From contig NC_087084.1 in assembly GCF_026151205.1 (NCBI RefSeq), positions 13,357,453 through 13,421,452 of the forward strand: DNA of 64,000 nt. The letters run 5' to 3'. The stretch is from Bolinopsis microptera. Taxonomy: Eukaryota; Ctenophora; Tentaculata; Lobata; Bolinopsidae. The position numbers were made by a program, and so were the translations under genes. Below, one piece after another: positions 1-64,000 of the stretch (positions are counted from its first letter, which is position 1; each line of letters opens with the position of its first letter). The notes under the pieces were generated by a model that worked only from the letters and a program-made list of their open reading frames with translations, made no database searches and was not told the origin of the DNA.

Positions 1-1578
1 AGTCGTCCTCGTCCTTAGTCCTCGTCCTCGTCCTCTTCCTCCTCCTGAGTCCTCCTCCTCCTCATCAGTCCTCCTCCTCCTCTTCAGTCCTCCTCCTGAG
101 TCCTCCTGAGTCCTCCTCCACCTTCTGAGTCCTCCTCCTGAGTCATCCTCCTCCTCCTCAATCTTCTCCTTATCCTCCTCCTCCTCCTCATCATTATCCT
201 CCTCCTTCTCCTCCTCCTTTTCCTCTTCCTTCTCCTCCTAATCAGTCCTCTTCTTTAGCCCTCGTTATCATCCTCCTAGTCCTCGTCCTTAGTCCTCGTC
301 CTCATCCTCCTCAGTCTTCCTCCTCAGTCCTGCTCCTCCTTCTCCTCCTCCTCAGTCCTCTTCCTCCTCAGCCTCCTCCTGATCCTCCTCTTTAGTCCTC
401 TTCCTCCTCCTCAGTCCTACTCCTCAGTCCTCCTCCTCATCCTCCTCCTCCTCCTCCTCCTCATCCTCATCCTCATCCTCATCCTCCTCATCCTCCTCAG
501 TCCTCCTCGTCAGTCCTTCTCCTCCTCGTCAGTCCTCCTCCTCCTCTTCAGTCCTCCTTCTCCTTCTCCTCATTCTCCTCCTACTCATAAGTCATCCTCC
601 TCCTCAGTCCTCCCCAAGTCCTCCTCTTCCTCAGTCCTCCCCTCCTCCTCCTCAGTCCTCCTTCTCCTTCTTCTCCTCCTACTCCTAAGTCCTCCTCCTC
701 CTCCTCCTTCTCCTCCTTCTCCTCCTTCTCATCCTCAGTCCTCCTCCTCATCATCCTCCTCAGTCCTCCCTCAGTCCTCCTCCTCCTCAGTCCTCCCTAA
801 GTCCTCCTCTTATCTTCCTCAGTCCTCCCCCAGTCCTCCTTCTCCTCTTCATCATCAGTCCTCCTCCTCAGTCCTCGTCCTCGTCCTTCTCCTTCTTATC
901 AGTCCTCCTCCTCAGTCTTCCTCCTCGTCCTCGCTCTCGTCCTCCTCCTCAGTCCTCCTCGTCCTTAGTCCTCCTCCTCCTCACCAATGAGCTGCTCCTC
1001 TTCCTCAGTCCTCCCTCTCCTCTTCAGTCCTCCTCCTCCTCAGCCCTCCTCCTCCTCCTCAGTCCTCCTCGGTCCTTCTCCTCCTCCTCAGTCCTCCCCA
1101 GTCCTCCTCTTTCTCCTCAGTCTTCCTCCTTCTCCTCCTCCTCCTCCTCAGTTCTCCTCCTCACCCTCCTCCTCTTTCTCCTCTTCCTTCTCCTCCTAAT
1201 CAGTCCTCCTCCTCAGTCGTCCTCCTCCTCGTCCTTAGTCATCGTCCTCATCCTCATCGTCCTTAATCCTCGTCCTCATCCTCCCAGTCCTTGTCCTTAG
1301 TCCTCGTCCTCATCCTCCTAGTCCTCGACTTGGTCCTCCTCTGTCCTCCTCAGTCCTCCTTCTCCTCAGTCCACAGTCCTCCTCCTCAGTCCTCTTCCTC
1401 CTCCTCAGTCCTCCCCCAGTCCTCCTTCTCCTCCTCGTCATCCTCAGTCCTCCTCCTCCTTCTTATCAGTCCTCCTCCTCAGTCCTCGTCCTCGCTCTCG
1501 TACTCGTCCTCAGTCCTCGTCGTCCTTAGCCCTCGCGTTCTCTTAGTCCTCCTCCTCCCCGTCCTCAGTCCTCCTCTT
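1..1578. repeat. Polypyrimidine (TCC/CTC)n tract with interspersed CAGTCC
   Basis: Almost pure pyrimidine on the + strand, built from TCC/CTC triplets broken by recurring CAGTCC and TCATCC blocks. It begins before the window, so its full size is unknown. The opposite strand is purine-rich (GGA/GAG). Open frames here encode only Ser/Pro/Leu/Val low-complexity peptides and are not credible genes. Such mirror-like purine/pyrimidine tracts can adopt triplex DNA; that is inference. Confidence 0.95.
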
Positions 1579-1624
1579 GAAATGGGTAGCACGGTCAATG
1601 GTCATTAACCGTGCTACCCATTTC
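1579..1624. repeat. Near-perfect 46-bp hairpin at the edge of the pyrimidine tract
   Basis: GAAATGGGTAGCACGGT at 1579-1595 is followed by its exact reverse complement at 1608-1624. After one mismatch the pairing continues almost to the centre. The palindrome sits exactly where the pyrimidine tract ends. Confidence 0.85.
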
Positions 1625-2988
1625 TGCAGATAGCCTGTTACAAATTGTGGAGACAATTTAAATCAAAAGTTACTAAAGCGTTCTCTATTTGTTACGATTG
1701 TTATTACCAACCGTACCTCTTTCAATTGTGGACCGGGGTGGATGTTTCTGTCAAACAAGAGTTGATACGACAGTGTGTTTTTTTTCGGACGAAACGATTC
1801 TTGTTTGGAACTAGAAACCATTTTGGGGTTCTGGGACCACCACCAATCGATTTCTTGTCATATTTAAGTACAGAAATAGCTACCTATATCGCCTAGAAAC
1901 CTCAGAGGAAAGATTTAAATTTTCCCGATTTTTCCGATATGAGGGTTGATGAGGCCAAAATCGGGATCGGAATGATCGGAAATGATCGGGTTGGACCCCC
2001 CCCATAGTTAGCATTTCCTCTGAGAGGATCGTTCTTTGAACTTTCAACTTTTCAACATGATGACGTGTAATCGTCTGAGTGGGTGATAAAATAACTAATT
2101 GACAATTAATTAACTAATTGACTTTGCACAGACTTAGATAATATAAACTCATCGGGATTCGGAGATAATATTAGTTCAGTTATTGTAGTGTCTTGTGAGA
2201 GAGTAGGGTATTAGTTGCAACAACCACTGTTCACAGTTCATAAAGGTTATTATGATAGACATGCCCGCTCGTATGATGTGAGACTTGAGAGTCATGCTAT
2301 CCTTGTTATCAAGTACGAGTTTATCAGACCTCTACCGAAAAAATGTATCTATAAAATGGTAAAACCAAGATGAAAATTTCAACTATTACCCCAATTATTT
2401 AATATCATAATTTAAAATTTACATTGAACGATATCAGAAAATTATAACAAAAATAATTAAATTTAAAATTGTATTACAATTTACTGATATAATTATAATA
2501 ACCAACTATACCAGATCTTGAAGATAATTTCTAAGTGATAGCTAATTATCTGCATCTCATCAGATGCTGCAACTTAGAGTCAACACAAGTTTCGGTAGTC
2601 TGAATTGTCCAACTTTAAGTTCCATATGAGGCCGACTACAGAGACATAAAATATAATGTGCTCTAAAAACTCTCTTATACACTATACAGGTGTTCTTGAT
2701 TATACGGTTATAAACAATACGGTTATAAAATTATAAACAATAAACATCTGTTAATTAATTATGAAAGAGCTATTTTTACTATTTAGCTCTAATTTTTTTT
2801 GTAAATCGATTTACTAAGAAAATGGTCGCTAAATATAGCTTATTGCTCCTTCAGGAATTAATCTACAGATGTTTGAAATCGTACCAATGTTTTGTGATCA
2901 CTCTGTAAAATAAATGGAATGAACCCCGAATATCCTACAAAACAGATATTCTGCAAAAATTATTCAGGGGTGCATAATATTAAACATT
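1625..2988. other. Non-coding stretch with no supported gene
   Basis: AT-rich sequence without a convincing exon. A short inverted repeat (CTCAGAGGAAA near 1911, inverted near 2017-2027) encloses about 115 bp that could be a tiny decayed MITE. The rest shows nothing recognisable. Confidence 0.6.
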
Positions 2989-3462
2989 TCAAAAATTTTG
3001 ATAACCTTCAGAAACCGTCGTCGTAATTTGGATTCCTTGACTTCTTCTTCTGCAAAACATATCATATTTACAGCAACAACATAAAATACCGTAGATCGCT
3101 ATTACCATTGGTACGAATGCTATTGCAATTCCAATAGTTATACCATCATCACCCGATCTATAATAGCTACAGTGTGCTGTTCCATTGTTAGAATAGTCCG
3201 AGCAATAGTAAATACCAATACAGTTAATTCCATCTCCAGATTTCCCAGCTTTACACTCAGGAATTCCATCGTCAGTAGTGGAACAATGTTTGTATGACTG
3301 ATCACAGGTTATGTAAGTCTGTTTGAAAGGACCTCTGCCTTGACACTTCTGATTATAGCAGTCGTAGCAGATTGCAGTTGTTAGAAGATTAGCAATACTT
3401 ATAACAACAAAGTTGAGTTTCATTGTTACTCTGAAGAAATAGTAGAGTTTTAGGAATTTCAT
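2989..3462 (-). CDS. Small Cys-rich single-pass membrane protein, uncharacterised
   Basis: Intronless 157-residue frame that I do not recognise. A second Met at residue 14 starts a good signal peptide (MKLNFVVISIANLL, Ala-Ile-Cys near the cleavage region), so translation may start there. The mature part has about ten Cys, opening with the spacing CYDCYNQKC, and one N-glycosylation sequon (NGT). A hydrophobic segment (about residues 106-127) ends in CCCC, followed by a basic stop-transfer stretch CRRRSQG and a short Thr-rich tail. The predicted topology is type I, extracellular N terminus. The C-x2-C opening recalls Ly6/three-finger proteins, but the rest of that signature is not evident. It lies opposite to and upstream of the visible GalNAc-transferase exons, possibly inside one of that gene's 5' introns. 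No transcript evidence is available. Confidence 0.55.
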   Translation of the reverse strand: MKFLKLYYFFRVTMKLNFVVISIANLLTTAICYDCYNQKCQGRGPFKQTYITCDQSYKHCSTTDDGIPECKAGKSGDGINCIGIYYCSDYSNNGTAHCSYYRSGDDGITIGIAIAFVPMVIAIYGILCCCCKYDMFCRRRSQGIQITTTVSEGYQNF

Positions 3463-4820
3463 ATTTTTATTTTAAAAGCCTCGAAAGATGGTAATGCAAC
3501 TTTTGATTTATTAAACAATTCAAAACTTATTCAAATGAAGATGTACAATGTACATTTTACAATTATTGTACATGAGTTGAATTGAATAAACTGCAGACTA
3601 ATATAATATACTTCAAAACAAAAGGGTAAATATTTGGTCGAAATAAACAATTTTTGGTCGGAATAATACAAAATAGAAAGCCGTAACTGTTCAGCAAAAG
3701 AAAAGCAATGAAATAAGCAGGCATAAAATATGTTGATAAGAAAGTAATTTGATACCCAAATTTAGTTTCAACTCTGAAAATAGAAAAGGTATTATTTGTA
3801 TTTATAACGTCGGTTATGAGGGCAGCTATAAGCTATGGATGAGGATTCGCCTAACAAATGGGAAAATGTGATCACACTGTTCAATATCCACTCGTTTATA
3901 TATAATTATATAATAATTTTATTCACATAAATCGCACGTATCAGCTTCTATCTTGTTGATATAAATTCACACGGGACATTTCGGTCAAAACTGTCATGGA
4001 GCATTTTGATTTATTGAACAACAAAAACTTGCGTTTCATCCAGAAATTTCACCATATATTTGTACAGAGTACGAGATGAGCTGTTAACGTGATATTTATT
4101 TCACCGTGTCACACCAGACACATTAAAACCAATTCAACATGTCTTGTTAAACTCCACCTAAAGATGAGGAACAATATGCAGGCAAACCTATCTGTACACC
4201 CTGTACAATGAACCTGTCCGTATTGTCAAGTTATTCGCAATTGTATAATTTACCGGTATCTCAGCTAATTTGCTCGCCATGTAAACCGTTCATATTGCAT
4301 GTAAACTCTACAAGAATTCTATTCCCTAGGGCAATAATCTAATTAAAACACAGCAGTGGGGGTTACTGGTATGGGCGTGCTCCGGCAAATGGTTAAGTTG
4401 ATTGCAGCTCGATATATTGTCGTTATTCTGGACGCTACATTCTTCAGATCTCGTAGCATAAATTTGGCGGACCCTTTCAACACTCAGCTATTTATCCAGT
4501 AACATTAATTAGCTAGCCGATTTATAGCCGAGTGCTGCTTGCTGAGGACATCAAATTCTTTACAGTAATTGAGGAGTGCCCCTTATAGGTTTATTCATAC
4601 TCTAGTTGATATATCGCTATCAATGTTATGTATTATAATAATATGTATTATGATGTACAGTGTTTATATATCTTGATTTACCAACTAACCAAAGGATATG
4701 ATTAATTTGATCATATTGGTATCATCTGCGTATAAGATAAGCATTAACTTTAAGCATTTATCATATCTTTAATAGCCGAACGATAGAGCATTGTTTGTTT
4801 CCTCACTCAACATATTTCAG
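3463..4820. other. Non-coding stretch with no supported exon
   Basis: The missing 5' exons of the GalNAc-transferase (membrane anchor, stem and first part of the GT-A domain) were looked for here and not found. They probably lie upstream of the window. The last 10 bp, ending in TTTCAG, form the splice acceptor of the first visible exon. Confidence 0.6.
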
Positions 4821-7800
4821 AGGAGAGTATCGGACCGATGAAGGCGGAAGCGGAGAAAGTGTTAGATGTACCGATACGTTACGTCCGCAACACTACACGT
4901 GGGGGCCTGATGCGCGCACGAACCTCCGCTGCAAACTTCGCCTCCGGAGATATCCTCATCTATCTAGACAGTCATTGTGAGGTGAGTTGTTGTGGTAATT
5001 GGGGGGGGGGGGGGGGGGGTGTTGGGGTAGTTAGGGGGAAATAGTACTGATGTGATAGTTGTTGTGGGGAGGCGTTAACTGGTGTTAATTGTTTACAATT
5101 TGTGTTTGCAGCGTCGCTTGTTCTGTGATATTATAACTCGTCTACCTTGGTATCTGTATTAAAGTGGTGAATTCTTCAGAGGAACATTTTAAAAGAAAAA
5201 TGTTAAATCTATCTTGAGCGTTACTCAGCACTGTTTCCTTCACTTAATTTTAATATTGTAAAGTAGCTTGTTAGCACAGGAAACACCTTAATTGGTACTC
5301 ACAATTCTCTCAACACTGCATTCGCTGTACTACTACTACTGCAATATTACTACTACTACTACTACTATTGTAGTACTACTACTACTGCATTGTTCTTCAA
5401 CATTATATCGTAGTGAGAAATATGGAAATAAATAATTGATATTAGTAGTGATTTTAAAAAGTAAATTTTATAACAGTTGCTATGAGTGGTTATACTAGCG
5501 GCGGATTCAAGAAGGATGTTTCCGTTGTGTCTACGTCCGCGTCATTTAATTTTATGTGATTTCCCCCCCTTTTTTAGGGCATATTATTACGACAATTTTG
5601 AACTGCGATGAAATCCATCAATTTCTGGATGTGGGTACCGACTGCTGTTACACCCCCAGGTCAATATCATTAAAAATATGTCGTATATTATTATATCTGG
5701 GTGAAATATGTCGTATATTATTATATCTGGGTGAAATATGTCGTATATTATTATATCTGGGTGAAATATGTCGTATATTATTATATCTGGGTGAAATATG
5801 TAGTGGTTTTTATCACCTGATGGGGCATTTTAGGGCCCCACAAATATGTAATGATATTGACCTACTGTTACAACAAGACATAAATACCAATTTGTTGTAA
5901 CGAGTGAGCAGTCGGATAATTGGTATTAACAATAGTATTATATATATTATATAGTGCTACTAGTCGAGATCAATTAGTGTCATTAACTGTCATTCTCAGT
6001 AATAATCTCAACAATGATATCAGGGTATGAGTATTGCTGAAAGCACAGTGTAAGGCCTACACGGACCGCCTCTAACTAGCCAATGATATCCTGCATTATT
6101 AAAGTATTAAGTTCGAGATCATAAATATGTTTCTCAGATCTGCACTGAATATTCAGAGCACTCTCAGATTGTCATGTGTTTACTGTTATCATACAGAAAT
6201 ATATAATAAACTTACTTTTACACTTTACAGCAACGTACTGGCATTATCTCTCCTAAAATTTGTCTAACTTTCTGATATTCTCACGTAAAACTTCTGAAAA
6301 GTTGGAAAAGTCCCGCTTCATTCAGATTCCTGAATGTGGGACTTTATTAGCTGTTTACAGCTTCCTAAATGTGGGACTTTATTAGCTGTTTACAGATTCC
6401 TAAATGTGGGACTTTATTAGCTGTTTACAGATTCCTAAATGTGGGACTTTATTAGCTGTTTACAGATTCCTAAATGTGGGACTTTATTAGCTGTTTACAG
6501 ATTCCTAAATGTGGGACTTTATAAGCTGTTTTACAGATTCCTAAATGTGGGACTTTATTAGCTGTTTACAGATTCCTAAATGTGGGACTTTATTAGCTGT
6601 TTACAGATTCCTAAATGTGGGACTTTATTAGCTGTTTACAGATTTCTAAATGTGGGACTTTATTAGCTGTTTACTGATTCCTTAATGTGGGACTTTATTA
6701 GCTGTTTACAGATTCCTAAATGCGGGACTTTATTAGCTGTTTACATATTTCTAAATGTGGGACTTTATTAGCTGTTTACAGATTCCTAAATGTGGGACTT
6801 TATTAGCTGTTTACAGATTCCTAAATGTGGGACTTTATTAGCTGTTTACAGATTCCTAAATGTGGGACTTTATTAGCTGTTTACAGATTCCTAAATGTGG
6901 GACTTTATTAGCTGTTTACAGATTCCTAAATGTGGGACTTTATTAGCTGTTTACAGATTCCTAAATGTGGGACTTTATTAGCTGTTTACCGATTCCTTAA
7001 TGTGGGACTTTATTAGCTGTTTACAGATTTCTAAATGTGGGACTTCATTAGCTGTTTACCGATTCCTTAATGTGGGACTTTATTAGCTGTTTACAGATTC
7101 CTAAATGTGGGACTTTATTAGCTGTTTACAGATTCCTAAATGTGGGACTTTATTAGCTGTTTACAGATTCCTAAATGTGGGACTTTATTAGCTGTTTACA
7201 GATTCCTAAATGTGGGACTTTATTAGCTGTTTACAGATTCCTAAATGTGGGACTTTATTAGCTGTTTACAGATTCCTAAATGTGGGACTTTATTAGCTGT
7301 TTACAGATTCCTAAATGTGGGACTTTATTAGCTGTTTACAGATTCCTAAATGTGGGACTTTATTAGCTGTTTACAGCTGGACACTGGACTGTTCTTCCAA
7401 AACGAAGGACTAAAATGTCACCACGTTTCAGTACATAATAGCACTCTCGTGATTAGCATATTTTTGCATATTTTATCATATATTAGCAAATTTTACTATG
7501 TATTAGCATATTTCACCACTGGTTTGTTTACTGGATCTTTTTACGCGTACGTGACGTCGTGACACCTGAGTCTTGTAAACATTCCTATTAAAAATTACAC
7601 CGCAATAAAATACGTATACCCAGGATTTCACCGTGTGATTTAAAGTAAATATTTTCTAAATTATGAACTAGAAGTTGAGGTATTCAGTAGGAATTAGTTC
7701 ATAGCATGTATTTAAACAGTGGTAGTTATAAGATCATACTTAGGTTACTTGATTACACTTCCTCACCACAATCTCGCAGAGTTACGCCTATTCAATTACT

Positions 7801-10800
7801 CCTTTGTTGCATTTTAAGTTAGAGCAATGAATGTTATATAGGGTATATATTTCGATAAAATTTTACGGCCAAACCCAGATTTCCTCATGTCCAAGTGACA
7901 CCAAGCTCAGTAAGTGTACCGATTCATAACGATACTGGAAACTTACTAGGTTGGTTACTAGAATGGTTACTAGGTTACTAGATTAGTAACCCCCCGCTCT
8001 TTACACACGTGTTAAGTAAGATGACAGGTAATATATTACCACGGTACTCCGCTCAGTACTGGACTGTGCTAATTCAACATAAACGAGGTGGTGAAAATGT
8101 CCTTTAGCCTGTGTTTAGTACAGCGTGTGACTACCTGTAGTATTTTAAACCTGTTTAAACACCCCTCAAGTTTTAACGCAATGTAGATTGTAGGACGTAG
8201 GTGGATGTGGTTTGAGGCGGGGATGTGTACGAATGTTTTCTGTAAAGGATTTATGGGTTTATATACATTGGAAACCGTATATTGTGGGCAGATAGTCCTG
8301 AAAACTTGAAAAGAATCGAATGTGGTGCACAATCGGCACATTATCAGCACAATCAGCACATTATCAGCACAATACTCTTCCTTTTTAGGACAAGTTAAAG
8401 CGCATTGAAATCCCTCCGTCACTGTTGCCGAATGCCGATCTATTATTGGGAGGTATTTATACCGTATAATACTCGCAACAAACTTTACATCGGTTGTAAA
8501 ATATAAATCTATTATGTAAAATAATTGAGGTTCTCGTGAGGTTAACGTATAATTGTTGCTATTGGTAGATACAGTTATTATAGGCAAACTATTGGTAGAT
8601 ACAGTTATTATATAGGCAAACTATTGGTAGATACAGTTATTATAGGCAAACTATTGGTAGATACAGTTATTATATAGGCAAACTATTGGTAGATACAGTT
8701 ATTATAGGCAAACTATTGGTATATACAGTTATTATATAGGCAAACTATTGGTAGATACAGTTATTATATAGGCAAACTATTGATAGATACAGTTATTATA
8801 GGCAAACTATTGGTAGATACAGTTATTATAGGCAAACTATTGGTATATACATGTACAGTTATTATATAGGCAAACTATTGGTAGATACAGTTATTATAGG
8901 CAAACTATTGGTATATACATGTACAGTTATTATAGGCAAACTGTTCCATTATTGCTATTGATAGATAGGCAAACTGTTATATTATAACTTGTCGTAGTAG
9001 TTTACAAGAAGTCTAACCTGGCCTAACTTCAGCTTCATTAATTATATACAATGCTTTAGACGGATAATTGCTTGTGAAGACATTAACCCATTTACAAAAC
9101 CCACTCTTTTGGTAAAGTTTCCACATTGGTACACGTAGTTGTTACCTGATCTAGTAGGGGCTATTTACCCATGATCTACACATTATTTACACACACCACT
9201 GTAAGTTACAGGTCCTCATTGAACGTTGGTTTCTGTACACGTATATTAAAGAGGTCACATCGCTGTATCTAATTCTAACTGTTTAGCGAAGGGAAGTGAT
9301 GTGAGAAATTTTAATTATGAACATACTTAATGGTGGTGGAGCACGTTATTTCTTTTACTTATTAAGATAATATAATGATTTAAAATGTATCAGCTGTATT
9401 GTGTATATAATATATATGAAACAAGATAACGGGAATCATGGGACGAGAGGATAGTAATTAGTATGTTATTGTATTATAATGTACTTAGTATAACTTTATC
9501 GTACAATGCACCTGCTCTGCCCACTGCACATTAATATCTACAGCTAGAAATTCTGATCTAGAACATTTTACGGTACCCTGAAGTTAGAGACCTGTAGTTA
9601 GAGACCTGCAGTTAAAAACCTGCAGTTAGACACCTGCAGTTATAAACCTGCAGTTATAGACTTGCAGTTATAGACCTGCAGTTAGAGACCTGCAGTTATA
9701 GACCTGCAGGTTTCTCTCCTCCAATAGAAATCATTATTATCCTCTTCTCCCTACCTAGCATTATGCAGTCCCTCATAATTCACAGCCTTTTATCAATTTA
9801 GGGTTGAAACCACAACGTTCTACCCATCAAGTGACAGTGTATGACTTGGGGGCCACAGTTTATGATTATAGCGAATTAGCTATTCAGATGGTAGTACTGT
9901 TATACGGGATATTTGTACACACACGTGATGCCCATATAAGGAGTGTACACACACGTGATGCCCATATAAGGAGTGTACACACTTGCTCGCTAAATAACCC
10001 CACATAGATTGCTAGTTTCATATCATATTATATCCAAACTGTATGTAGAGTAGATCTTTTGCAGAAGGTTAATAATTGCAATTTTTGGGATCATCTGTGA
10101 ATAAATTCGTAACAAAAGTTTCTCTTCGGGAATGTGTTGTCCATAGTCTCAGGAAACACCCCAAAAGGTTCAAGTCAGACTGAGACTTCCTAAACCAATT
10201 TTCTTCCGTACGCCAACCTTGAAAATCATGACTTGTAGGTCTGTGAGATCTCTGTAGGGATAAAAATGACTGCAATTGCCACATTACGACCGACGTACGA
10301 GATTTACAAAGTGATCTGAGAATCACATTACATATAACTACACATCACATATAACCAGGCATTAATAACCATACATTTAGGTTATATTCAAGATGTATAA
10401 ACCTAGAATTACCCTCATAGAAGGTTTTACAATTACAATATTATAACTTTATAACTTGACAATTTAAGATTCCAACACATAGTGTGTTTAAGTGATTAAC
10501 GTGACTAAAGTGACTAAATTTCAATCTGTTGACGGATTACGATCCAGCTTGACGGTTGACAAGTTGCCAAGATTCACCCTCTTTTAAAAAACTCAAATGT
10601 ACAAGTAATTCATGAACAACTTTTAACCTTAACCACAGTTATGAGCATGTCGATCTTATCCCATTGCACACATGTTGAAGTACTCAAATCTCATGGAACG
10701 AATAACAGCCGATGGTGCAAAAAGTGTGGTGATAGCCGATAGGTCAACAGTGCGATTCCGCGCCAACCGCACTTTAATATGTTACCTCTGAACAATAATG

Positions 10801-13800
10801 AACAATAATTAACTTTTTAAAGTTACCCATTTACCAACTCCCCCTTATATTTCAGGTACTACCCGGCTGGTTGGAGCCACTGATAGAGCCTATTTTCAGG
10901 GATCCCACCGCAGTTACGTGTCCTGTGATCGACGTAAGTTAACTTGAATTACAGTGTATAATATGTAGTTACTACACTTTGTTTTCTTGGTTAAATTTCT
11001 ATTGATCCCGTTTGATGCGACAAGGAAAAGGCTCTTATCAGGAAAGGAATTATTCAACGTTTCAATGTGACAACATCGTATTCATGATCTCAAATTATTT
11101 CTCAAATTATTTGTTATATATAGTTAGTGTTGAAAGTACTACACTTTGTTATGTACAATTTCGTTACCAACTGGTTTATATTACACTGGAATGCGTTATC
11201 TCGGTTGTATCCCGAATTTGGTTACTCCTGCAGGAATGTTAGGAATTTGTATCACATATCTTACTAGATTTGACGCATTTCTCAGAAACTTGCCCGACCA
11301 ATTAAGTGGTTTATTTAAAAGATTAGAACTCTACAAATCAACAACTTGGTCTAATAAGGCCCTATATCAAAACATCTTTATCAAGATAATATCTGCTGAT
11401 TTAGTCGCAGTGCACTCTAATATACATGATATCTGAACTGCAACGTAAGGTGACATGAAGCCTATAGTAAGATAGTGCCCAACATCTACAGTATGATAAC
11501 ATGAAGTTGACATGAACCTATCAGTCTTCACTCTCTTATCAGATCATTTACCCGCACACTCAAATACTTGTGTGGTTTCCCAAAAGTTGACGGGAAATTA
11601 TAACGGGGATTATAAGCGAGCCTGGTCGTGTGCACTTAATTAATCACTTAATTGATCACGTGCACTTAATTAATCACTTAATTGATCATGTGCACTTAAT
11701 TAATAGCTTTGTGTAGTTGCACTTATTTTATGTTACATTGGTTAACAGTAATACGCTAGTGCTGGCGCAATCATTTTATTAAAATATTAGCTCATTATTT
11801 GATTAGCTGATGTAAAGATTGTGTTCAATCATCAATGCTAAGTGTGATGATGGATACCAGGATACCATATCTGTGCTGTAACGTTTTAACTTAAAATTAA
11901 TTTTTAATTATGATAACAAAGGCAGACGTATATAATAAATGTACCTCATAATATAAATATCTACAGTTTTTGGGAGTTCCAAATAGTTTCTGATTATTCT
12001 GATTATAATATAAATTAATGACAAAAACATCCGTTTAATATATTGTAGTCCCGTATATTAGACTTGAAATTAGAAAAGCCCCTCATTCCATCTTGGGAGT
12101 AGAAGGAAGAACCAAAATGTTTCTTTATTAGCCTACATTTACAAATAACAACCGCCTTATTATACTTACACTGGACTTATCTGGGTTTTAAAGAAAGTAA
12201 ATACTAGGGTGGAAGTATTGTGGAAACATTTTAGTTGGAGGTTTAAGACTCGAGTGTACTGATAGTAACACGCTACTTTAGTTCCATGTGTATTTTAATT
12301 TGAATAATTTCGTTAGAAACCTAGTGATTAGATTCACATCTAATGAATTTCTCGTATATTATATAGAACTTATATACAACTTACGCCACTGTTGAAAGTG
12401 GTGACGCGTACTAAATAACTAAAAGACTATAATCGTAACTAAAACATTTAAGTACGAGTCTCTGTGGTAACGTAATGTTTCGTATACACAGTGCAGTAAA
12501 ACGAATATAGAGAGAGCTTACGAATTTGGGGATGTTCTGCATTCATGAATAAATTCAAATTTTAGAATAAGAATGTTCCTGTAGTCTTTAGTTGTCGTTC
12601 TAGAAGACAAAAGAAAACTGGTGAATATAATAAACTTTTATAACTTGGTCCATTTCATCAAATGGGACTGTTGAGTGTTGATGTTTATCGGCCGTATGGC
12701 GGGAAGTACAAAAATGTTTGCACTATAACTAGTTTGTAGCTGGATACATAACTACATAAGCAAGACGTTTTTTGTTGAGCAAATATGTTCACAAAATTTG
12801 AATGTTCATGACTCAACCCTAACGAAAATTCCTCTATTTATAGACATCCCCCCACAAAATGACGATATTATAAAACCATCACGTTTTATATATTAAATAA
12901 ATCTGCTTTGTAACTTATAACTTAAGAATGGTAGACTGGAACAACGCATATAATTTTAAATCTTTCACGTGCAATCGAATTAACGATCGTCAAAATTCTT
13001 GCACATAAATTTAGTTTCTTTGTTTGTTGTTTACTTTTCAATTCATTGAATAAAATTTGTCATTTCTCAGACAATCGAATGGGACACAATGGACCTCGTG
13101 AGTGGGCGACAGCCAATGTCTGCTATAGGTTAGTTTTTAGAACCATATTAACCAATCAGAGATCAGACTTCAATGTTATTATATTAACCAATAATATTAC
13201 AACGGGTTGCTATGAGTCAATTATCATTCTTGCACCTACGTCACTGTTTCGTTGATTTACTGCATAAATATTTAGTATTAACCAACCTTCAAAATTTACC
13301 ATTGACTAACTATTTTCTACGGCAGAATTATAGAATATTGAAGTAATAATCATAACTTAAAGTAATAATCATAACTTAAAGTAAGAATCATAACTTATAG
13401 CTAGTTGCATAGTTATCACATACAGGCATGGTATAAACCACACCCAAATGATGTCATCATATCATGACGTCACAACACTAACCATGACGTCACAACACTA
13501 ACCACCGTCACTTAACCAGGATCGTATAACCTTCTGCTGAACTACAACTGGTACCCTATACCGGAGCAGGAGCAACAGAGGCGACGTGCAGAACACGGTA
13601 AAGACTGGGCTATTTCTCCTATCAGGTACTGTCCTATCCGGCTTAGTGATAACAGTTCGCTGGGGGAATTTTACACGGAATGTTGGAATTTTGGAATTTC
13701 TTGGTTACTTTTGATAGCAATACCGCTTGACAAGCCAACCGACTTTGAGATGTTTAGTTCTTTGATGAATTAATCAAAAGATATGCTTTTTTCAATTTAA

Positions 13801-16434
13801 AGTATGTAAAAACTAACTCTAAGAAAAACTCACGATGTATTATACAGGTCGGCAGCGATGGCTGGGGGATTGTTTGCGATAAACAGAAAGTATTTCCACG
13901 ACTTGGGAGCGTACGATACTAAAATGAACGTTTGGGGCGGAGAAAATACGGAAATCAGTATCAGGTGATTACTAAACTTGTTGCAGCATTCGCATTCCTG
14001 TATGGCGTATGCCTGGGTGGGGGTGGGGGGAGGTGCAAGATTGTGGCGTTCTATTGGACTGAGCTATATCAATATCTGTATTTATATAAATGGTCAAATT
14101 GCGACTTGCAAGCTAATTTTGTCGATGCGAGCTTTTATTGTCTCTGCCCTTACTTCAAATAAAATACAATATGAATATTGCGCTTGAATCTTCGCCTTCG
14201 AAGTTTAATATCTCCGAATTAAAAATGACTTTGGTAATGTATTCCTGTAGCGACATAAGTGCACCACAATCTCAGAGATTGTCTTTGATTTAATAAGCGT
14301 GGACTATAAGTTAATTTGGTCCACTTTAATCGCTTGTCTTCTCAGCTATGTAAGCTCATCATGAACAATTCAAGGGTTTTTACTGATGAGTTTGTTGTTT
14401 GATTGCACATAAGTGCTGTCGAATCTTGTTCCCAGGGAATGATTAATTTGCAATTTATTCGTATGTGCTCCAAACTTGCTTACTTATTTGATAATAGTTT
14501 GCTTGCTGTCCCAGGAAAAATAATCATCCTTGTAGACGCAGTAATTCATTGAAAAATGAAACGAGCATGTCTGTAGCGCGCGAAAACTTTCCGCTTGTTA
14601 ATATAAAAAGCACACTCCAAGCATTTAGTAATACTACGCATTTTCTGCGCGCGCACGCCGCGCAGATATGTAGCGCGCTAGCAGTCAATTTGCCCAAGTA
14701 CGCGTGTCAAAATGATCTGTCCTGATCAATTTACCACGAGTCACGACAGATTGCAGGAGTGAAATTTCGTTGTATCCAACTATTGGGATTTTACTGATCG
14801 GTTAGTAAATCAGTTGAGAACTGAGATGACATTTATGTTTATAATTTAATTAATTAATTATTTAATTGCAGGATTTGGACGTGTGGTGGAACACTACTCT
14901 TTACCCCTTGCTCCAAAGTTGGACATATCTTCAGACATGGATACCCTTATGATTTCATGGTAACTAACGTTAACTAAAACTCTTTGAGCTTTCTAACAAG
15001 ACAAATATATTCTAAACAACAATTTCCACCACTAATCCAGTTTAAGACAATTCTGTAACATGAACTATTACAGGGCGATCATTTCCAAACTGTACTGTTC
15101 AACTATAAACGTGTAGCCAAGGTTTGGATGGATGCAGATGAAGAGTTCTACTATAAACTCCGTCCCATGGCGCGTGAGAAAGATGTTGGAAGTGTTGCTG
15201 AAAGGTTAGACGAATTACTTTTAAAATATTGCTATCTCTTTTTGTGCTTGTCTCATTTCAACTTAACTTAAAAGGCCACGTTCCAAACCCCCACCCCACA
15301 TTTTTATTCGCTAAATCTTACCATTCCTCAGATTGCAACTCAGAAAGGATCTTCAATGCAAGTCTTACGAGTGGTTTATTAACACTATTACCCCCAATCT
15401 CGTACTGGAGAAGGATCTTTCTCAATATGGCCAGGTATGAACTCGACACTATTTCTAGTAACGACAGATGATTTCTTGTGATTATTAAGTCGCATGGGAA
15501 AACTGTTCACTGATTTTAAGAATACACTCCTACCCACTTCCAAAGGTCTATAAGAATTATCTTTCAGATGAAGAGTGGTTACAAGACAAACTTCTGTATT
15601 GATAATCTGGGTAATGAATACAAGGGGCACGGGCTGAGTATAGGAACATACCCCTGCCACCCTGCTGACGGTGCTATTGATAACCAGGTATCAGCGGACC
15701 TTTAACTTTCACTTATCAGCTTACTTTCACTTATCAGCTTACTTTCACTTTCACTTATCAGCTTAATTTCACTTATCAGCTTACTTTCACTTTCACTTTC
15801 ACTTATCAGCTTACTTTCACTTTCCATCAGTTCATTTACGATTTTTAAAGACAGCATCAGACTGAATAAATCTCTACTGCCCCGACACCGCCATAATATT
15901 GAAATAATAGTATCGCAGAATAGGATCTGATTTATATTATACATATCATTTATTATTTATTAATCATTATAAATCATCTTCTGTTTCAGTTCATGATGTT
16001 AACAAAATCAGGAATATTCCGAACTATTGACAGATGCATGACCATCTCTAGTCGGAATGTACTAGCGATGAGCCACTGCTTCGATTTCAACAAACCTAGC
16101 TTTACTTGGGAATATAACGAAAATGTAAGTATAACCCACATTATTCGGTCAAGCTAGCCTCATTAATTAAGTGACTAAAACTGTAGCCCTTCAATTAGGC
16201 CTGGATTAGGACTGTAACAGTGAGTAGACAAAAGTTCATTCTCTAAACAGCCATTGATCAAACAGCCCTCCCTAATAATTCAAATCAATCCTTTCACCTC
16301 AGGATAAAACATTGAAACATATGAAGAGTGGGAAGTGTTTGGACTACGGTGCCGCAGATATGGCAACCCAAATGACCGTTGTCAGCTGCAACGGCAGCGA
16401 CAAGCAGCAGTGGACATTCACCTATAATAATTAA
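4821..16434 (+). CDS. Polypeptide N-acetylgalactosaminyltransferase (3' eleven exons)
   Basis: Transfers GalNAc from UDP-GalNAc to Ser/Thr to start mucin-type O-glycosylation in the Golgi. Exons: 4821-4981, 10856-10933, 13071-13128, 13520-13625, 13848-13964, 14872-14959, 15074-15204, 15332-15434, 15568-15687, 15990-16124, 16303-16434. All are GT-AG and phase-consistent, giving 408 codons plus TAA. The first exon carries the GT-A metal-binding DXH motif (LDSHCE). Later exons give the family hallmarks [31 protein letters not shown] and [17 protein letters not shown]. The last three exons form a ricin-type lectin domain with KCLDYG and a final QQWTF. Family members are about 560-600 aa, so roughly 170 N-terminal residues (TM anchor, stem, start of GT-A) are missing. 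The region between the VID and NWYP motifs is divergent, so the paralogue cannot be named. Introns 1 and 2 hold many minisatellites. Confidence 0.95.
4999..5019. repeat. Poly-G run next to a splice donor
   Basis: About twenty consecutive G residues lie 17 bp after the donor of the first visible GalNAc-transferase exon. The exact length is uncertain in homopolymers. Intronic G runs near donors can affect splicing; that is inference. Confidence 0.8.
5675..5800. repeat. 30-bp tandem repeat, about four copies
   Basis: Unit starts AATATGTCGTATATTATTAT and ends ATCTGGGTGA; four identical copies. The unit length is a multiple of three, so a repetitive open frame arises by chance. It lies in a GalNAc-transferase intron. 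Confidence 0.95.
6324..7376. repeat. 35-bp minisatellite, about 30 copies
   Basis: Unit CTAAATGTGGGACTTTATTA followed by GCTGTTTACAGATTC. Most copies are identical; a few differ at single bases (for example CTTAATG or GATTTC). High identity over 1 kb suggests recent expansion. Located in the same long GalNAc-transferase intron; contains no gene. Confidence 0.97.
8568..8950. repeat. 30/32-bp minisatellite, about 12 copies
   Basis: Unit AACTATTGGTAGATACAGTT plus ATTATAGGCA. Two length forms differ by an extra TA dinucleotide, and two copies carry an insertion ATGTAC. It also supplies the N-terminal codons of a long minus-strand frame (8069-8587) that I do not accept as a gene. Confidence 0.95.
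9588..9715. repeat. 14-bp tandem repeat around CCTGCAGTTA
   Basis: About nine imperfect copies of ACCTGCAGTTAGAG/ACCTGCAGTTATAG, each carrying a PstI-like CTGCAG palindrome. Intronic. Confidence 0.9.
9915..9985. repeat. 30-bp direct duplication
   Basis: GTGTACACACACGTGATGCC followed by CATATAAGGA, present twice in tandem with a partial third copy. Intronic, no function evident. Confidence 0.85.
11625..11706. repeat. TGCACTTAATTAATCACTTA tandem repeat
   Basis: Just under three copies of a unit of about 30 bp (TGCACTTAATTAATCACTTA then ATTGATCA). Intron between the second and third visible GalNAc-transferase exons. Confidence 0.85.
13445..13505. repeat. Duplicated TGACGTCA-containing segment before an exon
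   Basis: ATGACGTCACAACACTAACC occurs twice in tandem, ending 14 bp before the exon that starts at 13520. Each copy carries the palindromic cAMP-response-element octamer TGACGTCA. A 19-bp triplication (AAAGTAATAATCATAACTT) precedes it at about 13340-13400. Confidence 0.8.
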
Positions 16435-17856
16435 TTAATTAATTAAATGACTCGATAATTGATTGAACTGATGAATCATCGTCAAGTTAGACGAATTTAA
16501 CTGAGTTTTAGCAGTTGATTAATTATGTGAATCGTTTTGTTCGCGAGTGATGGTGTAGGATCAAAGGGTTATTTCAGATTTTTAGAATTCGTTTTCGTAT
16601 GATGTGAAAGTGTTCAGCTGTATATAATTTCAAGTTTTCAGACTCTGACAGTTAAGTTTTGAAGTAATTAATGTTTCCAGTTTAAGTTTCGTGGTTTATA
16701 AGTATTTTTCGGTTTAGGCGGATCATTAGGACGGAAATGAAGTTTTAGTCAACTATTGGCAAAACTTGTGCGATTATATACGATTATTTTTTCTCAAAAG
16801 ATGAATTAAATTTTAACATAAATATTAAATAACAAAGTACAGTCTGCAAAATTCTTGAAATGGGCTGAATTATTATTTCCAGTTGGACGGTTGAACTTGA
16901 AAAAATATTTGAACAATAAAAACGCAAAGTCAGTAGCTGCTAATATAGTAATATCTTTATGTTGTTTTAAAATATCAAGTTGATTTAAGCTAACCCGATT
17001 AAATGCAATTTATTATTTTCATGCTGAGTAATTAGCAAACATTTGTCTCGCTGGGTGGAACTGCACTGGGTTTTGGACTTTGCATTTAATGATACACCAT
17101 TATTATGACTAAACAGTTGACGGTACTTTAGTGGATATTTAGCTAGCACATTTTATGCATAACAAATATGAATGATATTTTAATTTATTACTACATTGAT
17201 AAACCTTTAATTTACTGAGTATCACTATCACCAAGACGTGTTAATGACAATAATAAATGATAGCAATAATTAAAAGGTCAAGTTTGAGGGCTGCTCGTTG
17301 AACAATCAGTGTAAAATTTAAAGCACTCTTAATCAATTAATGGTACACTGGTACAGTCGTGTACACCAATCCGATCAAATGTACACTGCAAAATGCATTG
17401 TAGTTTTTAATGAAATCTCAAAAACCCAATTTTGACAATTCTTTTTCAGACATTTCGTCCCTTTTAAGACGAGTTTATTAATACTTTGCTCTGGGTCCCG
17501 CCTTGACAGCTTTTTGACTTAAGCATTCTGGAATAGTTCCTATATTACCTTGAATTCAGTTCAATCATTGTTTTGATTCGTTATCAAAGACCACAAATGG
17601 TTATCATGATGTCCATTTTGAATACCGTAGCTTTAAAGTCAGGCAACAATTCTATAATGCACTAACAATAATGAATAACGACCACAATTTATTGCCGCTG
17701 CATCATGAAGCTTCCCAGCTAGACTGGAAAATCAAGTCTAGCTGGGTGAATTAAAACTAAGAAATCATATTTACAGTCAAATGTCAATATCATTTTTATT
17801 GAACATCTTTTCAAATGGTTTACGGTACACAGAGGATCACGCAATCGAAGTAGTTA
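16435..17856. other. 3' UTR and intergenic DNA
   Basis: Contains the GalNAc-transferase 3' UTR and then AT-rich sequence with no supported gene, up to the MITE at 17857. Confidence 0.6.
16915..16920 (+). promoter_or_regulatory. Polyadenylation signal, GalNAc-transferase
   Basis: AATAAA 481 bp after the stop codon, in an AT-rich 3' UTR. It is the first canonical hexamer I noted downstream on this strand; use is inferred. Confidence 0.5.
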
Positions 17857-18198
17857 GGGGCCATCTACTTAGGACGTCCGCCAAAATCGCAGATTTTCAG
17901 ACCTCCCTCTGTCCGGGTGTGTCCGAATTTTCAAAACCACCCCTCCCAACTCCCTCCCCCGAACGTCTAGATTTCCAGATACTCTTAAGAGTATAAATAA
18001 AACCATGAACTCAAATTCATTGTTAATCAAATTCAAAGAGTTGAAATAAATGGGACTTTTTCGTTATTTCTGCCAAAATTTCCGGACGTCCGGATTTTCA
18101 GAAACCACCCCCTCCCCCTGTCCGGATTTGACTGAAATTCCAAAACCACCCCCCCCCCCCCCCTCCCTATTCGCCGGACGCCCTAAGTAGATGTCCCC
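17857..18198. mobile_element. Harbinger-like MITE with TTA target-site duplication
   Basis: Terminal inverted repeats of about 25 bp: GGGGCCATCTACTTAGGACG at the left, and its reverse complement with two mismatches ending at 18198. The element is flanked by TTA at 17854-17856 and 18199-18201. A 3-bp TTA/TAA duplication is characteristic of PIF/Harbinger transposons. The 342-bp interior is non-coding, with GTCCGG motifs and a long poly-C run. It is not known whether an autonomous partner exists. Confidence 0.85.
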
Positions 18199-18212
18199 TT
18201 ATATAAAATACT

Positions 18213-18246
18213 AGAAAGCCCGTGGTCACATGGAGGAAGGTAATAG
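18213..18246. repeat. Dispersed repeat fragment, copy 1
   Basis: AAAGCCCGTGGTCACATGGA followed by GGAAGGTAATAGTATTCT. It recurs in the same orientation at about 20502-20540. The two copies bracket the GPCR gene. Probably an end of an uncharacterised transposon. Confidence 0.7.
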
Positions 18247-18295
18247 TATTCTTATCTATCTTTGGTAGTCAAGTTTTTAATTAGCAAGATGTGAA

Positions 18296-19603
18296 CTAAA
18301 CAGACGTGTCCTGTATGTTGGTCTTTGTATTCTTTGAAGTCTGCAGTCCTTCTAGCTGGATCGATGGAATAATGGACGTTTCAAGTACTTCTTCTGCTGG
18401 AGTAGCTTTTAAGATAGAAGCAGCTCTTGGGTTGGGAGCAGCTCTTTGGTTGGGAGCAGCTCTTGGGTTGGGAGTGGCTCTTAGGTTGGCAGCAGCTCTT
18501 AGGTTGGCAGCAGCTCTTATGTTGGAAGCAGCTCTTAGGTTGGGAGCAGCTCTTGGGTTGGGAGCAGCTCTTGGGTTGGGAGCAGCTCTTAGGTTGGGAG
18601 CAGCTCTTAGGTTGGGTCTTTGTTCTACAGTGGCCGGTCTGACCGAGGACAGGATTTGAATAATCTTCAGTTTTAGAAAGGCTCTAAAACTACGCAGAGT
18701 TAGAGCATATATAAAGAAGTTTGCTATTATGTTCAAGTATGTGAGGCTGAGGCAACCAAATAATCCTATAGGTAGGAGATTAATGGAGTACGACAGGAAA
18801 AAGTATGGTAGCTGGGAGACTAAAAGCACCCCCACAGTCAGCAATACCGTAGAGATTCCCTCCCAACGCAGTCTGTCACCGTGTCTATCTGCTGCTTTTT
18901 TTGCAACAACCAGCAGAATTATTGAACTAACGATGACTATCAGCAAAGAGAGGACTGTGATGAGAAAATTAATGATTACAGAAAACAATATTAACCAGAC
19001 AGGAAATTGATAACTGTCATAACCACAAGATAAGAAGATCTTATCAAACCTAACATCCGAATAGTGGATCATTTTCATCACGAAAAACGGAGCATACAAC
19101 CCCAGAAAGAGAAGCCACACAGCAGTACAGATTTTGTGTCCAAGCCGAGAGGACCAAGAGCCTGTTCTGAGAGGATACTTCACTATCACCAGCTTCAGGA
19201 TCGTCAAAGCACAGGTTAACATAATGGTCACGGTATTGGTTAACCACGTCATATTTTCTTGAATATGACAGAACAGCGTCTCGCCCAGAGACATCTCTCC
19301 CAAATATGTCACATCCAGATTATAGGAGAAGAGATGATCAGGACCGATGCAGGTTACCAGAATCGTAGGCAACACTCTAAAAATCGTCTGCAGTAGATCA
19401 CAAACTGCCATGTGCTGCATAACAGCTATCACCACCTTGTGCTGCTTGATAGCCCTGTATTTTATGGTTGCTAAAAGAATGATACTGTCCCCGCTGAGAG
19501 AAGTCAAAAGAACTGTTCCCATCCACACATTCAAAATAATGAGATCTAAGGAGGTTGACGTTGCTAACGGAACGTTATAAACCTCCTCTTTGAACCTTAT
19601 CAT
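18296..19603 (-). CDS. Class A-like G-protein-coupled receptor with repeat tail
   Basis: Intronless 435-aa receptor in the plasma membrane; ligand unknown. Seven hydrophobic segments lie at about residues 22-46, 56-84, 118-143, 158-178, 202-234, 250-273 and 281-304. Rhodopsin-like landmarks are present in altered form: the TM1 GN motif reads GDS (38-40); the TM2 Asp is kept (D69 in AVCDLL); Cys112 and Cys193 fit the TM3-ECL2 disulfide. The DRY motif is replaced by KLV (137-139), TM6 has SQLPYFF, and the NPxxY motif reads NFFIY (295-299). The cytoplasmic tail (about 330-400) is about twelve tandem copies of a six-residue unit such as PNLRAA, coded by an 18-bp minisatellite. Lineage-specific orphan receptors of this kind are common in invertebrates. 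Loss of the DRY Arg suggests atypical G-protein coupling. The start is the first Met before TM1. Confidence 0.88.
   Translation of the reverse strand: MIRFKEEVYNVPLATSTSLDLIILNVWMGTVLLTSLSGDSIILLATIKYRAIKQHKVVIAVMQHMAVCDLLQTIFRVLPTILVTCIGPDHLFSYNLDVTYLGEMSLGETLFCHIQENMTWLTNTVTIMLTCALTILKLVIVKYPLRTGSWSSRLGHKICTAVWLLFLGLYAPFFVMKMIHYSDVRFDKIFLSCGYDSYQFPVWLILFSVIINFLITVLSLLIVIVSSIILLVVAKKAADRHGDRLRWEGISTVLLTVGVLLVSQLPYFFLSYSINLLPIGLFGCLSLTYLNIIANFFIYALTLRSFRAFLKLKIIQILSSVRPATVEQRPNLRAAPNLRAAPNPRAAPNPRAAPNLRAASNIRAAANLRAAANLRATPNPRAAPNQRAAPNPRAASILKATPAEEVLETSIIPSIQLEGLQTSKNTKTNIQDTSV
18405..18618 (-). repeat. 18-bp coding minisatellite in the GPCR tail
   Basis: About twelve copies of an 18-bp unit (on the + strand GTTGGGAGCAGCTCTTGG with variants) translate to the N-x-R-A-A tail of the receptor. 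The unit length keeps the frame open on both strands, so long antisense frames here are artefacts. Confidence 0.95.
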
Positions 19604-21017
19604 GTTTTTGTGAATCTACTCGGTCAAAAACCTGCACATAAATAAAAATTTAGATTTCAGTGACGTTGTCGTTATCGCTTATTAATAAGTTTAACAATTA
19701 AGACATAAATTACACGAAAAGTTAATTTGAAAAATAGAGTAAAATTAAGATTGGCGAACTGAAATAGTATGAGACACCGTGGTCCGCGACAGTGCACATA
19801 TTGTTTTGTTTCTTAAATTGTGCAATGACTGACGCCTTAGAATTAATATATGAAAATGAAGTGTCCAAAAGTAAAAGAGACTACTGAGTACTGATAGTGG
19901 CTGCAATGAAAAATATAAAAACTCGTCATTCCGTGAGAATTTGTGGGTGAATTACCGCAATAACGTAAAGGAAAATGGTACTGATAGAGCTGCTGTGTCA
20001 GCTACTCATCAAGACATTATCTTAGAGCTCGCCCATTTTACTGTAGTCATATTACAGACCAGGACGGTTTCAGGTCTGTCCCTGAAATTGTCCTGACCAA
20101 CGTAGCCTAGGGGTATTACTATCATGTATTACTTTTCTGCGTAAGCTACTTAAGTCGTGATTTCGACTGCTTTTTTGTAATCTTTTATTAACGGGTGACA
20201 CTCGTAAAATATTTGTTCCAAAACCGTCGACGAGTCCAACTCGGCGCGCGTCCTGGTAGGTTATAAACCTACAAAATATTTTACTACGCTTTATGTATAA
20301 TTATAAATAGAGCTTACAGATAAAATGAATAATGATCCTCAGTCCTCAGTCCTCAGTCCTCAGTCCTCACAATATAATATGAGTAGTGTCCATGACATCA
20401 TTCATGAAAATACGGTTTCATGCTCACCATCAGTATCACCTGATCTTTTGAACGGGAGTTCAGTGTATCAGTATGACATGAATATACATACTATGTACTA
20501 AAAAGCCCGTGGTCACAGGGAGGAAGGTAATAGTAATTCTTTGAGTTATAATAATGATAGTGTCGAACGGTATTCAACAAAATATGCAATAATTGGCCCT
20601 TACACCGGAGTCAAAAAGCCGATCACTAACAAATGACGAAAAGGAAGTCCCCAAAACTGTCGGTTAACCGTACTCCGTTACTGGGCGACGCTTAGCCTGC
20701 GCCTGTCATTTCGCCTAATCTCTATTCGGATTATGATTATGAACATAAATATAATAGCCTGGGGTCCCCAGGTAACGTACTCCAGTACTCGCTTATTGAG
20801 CTAAAGTTAGTGTTTTTACATTGACCAATTGATTGAAAAACGTAGTTCTTGAGCAGGATTCTCGGCCACAGTTGTCAGATTTCAGGGTATTTTTAAAATC
20901 CAAATGTTTGAAAAACTCAGGTTCGAGGACTGGTGCAATCTTGTTAACATCTGTCATCTTGTCATCTTTTATTAACATCTTGTTAACATCATTGTCACAG
21001 TTATAAGTTTGTTTATG
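19604..21017. other. Intergenic DNA between the GPCR and Kelch-like genes
   Basis: Holds the upstream region of the GPCR, a CAGTCCT pentuplication at 20336-20370 (same core as the tract at 1-1578), the second copy of the dispersed repeat at 20502-20540 and the 3' UTR of the Kelch-like gene. No further gene seen. Confidence 0.6.
20968..20973 (-). promoter_or_regulatory. Polyadenylation signal, Kelch-like gene
   Basis: AATAAA on the minus strand, 45 bp after the stop codon at 21018-21020. Confidence 0.6.
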
Positions 21018-24000
21018 CTACGTCACCACAACAGCACTGTATAATCTGGGTACCATGAACTGACCCACAGTTCGCCAGCTGTCTCTCTCATAATCGTACT
21101 TCTCTATAGTTGACACGTTCTTGTTCTTCTTGACCCCTCCAAACACGTACAGTACACCTTCACACACTTCACCCTGCAAATACACAGTTTAGTACAGTAC
21201 ACCTTTACACACTTCGCCCTGCAAATACACAGTTTAGTACAGTACACCTTCACACACTTCGCCCTGCAAATACACAGTTTAGTACAGTACACCTTCACAC
21301 ACTTCACCCTGCAAATACACAGTTTAGTACAGTACACCTTCACACACTTCACCCTGCAAATAAACAGTTTAGATCTTTAATATTTCGAATATTATTATTA
21401 ATGCTTTTATAGTATACAGATTTCTATATTAACATCACTTTTTTTAATTGAAATCTTTCAAATCGATCAATTACATACAAATTTACACAATGAATGAACA
21501 ACATTAAATTTTCTCAAAAGTATAAGACTCCGATAAAATCAGATTTTCTAGGACAAAATGTACGTAATCAAAGGACCTGAGGGTCACCAAAACACAGATG
21601 TTGAGAGCAAAATGCACCTCCTGCACAAGTATGGGCCCACGAAAATCTTGAATTTTAAATAGAATTTCAAATTTAGAAACACACAAAAATATAAAAAGCA
21701 ATCAAATCATATAATAAAGTGAAATCCATGATGTGATGATATGCACTAAAATGAGAAATGAGAAATACAGACAACAGGGATTTAAGCTCTTATGAACATA
21801 TTGTTAGCTTTAGGTAAACTGCCTCACATCTCTGTCTCGAGGGAATAATCTAGATCATAATCAAAGTCCTCCGGCAGAATTTTATCCCACATGTAGGAGG
21901 TCAATTTGCTTTTGAACTCAGAAATAGTCTCTATCTCACGTATAGCTAGAGGAATATCATTCCATTTGGAATGGGTCCTAAAGTAAAAGTTCTTAGCAAA
22001 AGCGTTAGAGCTTGCTCGTGGTAAGATCGAGCTTACAAAACATAAGGGGTCCATGTGGCTACTTCTTAACCTTGAGTGGCCTTGAAATGGTTGCAAATAT
22101 GAGGGTAAGGTGACAGGAATATGTTGCTTCACAATTTTAAAGAAGAAAATAAGGTCAAGAAAGTCAAAGCGGTCTTCTATGGGCATAATCTTAAGCTGTC
22201 TGCATTTTTGAATGTATGTGGATGGTGGATAACTCATATACTCCTCGCGTAGAATCCACTTAATAGCACGCTTTTGGAGGCCCTCCAGCTTGCTTATCTG
22301 GGATTTTGTGACCGGTCTCCATATAGCTGAGCAATGCTCAAATTGACTTCTCATTAAAGTGAGATACAGTACTCTACGACGATTTACATCTTGAACAAAA
22401 TAGCAATTTCTCCTTGCCATGCCTAATTTTTGGTTGGCCTTTGAAAGGACTTTAGAGCACTGGTCTTGCCAGTCGAGATTCTTGGTCACAAAAACACCCA
22501 GATCCTTTTCATGATCGACATAGTCAAGTGCGATTCTTCCCATGGAGTATACAAAGTTAAAGAGTGGTAGGACACTAAGGAGGGAAACTGTTTCGGATAT
22601 CCTTCCTGCGACGGTGAGGACCTTACATTTGTCGGGATGAAATCTCATTTTATTAGAAAGTGACCAGTCATGGAGATAATCAATGTCCTTCTGCAGTCGC
22701 AGGATATCAGACTCCGAAACAATCTCACGCCAAATTTTAGTATCATCGGCATACAGTGACAGTTGTGTGCCTGGTGAAATCCCCACTGATATATCATCAA
22801 TGAACATAATGAACTTCAAAGGTCCCAAAATTGACCCTTGTGGTACACCAGATTGGGCGTTTCTCATGGAAGAAAACTTACCATAAACTTTGATATTGTT
22901 TTGTATGAAAATCTCGTATCTCAAACAGCAGTGAACAACAAAGCGCCTACTTCAAATCTGACACCCACCCTACCTGTATGCAGTCCCTCTGTTTCGGGAA
23001 ATCCTTCAGCAGACTCCACTGTTTGTTCCTGAAATCATATTTCTCGACAGTTCGTTCGTTCCAGCCTCCTAACGCTATTATTGTACCTGTAACATCATGT
23101 CGATGAGATTTGTATTATAGTAGATGTAAACTTCTCTGTGGAGCATTTAAAGCAGCCCAGTTTCAGCAAGTAGAATGTAGAATGTAGAATGTAGAATGAA
23201 CGATGCATTTCAATTGTTGATTACTGTAAATGAGTCTAAATAGTTCAGCTGTAAATGAGTCTAAATAGTTTAGCTCGATGCAAGAGTCTGGGTTCGCATG
23301 TTGTCTAAATGCATTACTCACCTTCGACCATCGCAGCACAGAAAGCGTGCCTGAAATAAAAACAAGACTTTAATTCTCGAAGGACTAAAATAAAAGGAGC
23401 AAAATTGTTGCCGTAGCAACAAAGAATCTTGATAGGTTTCCGTTATTGTCTATTCTATAAAATTAAATAAATCACGTACGTGCGCGTAGAAGTTATGAAA
23501 CTTAAAATTAAGCGCGTTCCATTTCTTACAACTCGTTGCCAGCCAAAACGGCTTTTACCTCAAGTTACGAGTCGCTTCACGAACAGCAGAAGTTTGTTTT
23601 TGGGTTTATTCTATAACCGCACAATTTAACAGCAGATAAACTTTAAATCCAGAAAATTAAAAGATATGCTTACTTATCTCGCTCACCTTGGTTTCAACAT
23701 TGGCGGCATATTTTCCACAGATACCCCATCAGTTATAAGTTCTACAGAGGAGAGCTTATTTGTGCCGTATCCACCTAAAACTAGCACTCTGCTGGCCAAT
23801 CCTCCGCCACTGTCAATACCTGAGGTGGTCACGTGATCTAGAATACAGAAATACAATGAATAGTCACAAGTTGAATACAACTTTATCGTGCATTATAAGA
23901 CACGATCGTGCATAATAGTACATTAGCATTATACATTACTGACCGTAATAGTATAAAACCGCATTAAACTTATTTTATCAAAGAGAAGACTTCGAGTAAA

Positions 24001-27000
24001 CTGTAAATTGACCAAGCGCAAAAGGCTTATGAATAATCGATACCAATTGTAATGTAAGCATGAATGTCACGTGAAACACTCAGGTGACAACATAAGAGTT
24101 CCTTGAAAAATAATCCTACAATGATTAAAAGTTTCTGATTGAACTACTAGACGCTAAACCGCCTTCACATGATTACTTCTGTTACAGTAGAGAGACTAGT
24201 TTGAAGTTAGATCATATTATATACTCCCTCGGAGTATCGTCTTGATATTTACGTGATAATTTGACCACTGCAGAAGTTATCCTATGCATGAAATAATATT
24301 CAGATATCGTGGTATGAATTGTAGAGTATGCACTGAATTTTGAATAGAGTACACAATGTATAATGTATATATACATGTATACAGTTTACTATGTATTTAT
24401 GTATACAATGTACAGTATACTATGTAGTGTATACTATGTGTAAAGCAAATGTATTTTACCGATGGATGTTGCATGAGCCCGGGGGACAGTCAACTCTGGA
24501 CCTGTTGTCCATTCCTGCGAAGCTGTATCGTATATCTGAAATAAAGTTTAAAGAAATAAACTTTCCGCTATATTAACATCACTAGCAGGAACCCGTCTAA
24601 CCCTAAAGTGGTGTCAAGACTCGAGAGACTAAAATAATTATTACCTATTTAATTCGCGTTTTTGACACCACTTGAGAGTCCAAATTTTGGGCACTAAAAT
24701 TATTATTCCTTGGCCAATTTTTTATTTTTTCATGCTGATTTGAAGGCCATTAAAGCATTTGACCCAGTCAAAAAAGTTTCAGTTGTATATGTTTTACGGT
24801 TTTTGCGGAAAGTCGCGTTAAAGTTGATGCCGTGGTGTCAGTAAAATGGCACGGATATATACACATATATATATCGTCTCGCTTTATATATAGTAATTAA
24901 CATCATTACAACATTACTACCATTTAAGAAACAATTTCTAAGACATTCATGCTATCTTTAATGCAATAAAAGTAAGAAAAATTTACCTGAACAAGAGATG
25001 AAGGAGTAAGAGATCCAGTATCAGAGAGCTGATAACCCCCGATAACAAACACTTTCTTATCAGAGCTGGTAACAGTCACGTGATCACACCAAACTGGCAC
25101 TTTGCCAACCTCTTTGTACCGTTGTGAGTGCAACTCCAACTGGTACAACTAATGGATAGGCTCATGTTAATTACGTTCAGTTTCTAGAAGAATGTTTGCG
25201 GACTGTCACGTAGCTATTCCATTACTTTCAACTCACAGCGACATATAATATGATACTCACAGCAACATATGATATTCGATCTTTTCAGTAAGAATGAAAA
25301 ACAAGGCCTTCATCATAAATTTACTGCTAACCAAAAGTAAATTAACTAAATATTTATTACAGTTCAATAATATCACTAACAGTAACAATCCTAACCTTAT
25401 CAGAAACACCACTATCAGACCGACCCCCCACCAAGTACACAGCCCCGTCCACAACAGTAGCTCCACCTCCATAACTCCTGGTTACATTCCTTCCGCCACA
25501 TTCCACTGTAACGACTGGGAGCTGTGACGTCATCACTGTGACGTCATCACTGTGTGTTTTTGTGACGTCATCAACCGCTGGTGTGAAGGTGTTCCGGACG
25601 AAAGTGTTGGGGTCACGTGATAGCTTCGTGTGGTGAGGGATAAACACCTCAACGTCTGATGGGACTTTCTGGGTTGGGATTGTGTGCGGTGAGTGAGAGT
25701 ACATACTATTTTTGTTGGTATAAATATTAAGAATAAGTTATTAGTTGTAAGAAATGCAAGCGTTTTACATTTGTCGCTGTAAGCCTTCATTCGAATCATT
25801 TTAAACCATACTGTGTAAAACAGTCCAACATATTCAGTAGTAAAGTAGAGTATATTTACCGTGTCTGCGAGCCCCCCGATAATATACACTCGCCCGTTTA
25901 TCATACCCAGTCTCTCTTTACCCAACCCTTTACCTCCCTTAAAGTTCCTCCGCTTCCCTGACATGTCACGTGATGATGCTGATAATATCTCTTTGTAATG
26001 CTGCTTCACGTCCGGGGAGTTCTTCACCAGGTCACTTGTTATCACCTGGTAAACCACGTGGATTGAAGTCGTGTCACGTGGTGTGAAGTCGTGTCACGTG
26101 GTGTGAAGTACTGAAGTCGTCATACTAGATTTCGGAAAATTAGATGACAAAAAAATGTTTTTCGCAGAAATTCAAACCTTGTGTAATTCCTGATTCGAGA
26201 GAAGATCCACCATTAAACAGCAGAGAAGCTCTTCTTTGTAAAATTTCCTGAAATCTAGCGATAAACTCTGACCATTTTTTGGAAAAAACTGCAAATCGTA
26301 AGGTCTTAGCTTGATACTGTGGGATTTATTGTCAAATTGGTGTTTTCTTACATTAATCTGAAAAAAGGAGAAAAAGAAGCAAACTAACCTGCTGACAGGA
26401 TCATGACCAATCCATCTCTCAATAGCGCTAAAAACAAAGATCTCTTGTGAAATGTTGAGATCACAGTCTGATAACAAATAAAACAGGAGCTTGCTGGAGA
26501 AATCTGTGGAATGTGGATGTAATTTCATCAGCTGTACTCGCAATCTGGTTAAACTGTATGTAAAAATATTAAAAGATCTAAGCTGAATTCAATTCGTATT
26601 TTTTCTAATAAATTAATTTGGTATAATTAGCAGACCTAAATAATCACTGTCCTCGTAGATCTCTTCAAAACACTTCATTATTATTCTAACTGCTGATCTC
26701 TCAGTGTTCTTTAAACCGTGCTGTACTGAAAGCTTGTAGATCTGAAACGGTCAGTCAGTCAGATAATTTAAATTGACGAATTTGTAAAAATATGTAACGG
26801 AAAATAAGAATTTTTGATAGCTTAATTAATAATTACACAATACACATGTTACGTCACTAAGAGTGATTTTCAGGAAAGGCTTGCTATTCCACAACTTGTA
26901 CTGAGATTATCCCACAAAGTTGGCAAACATTCTTAAACTAATTAACATTCTTAATTAACATTCTTAATTAACATTCCTAATTAACATTCTTACATTTATA

Positions 27001-27952
27001 CAGTTGTTGGGTGCTAAATGTTTTCCAAACAATTCCAAACATCTTTGTCTGACTGTTGGAATTTGTAGAAAATCTGCAGTGAGAAACACGTCCTCTATAT
27101 TGAACGGACTTAACACCAGCTTTCCACTGTAGATGTAATCTGAAGTGTTTAAATACTGTGATACTTCCTTGTCAGAAATAACAACTGAATAACTGAATTA
27201 GCAGAAGGAATCAAATTTTGATTAATATTTTGTCTCTTTTTTAATTATGAAAAAGATGCAACCTGCTAAAACCAATGGTGCCCGTTGGAATTGTCCTCCT
27301 ATGGTATGCGAATTACGAGGAGGTCAGGATTTGTGGCCCACCAAGCTCTAACATCGCTACCGTTGACCAGTGGCCTCCAATAAAGGATGTATCAGATTTA
27401 GAGAACTAGAGAATTAGAGAACGAATGATTCACTTACCAACAATAACTTTAACAGATCTGAAGTTGATGTGTTTTAAAGTGATGACATCACTAGACTGTT
27501 CCGAGAAAGGAGAGGTGAACATTGCATCAAAGTAATCACTGTACCGTGCTAATAACTCTTTGTCAACCTGATAATAGGTTGCAAAAACTGTTCTTTTATC
27601 AACAAAATAACATCATTGGAAAATATTTTTGAACATGTGAAGTATTCAAAATATTTAATTGATTTATTTTTGTAAATAAAATTGTCTGAACAAGCATAAA
27701 TCTTGGACTAATCACTGGAAATTTTTGGAACGATAGAAATCAAATGGGTGATAAATTTAAAAAATGCTCTATTCAGTATATGCCCGAAATGCTAAAGTAT
27801 CTATCAGAAATGCCCACAGACAAAATATAAATAAATACCTTAAGTGATTGTGACCCTATCTTTAATTCAATAATCATCTTGCAATTGTTGGATGGTTTTG
27901 AACAATGAGGCTTTAACACTTCTGGTGCAATGCCGAGCTGTAATTGAATCAT
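21018..27952 (-). CDS. Kelch-like BTB-BACK-Kelch protein, complete 14-exon gene
   Basis: Such proteins are usually substrate adaptors of Cullin-3 ubiquitin ligases. Exons (5' to 3' on the minus strand): 27952-27839, 27567-27438, 27184-26994, 26741-26636, 26536-26389, 26247-26178, 26045-25860, 25668-25396, 25148-24987, 24535-24460, 23837-23687, 23350-23322, 23086-22974, 21173-21018. They sum to 1905 nt (634 aa plus TAG) with consistent phases. BTB, about residues 24-125: VDKELLARYSDYFDAMFTSP and DYIYSGKLVLSPFNIEDVF. BACK: NNCINIYKLSVQHG and ISQEIFVFSAIERWIGHDP. Kelch repeats carry GG signatures: VYIIGG, VYLVGG, VFVIGG, VLVLGG, IIALGG, LYVFGG. The start is the first Met after an in-frame stop; an upstream coding exon cannot be excluded. 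The acceptors at 26536 and 25668 were chosen by phase, so the exon at 26389-26536 is least certain. Exon 12 is a 29-nt microexon. A LINE occupies intron 13. Confidence 0.9.
21148..21371 (-). repeat. 45-bp minisatellite containing the last-exon splice acceptor
   Basis: Five copies of a 45-bp unit. On the gene strand each copy contains the acceptor TTTGCAG and the first 30 bases of the last Kelch-like exon (encoding GEVCEGVLY). The copy nearest the exon (acceptor at 21174-21175) continues in frame. In the four upstream copies the same frame reaches TAA right after the GEVCEGVLY codons. Confidence 0.9.
21824..22924 (-). mobile_element. 5'-truncated non-LTR retrotransposon (CR1/Jockey-like RT) in a Kelch-like intron
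   Basis: An uninterrupted 366-codon frame covers the C-terminal half of a LINE reverse transcriptase and beyond. It has the motif SGVPQGSILGPLKFIMFIDD, the catalytic YADD in LSLYADDTKIW, the thumb block LGVFVTKNLDWQDQC, and the C-terminal region RSQFEHCSAIWRP. The N-terminal fingers and the endonuclease are absent, as in typical 5'-truncated insertions. It lies within intron 13 of the Kelch-like gene in the same orientation; its start is about 50 bp from the donor at 22974. The long open frame suggests fairly recent insertion. It is distinct from the CR1 at the right end of the window (YADD here, FADD there). Confidence 0.85.
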
Positions 27953-28356
27953 TCAACCATGACCTGCACAGTAAGGGGAGATTTAAAGCATAAACAATTA
28001 ATGAAACACAAAATTTCAGCCAAAATGTACTGGACTGAAGATTTTTAGAGTCAGTCAGGGCTATTATAGGAGACAAGGACAAAAGCATGATAGTACTGCA
28101 TACATTTTCAAATATACTTGGGGGGAGGCCGGGGGTGTCTGCTGACATTGCTCTACCGGTAAGCCAAGAGCGGAATACAATTAAGTATGGCCTGTCGTGA
28201 TATCATGGATTGATTAAGTTCCACCAGGATTCGATCTGGTAGTACACATAATTCTGCGGCCTGTATATGTATTGTTATCTCTCACAACTCCTTAACAAAA
28301 ATACTAAAATAATCATCAGCATGTGAAAATTTGCAGACATTGATTGGGTTAACATA

Positions 28357-29033
28357 CTTCACCTTGGGAATATCAGAAATCTACTTCTTCTAAACTCTCA
28401 TTCTATCACTCAATCAAACACACCTTTAAACGAGAGCCCTACTTACAGTTATGCAAAGGCTTCTCTCGTCGTTATAGCACCACAAAACTTAGAATCAGCG
28501 CCCATGATCTCCATATTGAAAAAGGCAGATACTCCAACACACCCCGTGAGCAAAGACTATGTGCTTGGTGTCAATCAAGTATGGGCGTCGAGACCATCGA
28601 AGACGAGTCACATGTTCTCTACATATGTGACTTGTATTCAAAACAGAGGTCGAAATTAGTCAAAAATCTTTCTCAAATGCCACTCATTGAAATAAGCACT
28701 GAAATCACCGACTCAAGCAATATCAATGAAACAAATCTCAAAGTCCATCTTATGGAAATTCTGTCTCCTTACTCAACTGTAATTCCTCAAAATCACCAGA
28801 GCCTCCATATTCACTGCCACCGTTCACTTAATATTCAACCAGACACCCCACAGTATATTCAATTTCAAGAAAGGCGCTCCTATGCTGTCAATTGTGTGTG
28901 CACTTATTTCCTTCGCTGCTCCGAAGAGCGAAATAGCTTCACCGAAGATATGCGTCAACGTAATTCAAATGCACGAAACTTAAACAATTTTACTATCAAC
29001 TTGGTGAGAACCTCGCGAATTAGTCATAATTAA
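28357..29033 (+). mobile_element. LINE ORF2 C-terminal fragment with zinc-knuckle-like tail
   Basis: The frame encodes the extreme C terminus of a non-LTR element: the block TTKLRISAHDLHIEKGRYSN, then a Cys-His motif LCAWCQ...DESHVLYICDLY (C-x2-C...H-x4-C), which such elements carry after the RT. There is no RT domain, so this is a 5'-truncated relic. A microsatellite of TCCTGTGTAA units at about 29143-29186 could be its 3' tail. The same family recurs at 31215-32340. Confidence 0.75.
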
Positions 29034-29142
29034 GATTTAAGGATAACCCTGGCCCTGACTTCAAGGAAAGATGAATGTTTTCATTAATCTCTGTACAATT
29101 ATGACGGTCCATGATAATGGATCTATAATTTAATTTTAATCC

Positions 29143-29186
29143 TGTGTAAATCCTGTGTAATCCTGTGTAATCCTGTGTAAATCCTT
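29143..29186. repeat. (TCCTGTGTAA)n microsatellite
   Basis: Four to five copies of a unit of about 10 bp just downstream of the LINE fragment. CR1/L2-type elements often end in short tandem repeats, so this may be the element's 3' terminus. Confidence 0.7.
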
Positions 29187-29318
29187 GAGATCAGGTGAAA
29201 AGGAGCTGACCAGGCCAGAACCCAGTTGATTGGGTCTGAAGTCATGTGACTATGAGCCTGAGGTCCAGTGCAGCGTAATGTTGCCTGTTGGGCTGAAAAT
29301 CCGAACCCCTGTTGGCAC

Positions 29319-29611
29319 CAGTGGCGTAACGAAAGGCCCTGCTGACCCCGCTGTGCAGGGGGGCGCCGTCTTAGGGGGGCGCCAAATCGTCGTTTGAATG
29401 TGGGTGGGACAATTTCGAAAACTTAACTAAAGTACTAGCAAAACTGCTCGTTTTGCTCTAGATACACACTTTTTTAGAGATTTTACTGGCGTATTCTCTA
29501 AAATCACCTAATTTGTTCAATTTAAGGGAGGGGCACCAAAAGGGGAGGGGGCGCCAACAGGGGGGCGCTTTTTTCGGCAGGGGGGCGCCAACAGGCAACG
29601 TTACGCCACTG
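29319..29611. mobile_element. hAT-like MITE with 8-bp target-site duplication
   Basis: Terminal inverted repeats CAGTGGCGTAACG at both ends. The flanking direct repeat GTTGGCAC (29311-29318 and 29612-29619) is an exact 8-bp duplication, the hallmark of hAT transposition. The interior is non-coding, with GGGGGCGCC motifs. Confidence 0.88.
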
Positions 29612-29619
29612 GTTGGCAC

Positions 29620-29845
29620 CCCCCCCCCCCCCCCCCCTTTGATGCCCCTCCCTAAAATTGAACAAATTAGATGATTTCATAGGATATGCCGGTAAAATAT
29701 CTAAAACAGTGTGTTTCTAGAGCAAAACGCGCAGTTTTTCTAGTACCGTAGTTAAGTTTTTCCAAATTGTTCCACATTCAAATGACGATTTGGCGCCCCC
29801 TGAAGATTGCGCCCCCCCACCCCCAAACAGGTTGGCGTTACCCCC
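29620..29845. mobile_element. Partial inverted copy of the same hAT-like MITE
   Basis: After a poly-C run (about 29620-29638) the sequence is a diverged reverse complement of the neighbouring element's interior (for example AAATTGAACAAATTAGATGA matches the inverted interior). The terminal repeat is incomplete (GGTTGGCGTTACCCCC). Together the two copies form a head-to-head palindrome of about 0.5 kb. Confidence 0.7.
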
Positions 29846-30292
29846 TATAATAAGAAGGGAAATTATAGAAGCTCAGATTTATTTTCTGACAGAAAGCTAG
29901 AAATTATCAAAATTGTCATAAACTCATTTTAATGACCATTCATGACCTTAAATTGCACGATAAATCGATTAAACCTGGATTCTGAACCCAAAACAATAAT
30001 GCTTCCTTATGCCTTAAAATCCATGTTATACCAATATGGTCCAGTTTATCAGGTGACTGAAAAAACTCCCAGAAATTCCTTTAATCTTAACTACCCCTGT
30101 AAGGAAAATCCATTAGTTAGTTAATATATCATAATATAGAAAAAAATCATAATATAGTGACAAGACTGTGCCAGTTTTCAGCATTTTGGACTATAAAGTT
30201 TAAAAAGCACATAAAAACTGAATTTGGCGACTTTTAGCTGTTTAAAATTCAGAATATATTTCAGAATTATTCAAAGATTATTTGGATTTTGG

Positions 30293-30620
30293 TTTGTAGC
30301 GCGATGCACTACTGGGTCGCGCGCGCATCAAATAATGCTTCTCGCTACACTTCGGTAGATCGGCGAGATGCACCACTGTGCCTCACCGAGCTGCGAAGGA
30401 TTGACATCGTGAATCAAGATTTTGGTCAAAATACTTACGTATTAGCTGTGCCCAAAATTGAAAATGATTAAAATGTCATTGATTTGGTAAAATTTTGAGT
30501 TTAGATAAAGGGGTTTTTGATTCACGATGTCAATCCTTCGCATCTCGCCGATCTGCATACGTGGTTGCGAGAAGCATTATTTGATGCGCGCGCGACCCAG
30601 TAGTGCATTGCGCTACAAAA
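30293..30620. mobile_element. Foldback MITE with arms of more than 100 bp
   Basis: The left arm (30293-30420) starts TTTGTAGCGCGATGCACTAC. The right arm (about 30516-30620) is its reverse complement with few mismatches and lacks one 23-bp block present in the left arm. A loop of about 95 bp separates them. Arms contain alternating GCGCGCGC. No clear target-site duplication was identified, so the superfamily is unknown. Confidence 0.8.
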
Positions 30621-31214
30621 GGGGTTCGTGTACAAATCCCTTAGCCCATACTTTGAACTGAAACAACTTTCGCAAGAAACGTTGATCTCTAATAATATAA
30701 CTTGGGAAAAATTTAGTGAGTATGCCTCACTATGTTTGTATTCTGGTATTTACTAAAATTTCATTCAGTTTGACGGATGTTACTCGCGACTCGTCTAAAT
30801 TTCTTCGAAGTAGTGCGCGCCGCTTTCTTCTCGAAATGGCCCGACGGCAAGTGGTACGAAGTAGCGCGCGCCGGGCTGGACCATTAACAATGGTCAACAT
30901 TCAGTTCGCGAAGCAATAATGATCCCACTAAAACGCTGATCGCCCCAAGAAAATAATTATTGTGCTGTGAAAAGAGTCCGAGTGTATGAAAGTCTTGTCA
31001 TACGTTGTATGACCCGCCGCGCACGAGTGCGCGGCTCCCCCTCACAGGGGGAGCTGAAACCAGGTTTACGTTTTCGATCAAACGCTGGTTTCAGTCCCCC
31101 CTGTGCCCTGTATCGTCGAAACTCTATAGTGAAGCGACCCTGGGGGTCACCACGTGATACAGTGAAAGTCGCCTGGATCGGTGTATTTTAAAACGCTTAT
31201 TCCGAATTATCCCC
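30621..31214. other. Repeat-rich non-coding DNA
   Basis: Several GC-rich blocks (for example AGTAGTGCGCGCCG near 30805 and AGTAGCGCGCGCCG near 30860) suggest further transposon debris. A hairpin lies at 31037-31115. No supported gene. Confidence 0.5.
31037..31115. repeat. Hairpin, arms about 21 bp
   Basis: CACAGGGGGAGCTGAAACCAG is followed after a loop of about 20 bp by CTGGTTTCAGTCCCCCCTGTG, pairing almost completely. The loop arms GTTT/AAAC can extend it. Possibly the core of a small inverted-repeat element. Confidence 0.75.
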
Positions 31215-32340
31215 CCCAGGCGAAGGGCAAAAATGCTTCACATTATGGTATACTGAACTGAGGGCCAAGGCTCTCCGTGCTCTCTATGGCCTCAAAGGCA
31301 ATATCGTCAAAGCAAAGATGCCCTCTCTCACCGTTCTCTAAACATTCTATTTGACTCTCTAATAAAACCGATACTACTCTATGGCTGCCAAATCTTATGT
31401 CCTCACTCAAAAACCATGAGATTCCTCTCCAAAACAGATAGCAAAGCCAACCCCCAGCATACTCTCAGGTACATCTCACAAGACCACTATGAAAGATTCC
31501 ACCTTAAGTTTATCAAGTGGTCCTTGTCTGTCCATTCAAAAGCATCAAATATAGGCTGCTGGGGCGAAAGTGGGCGCCACCCCCTCTTCTTTGAAGCCTG
31601 CAAACTTGCAATAGATTTCTATACTCGCCTTGAAAGCACTGAAAATGAACTTCTCTCCGCTGCATTTCACGAGCAGATTATGCTGGGCCTTCCTTGGTAC
31701 ACCAACATCTCTAATCTTCTCACCAAATATAACTTCCCCCACTCATCCTCTTCAAAATCCAAGCTCTCTACCCAAATCAGTCACAACATGAGGGAAGAAT
31801 TTGTGGATACCTGGAAATCTGCCAAGGCATCCTCACCTAAATTAGAATTCTACAATCAAATTAAACATGATTTTGAACCATACCAGAAACCATACCAGAA
31901 ACCATACCAGAAACCATACCAGAAACATACTTAGGAGTGGTTAAGATCCCCGATGCTCGGAAAAGCTTAACAAGGTTTCGTATTAGCTGCCACAATCTTT
32001 ACATTGAGAGGGGCCGTTACGAAACCCCCTACTACCAAGAGAACATCGATGGTGCACTTTTTGCTTTTTCAGCAAGGGGCTTAAGCCTATTGAGGACGAA
32101 ATTCATGTTCTAACTGACTGTTTACTCTACTCCTCAGTTAGAGAAAAATTTAACTTCCATCCCAAAAATATTACTGACCTAGCCGGTTTGCTATCCGATA
32201 AAACACTAGACCCTACAAAATTTACTGCCACAGCAAGAGCAATCCATTCAATTCTCTCTGTGAACGAAAATTTTACAGCCTACTATAAGAGCCCAGATTT
32301 CCACTCAAATACTGGCCAATGCATAATGCTATAGGACCTC
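31215..32340 (+). pseudogene. Degenerate LINE ORF2 C-terminal region
   Basis: The longest frame, 31416-31934, encodes the post-RT region HERF-type block (HYERFHLKFIKWSLSVHSKA, SNIGCWGESGRHPLFFEACK) typical of a family of animal non-LTR elements. Upstream (31260-31400) another frame gives RALYGLKGNI and LIKPILLYG, so the element carries frameshifts. Downstream (31935-32100) comes RFRISCHNLYIERGRYETP, the same block as in the 28.4-29.0 kb fragment, followed by a stop within the His/Cys tail. An internal 15-bp expansion repeats YQKP four times (about 31875-31930). Non-functional relic. Confidence 0.8.
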
Positions 32341-32464
32341 AAAAATAGTATTATATTAAACATTTCTATTTTATCCCTACACATCTGTAAATAACTAGAA
32401 TTGTGTAACCTTAAATTATTTCAGAATTATAACTATTGTGAATTCAATAAAATAATTATCACTT

Positions 32465-32503
32465 TTGTATCCTTGTATCCTTGTATCCTTGTATCCTTAG
32501 GGT
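32465..32503. repeat. (TTGTATCC)n microsatellite
   Basis: Four copies of an 8-bp unit just after the LINE relic; plausible 3' terminal repeat of that element. Confidence 0.75.
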
Positions 32504-32504
32504 T

Positions 32505-32760
32505 GGTATTAATAATTTGCGCGGCACGTCGAAGCGGCGAAGTCCTCAAACATCAAAGAACTTAACAATTAGAAATAATTTATTTTGTACTGCGCCGTGC
32601 CGCGCATCCAATAATGAGTCTTGTGAGATTGGAGATGCGCTACTAGGCCTTGCCGAGCTGCGAAGAATTGGCATGATCGTCAATTAAGGATTTCATTTTT
32701 ATTGATTGATGATGTCAACCTTTTTAGATCTTACTGGGTGGTGCTCAACTTGTCATTCCG
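32505..32760. mobile_element. Diverged relative of the 30.3-kb foldback element
   Basis: Shares blocks with 30293-30620: GTACTGCGCCGTGCCGCGCA with TCCAATAATGAG resembles its arm, and GCCGAGCTGCGAAGAATTGG matches the arm block with two changes. It inserts just after the LINE microsatellite tail. Boundaries uncertain. Confidence 0.55.
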
Positions 32761-34028
32761 CCCAATCTTTATGTTTTTGAACATAACCTTGCATCGTGAC
32801 CTTCGCCCTGATACACACTATGTAAAATAACAATGGGGTCACAACGTGATATAATAAATGTACACTGTAAACTGTAAAGTGTACAACGATATCCATTTAT
32901 ACTAGTCTAAAAAGAAATTATATTGTAATAGTGCAAAATGTGTTATCCCAAAATAAAATTGCGAAACCCAATTTTGTGGCTGTTATTAAAATTCGCCTGC
33001 AACTGATCTAGTTCTCAATTTTGTATTCCACATTCGCATTTTATTTTTACTAATTGATATTAGTAAACAAATTACTTTGTCTTCCTGCCCTCGATATGCT
33101 GTCAATTTCACATGCAAAAAGTGCATCAAAGGAAGAAAGGGACTACTTATTAATGGCGTTTAGATAACATATTTTTGACTGATAGTATAGCATGCCGTTC
33201 AGCCATCCGAGTAGTGACCCCCTGAGCTGGAGGTAGCTGGTCGACTGGTAGTATGCCTTGAAAACCTTTAAGATCTGGTACAATCAGTGGTCATCCCTGC
33301 CCTAGAGCTGCAGACAGCTGGCTCTGGAAAAACTGTTATTAGTACGTGTATATTACGCTGGGATTTTGTTGTCCATGTAGTAGTTAAAACGTTGCAAAAC
33401 ACATAGGCGAAAAGCTGCATTTAATATAAGATTGTAAAAGTGACAGAAGTCCATTGAGGACAAAGAACTCCCTATTTAGCACTGTTCCCCGACAGTTATC
33501 AGTAAGCACTAAGCAGGATGTCAGGGCAGCCAACTTTTGTTTTGTTAATAAGACCTTGTCAGCATTTCAGAATGGACTGCCGCTATAATGAAAAGCCACT
33601 AATTTAAACACCAATTGAACCACTTACTGCAGTTATTTTGCTTTGTCAGTGTTTTGATGGTAGTATACCAACAACTAAAAACTAGTCCCATTTTCTTGAT
33701 TAAGTGATTTGTTAATTGCAAACACGCAATTTTCACTCTTATAAATCAAGATACGTACTATCTTTGTTTTACTAAAATTTAAGTTTTACCAATATTCAAA
33801 TGACTGATATACATGGTAATGTATGATATAGATAATTAGATATGACTTTTCCAATGTTATGTTCAAACATGCTAAAAGTATTCAGAGTTCAGTTAAACAA
33901 AAATTTCAGTTTTAATTTGTTTAAAAACAAAAATTGTAATTTTATGCCATTTATTAATCATTCTTTCGCTAATAATTTATATGAATCAAATCATAAAATC
34001 ATTTGCCCATTAAAAACATTACAGTTCA
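32761..34028. other. Intergenic DNA upstream of SAS-6
   Basis: No supported gene or clear repeat. The last several hundred bases should contain the SAS-6 promoter and 5' UTR; no TATA box could be assigned with confidence. Confidence 0.5.
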
Positions 34029-37000
34029 ATGGATGTTTTATTTGAGACATCAATTTTAACATGGGTGGAAGAATCATCTAACAACAAGTTTCGTCAACCC
34101 ATTACAATCTGCATATCCTACTCCTCCAACAACACAGGTATTGTATTGTAGTAAATTATTTAATATTTTAATCTTGATTGGTTAATCACTAATCAAATAA
34201 AATAATTGCATGACTTGAAAAAGTAAATAGTGTATACATAGATGGTGCTGTCAATAATTTTACTGTGTGTAATTATATGCAATGTCTCTATGTTTTAAAA
34301 TAAGCAAAAATATCAGGACAACGGAAAGATCTCAACATCAGAGCAACGAATCCTGAAAATGCATTCATGCTTTATAACTTAAAATTGAATGAAGACGATT
34401 ACCATAACCTGAAAACGCAACAAGGTGAGTTTTGTAATGAACTAATAGAACAAATTATACGAATAAGACTCAAATTTGTAACTGATATAAATAAGCCTAT
34501 TTATATCTGGTAAAATACTTCAGAATCGTCACCTAAGTCTTATGATCTCTTAAATGTTAATTGTGATTCCTTCATAGGACTCCTGATAGATTTTCCTTCC
34601 TTCCCTGCAAAGTTTGTAGAGTTGTTACGTGCATGTGAGGGCGGTCAAGACAAGTTTCAACTCCACCTTATCATTCAGCATTCTACTGCTGTTCTCCAGG
34701 TAATGTTCCTTCACAGTATAGTAAATTTGTAAATTTCTTGTTGTAAAGTATCAGATAATCGTGTATTACACATCGATGTACCAACATTATTCTTGCCAAA
34801 AGGTTAATATTATACTATATATTATTCTTAAATACTATAAAATAAAGTACTATAGTTATTCTTAAAACAGGTAGTAGAAGTAAACCCCTTCAAGCATCTT
34901 GTACATCTCTCCCTGAATCTTTCTACAGCTACTGACGCTGTCATCAAGAAATACCTCTCTGGTGAGTGTTCTGCACTAAGTACTTTATTTGTGGTTTAGT
35001 ATCATTTAGTTCATGGTTTGAAATTCTACCAACTTTAAATTAAGTTAAGGTACTTTATTGGATAAGCAGTATTATTCTTTTATTTAGCTCAAGCTTTAAT
35101 GCATCTCTTACTCCAGATTGTCTACGAGATTTACAGAAGAAACACAAAGATTTGCATCAAAAGCATGATTCAGAAACTTCACAATTTACAGAGAAAATAA
35201 AATGCTTAGAAGAGTCGTCCATACAACTTAAAACTCAACTGCAAGGTTGATAATTGTACTATTTTTGATAATTGTACCATTTTTAATACTTCCAGCACTG
35301 CTGTCTGCTATGTAACAGATAGTTAGAGTTCTGATGAACCTGTATGAACAGACAAATCCATCTTAAGCTAAATTATCCCCAATAAGACATCATATCATTT
35401 GTTCAACTGTAATAGAGCTTCTAGAAAATATAATATACATTAAACATATTCTATGTGACCAATAAACATTAAAAGATTGCCCAATCATGCAACTTCGTCA
35501 TAAAACAAACCAGGTGGAGCCCGAGCCAAGGAACTAGAACTAAGCGAGCAAAGCGCATTGTTAAAGGAGCAAATGCAGAAGGAAAGAGATGCAGGTGCTC
35601 ACTTCCAGAAAGAAATTCAGGTATTTTCAAATCGTAAATGGGTAATTTTATCTTTGTCACGTCATGTGAGTTTCGTGCCATATTTGAGATCAGCGTACTA
35701 TATTCTAAGAATCAGATCTCAGTTTTTCACAAACTTCTGCTTCTAGTTTAAGAAATATGATCCTACTATCTACTCTCTAAATATCCATCCATCTTCGCTA
35801 CACTGTTATTTGTACAGCTATATTTTCGTCCCTAAAATGCAAGGGCTTTTGCTGATTCCAGTTACTTACTGGAGTACTACTGTGACATGCTTGTCTGATT
35901 GATCTCATGAACTTCTCTAGAGATGTCACATCTTCAGATTTTAAAACAAGTCTTCCAAGACCAAAGCTTCAGTTTAAATCTCTCTGAGAACCTCATATTT
36001 AGTCTCTCTGTCATAAATCAGTATTGCTACGAATCCCACCAAAGAAAAGAATAGGAAAAACCCCAAAACAGAATAAGGACTAACATAAAACAACAGGTAC
36101 ACAAGCGCAGTGCCTAAAACACCGCCTGCCTTTCCCCAACCGTTGATAAACCCAGTCGCTGTTGACCGGATGTTCGTGGGAAAACTTTCCGGTATCATGA
36201 TCCAAACTGTAACATTTATAAAAGCCTCTACGATTTTAGCAATAGTTGATGTTACAAAGGTGAAGGTTTCATTGACACACACAAACATACATCCTATTGA
36301 GAGTAACATGACAAAACTTGCCACTCTTATTGGAACCAAACGGCCTATACGTTCTGCTAGAAACAATGCTGCTATAGTTCCGAATATGCTTCCAACAGTC
36401 GCTATTGTTATCTTCCACAAATCATCCTGCGAGAGAAGACGACACTCGTGGGTTACTGTGTGAGATGCCCCGCACATATCAGAGCTGAAGATGAGAGGGA
36501 GCAGGACTATGAGACCAAATTCTATTAATAGATTGCTGAAGTAAATTACTGAAAGTGCAATGATTGACTTTCTGTGTTCCTTGTTCAGGACTGTGGAGTA
36601 GGACCCCAATTCCTCGTTATCAAAGCAAGCCATCTGTATATTACCTGGTAGTTCCCTTCCATTCAGATTAGCCATGGTCCTAACAGCTTCCATAGCTTTG
36701 TCCTGTTGTCCACTGACACAGAGAAATCTAGGAGATTCAGGAAGAACAAGTATTAAGACTAGAGCTGGTAAAGCTGGCGTTGAGACAAGCATGATGAACC
36801 AGCGCCACCCAACTATTTGTAAGAATAGAAATGCCATACCATTCACTGCAGCTACCCCAACAAACGAGCCTAAAACAACGGTCGTCACTCCATAGGTCCG
36901 GTAACGACTCTCAGCAATTTCAGTGGCATAGCAGATAACAACACTCGTGTTGATCCCAATACATGCACCCGTGAACAATCTACTCACAAGAAATACCCAT

Positions 37001-40000
37001 TTATTTGATGATGTAGCCCCGAGAAACGCTGCCAACAACAAAAACATCGTTGACCATATCACAACTTTTTTCCTTCCGTAAATGTCTGCAACTCTTCCAA
37101 ACACAGCAGCCAACAGTGCATAAGACCCGTACACGGTTATCGTGATGGCTGTTTCAAAGGTGGTAGACAGGCCCCATTCACATCTCAAGATAGGCAGAAT
37201 TACTGACAGGAGTGTTAACTCAGCATAGTCCGAGTAAACAACAAGCAGGACCATCAACCAGTACAGATACTGGGTCGGGCCTAGTCCTATCATCTCGTAT
37301 ATCTCCTCTAGTTCTAGAATGTTCTCGTCGGATTTTTGGGACGTTGAACCGTAATATTCAGTGGGGGAGTTATCTCGGTCAGCGGTAATATCTTGTGTCT
37401 CATCTGCCATGTTTGTCTTTGTTTTTATGCTAGACATATTTATTCACCTGAGATTGCTAGTGTTTAAATGTTATACTAGCCGAATATGGGATTGTTTACA
37501 TATCAGGCTTGCTTAATGCTTATCTGCAAACGATTCCTAGTTGAACGTGGTTTTAAAGTAGGTACTTTCCTAATCGTAGGTAGGGGGGGGGGGGGGGGGG
37601 GCAGGTAGCAACAGTCAACACTACAGAGAACATCTGCAAACAAGAAAAAGATTGTGAAATTTTATATGGTCACAGCTCAATAAGATATAACAGCACCACT
37701 GCACGGCTGCACCAGTTTCCCGTGTGGTCTTTCTTTTATATTAAGAAATATTCTTTTATATTAAGAAATGTAACTGTAAAACATTGATGTAAAATGTATA
37801 AAATTTGGTCGGAAAACAACTTATCCGTTGTTTTGATGTGAGTCATAAGGTTGGTCATAAGGTGGGCTTATACTTGTCAATTTGTCTACGTTTTTAAAAA
37901 AATCGTTTAAATCAAATAATAAAGTACTTATAGATTAGGCGATTCTGCAAACCTTGAGTAGATTTAAATAGTACTGTTCTTGTCGGGCTCGCTTTAAAAA
38001 AACCCTCTCATCCGGTCATCACTCTAAACCCTTATCCCTTATCCCTCATTTTCCCTCTTATTTTCCCTTATTTCCCCTCTTATTTCCCCTCTTCTTCTAT
38101 TCGACTCAGAGTTAAAGATTTCATGTGCATCATTCCACTGGCATTAAAAGTCGCAGCTTAAAAGTGTGAGTGTGTTTGTGCGTGTGTTTGCGTGTGTGTT
38201 TGCGTGTGTGTTTGTGTGTGTGTGTGTGTTTTATTGCTAAGCTCGTGAGATTAGAACATGTCATTTAAATTATCGTAACGTTGACTCACTCTTAAGTTGG
38301 AACTTAAATGCCTACTATGGTATATGTAACTTATCTAATATAACATGATTAAAATAACATTAAATATTTAACTTACTTTATCGCTCAGGAAAGAGCAGAT
38401 TTAGCAGAGAAGCAACTGGAGAATAAGATAAAGGATTTGGAGGGTAAAAGTAAGAAGTTGTTTGATGAGAAATGTAGGTACGAGCTTCAGAATAGAGAAC
38501 TAATCGCTAAGGTGGGTCAATTGTCTCTAAACTTTCTCTAAACTTTCTCTAAACTTCCTCTAAACTTTCTCTAAACTTCCTCTAAACTTTCTCTAAAAGT
38601 TCTCTAAACTTTCTCTAAACTTTCTCTAAACGTTCTCTAAACGTTCTCTAAGGAGGGTGAACTTTAATCTAGTCCGAGGAATCCTATCTCTCCTAGCATC
38701 CTAATATCCCTAAGATGTTGTTACTCTTGTCTCATATTACTCATTTCTAGTTAAATGTGGAATTGCAGTAAAAATTAATGTTCTTAGCTATTCTCTACAA
38801 AAAACACAAGCAAGTAAATAACACAAGCGCGAACTTAGTAAAAAACTCTAGACTTTCAATAGAATTTTTATTATTGTTAAAAAGTCGTCACCTTTGAATG
38901 CTAAACTAACTGTTTTTGAAACCTCAGGTGAAACTGTACGAGGAGGAGAGGCTAACTGAAAAGGGAGAGATTAAACACTTGAAGATGGAGCAAAATGAAA
39001 TGGAGAAAGAAAGGCAAAACGATGTGGTAATTGATTTACTCTTTTTGTAAATATAGCCGAGTAAATACGACAAGTAGAATACACTTTTTAAAGTTTAATT
39101 CGCTACTCGCTTGAAGATCTCATAAACTTTTAAATTGAAGTTTTAATTAAAGTTTTGATTGATAGTCATTAACAATAACTGGTCCTCAGAAAGAGTTACA
39201 CTCGGTAAAGACGCAACTAGCAGTAGCAAGACAAGAACTAAAAGACAACCAGCTTACCATAACCAATATTCAAGAGCAACTTACCGTTTCTACTGCTCAG
39301 AAATCCAAACTTGAGAATCAGGTGGAATGTTTGTTAGATTACATATGAATTAAAAGATTAGGCGGTCAAGCTAGTGTTCAAACTACATAAAATCTGACAA
39401 ATCAACTGTGCTACAAGTTTATAATTATTTGTATTATAAAGAGATTTTTCGACAAATTGAAGGACTAAGCTTATATATTCGGTCCTGATTTAAACAGCAT
39501 AATAGATTGTACAACTTTTGAATAAATATTTACCGATAAAGTGCTGTATAAAATTTTACTTTTATTTATTTATTTATTTATTATAATGTTTAAATACTCT
39601 TCTCCAGATCGACACGCAGCATTACCAATGTGTAAAGTTGGAAAACACTGTCAGAAGCGTTAGTGAGGAGGTGAGATAAGTGGATAATTATCTTAATTAC
39701 TATTTAATTAAGTAATTACCAGAGTTTAATTTAATTAATTAATTACCAGAGTTTAATTTAATTACATAATTACTAGAGTTTAATTTTATTAAGTAATCAC
39801 TAGAGTTCAATTTAATTAAGTAATCACTAGTTTTATATAGAGAACGTGTTTCCAAATGGATTTTAACAATGTTTAAACAGGTTGTGAAAGGGAATGAGAT
39901 TATAACTAAGATGCAGAACGATTTAAAGAATTACCGAAGTAAACTAAAGATAAAACACATGCAGACAGTTCAACAGGAGAAGGTATTTAATTTTAATTAA

Positions 40001-42780
40001 TATAAACCAATTTAATTTAATTTAGCCAACTTAATATTATTGACTCTTAAAGTCAATTCAATGATATAATTAACTAATTATGGACCCTGATCATTAGAAA
40101 AGTTCGCAAGAGGCAGATCACTTTCTTTTACGATTTTTCAAAATTTGACTTAGATTTCATAGAAAGGGCTTTTTAGAATTAGGTGTATGATATTTCACAC
40201 ATCTTTGGTTCAACTTATTAACTAGAACTTACGATCCAAAGTATGTTTAATGCATTTAGTCGGGGGCTAGCGAGTCATTTTAAAGTCTTTTGCAGCGAGG
40301 GAATTGTTGACAAGCAAGCATGAACTAAAATTTCAACTATAATTTCCGCTAGAATAACAAAATTCTGAAACGTTGTTAGTTGTTATGAGTATAAGTGTAA
40401 GTTCCAACCACAAAGTGCGGTGTCTCTCGTTCAGTGACGTTTGATTTATCGTGATTCATGACGTGAAAAGTTAAGTTATCGGAAAAGTTGATAAAGCAAA
40501 CAAGCGAATAGAAAGGACAAATTATTATTCGAAATGAAAAGCTGATCAAGTTAGTGTGTACGCCGTAAAATTAGGGGTTAGCAACTCTACGATGCAATGG
40601 TTCCAGCAAGAAAATTCAGACAAAAGGTTTCTACGAAACACAAACTCTGAATTTATTGCAATGTTTGTTTACGAAAAAGCTTACCTGTAGCCGCGTAGCC
40701 GTGTATAACTGAGCAACTTGATGAGGTAGACGTATCGAGGCGCGGTAATTCGGGGTTCTACTGTTTCTCGTATTAACTAATTGTGTAACATTATTCAAGA
40801 CAATACAAGAGAAAGATGAGGAAACCAGAAAACAGAAAAAGCAGATAGAATCGTCTGAAACGGAGATAACAGACAAGCAGAACATTATTGAGAAACTCGA
40901 CGCTTGTAAACTTGAGATGGAGCTACGAATCGATGAGGTTGGGACTAATAATAATAAATTGGGACTAATAATAATAAATTCACCTGAGCAATGTTTACCG
41001 GAAGTCGGAATGTGATATGCCACGTTTACCTGCCACTCCACATTTTTGTAGAAAGTATCCTAATTTTGGAGATCACTAAAATTAAAATTTATATCCCAGT
41101 ACCAAAAAACGCTGAAGAGTAACGAAAATGTGATAGCTTGGCTGAACAAGCAAATAAACGACAAAGTGTCCCTGGGTATTGGACCAAGGTCACTTCCCTC
41201 GCTGCTGCGCAACACTACTGCTGACATGCGCGCCCCGGGTGCTGACATGCGCGCTCCTGGTCCCTATGGTCCTCCGCCAAATCGGGGTCCTATTCAGGAC
41301 TTGAGGAACACAGGCTCTGCAAAACCAATGGGACAAGATAGGTAACTGAAATTTTGTAACTTGTAAAATGTTTCCAGGAAAAATTAGGATGGATACTCCG
41401 TCTATTTGAAAGCGAGTTGGTGCTGTTTCTTAGATTATGCCTATGGCAAAGATTTTACAATTGTTCAAAAAAACAAAAAATTTTCATTTCAATCAAATAC
41501 AGCAATATTTCAGATATAACAGAGGTGAAATGAATAGTTCATCAACTCCAGCTATTGATATTTCTAACACTTCACGTGAGTTTATTAACTTTAAAATACA
41601 GTCTAGTCTGGCATTGTCATTCCTCTGTTTAAATCATGTCAGTAAGTTTGTTTTTTGTAACCTTTTTTTATTCCACCAAAATTGACGTAACCATGCTAGA
41701 AATGGGTAGAAATTAGTCTGATTTCTCTTAGATGTCCAACTTGAATGCCGTTGATTAGAAATGAGCTCATTATAATTTCACTGACAGGAACCCAGCGAGG
41801 AGGTGATTACCACCATTTATCAAGTTTTGAGAACAGTAAGAAAGATGACAGTCTACTAGACGAATGTTATTTGAAGGATTCAGAGAATTTAGTGGAAGAT
41901 ACACTGAAATCAGTGTCCGAGACGCCAGAGCAGGTAACTAAAAAAATCATTTAAAAAAAATCGAAAGAAAGTCTGAGAAGTGTGAAATGTAATGACAATC
42001 AATTAAAAAACACCCCTTCCTCTAAATTAAGTGCACGACGATGTGATGCAGATATTCTGTGATGTTGTGATACGAACGTGTGTGAACTGTGAAGTGTGAA
42101 GTGTGAAGTGTGAACTGTGAACTGTGAACTGTGAAGTGTGAAGTGTGCGAAGTGTGAAGTGTGAAGTGTGAACTGTGAACTGTGAAGTGTGAAGTGTGAA
42201 GTGTGGAGTGTGAAGTGTGAAGTGTGAAGTGAAATCGGACATACATAATATGATAGCTGAATTATGTAAGTTTATTTTTTTGACATCATCGTATCATATC
42301 AAGTACGGTTTGTCATGATTTTAACATAACTTGCTAAACCAACAAAAAAATTTTGCGTCCCAAAAAAAGTTGGAATAATTTATTCCGTGCGGTATTATAA
42401 CCACATACATAACAATAGAAATAAGAATTAAACATTTCTTCACCTTCTGCGATCTAAAAATACCTAATTTCTAATTTTCGCAGGTTATTACAATTGGAAA
42501 CAGGGGAAAGAAAGTGTTGTCCCAAAGACAGAATGATACGATTAGTTCTACACAAAGTAAACCACATTCCATCCTCAAACGTAAGTTTAATCACTGTGTT
42601 ACGATTTGTTTTTGAGAGTTTGCCACATATAATCATGATAATGTTTCATGATACGAGTTGTTTAAAAAATAAAAATTGCTTTCGGTTTTTTGGGAAAATA
42701 TTAATATATTCCTGAACAATTTTTTTGCAGGCGGCACAAGATCGAATGAACCGCCTCTTATGAAAGCGTATGCCCCTTGA
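34029..42780 (+). CDS. SASS6: Spindle assembly abnormal protein 6 (SAS-6), complete 17-exon gene
   Basis: SAS-6 oligomerises into the ninefold cartwheel that templates centrioles. Exons: 34029-34137, 34317-34424, 34578-34699, 34871-34961, 35117-35245, 35514-35620, 38389-38511, 38928-39026, 39190-39321, 39608-39670, 39881-39982, 40800-40937, 41100-41341, 41514-41575, 41788-41933, 42484-42580, 42731-42780. They total 1920 nt (639 aa plus TGA) with matching phases, close to the roughly 650 aa of vertebrate SAS-6. The N-terminal head domain (about 1-143) shows family blocks FMLYNLKLNEDDYHNLKTQQ, GLLIDFPSFPAKFVELL and VVEVNPFKHLVHLSLNL. A heptad-rich coiled coil follows (about 145-455), ending at SNENVIAWLNKQIND, the conserved motif before the disordered Pro/Gly/Ser-rich tail. 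The upstream ATG is used because the next (34033) terminates quickly. Intron 6 contains an entire opposite-strand transporter gene. Confidence 0.95.
35974..37437 (-). CDS. SVOP/SV2-like major facilitator transporter, nested and intronless
   Basis: A 487-aa, twelve-helix member of the major facilitator superfamily, closest in style to SVOP and organic-cation-type transporters; substrate unknown. A hydrophilic N terminus of about 55 residues precedes TM1. Motif A between TM2 and TM3 reads GRVADIYGRKK (114-124). After TM4 comes ATEIAESRYR (171-180), and after TM6 the sugar-porter/OCT motif LPESPRFL (232-239). A Cys-containing loop after TM7 (SSDMCGASHTVTHECRLL) may be extracellular. Near TM11, IPESFPTNIRSTATGFINGW matches SVOP-type proteins. 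The gene lies wholly inside SAS-6 intron 6, on the opposite strand. The absence of introns beside an intron-rich host suggests origin by retrocopying or intron loss (inference). A second Met at residue 10 is an alternative start. Confidence 0.9.
   Translation of the reverse strand: MSSIKTKTNMADETQDITADRDNSPTEYYGSTSQKSDENILELEEIYEMIGLGPTQYLYWLMVLLVVYSDYAELTLLSVILPILRCEWGLSTTFETAITITVYGSYALLAAVFGRVADIYGRKKVVIWSTMFLLLAAFLGATSSNKWVFLVSRLFTGACIGINTSVVICYATEIAESRYRTYGVTTVVLGSFVGVAAVNGMAFLFLQIVGWRWFIMLVSTPALPALVLILVLPESPRFLCVSGQQDKAMEAVRTMANLNGRELPGNIQMACFDNEELGSYSTVLNKEHRKSIIALSVIYFSNLLIEFGLIVLLPLIFSSDMCGASHTVTHECRLLSQDDLWKITIATVGSIFGTIAALFLAERIGRLVPIRVASFVMLLSIGCMFVCVNETFTFVTSTIAKIVEAFINVTVWIMIPESFPTNIRSTATGFINGWGKAGGVLGTALVYLLFYVSPYSVLGFFLFFSLVGFVAILIYDRETKYEVLREI
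37583..37604. repeat. Poly-G run
   Basis: About twenty G residues, 150 bp upstream of the nested transporter's start codon. Exact length uncertain. Confidence 0.8.
38168..38230. repeat. GTGTGTTTGC microsatellite
   Basis: Alternating GT with interspersed TTTGC, about 60 bp, in SAS-6 intron 6. Confidence 0.85.
38522..38652. repeat. 12-bp CTCTAAACTTTC minisatellite beside a splice donor
   Basis: About ten copies, starting 11 bp after the donor of SAS-6 exon 7, with variants CTTCC and CGTTC. Intronic. Confidence 0.9.
39690..39835. repeat. AT-rich tandem repeat (TTAATTAAGTAATTACCAGA)
   Basis: About four imperfect copies of a unit of roughly 32 bp with AGAGTTTAATTT, filling most of the short intron between SAS-6 exons 10 and 11. 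Confidence 0.8.
42077..42235. repeat. 7-bp GTGAAGT/GTGAACT minisatellite
   Basis: About 22 copies of a heptamer in the SAS-6 intron after exon 15. Frames through it on the minus strand are artefacts. Confidence 0.95.
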
Positions 42781-43663
42781 TGCAAAACCTCCTGCTAGTT
42801 CATCAGATAATTCAAACTAAACGAAGATCAGTTTTACGCCTTATAAGCCACATTTTGAACATTAAAGAACTTAATCCTTGCATTTGTACAGATACTTCAA
42901 ATCGATTAGCATATTTATGATAGTTTCTGCTGCCTGGTGCAGAATATTTTGAATTAACCGCCGCTGACCGTATATTTGGCAGTTATGTATCTTTTGTACT
43001 CGCAAAATGTGTCCTCAAATGCTTGCAAAGTTGAATTTCAGTGCTCTGTGTAGTAACGCTCGGCGTGCGCGCGTCGGGGGCGGATTCCAGCGCCAATTTC
43101 AGATTTATCCACCTTTTCATACCCGAATATACATGATATTCACTGAAGTCTGAATTGTTCTGAATACTAGAGATTGAATGTTACGGCCCTTGTTATTGTT
43201 ATTTTGTGAAATACTAAGATTTGTACATAATTTACCGGTTGTTGAATTGTTTTACTTGAACTGAAATATTACGAGTTTTGCTTTGTTGTCAAATAAAACC
43301 GCGAACTTGTTAAATAAAATGATATTTCATATTTGGCATAATATCAACAGCAAATTAACAACTTGTCATTGTAACCAGATGCTTCTTTCTAGCCCGCAAT
43401 TAAAAAAACCAAAATCACCTAGTCACAAATACAGACGATCGAACATTGAATCGATCTGCATGATTTCATGTCCCAAATTGATAGGATGGCAATTACTTTT
43501 AAAAAGTCGTCTTTCAACTCCTAATATATATGAGAAATAAGGTACTGAAATTGAGCACAGCTTGGCTTTAACAGCGGAAACATCATAACAGAATAACGAG
43601 TAACGATACAAAAAGGAAAATTGAAATTTAAGCCATCCAAACTTTGAAGTTATGACAATAAAT
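42781..43663. other. Convergent 3' UTR region of SAS-6 and the RRM gene
   Basis: No coding exon supported. The two genes end tail to tail here. AATAAA at 43292-43297 could serve SAS-6. Confidence 0.55.
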
Positions 43664-45943
43664 CTACAGTCCCACTTCTTGGATCGTCTGGATGTCTCTG
43701 ATAGAAACTATTTAACCCATTCTGAGAGGGATTAGATCGCAAAATTCACCGTCATACAACTTCCGTCCACTACGCTCCTGAGATTATTGTAATTACGAAT
43801 GGGCATTGACTAGTAACTGAAATTTCATCGCTTCAATGAAAGAATTCAAAGAATACTCAAACATTTTCCTGTTTCACTTCTAATTTCTAAACGAGTCTAA
43901 AATACTCCAATATTCTAAGAAATAGGCCCTATGTTACCTGTGAAACTTGCGACGGCAAATGACCGCATCTTTTGCATGCTCGAAGGTAACAACAGCTCTC
44001 CTTTCAGCTGGATACGTTAACACTTCCTGGGATGAACATTTTAACGGATACAGTCATCATATCAGATAATGCTGGTTTTAATATTAACGGTGCTAATGAA
44101 GTTTCCATCAAATGGTGGAACCCTCTCGTTTAAAGCTAGGTTTGTAGGGTATGGGACATGGGTTCAGCTATTAATGGTTCAGCTGAGTTTCGGGCAAAAG
44201 GTTACGTCTAATGTGAATTATGTCAGAGACTCAGAGTATCAAATGTAGCACATCTATCAATACATTGGTGGGCCTTAATACTGGATCAGTCAATACGGTT
44301 GTACCCTAAATAATAGCGCAAGAGGTTTACAAAAAGAAAATGGGTTTGCTGTAAACTATAAACTGTAAAGTCTGTAAAGTCTGTAAACAGTAAACTATAA
44401 ACTGTAAACTATAAACTATAAACTGTAAACTGTAAACTGTAAATTGTAAACTGTAAACTATAAACTATAAACTGTAAACTATAAACTGTTAACTATAAAC
44501 TGTAAACTATAAACTATAAACTATAAACTATAAACTATAAACTGTAAACTATAAACTATAAACTATAAACTGTAAACTATAAACTGTAAACTATAAACTG
44601 TAAACTATAAACTGTAAACTATAAACTGTAAACTGTAAACTATAAACTATAAACTATAAACTATTAACTATAAACTATAAACTGTAAACTATAAACTATA
44701 AAGTGACATACCTTGACATTCCCAACGCTTGAGAAAAGTTCCCGAATTCTGCTTTTTGTGGTGCAGACACTCAGATCTGTTATAAGTAAGGTAGTGGTAG
44801 GATCGTCTAGTTCAAGCTGAAATAAGTGGAATTGTGAAACAACATATATAACGTGTACGAAAGAAAACAGAATTAGCTGCCATTTATTATTCGTCTTAAT
44901 CTGGTGGCCCCTGTGACACCTTCGTGGGCCTCTTCATGATTTTGGCCCACAAATTATATTACAATTAATGTCATTACCAATGTATTAGGTGATAGGTAAA
45001 AGTATCTCTCGATATTGTAAACACATATTAAACCAATAAAAAACAACAGCATGCAAAGTCATGCTTGACAACAATAATCATCGATGAAAAATCTAGAAAT
45101 ACTTACTCGTTGTTTATGTTTGGGCGATGGAACATACTCGAAGTTAGTATGCAATTTAATAGGACTCCTACTTCTGCTCCTTATCCGGTGACGGTTCATG
45201 TGCACTGCCATGGTTCCCCCCTTGATGATCCCTTGTTCTTCTAGATTCTTTAATATCACCTGATTGGTGTATTTATAAAATCTGCTGCTGATTTGTTTGC
45301 TGCTTAGAACTTTAGTTTGTAAACCTATGTGTACTAAAGAGGTAGAATACAATAATATATTATATCGGAATACCACATATCCCGATGACTGGAAGGCTAT
45401 TTTGATGAGCCTAAGCAGACAGAACGAATGTGAAGCACAACCATTTTTACAAAATTAGTTCATTGATTGGTTGCATCAGAAGCAAACGTCATAGCGCTTG
45501 CACCCCCGCTAATAACAAATTGTCACGTGACTTACCTCCGTTCTGAACTTGGGGTTAATGTAAATCATCCTTCTCTCCTTAATGTGTGAAGGAGCATACG
45601 CAGGAGGAGGATACTGAAATAGGGACGCCTTGAGACATTTAGGGGAAAACAGCCGCTTTTAAAACTGGAATGAAATAGCAATCGAAAAATCTGTGCCTAA
45701 AATAGTTCGGCTGTTTCAAATTGAAACTTTTACGATATCTGCCTCATCAGATAAAAACCATACTTAGCTCTATTGTACATGCGTTGTCTTACCCTTGGAG
45801 GTTGTGGGAGTACGGGCGGTAACGGCAACATGGGCGGTATAGTAATGTGTGTGCACGTGTGAGGAAGTGGGGGTAGGATCACTGGAGCTGATATTTGAGG
45901 TAAAGTCGGCAGGGTCTTCTTGTCCACTGATGGCTTTTGAGAC
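43664..45943 (-). CDS. RNA-recognition-motif protein with Pro-rich N terminus (5' end unresolved)
   Basis: Exons (5' to 3'): 45943-45793, 45613-45536, 45259-45107, 44816-44712, 44026-43938, 43697-43664, giving 203 residues before TAG with consistent phases. The N-terminal part is Pro-rich (LPPLPHTC, PPMLPLPPVLPQPPRYPPPA), followed by a basic RSRSRSP stretch. The C-terminal half is one divergent RRM: beta1 TTTLLITDLS, alpha1 KSRIRELFSSVGNV, beta2 KEVLTYP, beta3 RRAVVTFEHAKDA. The RNP1 aromatics are reduced (RRAVVTF in place of the usual GFVxF), so RNA binding may be weak or altered. The acceptor at 44026 was chosen because it restores beta2. The first exon listed needs an upstream partner in phase 2: a candidate start at about 46246 has only a weak donor. 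I could not match the protein to a named family. It lies downstream of the acidic-protein gene on the same strand. Confidence 0.7.
44345..44702. repeat. 7-bp AAACTAT/AAACTGT minisatellite
   Basis: About 50 heptamers, ending about ten bases beyond the donor of the RRM-gene exon 44816-44712 (downstream on the gene strand). Fills much of that intron. Confidence 0.95.
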
Positions 45944-46479
45944 CTGGGAAAATGTAGACTTATTTATGATTCCTCGTTTGCTACTCAGGTTTATTATGTT
46001 GTATCTTGTAGCAGGTTTCCCAGAATGTGAAAAACTGAGCAAGGAAAATTCGGAATTTCTTCTGTAGGTTATCCGTTACAGGTATTCCGTATCATGTAAC
46101 AGATTTATTTTATTTCGTCGATTTTTAGATTGAATTATATATCTAAATCGATCGATCACGCCGCGCAAACAAAATTTGAAAGACGCACTTTTTATACAAA
46201 GAAGTGGCCTGGAGTTCGCGCGGGTAATGATGGCATCCACGCGCCATTTTTAGTACCGATTTGAGCGTACTGTTTTAGTTTCAGACTTAAGATTTGTTAT
46301 TTGTATCTCTCGAATATTTGCAGATTACGCCATATATAGCGGGAAAGTTTTACTGAGCTTTAATTCAACTATATTCCATTGTGCAACTTGTAGGGTTTTT
46401 AGGGAATGTAAATTGTATAGTGCTCTATTTATTTATTTATTTAATTTATTCTATTCAATGGTGGTTTTTAAAAACTCGC

Positions 46480-47797
46480 TTACTTCTTCTCCTTAGAGCC
46501 GCCGACTAACACGCTGATTTTCATCTGAGAGATTTCCTTCTCATCCTCCGCCTCATAATCCAAGTCTTCGTCCTAAAATAGAATTGTGTTACATTATCAA
46601 TTGTTTGTTATTTAACTAGAAACACACTAAATGTTACATTATCTATTGTTTGTTATTTAACTAGAATCACACTAAGTGTTACATTATCTATTGTTTTTTA
46701 TTTAACTAGAATCACACTAAATGTTACATTATCTATTTTTTGTTATTTAACTAGAATCACACTAAATGTTAAATTATCTATTGTTTGTTATTTAACTAGA
46801 AACACACTAAATGAGCAGACTTGCATACTGTACAACGTCAGCATTAAGCAAGTGAATCAAACAAACATTATATTTTTGTTCACTCAAAAGACACAAATTG
46901 TTGTCAATTTAAGTTCTAAAAAATTCGAATATTAGAGATATTTACCTCGTTTTCTGACAGAATGTCTTGTTTGACTTCAGCTTTCTTGACAGCTTTCTCT
47001 GGCGACTTTTTGTTCATTTTAAAAACTTCGTCTAAGGTGACCTCTTCTCCGCCTGGACAATATCCATATTAAAACAATGTCATAAGGTAGACTTCCTCAT
47101 TATCTGATCCAATTGTATATTTTAGGAATTTACATGAGGAATTTATCTTACCTTCTGGGGTATGTGAGTCAATATTATCTGTACTCAAATCACTATAAAT
47201 ATCCACCTCTTCAACATCCAGATTCCGCACCATCTGTAACGGTTCTAAGGCAGATACTTTAACTGGTTTAACAGGAGATTCAACCTTTTCTAAAATCACT
47301 TCTGGCTCTGATAATTGGATCTCTTTCTCAATATTTGTGAAGTCTATTTTACCCATAACTTTGATCTTCTTAGTAGGCTTCCGATTCTTAACTTGTGCAA
47401 TATTTTCAACATTATCTGATACTGATTTATCTGGAGATTCAATAAAAGTTGGGCTCATTAGAAGGCTCTCGGAAATAGAATCGTCCCTCTCGGATGTAGT
47501 CAATGATATTTCAAGCTCAGATATAGATATTTTATCAGTCTTGCTCACTGAGACGCTATTCTTAGTTTTCCTTCTCTTCGACTTCTTCACGACCACAGGA
47601 GATTCCCCCAGTAGTTCCTCCTCCAGAAGAGACGATTCGAGGGAGTTTTTACGTGTTTTAGCATGGTTAACAGGCTCGGTAAACAGGTCGTCCTCGCCCA
47701 GCAGCAGGGATTCTTCGATCTCGTCGAATGATTGTTGAGTTTGAGGTTTGTGCTTTGGTTCTTTGGACTTTTTGGACTTTTTCTGCGATTTGGGCAT
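46480..47797 (-). CDS. Lys/Ser-rich acidic protein, probably nuclear, uncharacterised
   Basis: Three exons: 47797-47152, 47052-46946, 46572-46480; 846 nt, 281 aa plus TAA, phases consistent. It opens with a strongly basic stretch (MPKSQKKSKKSKEPKHKP), a likely nuclear or nucleolar signal. Repeated acidic SLLEEELLGE-type segments follow, including ESLLLGEDDLF, LESSLLEEELLGES and ISESLLMSP. Basic clusters include KKSKRRKTK and RKPTKKIKV. The C terminus is acidic (ENEDEDLDYEAEDEKEIS) then QMKISVLVGGSKEKK. The composition suggests disorder, with many potential CK2 phosphosites. No enzymatic or fold motif is seen and I do not recognise the family. The start is the first Met of the long first exon, with in-frame stops upstream. 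Confidence 0.7.
46586..46812. repeat. 45-bp minisatellite, five copies, in an intron
   Basis: Unit GTTACATTATCTATTGTTTG plus TTATTTAACTAGAATCACAC and TAAAT. It begins 14 bp upstream (gene strand) of the acceptor of the last exon of the acidic-protein gene, but does not include the acceptor itself. Confidence 0.92.
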
Positions 47798-49162
47798 ATC
47801 ACCTATTTAAACGTATATTGATTATTAATACGAAGAACAAAGATAAATATAAGTGTTATTTTGCATAAAATATTCCATCAATAATGACAGAACTAATATA
47901 TTATAAGTTCTTTAGCAGAGAAAATTTCTGTATCGACTTCTGGTTTTTGCACAAACAGACTTGCAGATAACGTGCAATGTTGCTGATGTGAGAATTAGAG
48001 AGAACAATTAGGTTTCATATTTCAAACTCCACCACATGTTCACATATGTTGCAGGATAATAACTGTCGCTGAGAAGTCTCGGAAAAAATCAAACTCAAAA
48101 TTCACGAAAAGTTTATCACAGACAGAAACCAATCATAATATATAGTTACTCTATGTTATTTAACTAACATAAGTTACTAAAAGACAAATCGTACGTAATT
48201 TTTTGGGATACCTCAATTTTAAACATTAAAATCGTTGAATATAAAATCAGCTTATATTTGATAAACCCTCTGAACAATTTAATATTTGTGAAAAACCCTA
48301 AAATTAATACAATAGATATGCGAAACATAATCTGTTTCATGATAAATTAAAACAATTATTTATAAAAATTTGTCTCATACAATTAAAATTATCAGGATAG
48401 AATTACAAAACAAAGAACAACAAAGAAACGACCACAGAAAGACCACAGATAGATAAACTATTTGGTTATACGGAAATCAGGGTAGAATGAAGGTTTAGAT
48501 AACAGCATGGGCATCTTATTAAACTTCATTACATGACCAACTAGACATTAGACATGTAGTTACAAGCAAGAAAAAATGAATTTAGATAGAAAATGACTCA
48601 ATAAAATAAACTTGAATAACTAGATAAAATTCTTTAAAGTAAATCTTGCCAATAGATTAGTTTAAAATAATGGCGACCTTTTCAGTTAACTCATATTGTA
48701 GTTAACTTTGGAGTGTCTCGTTAGAAAACCATTCAAGAAATCAACAAAAGCAACAATTTTAATTATAACAATCAAGACACATTTGACATTATATATCATG
48801 ACACATTATATTTGACAGAGCATAGTGTGGAGTGAGCTATGTGCCCATCCTTGGAGAACCAGGTGGATGTCCTTGCTGTACGGCAGTGTTAAACAAGGAA
48901 CTGAAACTGAGGGGTTCCGTTCACACTTTGTTTCTGTCTAGTTCTAATGTACCGTCACAATAGTGACTTTAATATATCATGACTTGAATTTTAGAACTAC
49001 CACACATTACTAACACGTACAATTATTCAACTTATAAGTACTATAGACATAAATATAGCACGCTAACAGAACCAAACTTTCACAAATCAGACATGCATTT
49101 AAAAATCACATTTTACTCCTTCATCTACTTTTTCATCCTTAACGTCCACATACCACAAGCGC
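47798..49162. other. Intergenic DNA between the acylase and acidic-protein genes
   Basis: AT-rich, no supported gene. Contains the 3' UTR of the acylase gene and the promoter side of the acidic-protein gene. Confidence 0.55.
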
Positions 49163-52100
49163 TTAAAGTTCTATTTTCTTGTACCTATCCTCTAAGAACA
49201 TGTCTATTTCTCGACCGTAGAAGTTACTGAGAATGTTGCCACCGGGCCCGCCAGGTAGCACAGTTTCTAACACGTTTGTCCCCAGGTCTGTCACCATTTT
49301 CCACGCCTGACGAGGAGAGGTTAAGTGAGGTTAGGTGAGGTTAGGTGAGGTTAATTAAGATTAAGTGAGGTCAAGTAAAGTTAGAGGTAAAGGTGCGGCT
49401 GTGGCTTCTAGATATTATTGGGGCCCAGGAATCTAGATGGTATTAATAATTAATATGTTTGATATTAATTATCTGAGGCAGGAAGCAGGAAGGGTGGGAT
49501 TGAAGTTATTGGTAGAACGGTGTGAACTTTCTTATGGTAATTCTGCTTAATACTGGCGAGTGGCGGGTCTATAAGCTTAGGATTATTCGGCCTTAAAATG
49601 TTTTGCAATATGAAAACGTATAAAAAATGTTGAAAAGTGAACGTAATATATGCATTTTGCATTGATCAGAAGTCGACGTAATATGTTGTCAACATTATAC
49701 TTTATAGCTTTGAACTTTGAAGTGTATTCAAATACCTGTGAAATGTAGATAGGTCCACCGAACTGATTGTATCTGGGGTTTCCAACTTTGACACACTCAA
49801 AACAGTGTGATGTGGGCATGTCCTTCCTATCCAACCTGCAATAACGATATAAAACAGTGTGATGTGGGCATGTCCTTCCTATCCAACCTGCAATAACGAT
49901 ATCAAACAGTGTGATGTGGGCATGTCCTTCCTATCCAACCTGCAATAACGATATAAAACAGTGTGATGTGGGCATGTCCTTCCTATCCAACCTGCAATAA
50001 CGATATAAAACAGTGTGATGTGGGCATGTCCTTCCTATCCAACCTGCAATAACGATATAAAACTAAAAACAGTGTGATGTGGGCATGTCCTTCCTATCCA
50101 ACCTGCAATAACGATATCAAACATGGCGGCATTATTTCAACTTTTTAACATAAATTTCAGCAAATGCACATTGCACCGCTTTGAATTCGGCAGTGAAAAG
50201 TGTTATCCAAATATGTTAAAGATCTCAAAAGAATTATTTTAAGATCTCTTTTAAGATCTTATATGTTAAAAATTGACAAAAATTGAAAATATGCACAGTT
50301 GATGCAGTCAACATACCCGAGCCAAGACGGAAGCTTTCCGCCAAATATCATGTTATTTATCGTTATCTTTTCAATCTCACCATAATTCTCACCCTTTGGA
50401 TTAGATGAATATTATTTGTAATATCATAACCAGTAAAACAGATCGAACAATTTCAGGAATGTGGCGGTCGAAGCATAAACAGTTCGAAAAAAACCCAACT
50501 TAATTTTGGGTATAAATCAGTACACTGTACAATGAAAGTGTCAAAGCGACCATCACAGTATACAGGGCGACATCCTAAAAGCTAATCACAGATTAAGCAG
50601 CAAGATTCCACAACACATCTATAATTTAATGAGATAATGAGATAATGAGATAATGAGATAATAAGATAATAAGAATTACCTTGTACTGGTCTAGAGTGGC
50701 CATGATGCTCTGTTTTATGACTGCAGGAGGGAGTAAGGTAACATTGTTGGATTCTACCACCCTGCTAACTAGTTTAGTCAGAGGGTACGCACAGTAGGTG
50801 ATGTACTTCTCGGCTCGATCTGAAATAACACGTGGTGTGACGTCATGTCACGTGGTGTGACGTCATGTCACGTGGTGTGACGTCATGTCACGTGGTGTGA
50901 GGTCATGTCACGTGGTGTGAGGTCATGTCACGTGGTGTGAGGTCATGTCACGTGGTGTGAGGTCATGTCACGTGGTGTGAGGTCATGTCACGTGGTGTGA
51001 GGTCATGTCACGTGGTGTGAGGTCATATCACGTGGTGTGAGGTCATGTCACGTGGTGTGAGGTCATGTCACGTGGTGTGACGTCATGTCACGTGGTGTGA
51101 CGTCATGTCACGTGGTGTGAGGTCATGTCACGTGGTGTGACGTCATGTCACGTGGTGTGACGTCATGTCACGTGGTGTGACGTCATGTCACGTGGTGTGA
51201 GGTCATGTCACGTGGTGTGACGTCATGTCACGTGGTGTGACGTCATGTCACGTGGTGTGACGTCATATCACGTGGTGTGACGTCATGTCACGTGGTGTGA
51301 CGTCATATCACGTGGTGTGACGTCATGTCACGTGGTGTGACGTCATGTCACGTGGTGTGACGTCATGTCACGTGGTGTGACGTCATGTCACGTGGTGTGA
51401 CGTCATGTCACGTGGTGTGACGTCATGTCACGTGGTGAGTCAGAGGGTACGCACAGTAGGTGATGTCTAAGGAATGTGAGGTCAGTGGGTTTAGAAGGTT
51501 CCTATTCCCCCGATTATCCCCCACGAATACCAAACACATATGATAAAGCTAAGCCTAAGACGGGGTTTAAAACGACTAATCTCTAGTGGTAACTGGTATG
51601 AACTATCACAGTTGTTAAATAACTGTATAATAAAATATGGATCTTTGACATGTGACAGTGATTTTGGGATTTGATTGGTCAATACTGGAAGCTGATTGGT
51701 TAAAATCTTGTTTCCGAAAATATCTAGATGTATTACCCGGTGAAAAGAATTGGTGTAGAATATTTGTTGTCAGTTTTTTGTAGAGGATCTTGAAGAAAGC
51801 GGCGGGTTTTGATTCAAGTTTTGAAACAAAGTCCCATTGCAGTAACTCCTTTTCAATATCTAGAGGGAATATTTGGTTACGACAATTGAATTATAAAATT
51901 TTGCAACACGAATCAATATTCAATAATTGAAATATGTAGTTCATGTATGTATATATCATACCCCGCATTCACAACATCTACAAATTAGTAAACAACGGCA
52001 AATTGACTAGATCATGGAACACTTGCAAATAAATTGATGAGGTCTTCAGTAAGAACAGCTTATTAAAGAAGCACAGAATTTTCAACTTAAATTTATGTCT

Positions 52101-55100
52101 GTTGTAAAAAAAGCTAAAAATCGCCAAGCAAACATTTCACAATTTTCCGAATTTACCTGAAGTTCCCAGGTAAGGAGCAACAACAGGTAGGATCTGTTCA
52201 GCTACGAGAGAGTGTGTGTCTGACTGGAATTCTTTGAAGTCTTCTGTTGAGAACTTATCTTTGCTCTGTAGCAACTGCTTTATCCTGTTGTTGATTATGT
52301 AATAACTTATTAATTGTGTAGAGTATAATCAATTATATGTTTATATCAATGATGAGTAAAACAGAGTTATGTTATTTAAAATTGCTCTAATTTTTTAATT
52401 CAGTACCAAATCATATCTGGTCTGAATTGATATAATACTTAAAAACGCCATATAAAAGGATAGTGTAAATAGAAAGAGTAACACGACATTCTTAAACTTA
52501 AATATTGCTAATATCTGAAAAGATGGAGCTACAATCCTTTGACAATTTGCGTTAACCTGTTAACCCTGTTGGGAAGTGCTGAGAAAGTAGAGACTATAGG
52601 TTTATCTGGATCCTGTATGTGGTTGTTTGCTGTGGTGAGGAAGCCCTCAGGCGGATTCACCACAGAGTGGTAGTCATCAGCAGACAGGTACCCCTGCCAG
52701 AGGTTTTCAGGTTTCCAGGCGGGTAGAGGTAGTAATCCAGTAGAAGTTTTCCTCGTAGGAACATTTCCTCCCTGATAATAAGATGTAATAATTAGGCTCA
52801 CAAATTCAATTTATTCTTCATGCATTAAAGGACCAGTTAACTGAAAAATTTGTAGTCTCCAATTTGGCTAAGATTTAAATCAGCTGTGACAAACTGGTAA
52901 AGAATCGTATCGCCGAAAGAACCAACTCTCTAGCGTACGTGTAACGCGTGTTATTGCAATAATAAGCTGTGGCCTCGTGACGTCACGAAGTCCCTCAGTG
53001 CGCGCTGACATAGCGTAATACGTTGCAAATGTTTATCGTTGTCATTAAAACACGTGTAACTCACTCAAATTTTAGAATTATGACTATTACCCTAGTTCTC
53101 CAAAATCCTTAAAGTTTTGGCTATCATCCTAACTAAAGGAATAGCTGATTAGATGTACAGTGCTCACGTCATGATTTTAAACAGTGATATAGGTTCTTGA
53201 ACAGTGGCGGGTGAATGTACGGTTAGAAAGTTTCTGATATTACAGTTCTTATGTCATATGTGATAATTTTGGATTGTTTTCATTGCTTAATTACACAAGC
53301 AGGGAGACTGTACCGATTATTTTTCTCCAGTCCATGAAACTCTAACGAATTTAGAAAGGATCTAGATAAGTAGGAGTTTGTTCAATTCCGAGAGCAATTA
53401 TATTTATAGCATAGCGAAATTTCTAACTTTAAATCGTATGTGTCAGCCAGTACAGGAGACAAGAAGTCTGGCTACTTTACGGCCGTTCCTCTGGGACCAT
53501 TAGTAGAAGTAGCTTCTATCAGAACAGTGCCGTGGGAACAGAATTCCCGCCAAAATATCCGGTCTACCAAATAGTAATAGTGATGGGAGTGTACGGTGTG
53601 CGATGTGTTTTGAATTAGACTTACGGCTTACCTAGTTGTTATCCTAATTGCATTATCATCGGTACATAACATAAATAAACTACTGGTTAGTTTAAATACC
53701 AAGTGCAAACGTGTTCAGTCAATCGACCTACTGAACAACTATAGAATTTCCAAGACCCTATTATTCTTTGGCCACATATTACGGCACGATCGATTGTTAG
53801 ATGGTTAAACGACCAACGTTAATCTATACAATTCTAAAACTATGAGCTAGCACTTTAATCTAAAAATACACTTTTTATATTACTCCTGATTTTTACATTT
53901 CACGTAAAACATTGTCGCCACAGGTTTATCATGGACACTAACAGCTTAATTTGAGATAAATGACTTATGAGTTTCTCTAAAGTTAACTCTAAAGTTGTGT
54001 AGTCCAGTCATTTATGGACATTTATGGAAATGAACCTGCAAATGTTCAGATACTCACGAAACTTTGCACAGACCTTCCCGAAGGTATGAATAAACGATTT
54101 TCGTTTGGAGACATTTTTTTGACAGTGGAGAAAACCCAGGAGGGCCACGCCCATATTGACCCAATAACGTAATCGACCCCTTGTTTCTGAAGGTCGTAGA
54201 GACTTCAAAATAGGCTTAAACGAAGCCGCATATGCATGTTTATATAGGAGTTATTGAGCAACACATGGCCTAAAATCCTTACTTTTCGAGAAATTCGCCA
54301 AAAACCATTGTGGGCGTGGTGCTGAGCCCATTTTCGATAGGATCGTGATAGAGTCTTTAGACAGGGTGCAAAAGAACCGGAATTAGCATATTAATATATG
54401 ACTTACGAACAAACATATGCCTTAAAGTGCTTACTTTTTCAGTTATTGGCGAAAAATTGATTTTCGGTTCCAGAAATCATGCAAAACTATGGGTATCTGG
54501 TAAATTGGGCTATGAAGGCCCTAAAGGTTTTTGAATGTGTGCAAATTGTGCAGAATAGCCATGTTTATATACAACTTATGAAGCAACATGTACCCTAAAT
54601 TACTTACTTTTCGAGTTATTCGGGGAAAAACATTGTATTATGTCCATTTTCTACCTGTAAAATACAGTCTCACGAGCTCTTCTGCGCGCGCAAGGGACTT
54701 CGTGACGTCATCGCCAAAATAATACAAACGCTATTTACACGCGTTAGAGAGCAGTTAGAGATTTAGGAATTTCGACTCGTTGCTTAGTTTGCTATTTGTC
54801 ACAATCTGTCAAAATATGAGGATAACTTTTTTTTCAGTTAACTGGTCCTTTAACATAAGAAACGTAAAAATATATCAAAACTTTGATCACTATTAAATAC
54901 GAATAATAGGAATCTTTGTTACATTAAGAAATGTTAGAAGTAAACCTGCTGATAGGCTATATTCCCACTAGTATCTGCAAGAACATAATTAGTTCCTAAT
55001 AAGTTGACTGCTAGTTTATCTTTCATCTCAAAGATATTTTTGGCTAAAACACCAGAAGATAGTAAATCTACCATAGAGCCATCAGCATCAGTAGTTAGAG

Positions 55101-56253
55101 CATACTTTGCAGCAAGATATCGTCCTGAGCCAATTGGTTTGTTTATGCTCTCCAGGCTTCTTTCAATTGTGTGGCCATCATTGGTATCGTAGAAGTAACA
55201 GTCTTTTCCAGCAATTGAGATAACTCTTTCCTTCAACGGGAGAAATTGTCCATCCCTCTCATAACGCATGTTGTCAATGTTTTCAACGAAATAATCAGAC
55301 ATATCAAGCATGCCAAATGTCAAACCCCAAGCAACATAGCTGCTTCTCCCCATGACTATTCCAGGGTTACCAGGTGCAGAAATTCCAATCACATTGAGAC
55401 CATCCTCTCCAATGTACTGACTTTCATAAAAGATATTGGGATTGTTGCTGATATCCATGTGCGGATCAGTTCCCAAGATAGGAAAACCACTTTGGGATAG
55501 TTTCCCGGATACAACCCAATTATTGCTGTTTGTGAGTTTTGGTACATGAATGGTATTTTGATCACCCAGAGATCTAAAATCCTTGATGGTCTTATAAATT
55601 TCGATTAATTCATCATTGACATGATTCAAATGAGGCTCAAAAACCATCTTAAAGATTTCTAGTTGGTCAGTCTCCCTGGCAATCTCAAGTACAAGCTTTT
55701 CAACAATCAAGCAGATATCGTTAAGTCCTGCATAAGCAATGAACTTATTAATGGTCAGAACATCAGCAGCAACGAAAGGTTCAGGTACATAATTGAATAG
55801 TATGAATTCCAGTGGTCGAGGATGGGACTGTAAATAAGAGTTGATACCATCAACATAACCATCAAGTTGCTTCATTTGATCAGACAGAATGTATGGTAAA
55901 CTTTTCAAAGAATAATCCTGAAAGTTCATTTGTCGGCTTTTGATGTCCTGCTTGTACAACGCCTCACTGTAAGGCAGATACTTTGTCAGAAGTCCTTGTG
56001 AAGCCAAACGAAAAATACAGATTTGAACATAGCGATCATGAACATGAGACCATCCCATGGCTTTGTACATGTCAACAACTGTATCTTTTCCTCTTGATAC
56101 TAATATCATGTCTTGAGATCGCTCAAAAGTTATCAATGAGCCAGTTATATTTACAGTTTCTGACCATCCTGGATACTCATACTGCCAGTGAACTTTTAGA
56201 AGAAGAAATCCCAGAAGTGCACCCAGAAATATGCACAACTTTGCTTTAGCCAT
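49163..56253 (-). CDS. Penicillin-acylase family (peptidase S45, Ntn-hydrolase) protein, complete 8-exon gene
   Basis: S45 enzymes are autoprocessed N-terminal-nucleophile amidases that cleave amide bonds of acylated substrates. Exons (5' to 3'): 56253-54946, 52771-52557, 52284-52157, 51859-51737, 50819-50680, 50393-50317, 49835-49736, 49306-49163; 2235 nt, 744 aa plus TAA, phases consistent. Residues 5-23 are a hydrophobic signal peptide or anchor. Alpha-chain block: GWSHVHDRYVQ (67-77). The predicted nucleophile is Ser243 in TNSNNWVVSG, matching the family's SNxWVVSG, though the residue before Ser is Asn rather than the usual Gly. Next come PILGTDPHMD, NIAYQQGGNVPTR, NLWQGYLSADD, GFLTTANNHI, RVNR and LPGGPGGNILSNFYG, all in family order. 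The substrate is unknown; N-acylamide or acyl-amino-acid hydrolysis is a guess. The exon 50393-50317 was inferred from phase and is the least certain. Confidence 0.92.
49790..50120 (-). repeat. 52-bp minisatellite containing an acylase splice acceptor and exon start
   Basis: Six copies of a 52-bp unit. On the gene strand each carries the acceptor ATTGCAG and the first bases of the exon 49835-49736 (GTTGGATAGGAAGGACATGC). Only the copy joined to the rest of the exon codes through; the unit is not a multiple of three, and entry at an upstream copy soon meets a stop. Copies vary by one base or a short insertion. Confidence 0.93.
50821..51436. repeat. 20-bp minisatellite carrying E-box and CRE palindromes
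   Basis: About 30 copies of TGTCACGTGGTGTGACGTCA or its GAGGTCA variant. Each unit has CACGTG, and most have TGACGTCA. The array abuts the acceptor of acylase exon 50819-50680 within about ten bases and fills that intron's downstream end. Confidence 0.97.
51437..51470 (-). repeat. Duplicated fragment of acylase exon 50819-50680
   Basis: AGTCAGAGGGTACGCACAGT followed by AGGTGATGT, at the far end of the 20-bp array, is identical to the exon sequence at about 50778-50806. The array therefore lies between the exon and a displaced partial copy of it. Confidence 0.85.
52829..54849. mobile_element. 2-kb non-autonomous DNA transposon with TTAA target site (Kolobok-like)
   Basis: The ends are inverted: AGGACCAGTTAACTGAAAAA at the left, with its reverse complement at 54830-54849. 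Imperfect inverted similarity extends inwards about 200 bp (for example TGACGTCACGAAGTCCCT on both arms). TTAA flanks both sides (52825-52828 and 54850-54853). TTAA duplications occur in piggyBac and Kolobok; the terminal AGG fits Kolobok better than piggyBac's usual CCY. The interior has no credible transposase. It holds three or four diverged internal repeats of about 120 bp around CTTACTTTTCGAGTTATTCG. It lies in the first acylase intron. Confidence 0.8.
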
Positions 56254-56604
56254 TCTTGATTTCAGATTATAACTGCCATTTTGATAACATGTGTATATAT
56301 AATATGCATATCTACCAACCCTGAGAATTGAATGCTTTTAGTTACACTACAGAATACAGAATTAGAATGCAAAAAAGCACTGATATTATAGGATAATTGA
56401 ATATAGAACACAATAGAGCTTCAATTCTAGCACAATGCTTAATATCAGACTCTTAAGCCAAAAGATTGTACGAATTTTGATCTTTAACTCTCTACACTGT
56501 TTGTCAGCTAGTGATAATCAATCAGTTCAGTAATTATCAATCAGTTCAGGGTATTCAGGAAAAAAAAAGCATAACATTGAACCAGTCACACAAATTATGA
56601 ATGG
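56254..56604. other. Upstream region of the acylase gene
   Basis: No gene. Expected to hold the acylase promoter; a short duplication of AATCAATCAGTTCAG occurs near 56516-56550. Confidence 0.5.
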
Positions 56605-56800
56605 CTTGTCGGTGGTAGAAATTATTCAAACAATATACACATAATTGTCACATTGACCCTATATAAAAACAACCCTTCAAAAAATCAATACATTCCCTAT
56701 CTCAAATATTGGGAGAAAAATTTGAATATCAACCTTTGCCTTGTGGCTCCAAATTCAAATCTAAACTGTTTATATCAACAAAGTTCTTTCTCGCATGTCG
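56605..56800. repeat. Partial direct copy of the retroelement 3' end
   Basis: The stretch ATATACACATAATTGTCACA...TTTGCCTTGTGGCTCCAAAT...CAACAAAGTTCTTTC recurs, diverged, at about 56943-57078, including the last codons and 3' UTR of the retroelement frame ending at 57013. It is a second truncated copy of the same family. Confidence 0.8.
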
Positions 56801-56870
56801 GTGGTAGATTGGACAATTAGTAACCGAAAGGTTGCAGATTCAATCCCCCTCATTCGAGTACCATCATTCC
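56798..56870 (+). repeat. tRNA-derived SINE-like segment
   Basis: GTCGGTGGTAGATTGGACAA resembles a tRNA D-arm/A box, and GGTTGCAGATTCAATCCCCC 30 bp later resembles a T-arm/B box (GGTTCRANTCC). The acceptor stem does not pair cleanly, so it is not a functional tRNA gene. It may be the tRNA-like head of a SINE between two copies of the retroelement 3' end. Confidence 0.5.
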
Positions 56871-57012
56871 TAGAATACTCTACTGAATCTACTCACAATT
56901 AATTCATTAGATTGAAATATTTTTAAAAAATAAATTGTTTCAAACAGTATACACATAATGTCACAATGACCCTATATAAAAATAACCCTTCAAAAATTCA
57001 ATATTTTGAAAA

Positions 57013-58212
57013 TCACCCTTGGCCTTGCGGCTCCAAGTTCAAATCTAAACTGTCTATATTGACAAAGTTCTTTCTTGCCCCTCTGTCTCCCCGGAGAGAA
57101 ATTACCGTCGTTCTTAAGATTTCGAAACGAAGGCGCTTCCTAATGTATCCCACAGCATCTGAGTACCTCTGCCCTGTGTGGTATTCCATCTTACTAGCCA
57201 GCTTCTTTACTAGTCTTTCAGCTTCACCACCCATTCCACCAGACGTTGAGAAAACTAACAGCGTGAAGCTTCCTTTCTCTACTTCCAGGACCCTTGCATT
57301 GTAACACCGTTTTTTCTCATTTTCATGGGACTGGTACATTGCTGGGATCGATTTGCTTGCATTGGAGGGGGCTGGGGCATGGAATACCCTTACATCAAAA
57401 AATGCCCTCTCTGAAGCATTCCAAATCGATCTTGCAGAAATGTCCAGCCTAGCTTGGTCTCCTAGGACTGTTCCCTTTGGCAGCTCTAGGCCATCAACTG
57501 GAAGAAGAACTGGTTCAGTCTGCACATCCTTGCATTTCACAGTTCTCATTAGTTCTGCAAAGGTGTCTCTCAACGAGTTGTGCCGCAGTGGCACATATCC
57601 ACCAAGTTTGCAGATGAGCGCATGGTTTGCTGAATATTTCTGGCCACACGTACATGTTTTAGGGCAATCCTTTAGGTTCAGGTTATATCTGAGCTCTATT
57701 GCGTCTGAGAACTGTTGTTTGTTCATCAGATATCCATACTCTTTTAAAGGTAGTGCTGTTAACCAAGCACTTGCCCCTTTCTCAGCAGCTAGTTGGAACA
57801 TCAACTTTGCCAGTGGTATTGACTCAAGCTGCTGGCGTATTTCTGCTTGTTTTTGTAGATAGAAGAGATTCCGTTTGGTCGTTATTTCGGTTTTCACTCC
57901 TTTGCTGTGTTTCCAATCCTCTGTGTAGTTGTCTACCTGCTTGAGAATGGCTTCTTTTAGATGTTTTGTAGCTTTACAGGAGAATTTGTACTCTCGATCT
58001 GCCATGTCCATCATAACTGGAATACCTAATCCTCCATATCTTGGTGGTAGAGCCATCATGTTCCTTAGTTCATCAGTGCAGCTAAACAGTCTGTTGATGA
58101 TAGCTGGGATAAATTCATCACGTGTTACTTGTTCCAGAGGAGTAAGCCTATCTGCAACTCCTGGGGTAGTTCTGCATACATAGTTCCATCTCTTACTACT
58201 TTTTTTTATTTT
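57013..58212 (-). pseudogene. Retroelement C-terminal domain (Cys/His knuckle plus restriction-like endonuclease-like region), 5' truncated
   Basis: An uninterrupted frame of about 400 codons without an RT catalytic motif. It begins with TPGVADRLTPLEQVTRDEFI, an RT-connector-like block, then GASAWLTALPLKEYGYLMNK. A Cys/His motif follows, CTCGQKYSANHALICKLGGY, with RHNSLRD. Next come GDQARLDISA...AFFDVRVFHA and EVEKGSFTLLVFSTSGGMG. The order knuckle, then R-x-D...DVRV is reminiscent of the restriction-like endonuclease of R2/NeSL-type LINEs; I infer rather than prove this. Similar ORF tails are widespread in cnidarian and other invertebrate genomes. The left end is an A/T-rich low-complexity stretch, so the first residues (MNFQIKKIKK) are probably flank. 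The insertion is 5' truncated. Confidence 0.7.
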
Positions 58213-58230
58213 TTTTATTTGAAAATTCAA

Positions 58231-58504
58231 TTAATCATTATATATATAAATCAAGCGTTACATTTCAGCCATGCAAAAATACAATGACATATTTTGATAT
58301 ACTAAATGGTAAATGGTACTGCAATATAAGTTGCTTAATGTTTGGCCGGATGACAACTAACGAGAAAAATAAACTTGATTATATAATAATTAATTCGGCT
58401 GAACCAACACATAGCAAGAGCCACATTAACGTTGGGGCCGTCTACTTTTTAATACTTTTTAATACTTTCAACACTACTATATAACAAATAATTTGAGTTC
58501 AGGG
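58231..58504. other. Non-coding sequence upstream of CR1 ORF1
   Basis: AT-rich. Part may be the CR1 5' UTR, but the element's 5' boundary cannot be set from a single copy. Confidence 0.45.
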
Positions 58505-59416
58505 ATGGAAAACAAGGACGGGCAAAAGGGGCACACTGATAGTGCCCCAGCCAGTAGAGAACATGTAGAGACGAATGAACAAGCTGAAAAAGAAAGTACT
58601 AAACCTGAAGAAGATTGTTTCTGCAAGGAACACATCGATGATTCTCTATGGATCAGATGTGATTATTGCATTAAATGGTGTCATCTTGATTGTGTTGGAC
58701 TGACAGGACTTGACGAGGATCAGGTGCTTTTGATCAAACAATATAAGTGTCCACACTGCATTGTCAATGCGACAACAGTGCTGATTAAGTTGAGTGAAAC
58801 CATTAATGAAACGGTTACCAATGCTGTTAAAAACAGTCTGCAGAACGAGTTACCCACAGCAATGGCTGCTGTCAAAAAAGATATAGTCAATGAATCATCC
58901 TCAAAAGTGAAGAGCTACGTTGATGCAGCAAAGGTTGACCTCCAGGCAACTATTAGTGACAAGCCACCAACTCAATTAGTGAATGCAACAGTCCAACAGA
59001 TTGATGCTGACAAGATCCAACGGATCAAAAGAGAATGTAATGTGATCATTAGACATGTTCCCGAAATGGCTATCAAAGAGAACAGATCTCAAAGCAATGA
59101 TCTCAAGTTTTTACATGAAACCTGTGGCATGGAAGAAGACGTGATTGTGTCCTGTTTTCGGGCAGGTAAATTAACTGAATCTGGTAAAAGCAGGGAACAT
59201 CAACCTAGACCGCTGATTGTAAAACTAAAATCAAAAGAGGCTGCACTATATTGGAGTAACTATGGAAAAGGTTGGAAGATAGAAGTGGATTCTGAGAAAG
59301 TAAAGAAAGAAGTTTTTTGGATCAATCAGGATCTGAACAGAGCTGACAGAGACGTCCAATTTTTTGTGAGACAGGAACGGAGAAAGCGACTTGCAGAGAA
59401 AGCAAAGAATGCCTAA
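58505..59416 (+). CDS. CR1-like LINE ORF1 protein with PHD finger
   Basis: 303 aa from the first ATG. Residues about 38-87 form a PHD-type zinc finger: CFCKEHIDDSLWIRCDYCIK, then WCHLDCVGL and KCPHC (Cys4-His-Cys3). PHD-bearing ORF1 proteins are known from invertebrate CR1 elements, where they are thought to bind chromatin or assist RNP assembly. A helical region (about 90-180) follows, then an RRM-like segment (NVIIRHVPEM...RPLIVKLKSKEAALYW) as in many ORF1 proteins. A basic C terminus (RRKRLAEKAKNA) is suited to nucleic acid binding. The frame is intact. ORF2 begins within about ten bases of its stop in another frame. Confidence 0.88.
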   Translation: MENKDGQKGHTDSAPASREHVETNEQAEKESTKPEEDCFCKEHIDDSLWIRCDYCIKWCHLDCVGLTGLDEDQVLLIKQYKCPHCIVNATTVLIKLSETINETVTNAVKNSLQNELPTAMAAVKKDIVNESSSKVKSYVDAAKVDLQATISDKPPTQLVNATVQQIDADKIQRIKRECNVIIRHVPEMAIKENRSQSNDLKFLHETCGMEEDVIVSCFRAGKLTESGKSREHQPRPLIVKLKSKEAALYWSNYGKGWKIEVDSEKVKKEVFWINQDLNRADRDVQFFVRQERRKRLAEKAKNA

Positions 59417-60012
59417 ACCTTAAATTGTTTTACAGTAATAGTAATAGTTTATATAATAAGTTTTGTGAATTGAGAAATGCTGTTTCGCTGTACCAGTCTG
59501 ACATTGTTTGCATAAATGAAACTCATTTTAACAATGAAATTATTGATGCTGAAATTAGCATACCTGGTTTCAAAATATTTAGAAAAGATAGAGATTTTAC
59601 AGTTAATGAAGAAATAGGAGAAAGTTCTGTTAGTAGTGGTGGAGGCTGTATTATTTATATTAAAGACTCTTTGAACCCAGTTGTCATAGATTGGTTTAGG
59701 GTCACTGATTCGATTGCTGTTGAATTCGATAGCAACATTGGTAGGGTAAATATTGCATGTATTTATAGATCAATGTCTCTTTCTAAAGCGCAGAACAATG
59801 CGATGACCAAAATGATTGGAAAACTAGCTGTTTTTAATGTTGAATCAATCCTAGTTGGAGATTTGAATTTACCAAATGTATCTTGGCTTAGTGGAACTGT
59901 TAATGCTCCTTTAGGAACAAGTAATAAGGGTTTAATTATAGAAAAGAATTTTATGGAATGTGTACAAGACAATGGCTTGGTTTGGTATATCACAGATGAA
60001 GTTACCAGAGGC
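59417..60012 (+). pseudogene. CR1-like LINE ORF2, 5' part (AP endonuclease), interrupted
   Basis: Encodes most of the apurinic-like endonuclease: FYSNSNSLYNKFCELRNAV, the catalytic Glu in CINETHFN, a Gly/Ser loop before GGGCIIYIKDS, and VGDLNLPNVSW with the conserved Asp and Asn. The frame is then cut by the 1.3-kb foldback insertion at 60018. No in-frame ATG is evident at the beginning, so ORF2 may rely on reinitiation after ORF1, or start at an internal Met. Confidence 0.85.
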
Positions 60013-60017
60013 AACTT

Positions 60018-61338
60018 GGTCGTTTACCACCTGACAGTCTATGCAACGTCTATGCAACGTCCGTGCAACAACAAAAGAACCGTCTATGCAACGTCTATGC
60101 AACGTCCCTGCACAATGAACACTCTATGCACACTCCCTGCACGGTCAGTCTATGCAACGTCTATGCAACGTCTATGCAACGTCTATGCAACGTCCCTGCA
60201 CAGTACCATATGAACACCGGCTACTAGCCGGCTACTAACTGGCTAGTAGCCACTTTTGTAATAACAGCTCCTCAACTTCACATTAACAACCGGCTACTAA
60301 CCGGCACTTGAAAAGTGGTCACTAGCCGGCTACTAACCGGCTACTAGCCGGCTAGTGACCGCTTTTCAAGTGTCGGCTAGTAGCCGGTTTGGAACTAGAA
60401 GGTCCGCTTTAGAGCCGGCTAGTGACCGGTTAGTAGCCACTTGGTGGTTACTAGCCGGTTAGTAGCCGGTTAGTAGCCGGCTAGCGACCGCTTTTCGAGT
60501 GCCGGCTAGTATGTCCGCTTAAGAGCCGGCTAGTGACCGGTTAGTAGCCGATTAGTAGCCACTTGGTGGTTACTAGCCGGTTAGTAGCCGGTTAGTAGCC
60601 GGCTAGCGACCGCTTTTCGAGTGCCGGCTAGTATGTCCGCTTAAGAGCCGGCTAGTGACCGGTTAGTAGCCGGTTAGTAGCCACTTGGTGGTTACTAGCC
60701 GGTTAGTAGCCGGTTAGTAGCCGGCTAGTGACCGCTTTCTAAGTGCCGGCTAGTAGCCGGTTTGGAACCGGCTACTAGTAGGTCCGCTTAAGAGCCGGCT
60801 AGTGACCGGTTAGTAGCCGGTTAGTAGCCACTTGGTGGTTACTAGCCGGTTAGTAGCCGGTTAGTAGCCGGCTAGTGACCACTTTCTAAGTGCCGGCTAG
60901 TAGCCGGTTTGGAACCGGCTACTAGTAGGTCTGCTTTAGAGCTCGGCTAATAGCCGGCTAGTGACCGCTTAGTAGCCGGTTAGTAGCCACTTTGTGGTCA
61001 CTAGCCGGCTAGTAGCCGGTTAGTAGCCGGCTAGTGACCACTTTTCAAGTGCCGGTTAGTAGCCGGTTGTTAATGTGAAGTTGAGGAGCTGTTATTACAA
61101 AAGTGGCTACTAGCCGGTTAGTAGCCGGCTAGTAGCCGGTGTTCATATGGTACTGTGCAGGGACGTTGCATAGACGTTGCATAGACGTTGCATAGACGTT
61201 GCATAGACTGACCGTGCAGGGAGTGTGCATAGAGTGTTCATTGTGCAGGGACGTTGCATAGACGTTGCATAGACGGTTCTTTTGTTGTTGCACGGACGTT
61301 GCATAGACGTTGCATAGACTGTCAGGTGGTAAACGACC
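60018..61338. mobile_element. Foldback transposon with identical long inverted arms, inside the CR1 element
   Basis: The element begins GGTCGTTTACCACCTGACAG, and its exact reverse complement ends at 61338. The outer arms are identical over at least 198 bp (60016-60213 against 61143-61340) and the match continues to about 290 bp. The arms carry tandem TCTATGCAACG units. The interior (about 60210-61130) is a dense array of CCGGCTAGTAGCC-type units in both orientations. AACTT flanks both sides (60013-60017, 61339-61343), a 5-bp target-site duplication. No transposase frame is present. Such terminal-repeat-rich, palindromic elements resemble Foldback/MITE types; the superfamily is unassigned. Confidence 0.88.
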
Positions 61339-61349
61339 AACTTCCCTTA

Positions 61350-63766
61350 CCAGACGTAGAGTTGTCAGCGGTAAACTTCAAGAGAGTACACTAGATCAGG
61401 TTCTCTCTACAAACGAAGCTATTGTCAATGAAGTAATGATTGTCTCCCCCTTGGGAAAGAGCGATCATGTTTGTTTTAATGTAGAATTAAATCTAAGTCT
61501 TAGTAACAGTAAGCAAGATGATGAGGCTGCAAAGGAGCCTAGAAAGTTATGGGGAAAAGTCTCTGGCAAAGAATTGTTACACAGATCAGCTGAAATTGAC
61601 TGGTCTTTTAGTGAGGGTACTTTAACTTCTGAAGATATGTGGAGTGAGTTACACTCAAAGCTTAACTTAGTATCTGATATAGTTCCAATGGAAAAGAACT
61701 TTAAATGTGAGCCTTGGGCAAATTCATCCTTAAAAAGATGCAGGAAAAAAACAGATAAATGTTGGCATATTTTTGATAATAATCCTTCTTCTGAAAATCT
61801 TAATGTTGCACTGAACCAACAAGGACAGTTTGATAGTAAGTCATTTAAGTGTAAAGTTGATTATGAAAGAAAAATTACACAGTGTATGAAATATAATACG
61901 AAGCCATTTTATGCATATTTAAGAGGGAAAAGAGTGTTAAAAAGTTGTGTATCATCCCTGGAAAAACCGGACGGATCTTTGACCAAAAGTAATTTTGAAA
62001 CTGCCGAGGTATTGGCTGATGCTTTTGCTTCAGTTTTTGTCAAAGAACCAGATGGACCTTTGAACAGAGAATGTTATTTTGTTGCGGATGAGTTACACAT
62101 TGAAAATATTGAGATAACAATGGATGATGTTGGCAGAGAACTGAAAAGAATTAATATTAGTAAAAGTAAAGGGCCAGATGGCATTCATCCTAAATTATTA
62201 AAAGAACTTGAACATAATTCAAGTTTTGTTTCTGCTGTGACTAAAGTATTTCAAACATGTGCTTCAAGTGGAAAAATTCCAGAACAGTGGAAGACAGCAA
62301 ATGTTACATCTCTTTATAAAAAGGGTAGTCGGAAAGATGCCCTAAATTACAGGCCAGTGTCACTTACATGCATTTTATGTAAATTATATGAAAAATTAGT
62401 AAGGAGGCATATTATGAGTTTTGTTAGTAAGAAGATAAATCCAAACCAGCATGGATTTGTAGAAGGTAAATCTTGTTTGTCTAATCTATTAGAGAGTGTA
62501 GAATGTATCATCGAACTATTAGAAGATGGTGCACCCGTAGATGTGTTTTACTTAGATTTTTGTAAAGCATTTGATAGTGTTCCACATCATAGACTACTTA
62601 CAAAAATGAGAAATTTGGGTGTAAGTGGTAACACTTTAGATATTGTGAAAGACTTTTTATCTGGAAGAAGATTTAAGACATTCGTTGGTGGAGCATATTC
62701 CTACCTTCGTGATGTTTTGTCAGGCGTCCCACAAGGGTCTGTTTTAGGTCCTTTATTGTTTGTCATTTTTATCAATGACTTGCCTGATTGTATTAATGGT
62801 ATATCAAAACTGTTCGCAGATGATCTTAAAGTTATTATGAATGCCAATGACACTGAAAGCACTTTCAATATGTTAGAAAGCTTGCAAAACTGGCAAAATG
62901 TGTGGCTGTTAAAGTTTAATCCTAGCAAATGCAAAATAATGCATGTTCCATTTAATGAGAATCCCCTTCAAGAATATGTATTTAGTGGTGTTACACTTGA
63001 ATGTATTGAAGCAGAGAAAGATCTTGGAGTTTTAACTTCTTCAGATTTGAAATGGTCGAAACATATTAAAAGTTGTATTAGTAAAGCAAACAGTATGATT
63101 GCATGGGTTACAAGGAATCTCATTATAAGAGAAATTAACGTTATGAGAAATGTTTATAAAACTATAATAAGACCCCACTTGGAGTATTGTGCTCAGTTGT
63201 GGTCCCCGCCTGCCTGCCATGGGAATTGGGCTACTATCATTGAACTGGAAAATGTCCAGAGAAGGTTCACACGCCTTATTGATGATATTGGAACACTTCC
63301 TTACAGTGAAAGGTTGGATGCCTTACAGATTACAACACTCGCAGAGAGACGGGTTAGAGGAGATTTGATTGAAGCCTACAAAATTGTAAATGGATTGGTT
63401 GAGTATGGAAAAGATATTTTCAATTTAAGTAGATCGGGAGATAAAATTGTTAGCACTAAATCTAACAATATTGATAGAAATATTAAAACCTTGTCTAATA
63501 ATTTTTTATCAGAGCGTGTTATCAGCTTTTGGAATAAATTGCCATCTTTTGTTAGAAATTCAGTGTCTGTTATTGATTTTAAAATTAATCTAGAAGAATT
63601 TAAAAAGACTAATAATTTAGTTGACACAGGCAACTTTTGGGAAGTGTCAAATATAGTTTTAGCAAAAATAGAGGGTGTAAATTATATCGAAAAGAAGAAG
63701 CAACAAGTTCAATATTTATATAAAAATCCGTGTGTTGCCAAGAGAAAGGGAATAAATATCTCATGA
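61350..63766 (+). pseudogene. CR1-like LINE ORF2, 3' part (endonuclease end and reverse transcriptase)
   Basis: Continues ORF2 after the insertion for about 800 codons without a stop. The end of the endonuclease is seen in TLDQVLSTNEAIVNEV and PLGKSDH (catalytic SDH). RT blocks follow in order: SKSKGPDGIHPKLLKEL, IPEQWKTANVTSLYKKGSRK, YRPVSLTCILCKLYEKLV, HGFVEGKSCLSNLL, VFYLDFCKAFDSVPHHRL, SGVPQGSVLGPLLFVIFIND, KLFADDLKVI (catalytic FADD) and DLGVLTSSDLKWSKHI. The C terminus matches CR1 (LEYCAQLWSPP, NVQRRFTRL, RRVRGDLIEAYKI). Apart from the insertion, one remaining shift lies between the two halves: about 34 bases right at the insertion site leave the two frames out of register. Confidence 0.9.
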
Positions 63767-64000
63767 ATTTGTTTTTATTTTATTTTTTAATTAAGGGTTT
63801 TTAACTTTTTAAACTTTTTAAATAACTTATTAATTTAATTTCTACTATATGTAAATAAATTATGACAATTATGTTAGTTATAGAATTTGTTTGTTTTGAA
63901 TGACGAAGGCTGTGAGATGTTCACAGTTCTGATAATGAGGAAATCAGAAAGAATGTTTAAAACTAGTGATGATGTGTATGTCATTATTCTTAATCTAATC
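63767..64000 (+). other. CR1 3' UTR, continuing to the window edge
   Basis: AT-rich sequence after the ORF2 stop. No terminal microsatellite is seen before the window ends, so the 3' end of the element is not resolved. Confidence 0.5.

Follow-up and report, generated by a model that had tools for sequence, protein, structure and literature searches.

The last acceptor of a KLHL-type gene in the window (the whole 64,000-bp stretch of DNA analysed here) lies inside a 45-bp minisatellite, and each of the five copies repeats the intron/exon boundary. We regard this array as probably a mirage-type minisatellite that was born by short-homology tandem duplication and is tolerated via exon-proximal splicing. 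An amidase-family gene in the same window has an array of the same layout at one of its acceptors. Across the six genes that we modelled, intronic arrays were found close to splice sites more often than placement within introns predicts, on the donor side as well as on the acceptor side.

Gene Models and the KLHL Host Gene

We modelled six genes in the window, referred to as KLHL, amidase, SAS-6, RRM, GALNT-like, and small lysine-rich, which together comprise 54 exons and 48 introns. In each model, the first exon and the start codon were placed by reading. The SAS-6 model matched SAS-6_N (E = 9.9e-25) and the RRM gene matched RRM_1 (E = 0.00016). Glycosyltransferase and ricin-lectin matches were obtained for three of the six pieces of the GALNT-like gene that were tested, and the other three had no Pfam match; this model lacks some exons and does not form one frame, and its splice sites were counted anyway. 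The small lysine-rich gene had no Pfam match when its first-exon ORF was searched. An intronless sugar-transporter/MFS ORF (35977–37443, minus strand; Pfam) is nested in an intron of the plus-strand SAS-6 gene.

The exons of the KLHL gene (21018–27952, minus strand) were assembled by combining minus-strand reading frames with GT-AG pairs, which resulted in 14 exons separated by 13 GT-AG introns. A single open frame of 605 residues runs through all 14 exons. Pfam matches to the model were, in order, BTB (1.7e-18), BACK (4.2e-17), and Kelch_1 (5.4e-32), and the best Kelch_1 stretch (residues 557–591) falls within the terminal exon. PDB sequence matches include designed Kelch proteins, KEAP1 and KBTBD2. 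The Pfam and PDB matches therefore identify the terminal exon as a real Kelch-coding exon. Judged by its sequence, the host of the 45-bp array is a real, intact-looking KLHL-type gene.

The authentic terminal exon (21018–21173, minus strand) encodes the last Kelch repeat in 51 codons plus a stop. It is joined by exon 13 (22974–23086, minus strand), the phase-0 donor of which reads CATACAG GTAGGG, with the boundary after CATACAG. Intron 13 lies between them (21174–22973, minus strand; 1800 nt) and contains a reverse transcriptase ORF at 21824–22951 (RVT_1, E = 1.5e-10).

Layout of the 45-bp Array

The minisatellite was reported by TRF as one array at 21147–21372 on the minus strand, with a period of 45, 5.0 copies, 97% matches, and a score of 424. 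It extends across the 3' end of intron 13 into exon 14. The repeat unit consists of the last 18 nt of the intron and the first 27 nt of the terminal exon; on the minus strand, a copy reads CTAAACTGTnTATTTGCAG up to the intron/exon boundary and then GGYGAAGTGTGTRAAGGTGTACTGTA, the first exonic bases. An earlier sequence-only reading of this DNA had described five 45-bp copies with TTTGCAG, and both TRF and the sequence of the copies agree with it (TTTGCAG is present in five of five). Its start of the array at 21018 is the end of the stop codon of the exon and had to be moved to 21147, and its 30 exonic nt per copy had to be reduced to 27.

The first exon bases of the copies are at 21173 (real), 21218, 21263, 21308, and 21353. 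The exon-proximal copy was taken as the real acceptor and the four upstream copies as decoys, a division that corrects the earlier description. The exon-proximal copy continues into GTGTTTGGAGGG... and is the only one that continues the reading frame, into a complete last Kelch repeat; the other copies return to TAAACTG. The four decoys (21189–21353, minus strand) are each open for nine codons up to an in-frame TAA. The lowest of these stop codons occupies 21189–21191, and the next ORF starts at 21188. That the decoys truncate the last Kelch repeat is borne out by these in-frame stops, which the translations place after GEVC(E/K)GVLY in four of four decoys. The claim that all of them read GEVCEGVLY holds for the stop after nine codons and fails for the peptide, since one decoy reads GEVCKGVLY.

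The array measures 226 bp, or 5 x 45 + 1, which from the coordinates gives 1 bp of end homology. There are few variants overall among the copies: GGC is common to copies 3 and 4, and TTT is private to copy 1.

We infer the used acceptor, the tolerance of the array, and its growth process as follows. The array would have begun as a tandem duplication, with 1 bp end homology, of 45 bp lying across the intron/exon boundary. With homology this short, the first duplication agrees better with slippage or short-homology joining than with an exchange between long repeats. Neighbouring copies would have been added later by slippage or unequal exchange, and the GGC shared by copies 3 and 4 fits growth by the copying of neighbours. 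Exon 13 would mostly be joined to the exon-proximal copy, with the four upstream copies staying intronic; the Kelch protein would then be unchanged and the array thus tolerated. A leak to a decoy would yield a terminal exon that reaches TAA after nine codons and, according to the translations, a protein without 42 of the last 51 residues.

The Amidase-Family Gene and Exon Pieces in Introns

The earlier reading had also mentioned a second gene in the 64 kb with the same architecture. Such a gene is present, and we take it to be the amidase-family gene. Exon 7 of this penicillin-amidase-family gene is touched by a 52-bp minisatellite (49799–50123, minus strand), which was delimited by TRF, the gene model, and decoy translations and has six copies, one of them the real acceptor and five of them decoys. 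TTGCAG is present in all six copies; TGTTTGA borders the array upstream, and TGTTTTGA borders it downstream. The reading frame is shifted by the 52-bp unit, with each of the five decoys stopping after at most 20 residues. The 50-aa piece around exon 7 had no Pfam match alone; the full eight-exon model matched Penicil_amidase over residues 59–742 of 744 (E = 1.1e-103), which therefore supports the exon touched by the array. In the KLHL and amidase arrays alike, the unit extends across the intron/exon boundary (27 and 37 exonic bp, respectively), the copies contain splice signals and the authentic boundary is at one array end.

We compared every exon with every intron of the models for exact matches. 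Three of the 48 exons preceded by a modelled intron had a 27–37 bp exact piece of their own in the adjoining upstream intron, namely amidase exon 7 (37 bp), amidase exon 5 (29 bp), and KLHL exon 14 (27 bp), and none of 48 had one in the downstream intron. This difference between the acceptor and donor sides (3/48 vs. 0/48, p = 0.24) is not claimed as a bias. Over the same cut, matches were found for two of 2,496 same-orientation non-flanking exon–intron pairs (13 and 15 bp) and for one of 2,496 reverse-complement comparisons (12 bp). The 27-bp KLHL match is not due to chance, because the longest same-orientation non-flanking match among the 2,496 was 15 bp.

The piece of amidase exon 5 (exon positions 50776–50804) was located by the exon/intron comparison and in the sequence as a 29-bp exact copy at 51438–51466 (minus strand) in the upstream intron. 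It adjoins the far end of a 609-bp array of 20 bp x 30.5 (50829–51437, minus strand; TRF), which ends 9 nt before the acceptor of exon 5, and an acceptor-like TTCCTTAG precedes it. This piece represents a third case of boundary copying, either decayed or differently built.

Separately, the repeats at 26055–26109, 50829–51437, and 25522–25554 are related to each other and rich in CACGTGAC/TGACGTCA. In two genes, KLHL and amidase, the related 20-bp unit stops 9 nt short of an acceptor. The 14-bp repeat at 25522–25554, the core of which is as in this 20-bp unit, lies inside KLHL exon 8.

Arrays Relative to Splice Sites

We estimated the association between arrays and splice sites from the arrays with a TRF score of at least 50 in the spans of the six genes (n = 35). 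Some arrays might be expected to cover acceptors by chance in a repeat-rich genome such as this, given that 50 merged arrays cover 8,274 of the 64,000 bp in the window. Under uniform placement, the number of acceptor-spanning arrays was two of 35 against 5.28 expected, and the number of donor-spanning arrays was zero of 35 against 5.31. When at most 40 exonic bp were tolerated, the mean for acceptor spanning was 1.62, with P(>=2) = 0.48. Boundary spanning is probably trimmed by selection.

Adjacency to splice sites was assessed by moving each array only inside its own intron. Fourteen of 33 intronic arrays were within 20 nt of a splice site, where 3.93 were expected (P = 2.8e-7); the pattern was first noticed in the same window, so the test is post hoc and this and the following P values are descriptive. 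Eight of the 14 were on the donor side and six on the acceptor side. The corresponding counts (n = 33) were 10 against 2.06 expected within 10 nt and 15 against 7.63 within 40 nt (P = 0.00018). Within 20 nt, the excess was also found without the two spanning arrays (12 of 31 vs. 3.69 expected) and in introns under 1 kb (13 of 16 vs. 3.73). For the first four genes, it was stable at TRF cut-offs of 50, 40, and 30 and was seen under random placement over all introns as well, with the single exception of acceptors at 40 nt (acceptors alone, cut-off 50: P = 0.055). The two later-added genes contributed two arrays, the positions of which had been seen before counting; both were within 20 nt (P = 0.036), with P values of 0.21 at 10 nt and 0.14 at 40 nt.

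Three arrays begin at intron base +2. Two of these follow donors of the SAS-6 gene, as modelled with its SAS-6_N match, on the plus strand (18 bp x 2.3 at 35247–35288 and 20 bp x 2.1 at 40939–40980; TRF), and the third follows the donor of KLHL exon 3 (13 bp x 4.2 at 26939–26992, minus strand; TRF). On the acceptor side, all on the minus strand and detected by TRF, a 20 bp x 2.8 array (26055–26109) stops 9 nt short of the KLHL exon 7 acceptor, a 10 bp x 6 array (49317–49376) stops 10 nt short of the last amidase acceptor and supplies its pyrimidine-rich stretch, and, in a small unnamed gene, a 45 bp x 5 array (46587–46813) ends at most 20 nt from the exon 3 acceptor.

Edge and interior arrays did not differ in purity (median 93.5 vs. 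96% matches, p = 0.52) or period (p = 0.48); the median copy number was 5.0 for edge arrays and 2.8 for interior arrays (p = 0.051). The idea that edge arrays are older through protection was rejected on the same purity and period comparisons. Slippage in polypyrimidine tracts was likewise rejected as a common cause, given eight donor-side and six acceptor-side arrays; few of the 13 stretches inspected repeat a pyrimidine run. Since arrays are as frequent at donors as at acceptors, the link is with exon edges and not with polypyrimidine tracts, to which the sequence-only reading had tied its mechanism. Its broader proposal of a recurrent mechanism at acceptors is partly supported: the arrays are non-randomly linked with exon boundaries, but there is no excess of acceptor-spanning ones.

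It is quite possible, if short of an even chance, that minisatellites in this genome arise preferentially at exon edges, donor and acceptor alike; the edges would then be a mutational hotspot, with the KLHL array as one instance. The counts within 20 nt argue for this, both in full and after the restrictions above, as does their stability over the TRF cut-offs; the similar purity of edge and interior arrays gives no sign of longer survival at edges. However, the test was conceived after examples in the same window and covers six genes and 33 arrays on our own gene models, the two later genes reached significance at 20 nt and not at 10 or 40 nt, acceptors alone fell short at 40 nt, and acceptor spanning was below the uniform expectation. 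Protection of exon-adjacent DNA from deletion is also compatible with the data.

More tentatively, exon edges in this genome, donor and acceptor sides alike, may be where minisatellites preferentially arise or persist, with spanning mirages as the visible tip. Interrupted repair would fit this. In a highly heterozygous animal, homologue-templated repair would run smoothly in conserved exons and break off at the diverged intron, and short-homology template switches would gather at exon edges. If so, the edge excess should rise with heterozygosity across species. If an excess of this size (14 of 33) held across the genome, what is known gene by gene as a peculiarity of lancelets would become a mutational pattern that can be measured at exon boundaries, and new introns and alternative acceptors would be supplied by this route.

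Chance coverage of acceptors in repeat-rich DNA seems a doubtful explanation. It agrees with the low number of acceptor-spanning arrays, but it leaves the adjacency excess and the third exon fragment unexplained.

Acceptor Strength and Consequences of Decoy Use

We scored acceptors with a matrix derived from 49 of the 51 modelled acceptors of the window, the KLHL and amidase test acceptors being left out. Real acceptors had a leave-one-out median score of 7.4. Among the 121 AGs scored at 21050–22960, which covers KLHL intron 13 and the first part of exon 14, the most distal copy scored 5.64 and copies 3 and 4 scored 4.95. The authentic copy and copy 2 were outside the 14 best of the 121 and thus scored at most 4.53; several AGs outside the array scored as high. 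In the amidase gene, the six copies were the best six of 29 AGs (49760–50310) and scored almost alike (7.88 to 8.87). The authentic site is therefore not singled out by local sequence in either gene, and substantial use of decoys could occur as far as acceptor scores go. Five to six near-identical acceptors about 45–59 bp apart in one intron are a natural test of how the spliceosome chooses among equal sites.

Junction-dependent decay should spare a stop in the last exon. By this general rule, a KLHL decoy mRNA should escape decay, as no exon junction follows its stop; decay would be expected for the amidase decoy mRNAs, in which another exon junction does follow. Splicing in serial 44-nt steps along the copies, for which each copy offers a weak donor-like GGYGAAG, was set aside because the 48 modelled introns have a minimum length of 99 nt and one base would be gained with every step.

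The KLHL copies could instead be functional alternative acceptors, where choice of a distal copy would give a truncated Kelch protein escaping decay. TTTGCAG in every copy, the uniform stop after nine codons in the decoys and the slightly higher score of the distal copy are consistent with such a role, and boundary tandem repeats can splice alternatively in human paralogs, as described in part of PMC2812944. We nevertheless consider it unlikely. The available portion of PMC3902484 describes lancelet mirages without aberrant mRNA. With copies 97% alike, conservation is indistinguishable from recency, the decoy stop is a by-product of exonic GTAC meeting intronic TAAAC, and the amidase decoys end otherwise, by frameshift.

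Draft assemblies often misstate the number of repeat copies. An assembly artefact that multiplied the boundary segment, as might be suspected from such errors and from one lancelet mirage that was aberrantly assembled in a draft genome (PMC3087553, in part), is highly improbable given the private and shared substitutions among the copies and the recurrence of the layout in a second gene.

Other Features of the Window

Several further features were observed in the window. Opposite-strand ORFs at 60000–60224 and 61132–61377 have the same translation from GRLPPDS to the end and flank a minisatellite core, which sits between retrotransposon-like ORFs at 59347–60210 and 61307–63763 on the plus strand. 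By reading, this arrangement resembles an inverted-repeat element inserted in a non-LTR retrotransposon. A long single ORF at 18296–19615 resembles a seven-helix receptor by reading, with no Pfam match at E 0.01, and its C-terminal tail is an 18 bp x 11 repeat (18419–18616; TRF). A 1.5-kb TCC-rich imperfect repeat (TRF) occupies 19–1497, and the first 2 kb have a GC skew of -0.60. No RNA families or tRNAs were found within the 64-kb window.

Comparison with Known Systems

By their layout, the KLHL and amidase arrays belong to the already described mirage kind. The lancelet globin mirages of BflGb6 and BflGb9 are minisatellite-like repeats across an intron/exon boundary (PMC3087553, in part). 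These and the Adh3 mirage share with our arrays the boundary-spanning repeats, the splice signals in the copies and the authentic boundary at one end. Unit sizes differ: 45 and 52 bp here, 150–160 bp in BflGb6, 157 bp in BflGb9, and 10–72 bp in Adh3, according to the same portion of that paper, in which Adh3 data and globin RT-PCR suggest that regular splicing is undisturbed. Repeats of lancelet Adh, TnC, and PGBD5 abut or overlap splice sites, and lancelet mirages are reported to yield no aberrant mRNA (PMC3902484, in part). There, the 60- and 108-bp repeats of PGBD5 likewise coincide with, overlap or abut splice sites; they are imperfect, whereas the two arrays here are nearly perfect and many smaller arrays abut without overlap. 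The genes differ as well, KLHL and amidase family here and others in the lancelet, and our arrays are known from DNA alone. Searching the open-licence full-text literature, we found no counts of array positions relative to splice sites in such genomes; the window-level exon-edge excess is an added observation.

The minisatellite of human IFI6/G1P3 reportedly gives multiple splice donors that are used in transcripts. Its copies would thus hold splice signals as ours do, donors there and acceptors here. Variable internal tandem repeats of human paralogs include minisatellites at exon–intron boundaries that are able to alter splicing or give rise to new introns; unlike our arrays, they occur in segmentally duplicated genes and have transcript support (PMC2812944, in part). 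CeRep25B of C. elegans resembles our arrays as an intronic minisatellite linked with alternative splicing, but it is a dispersed family in flanking introns, and splice-site duplication is not stated in the portion of PMC4039745 concerned. Finally, intron gain by tandem duplication of a proto-splice site, as presented in part of PMC2891723, also creates extra splice signals. In that process a coding duplication becomes an intron, whereas here the acceptor of an existing intron has been multiplied and there is no sign of a new intron.
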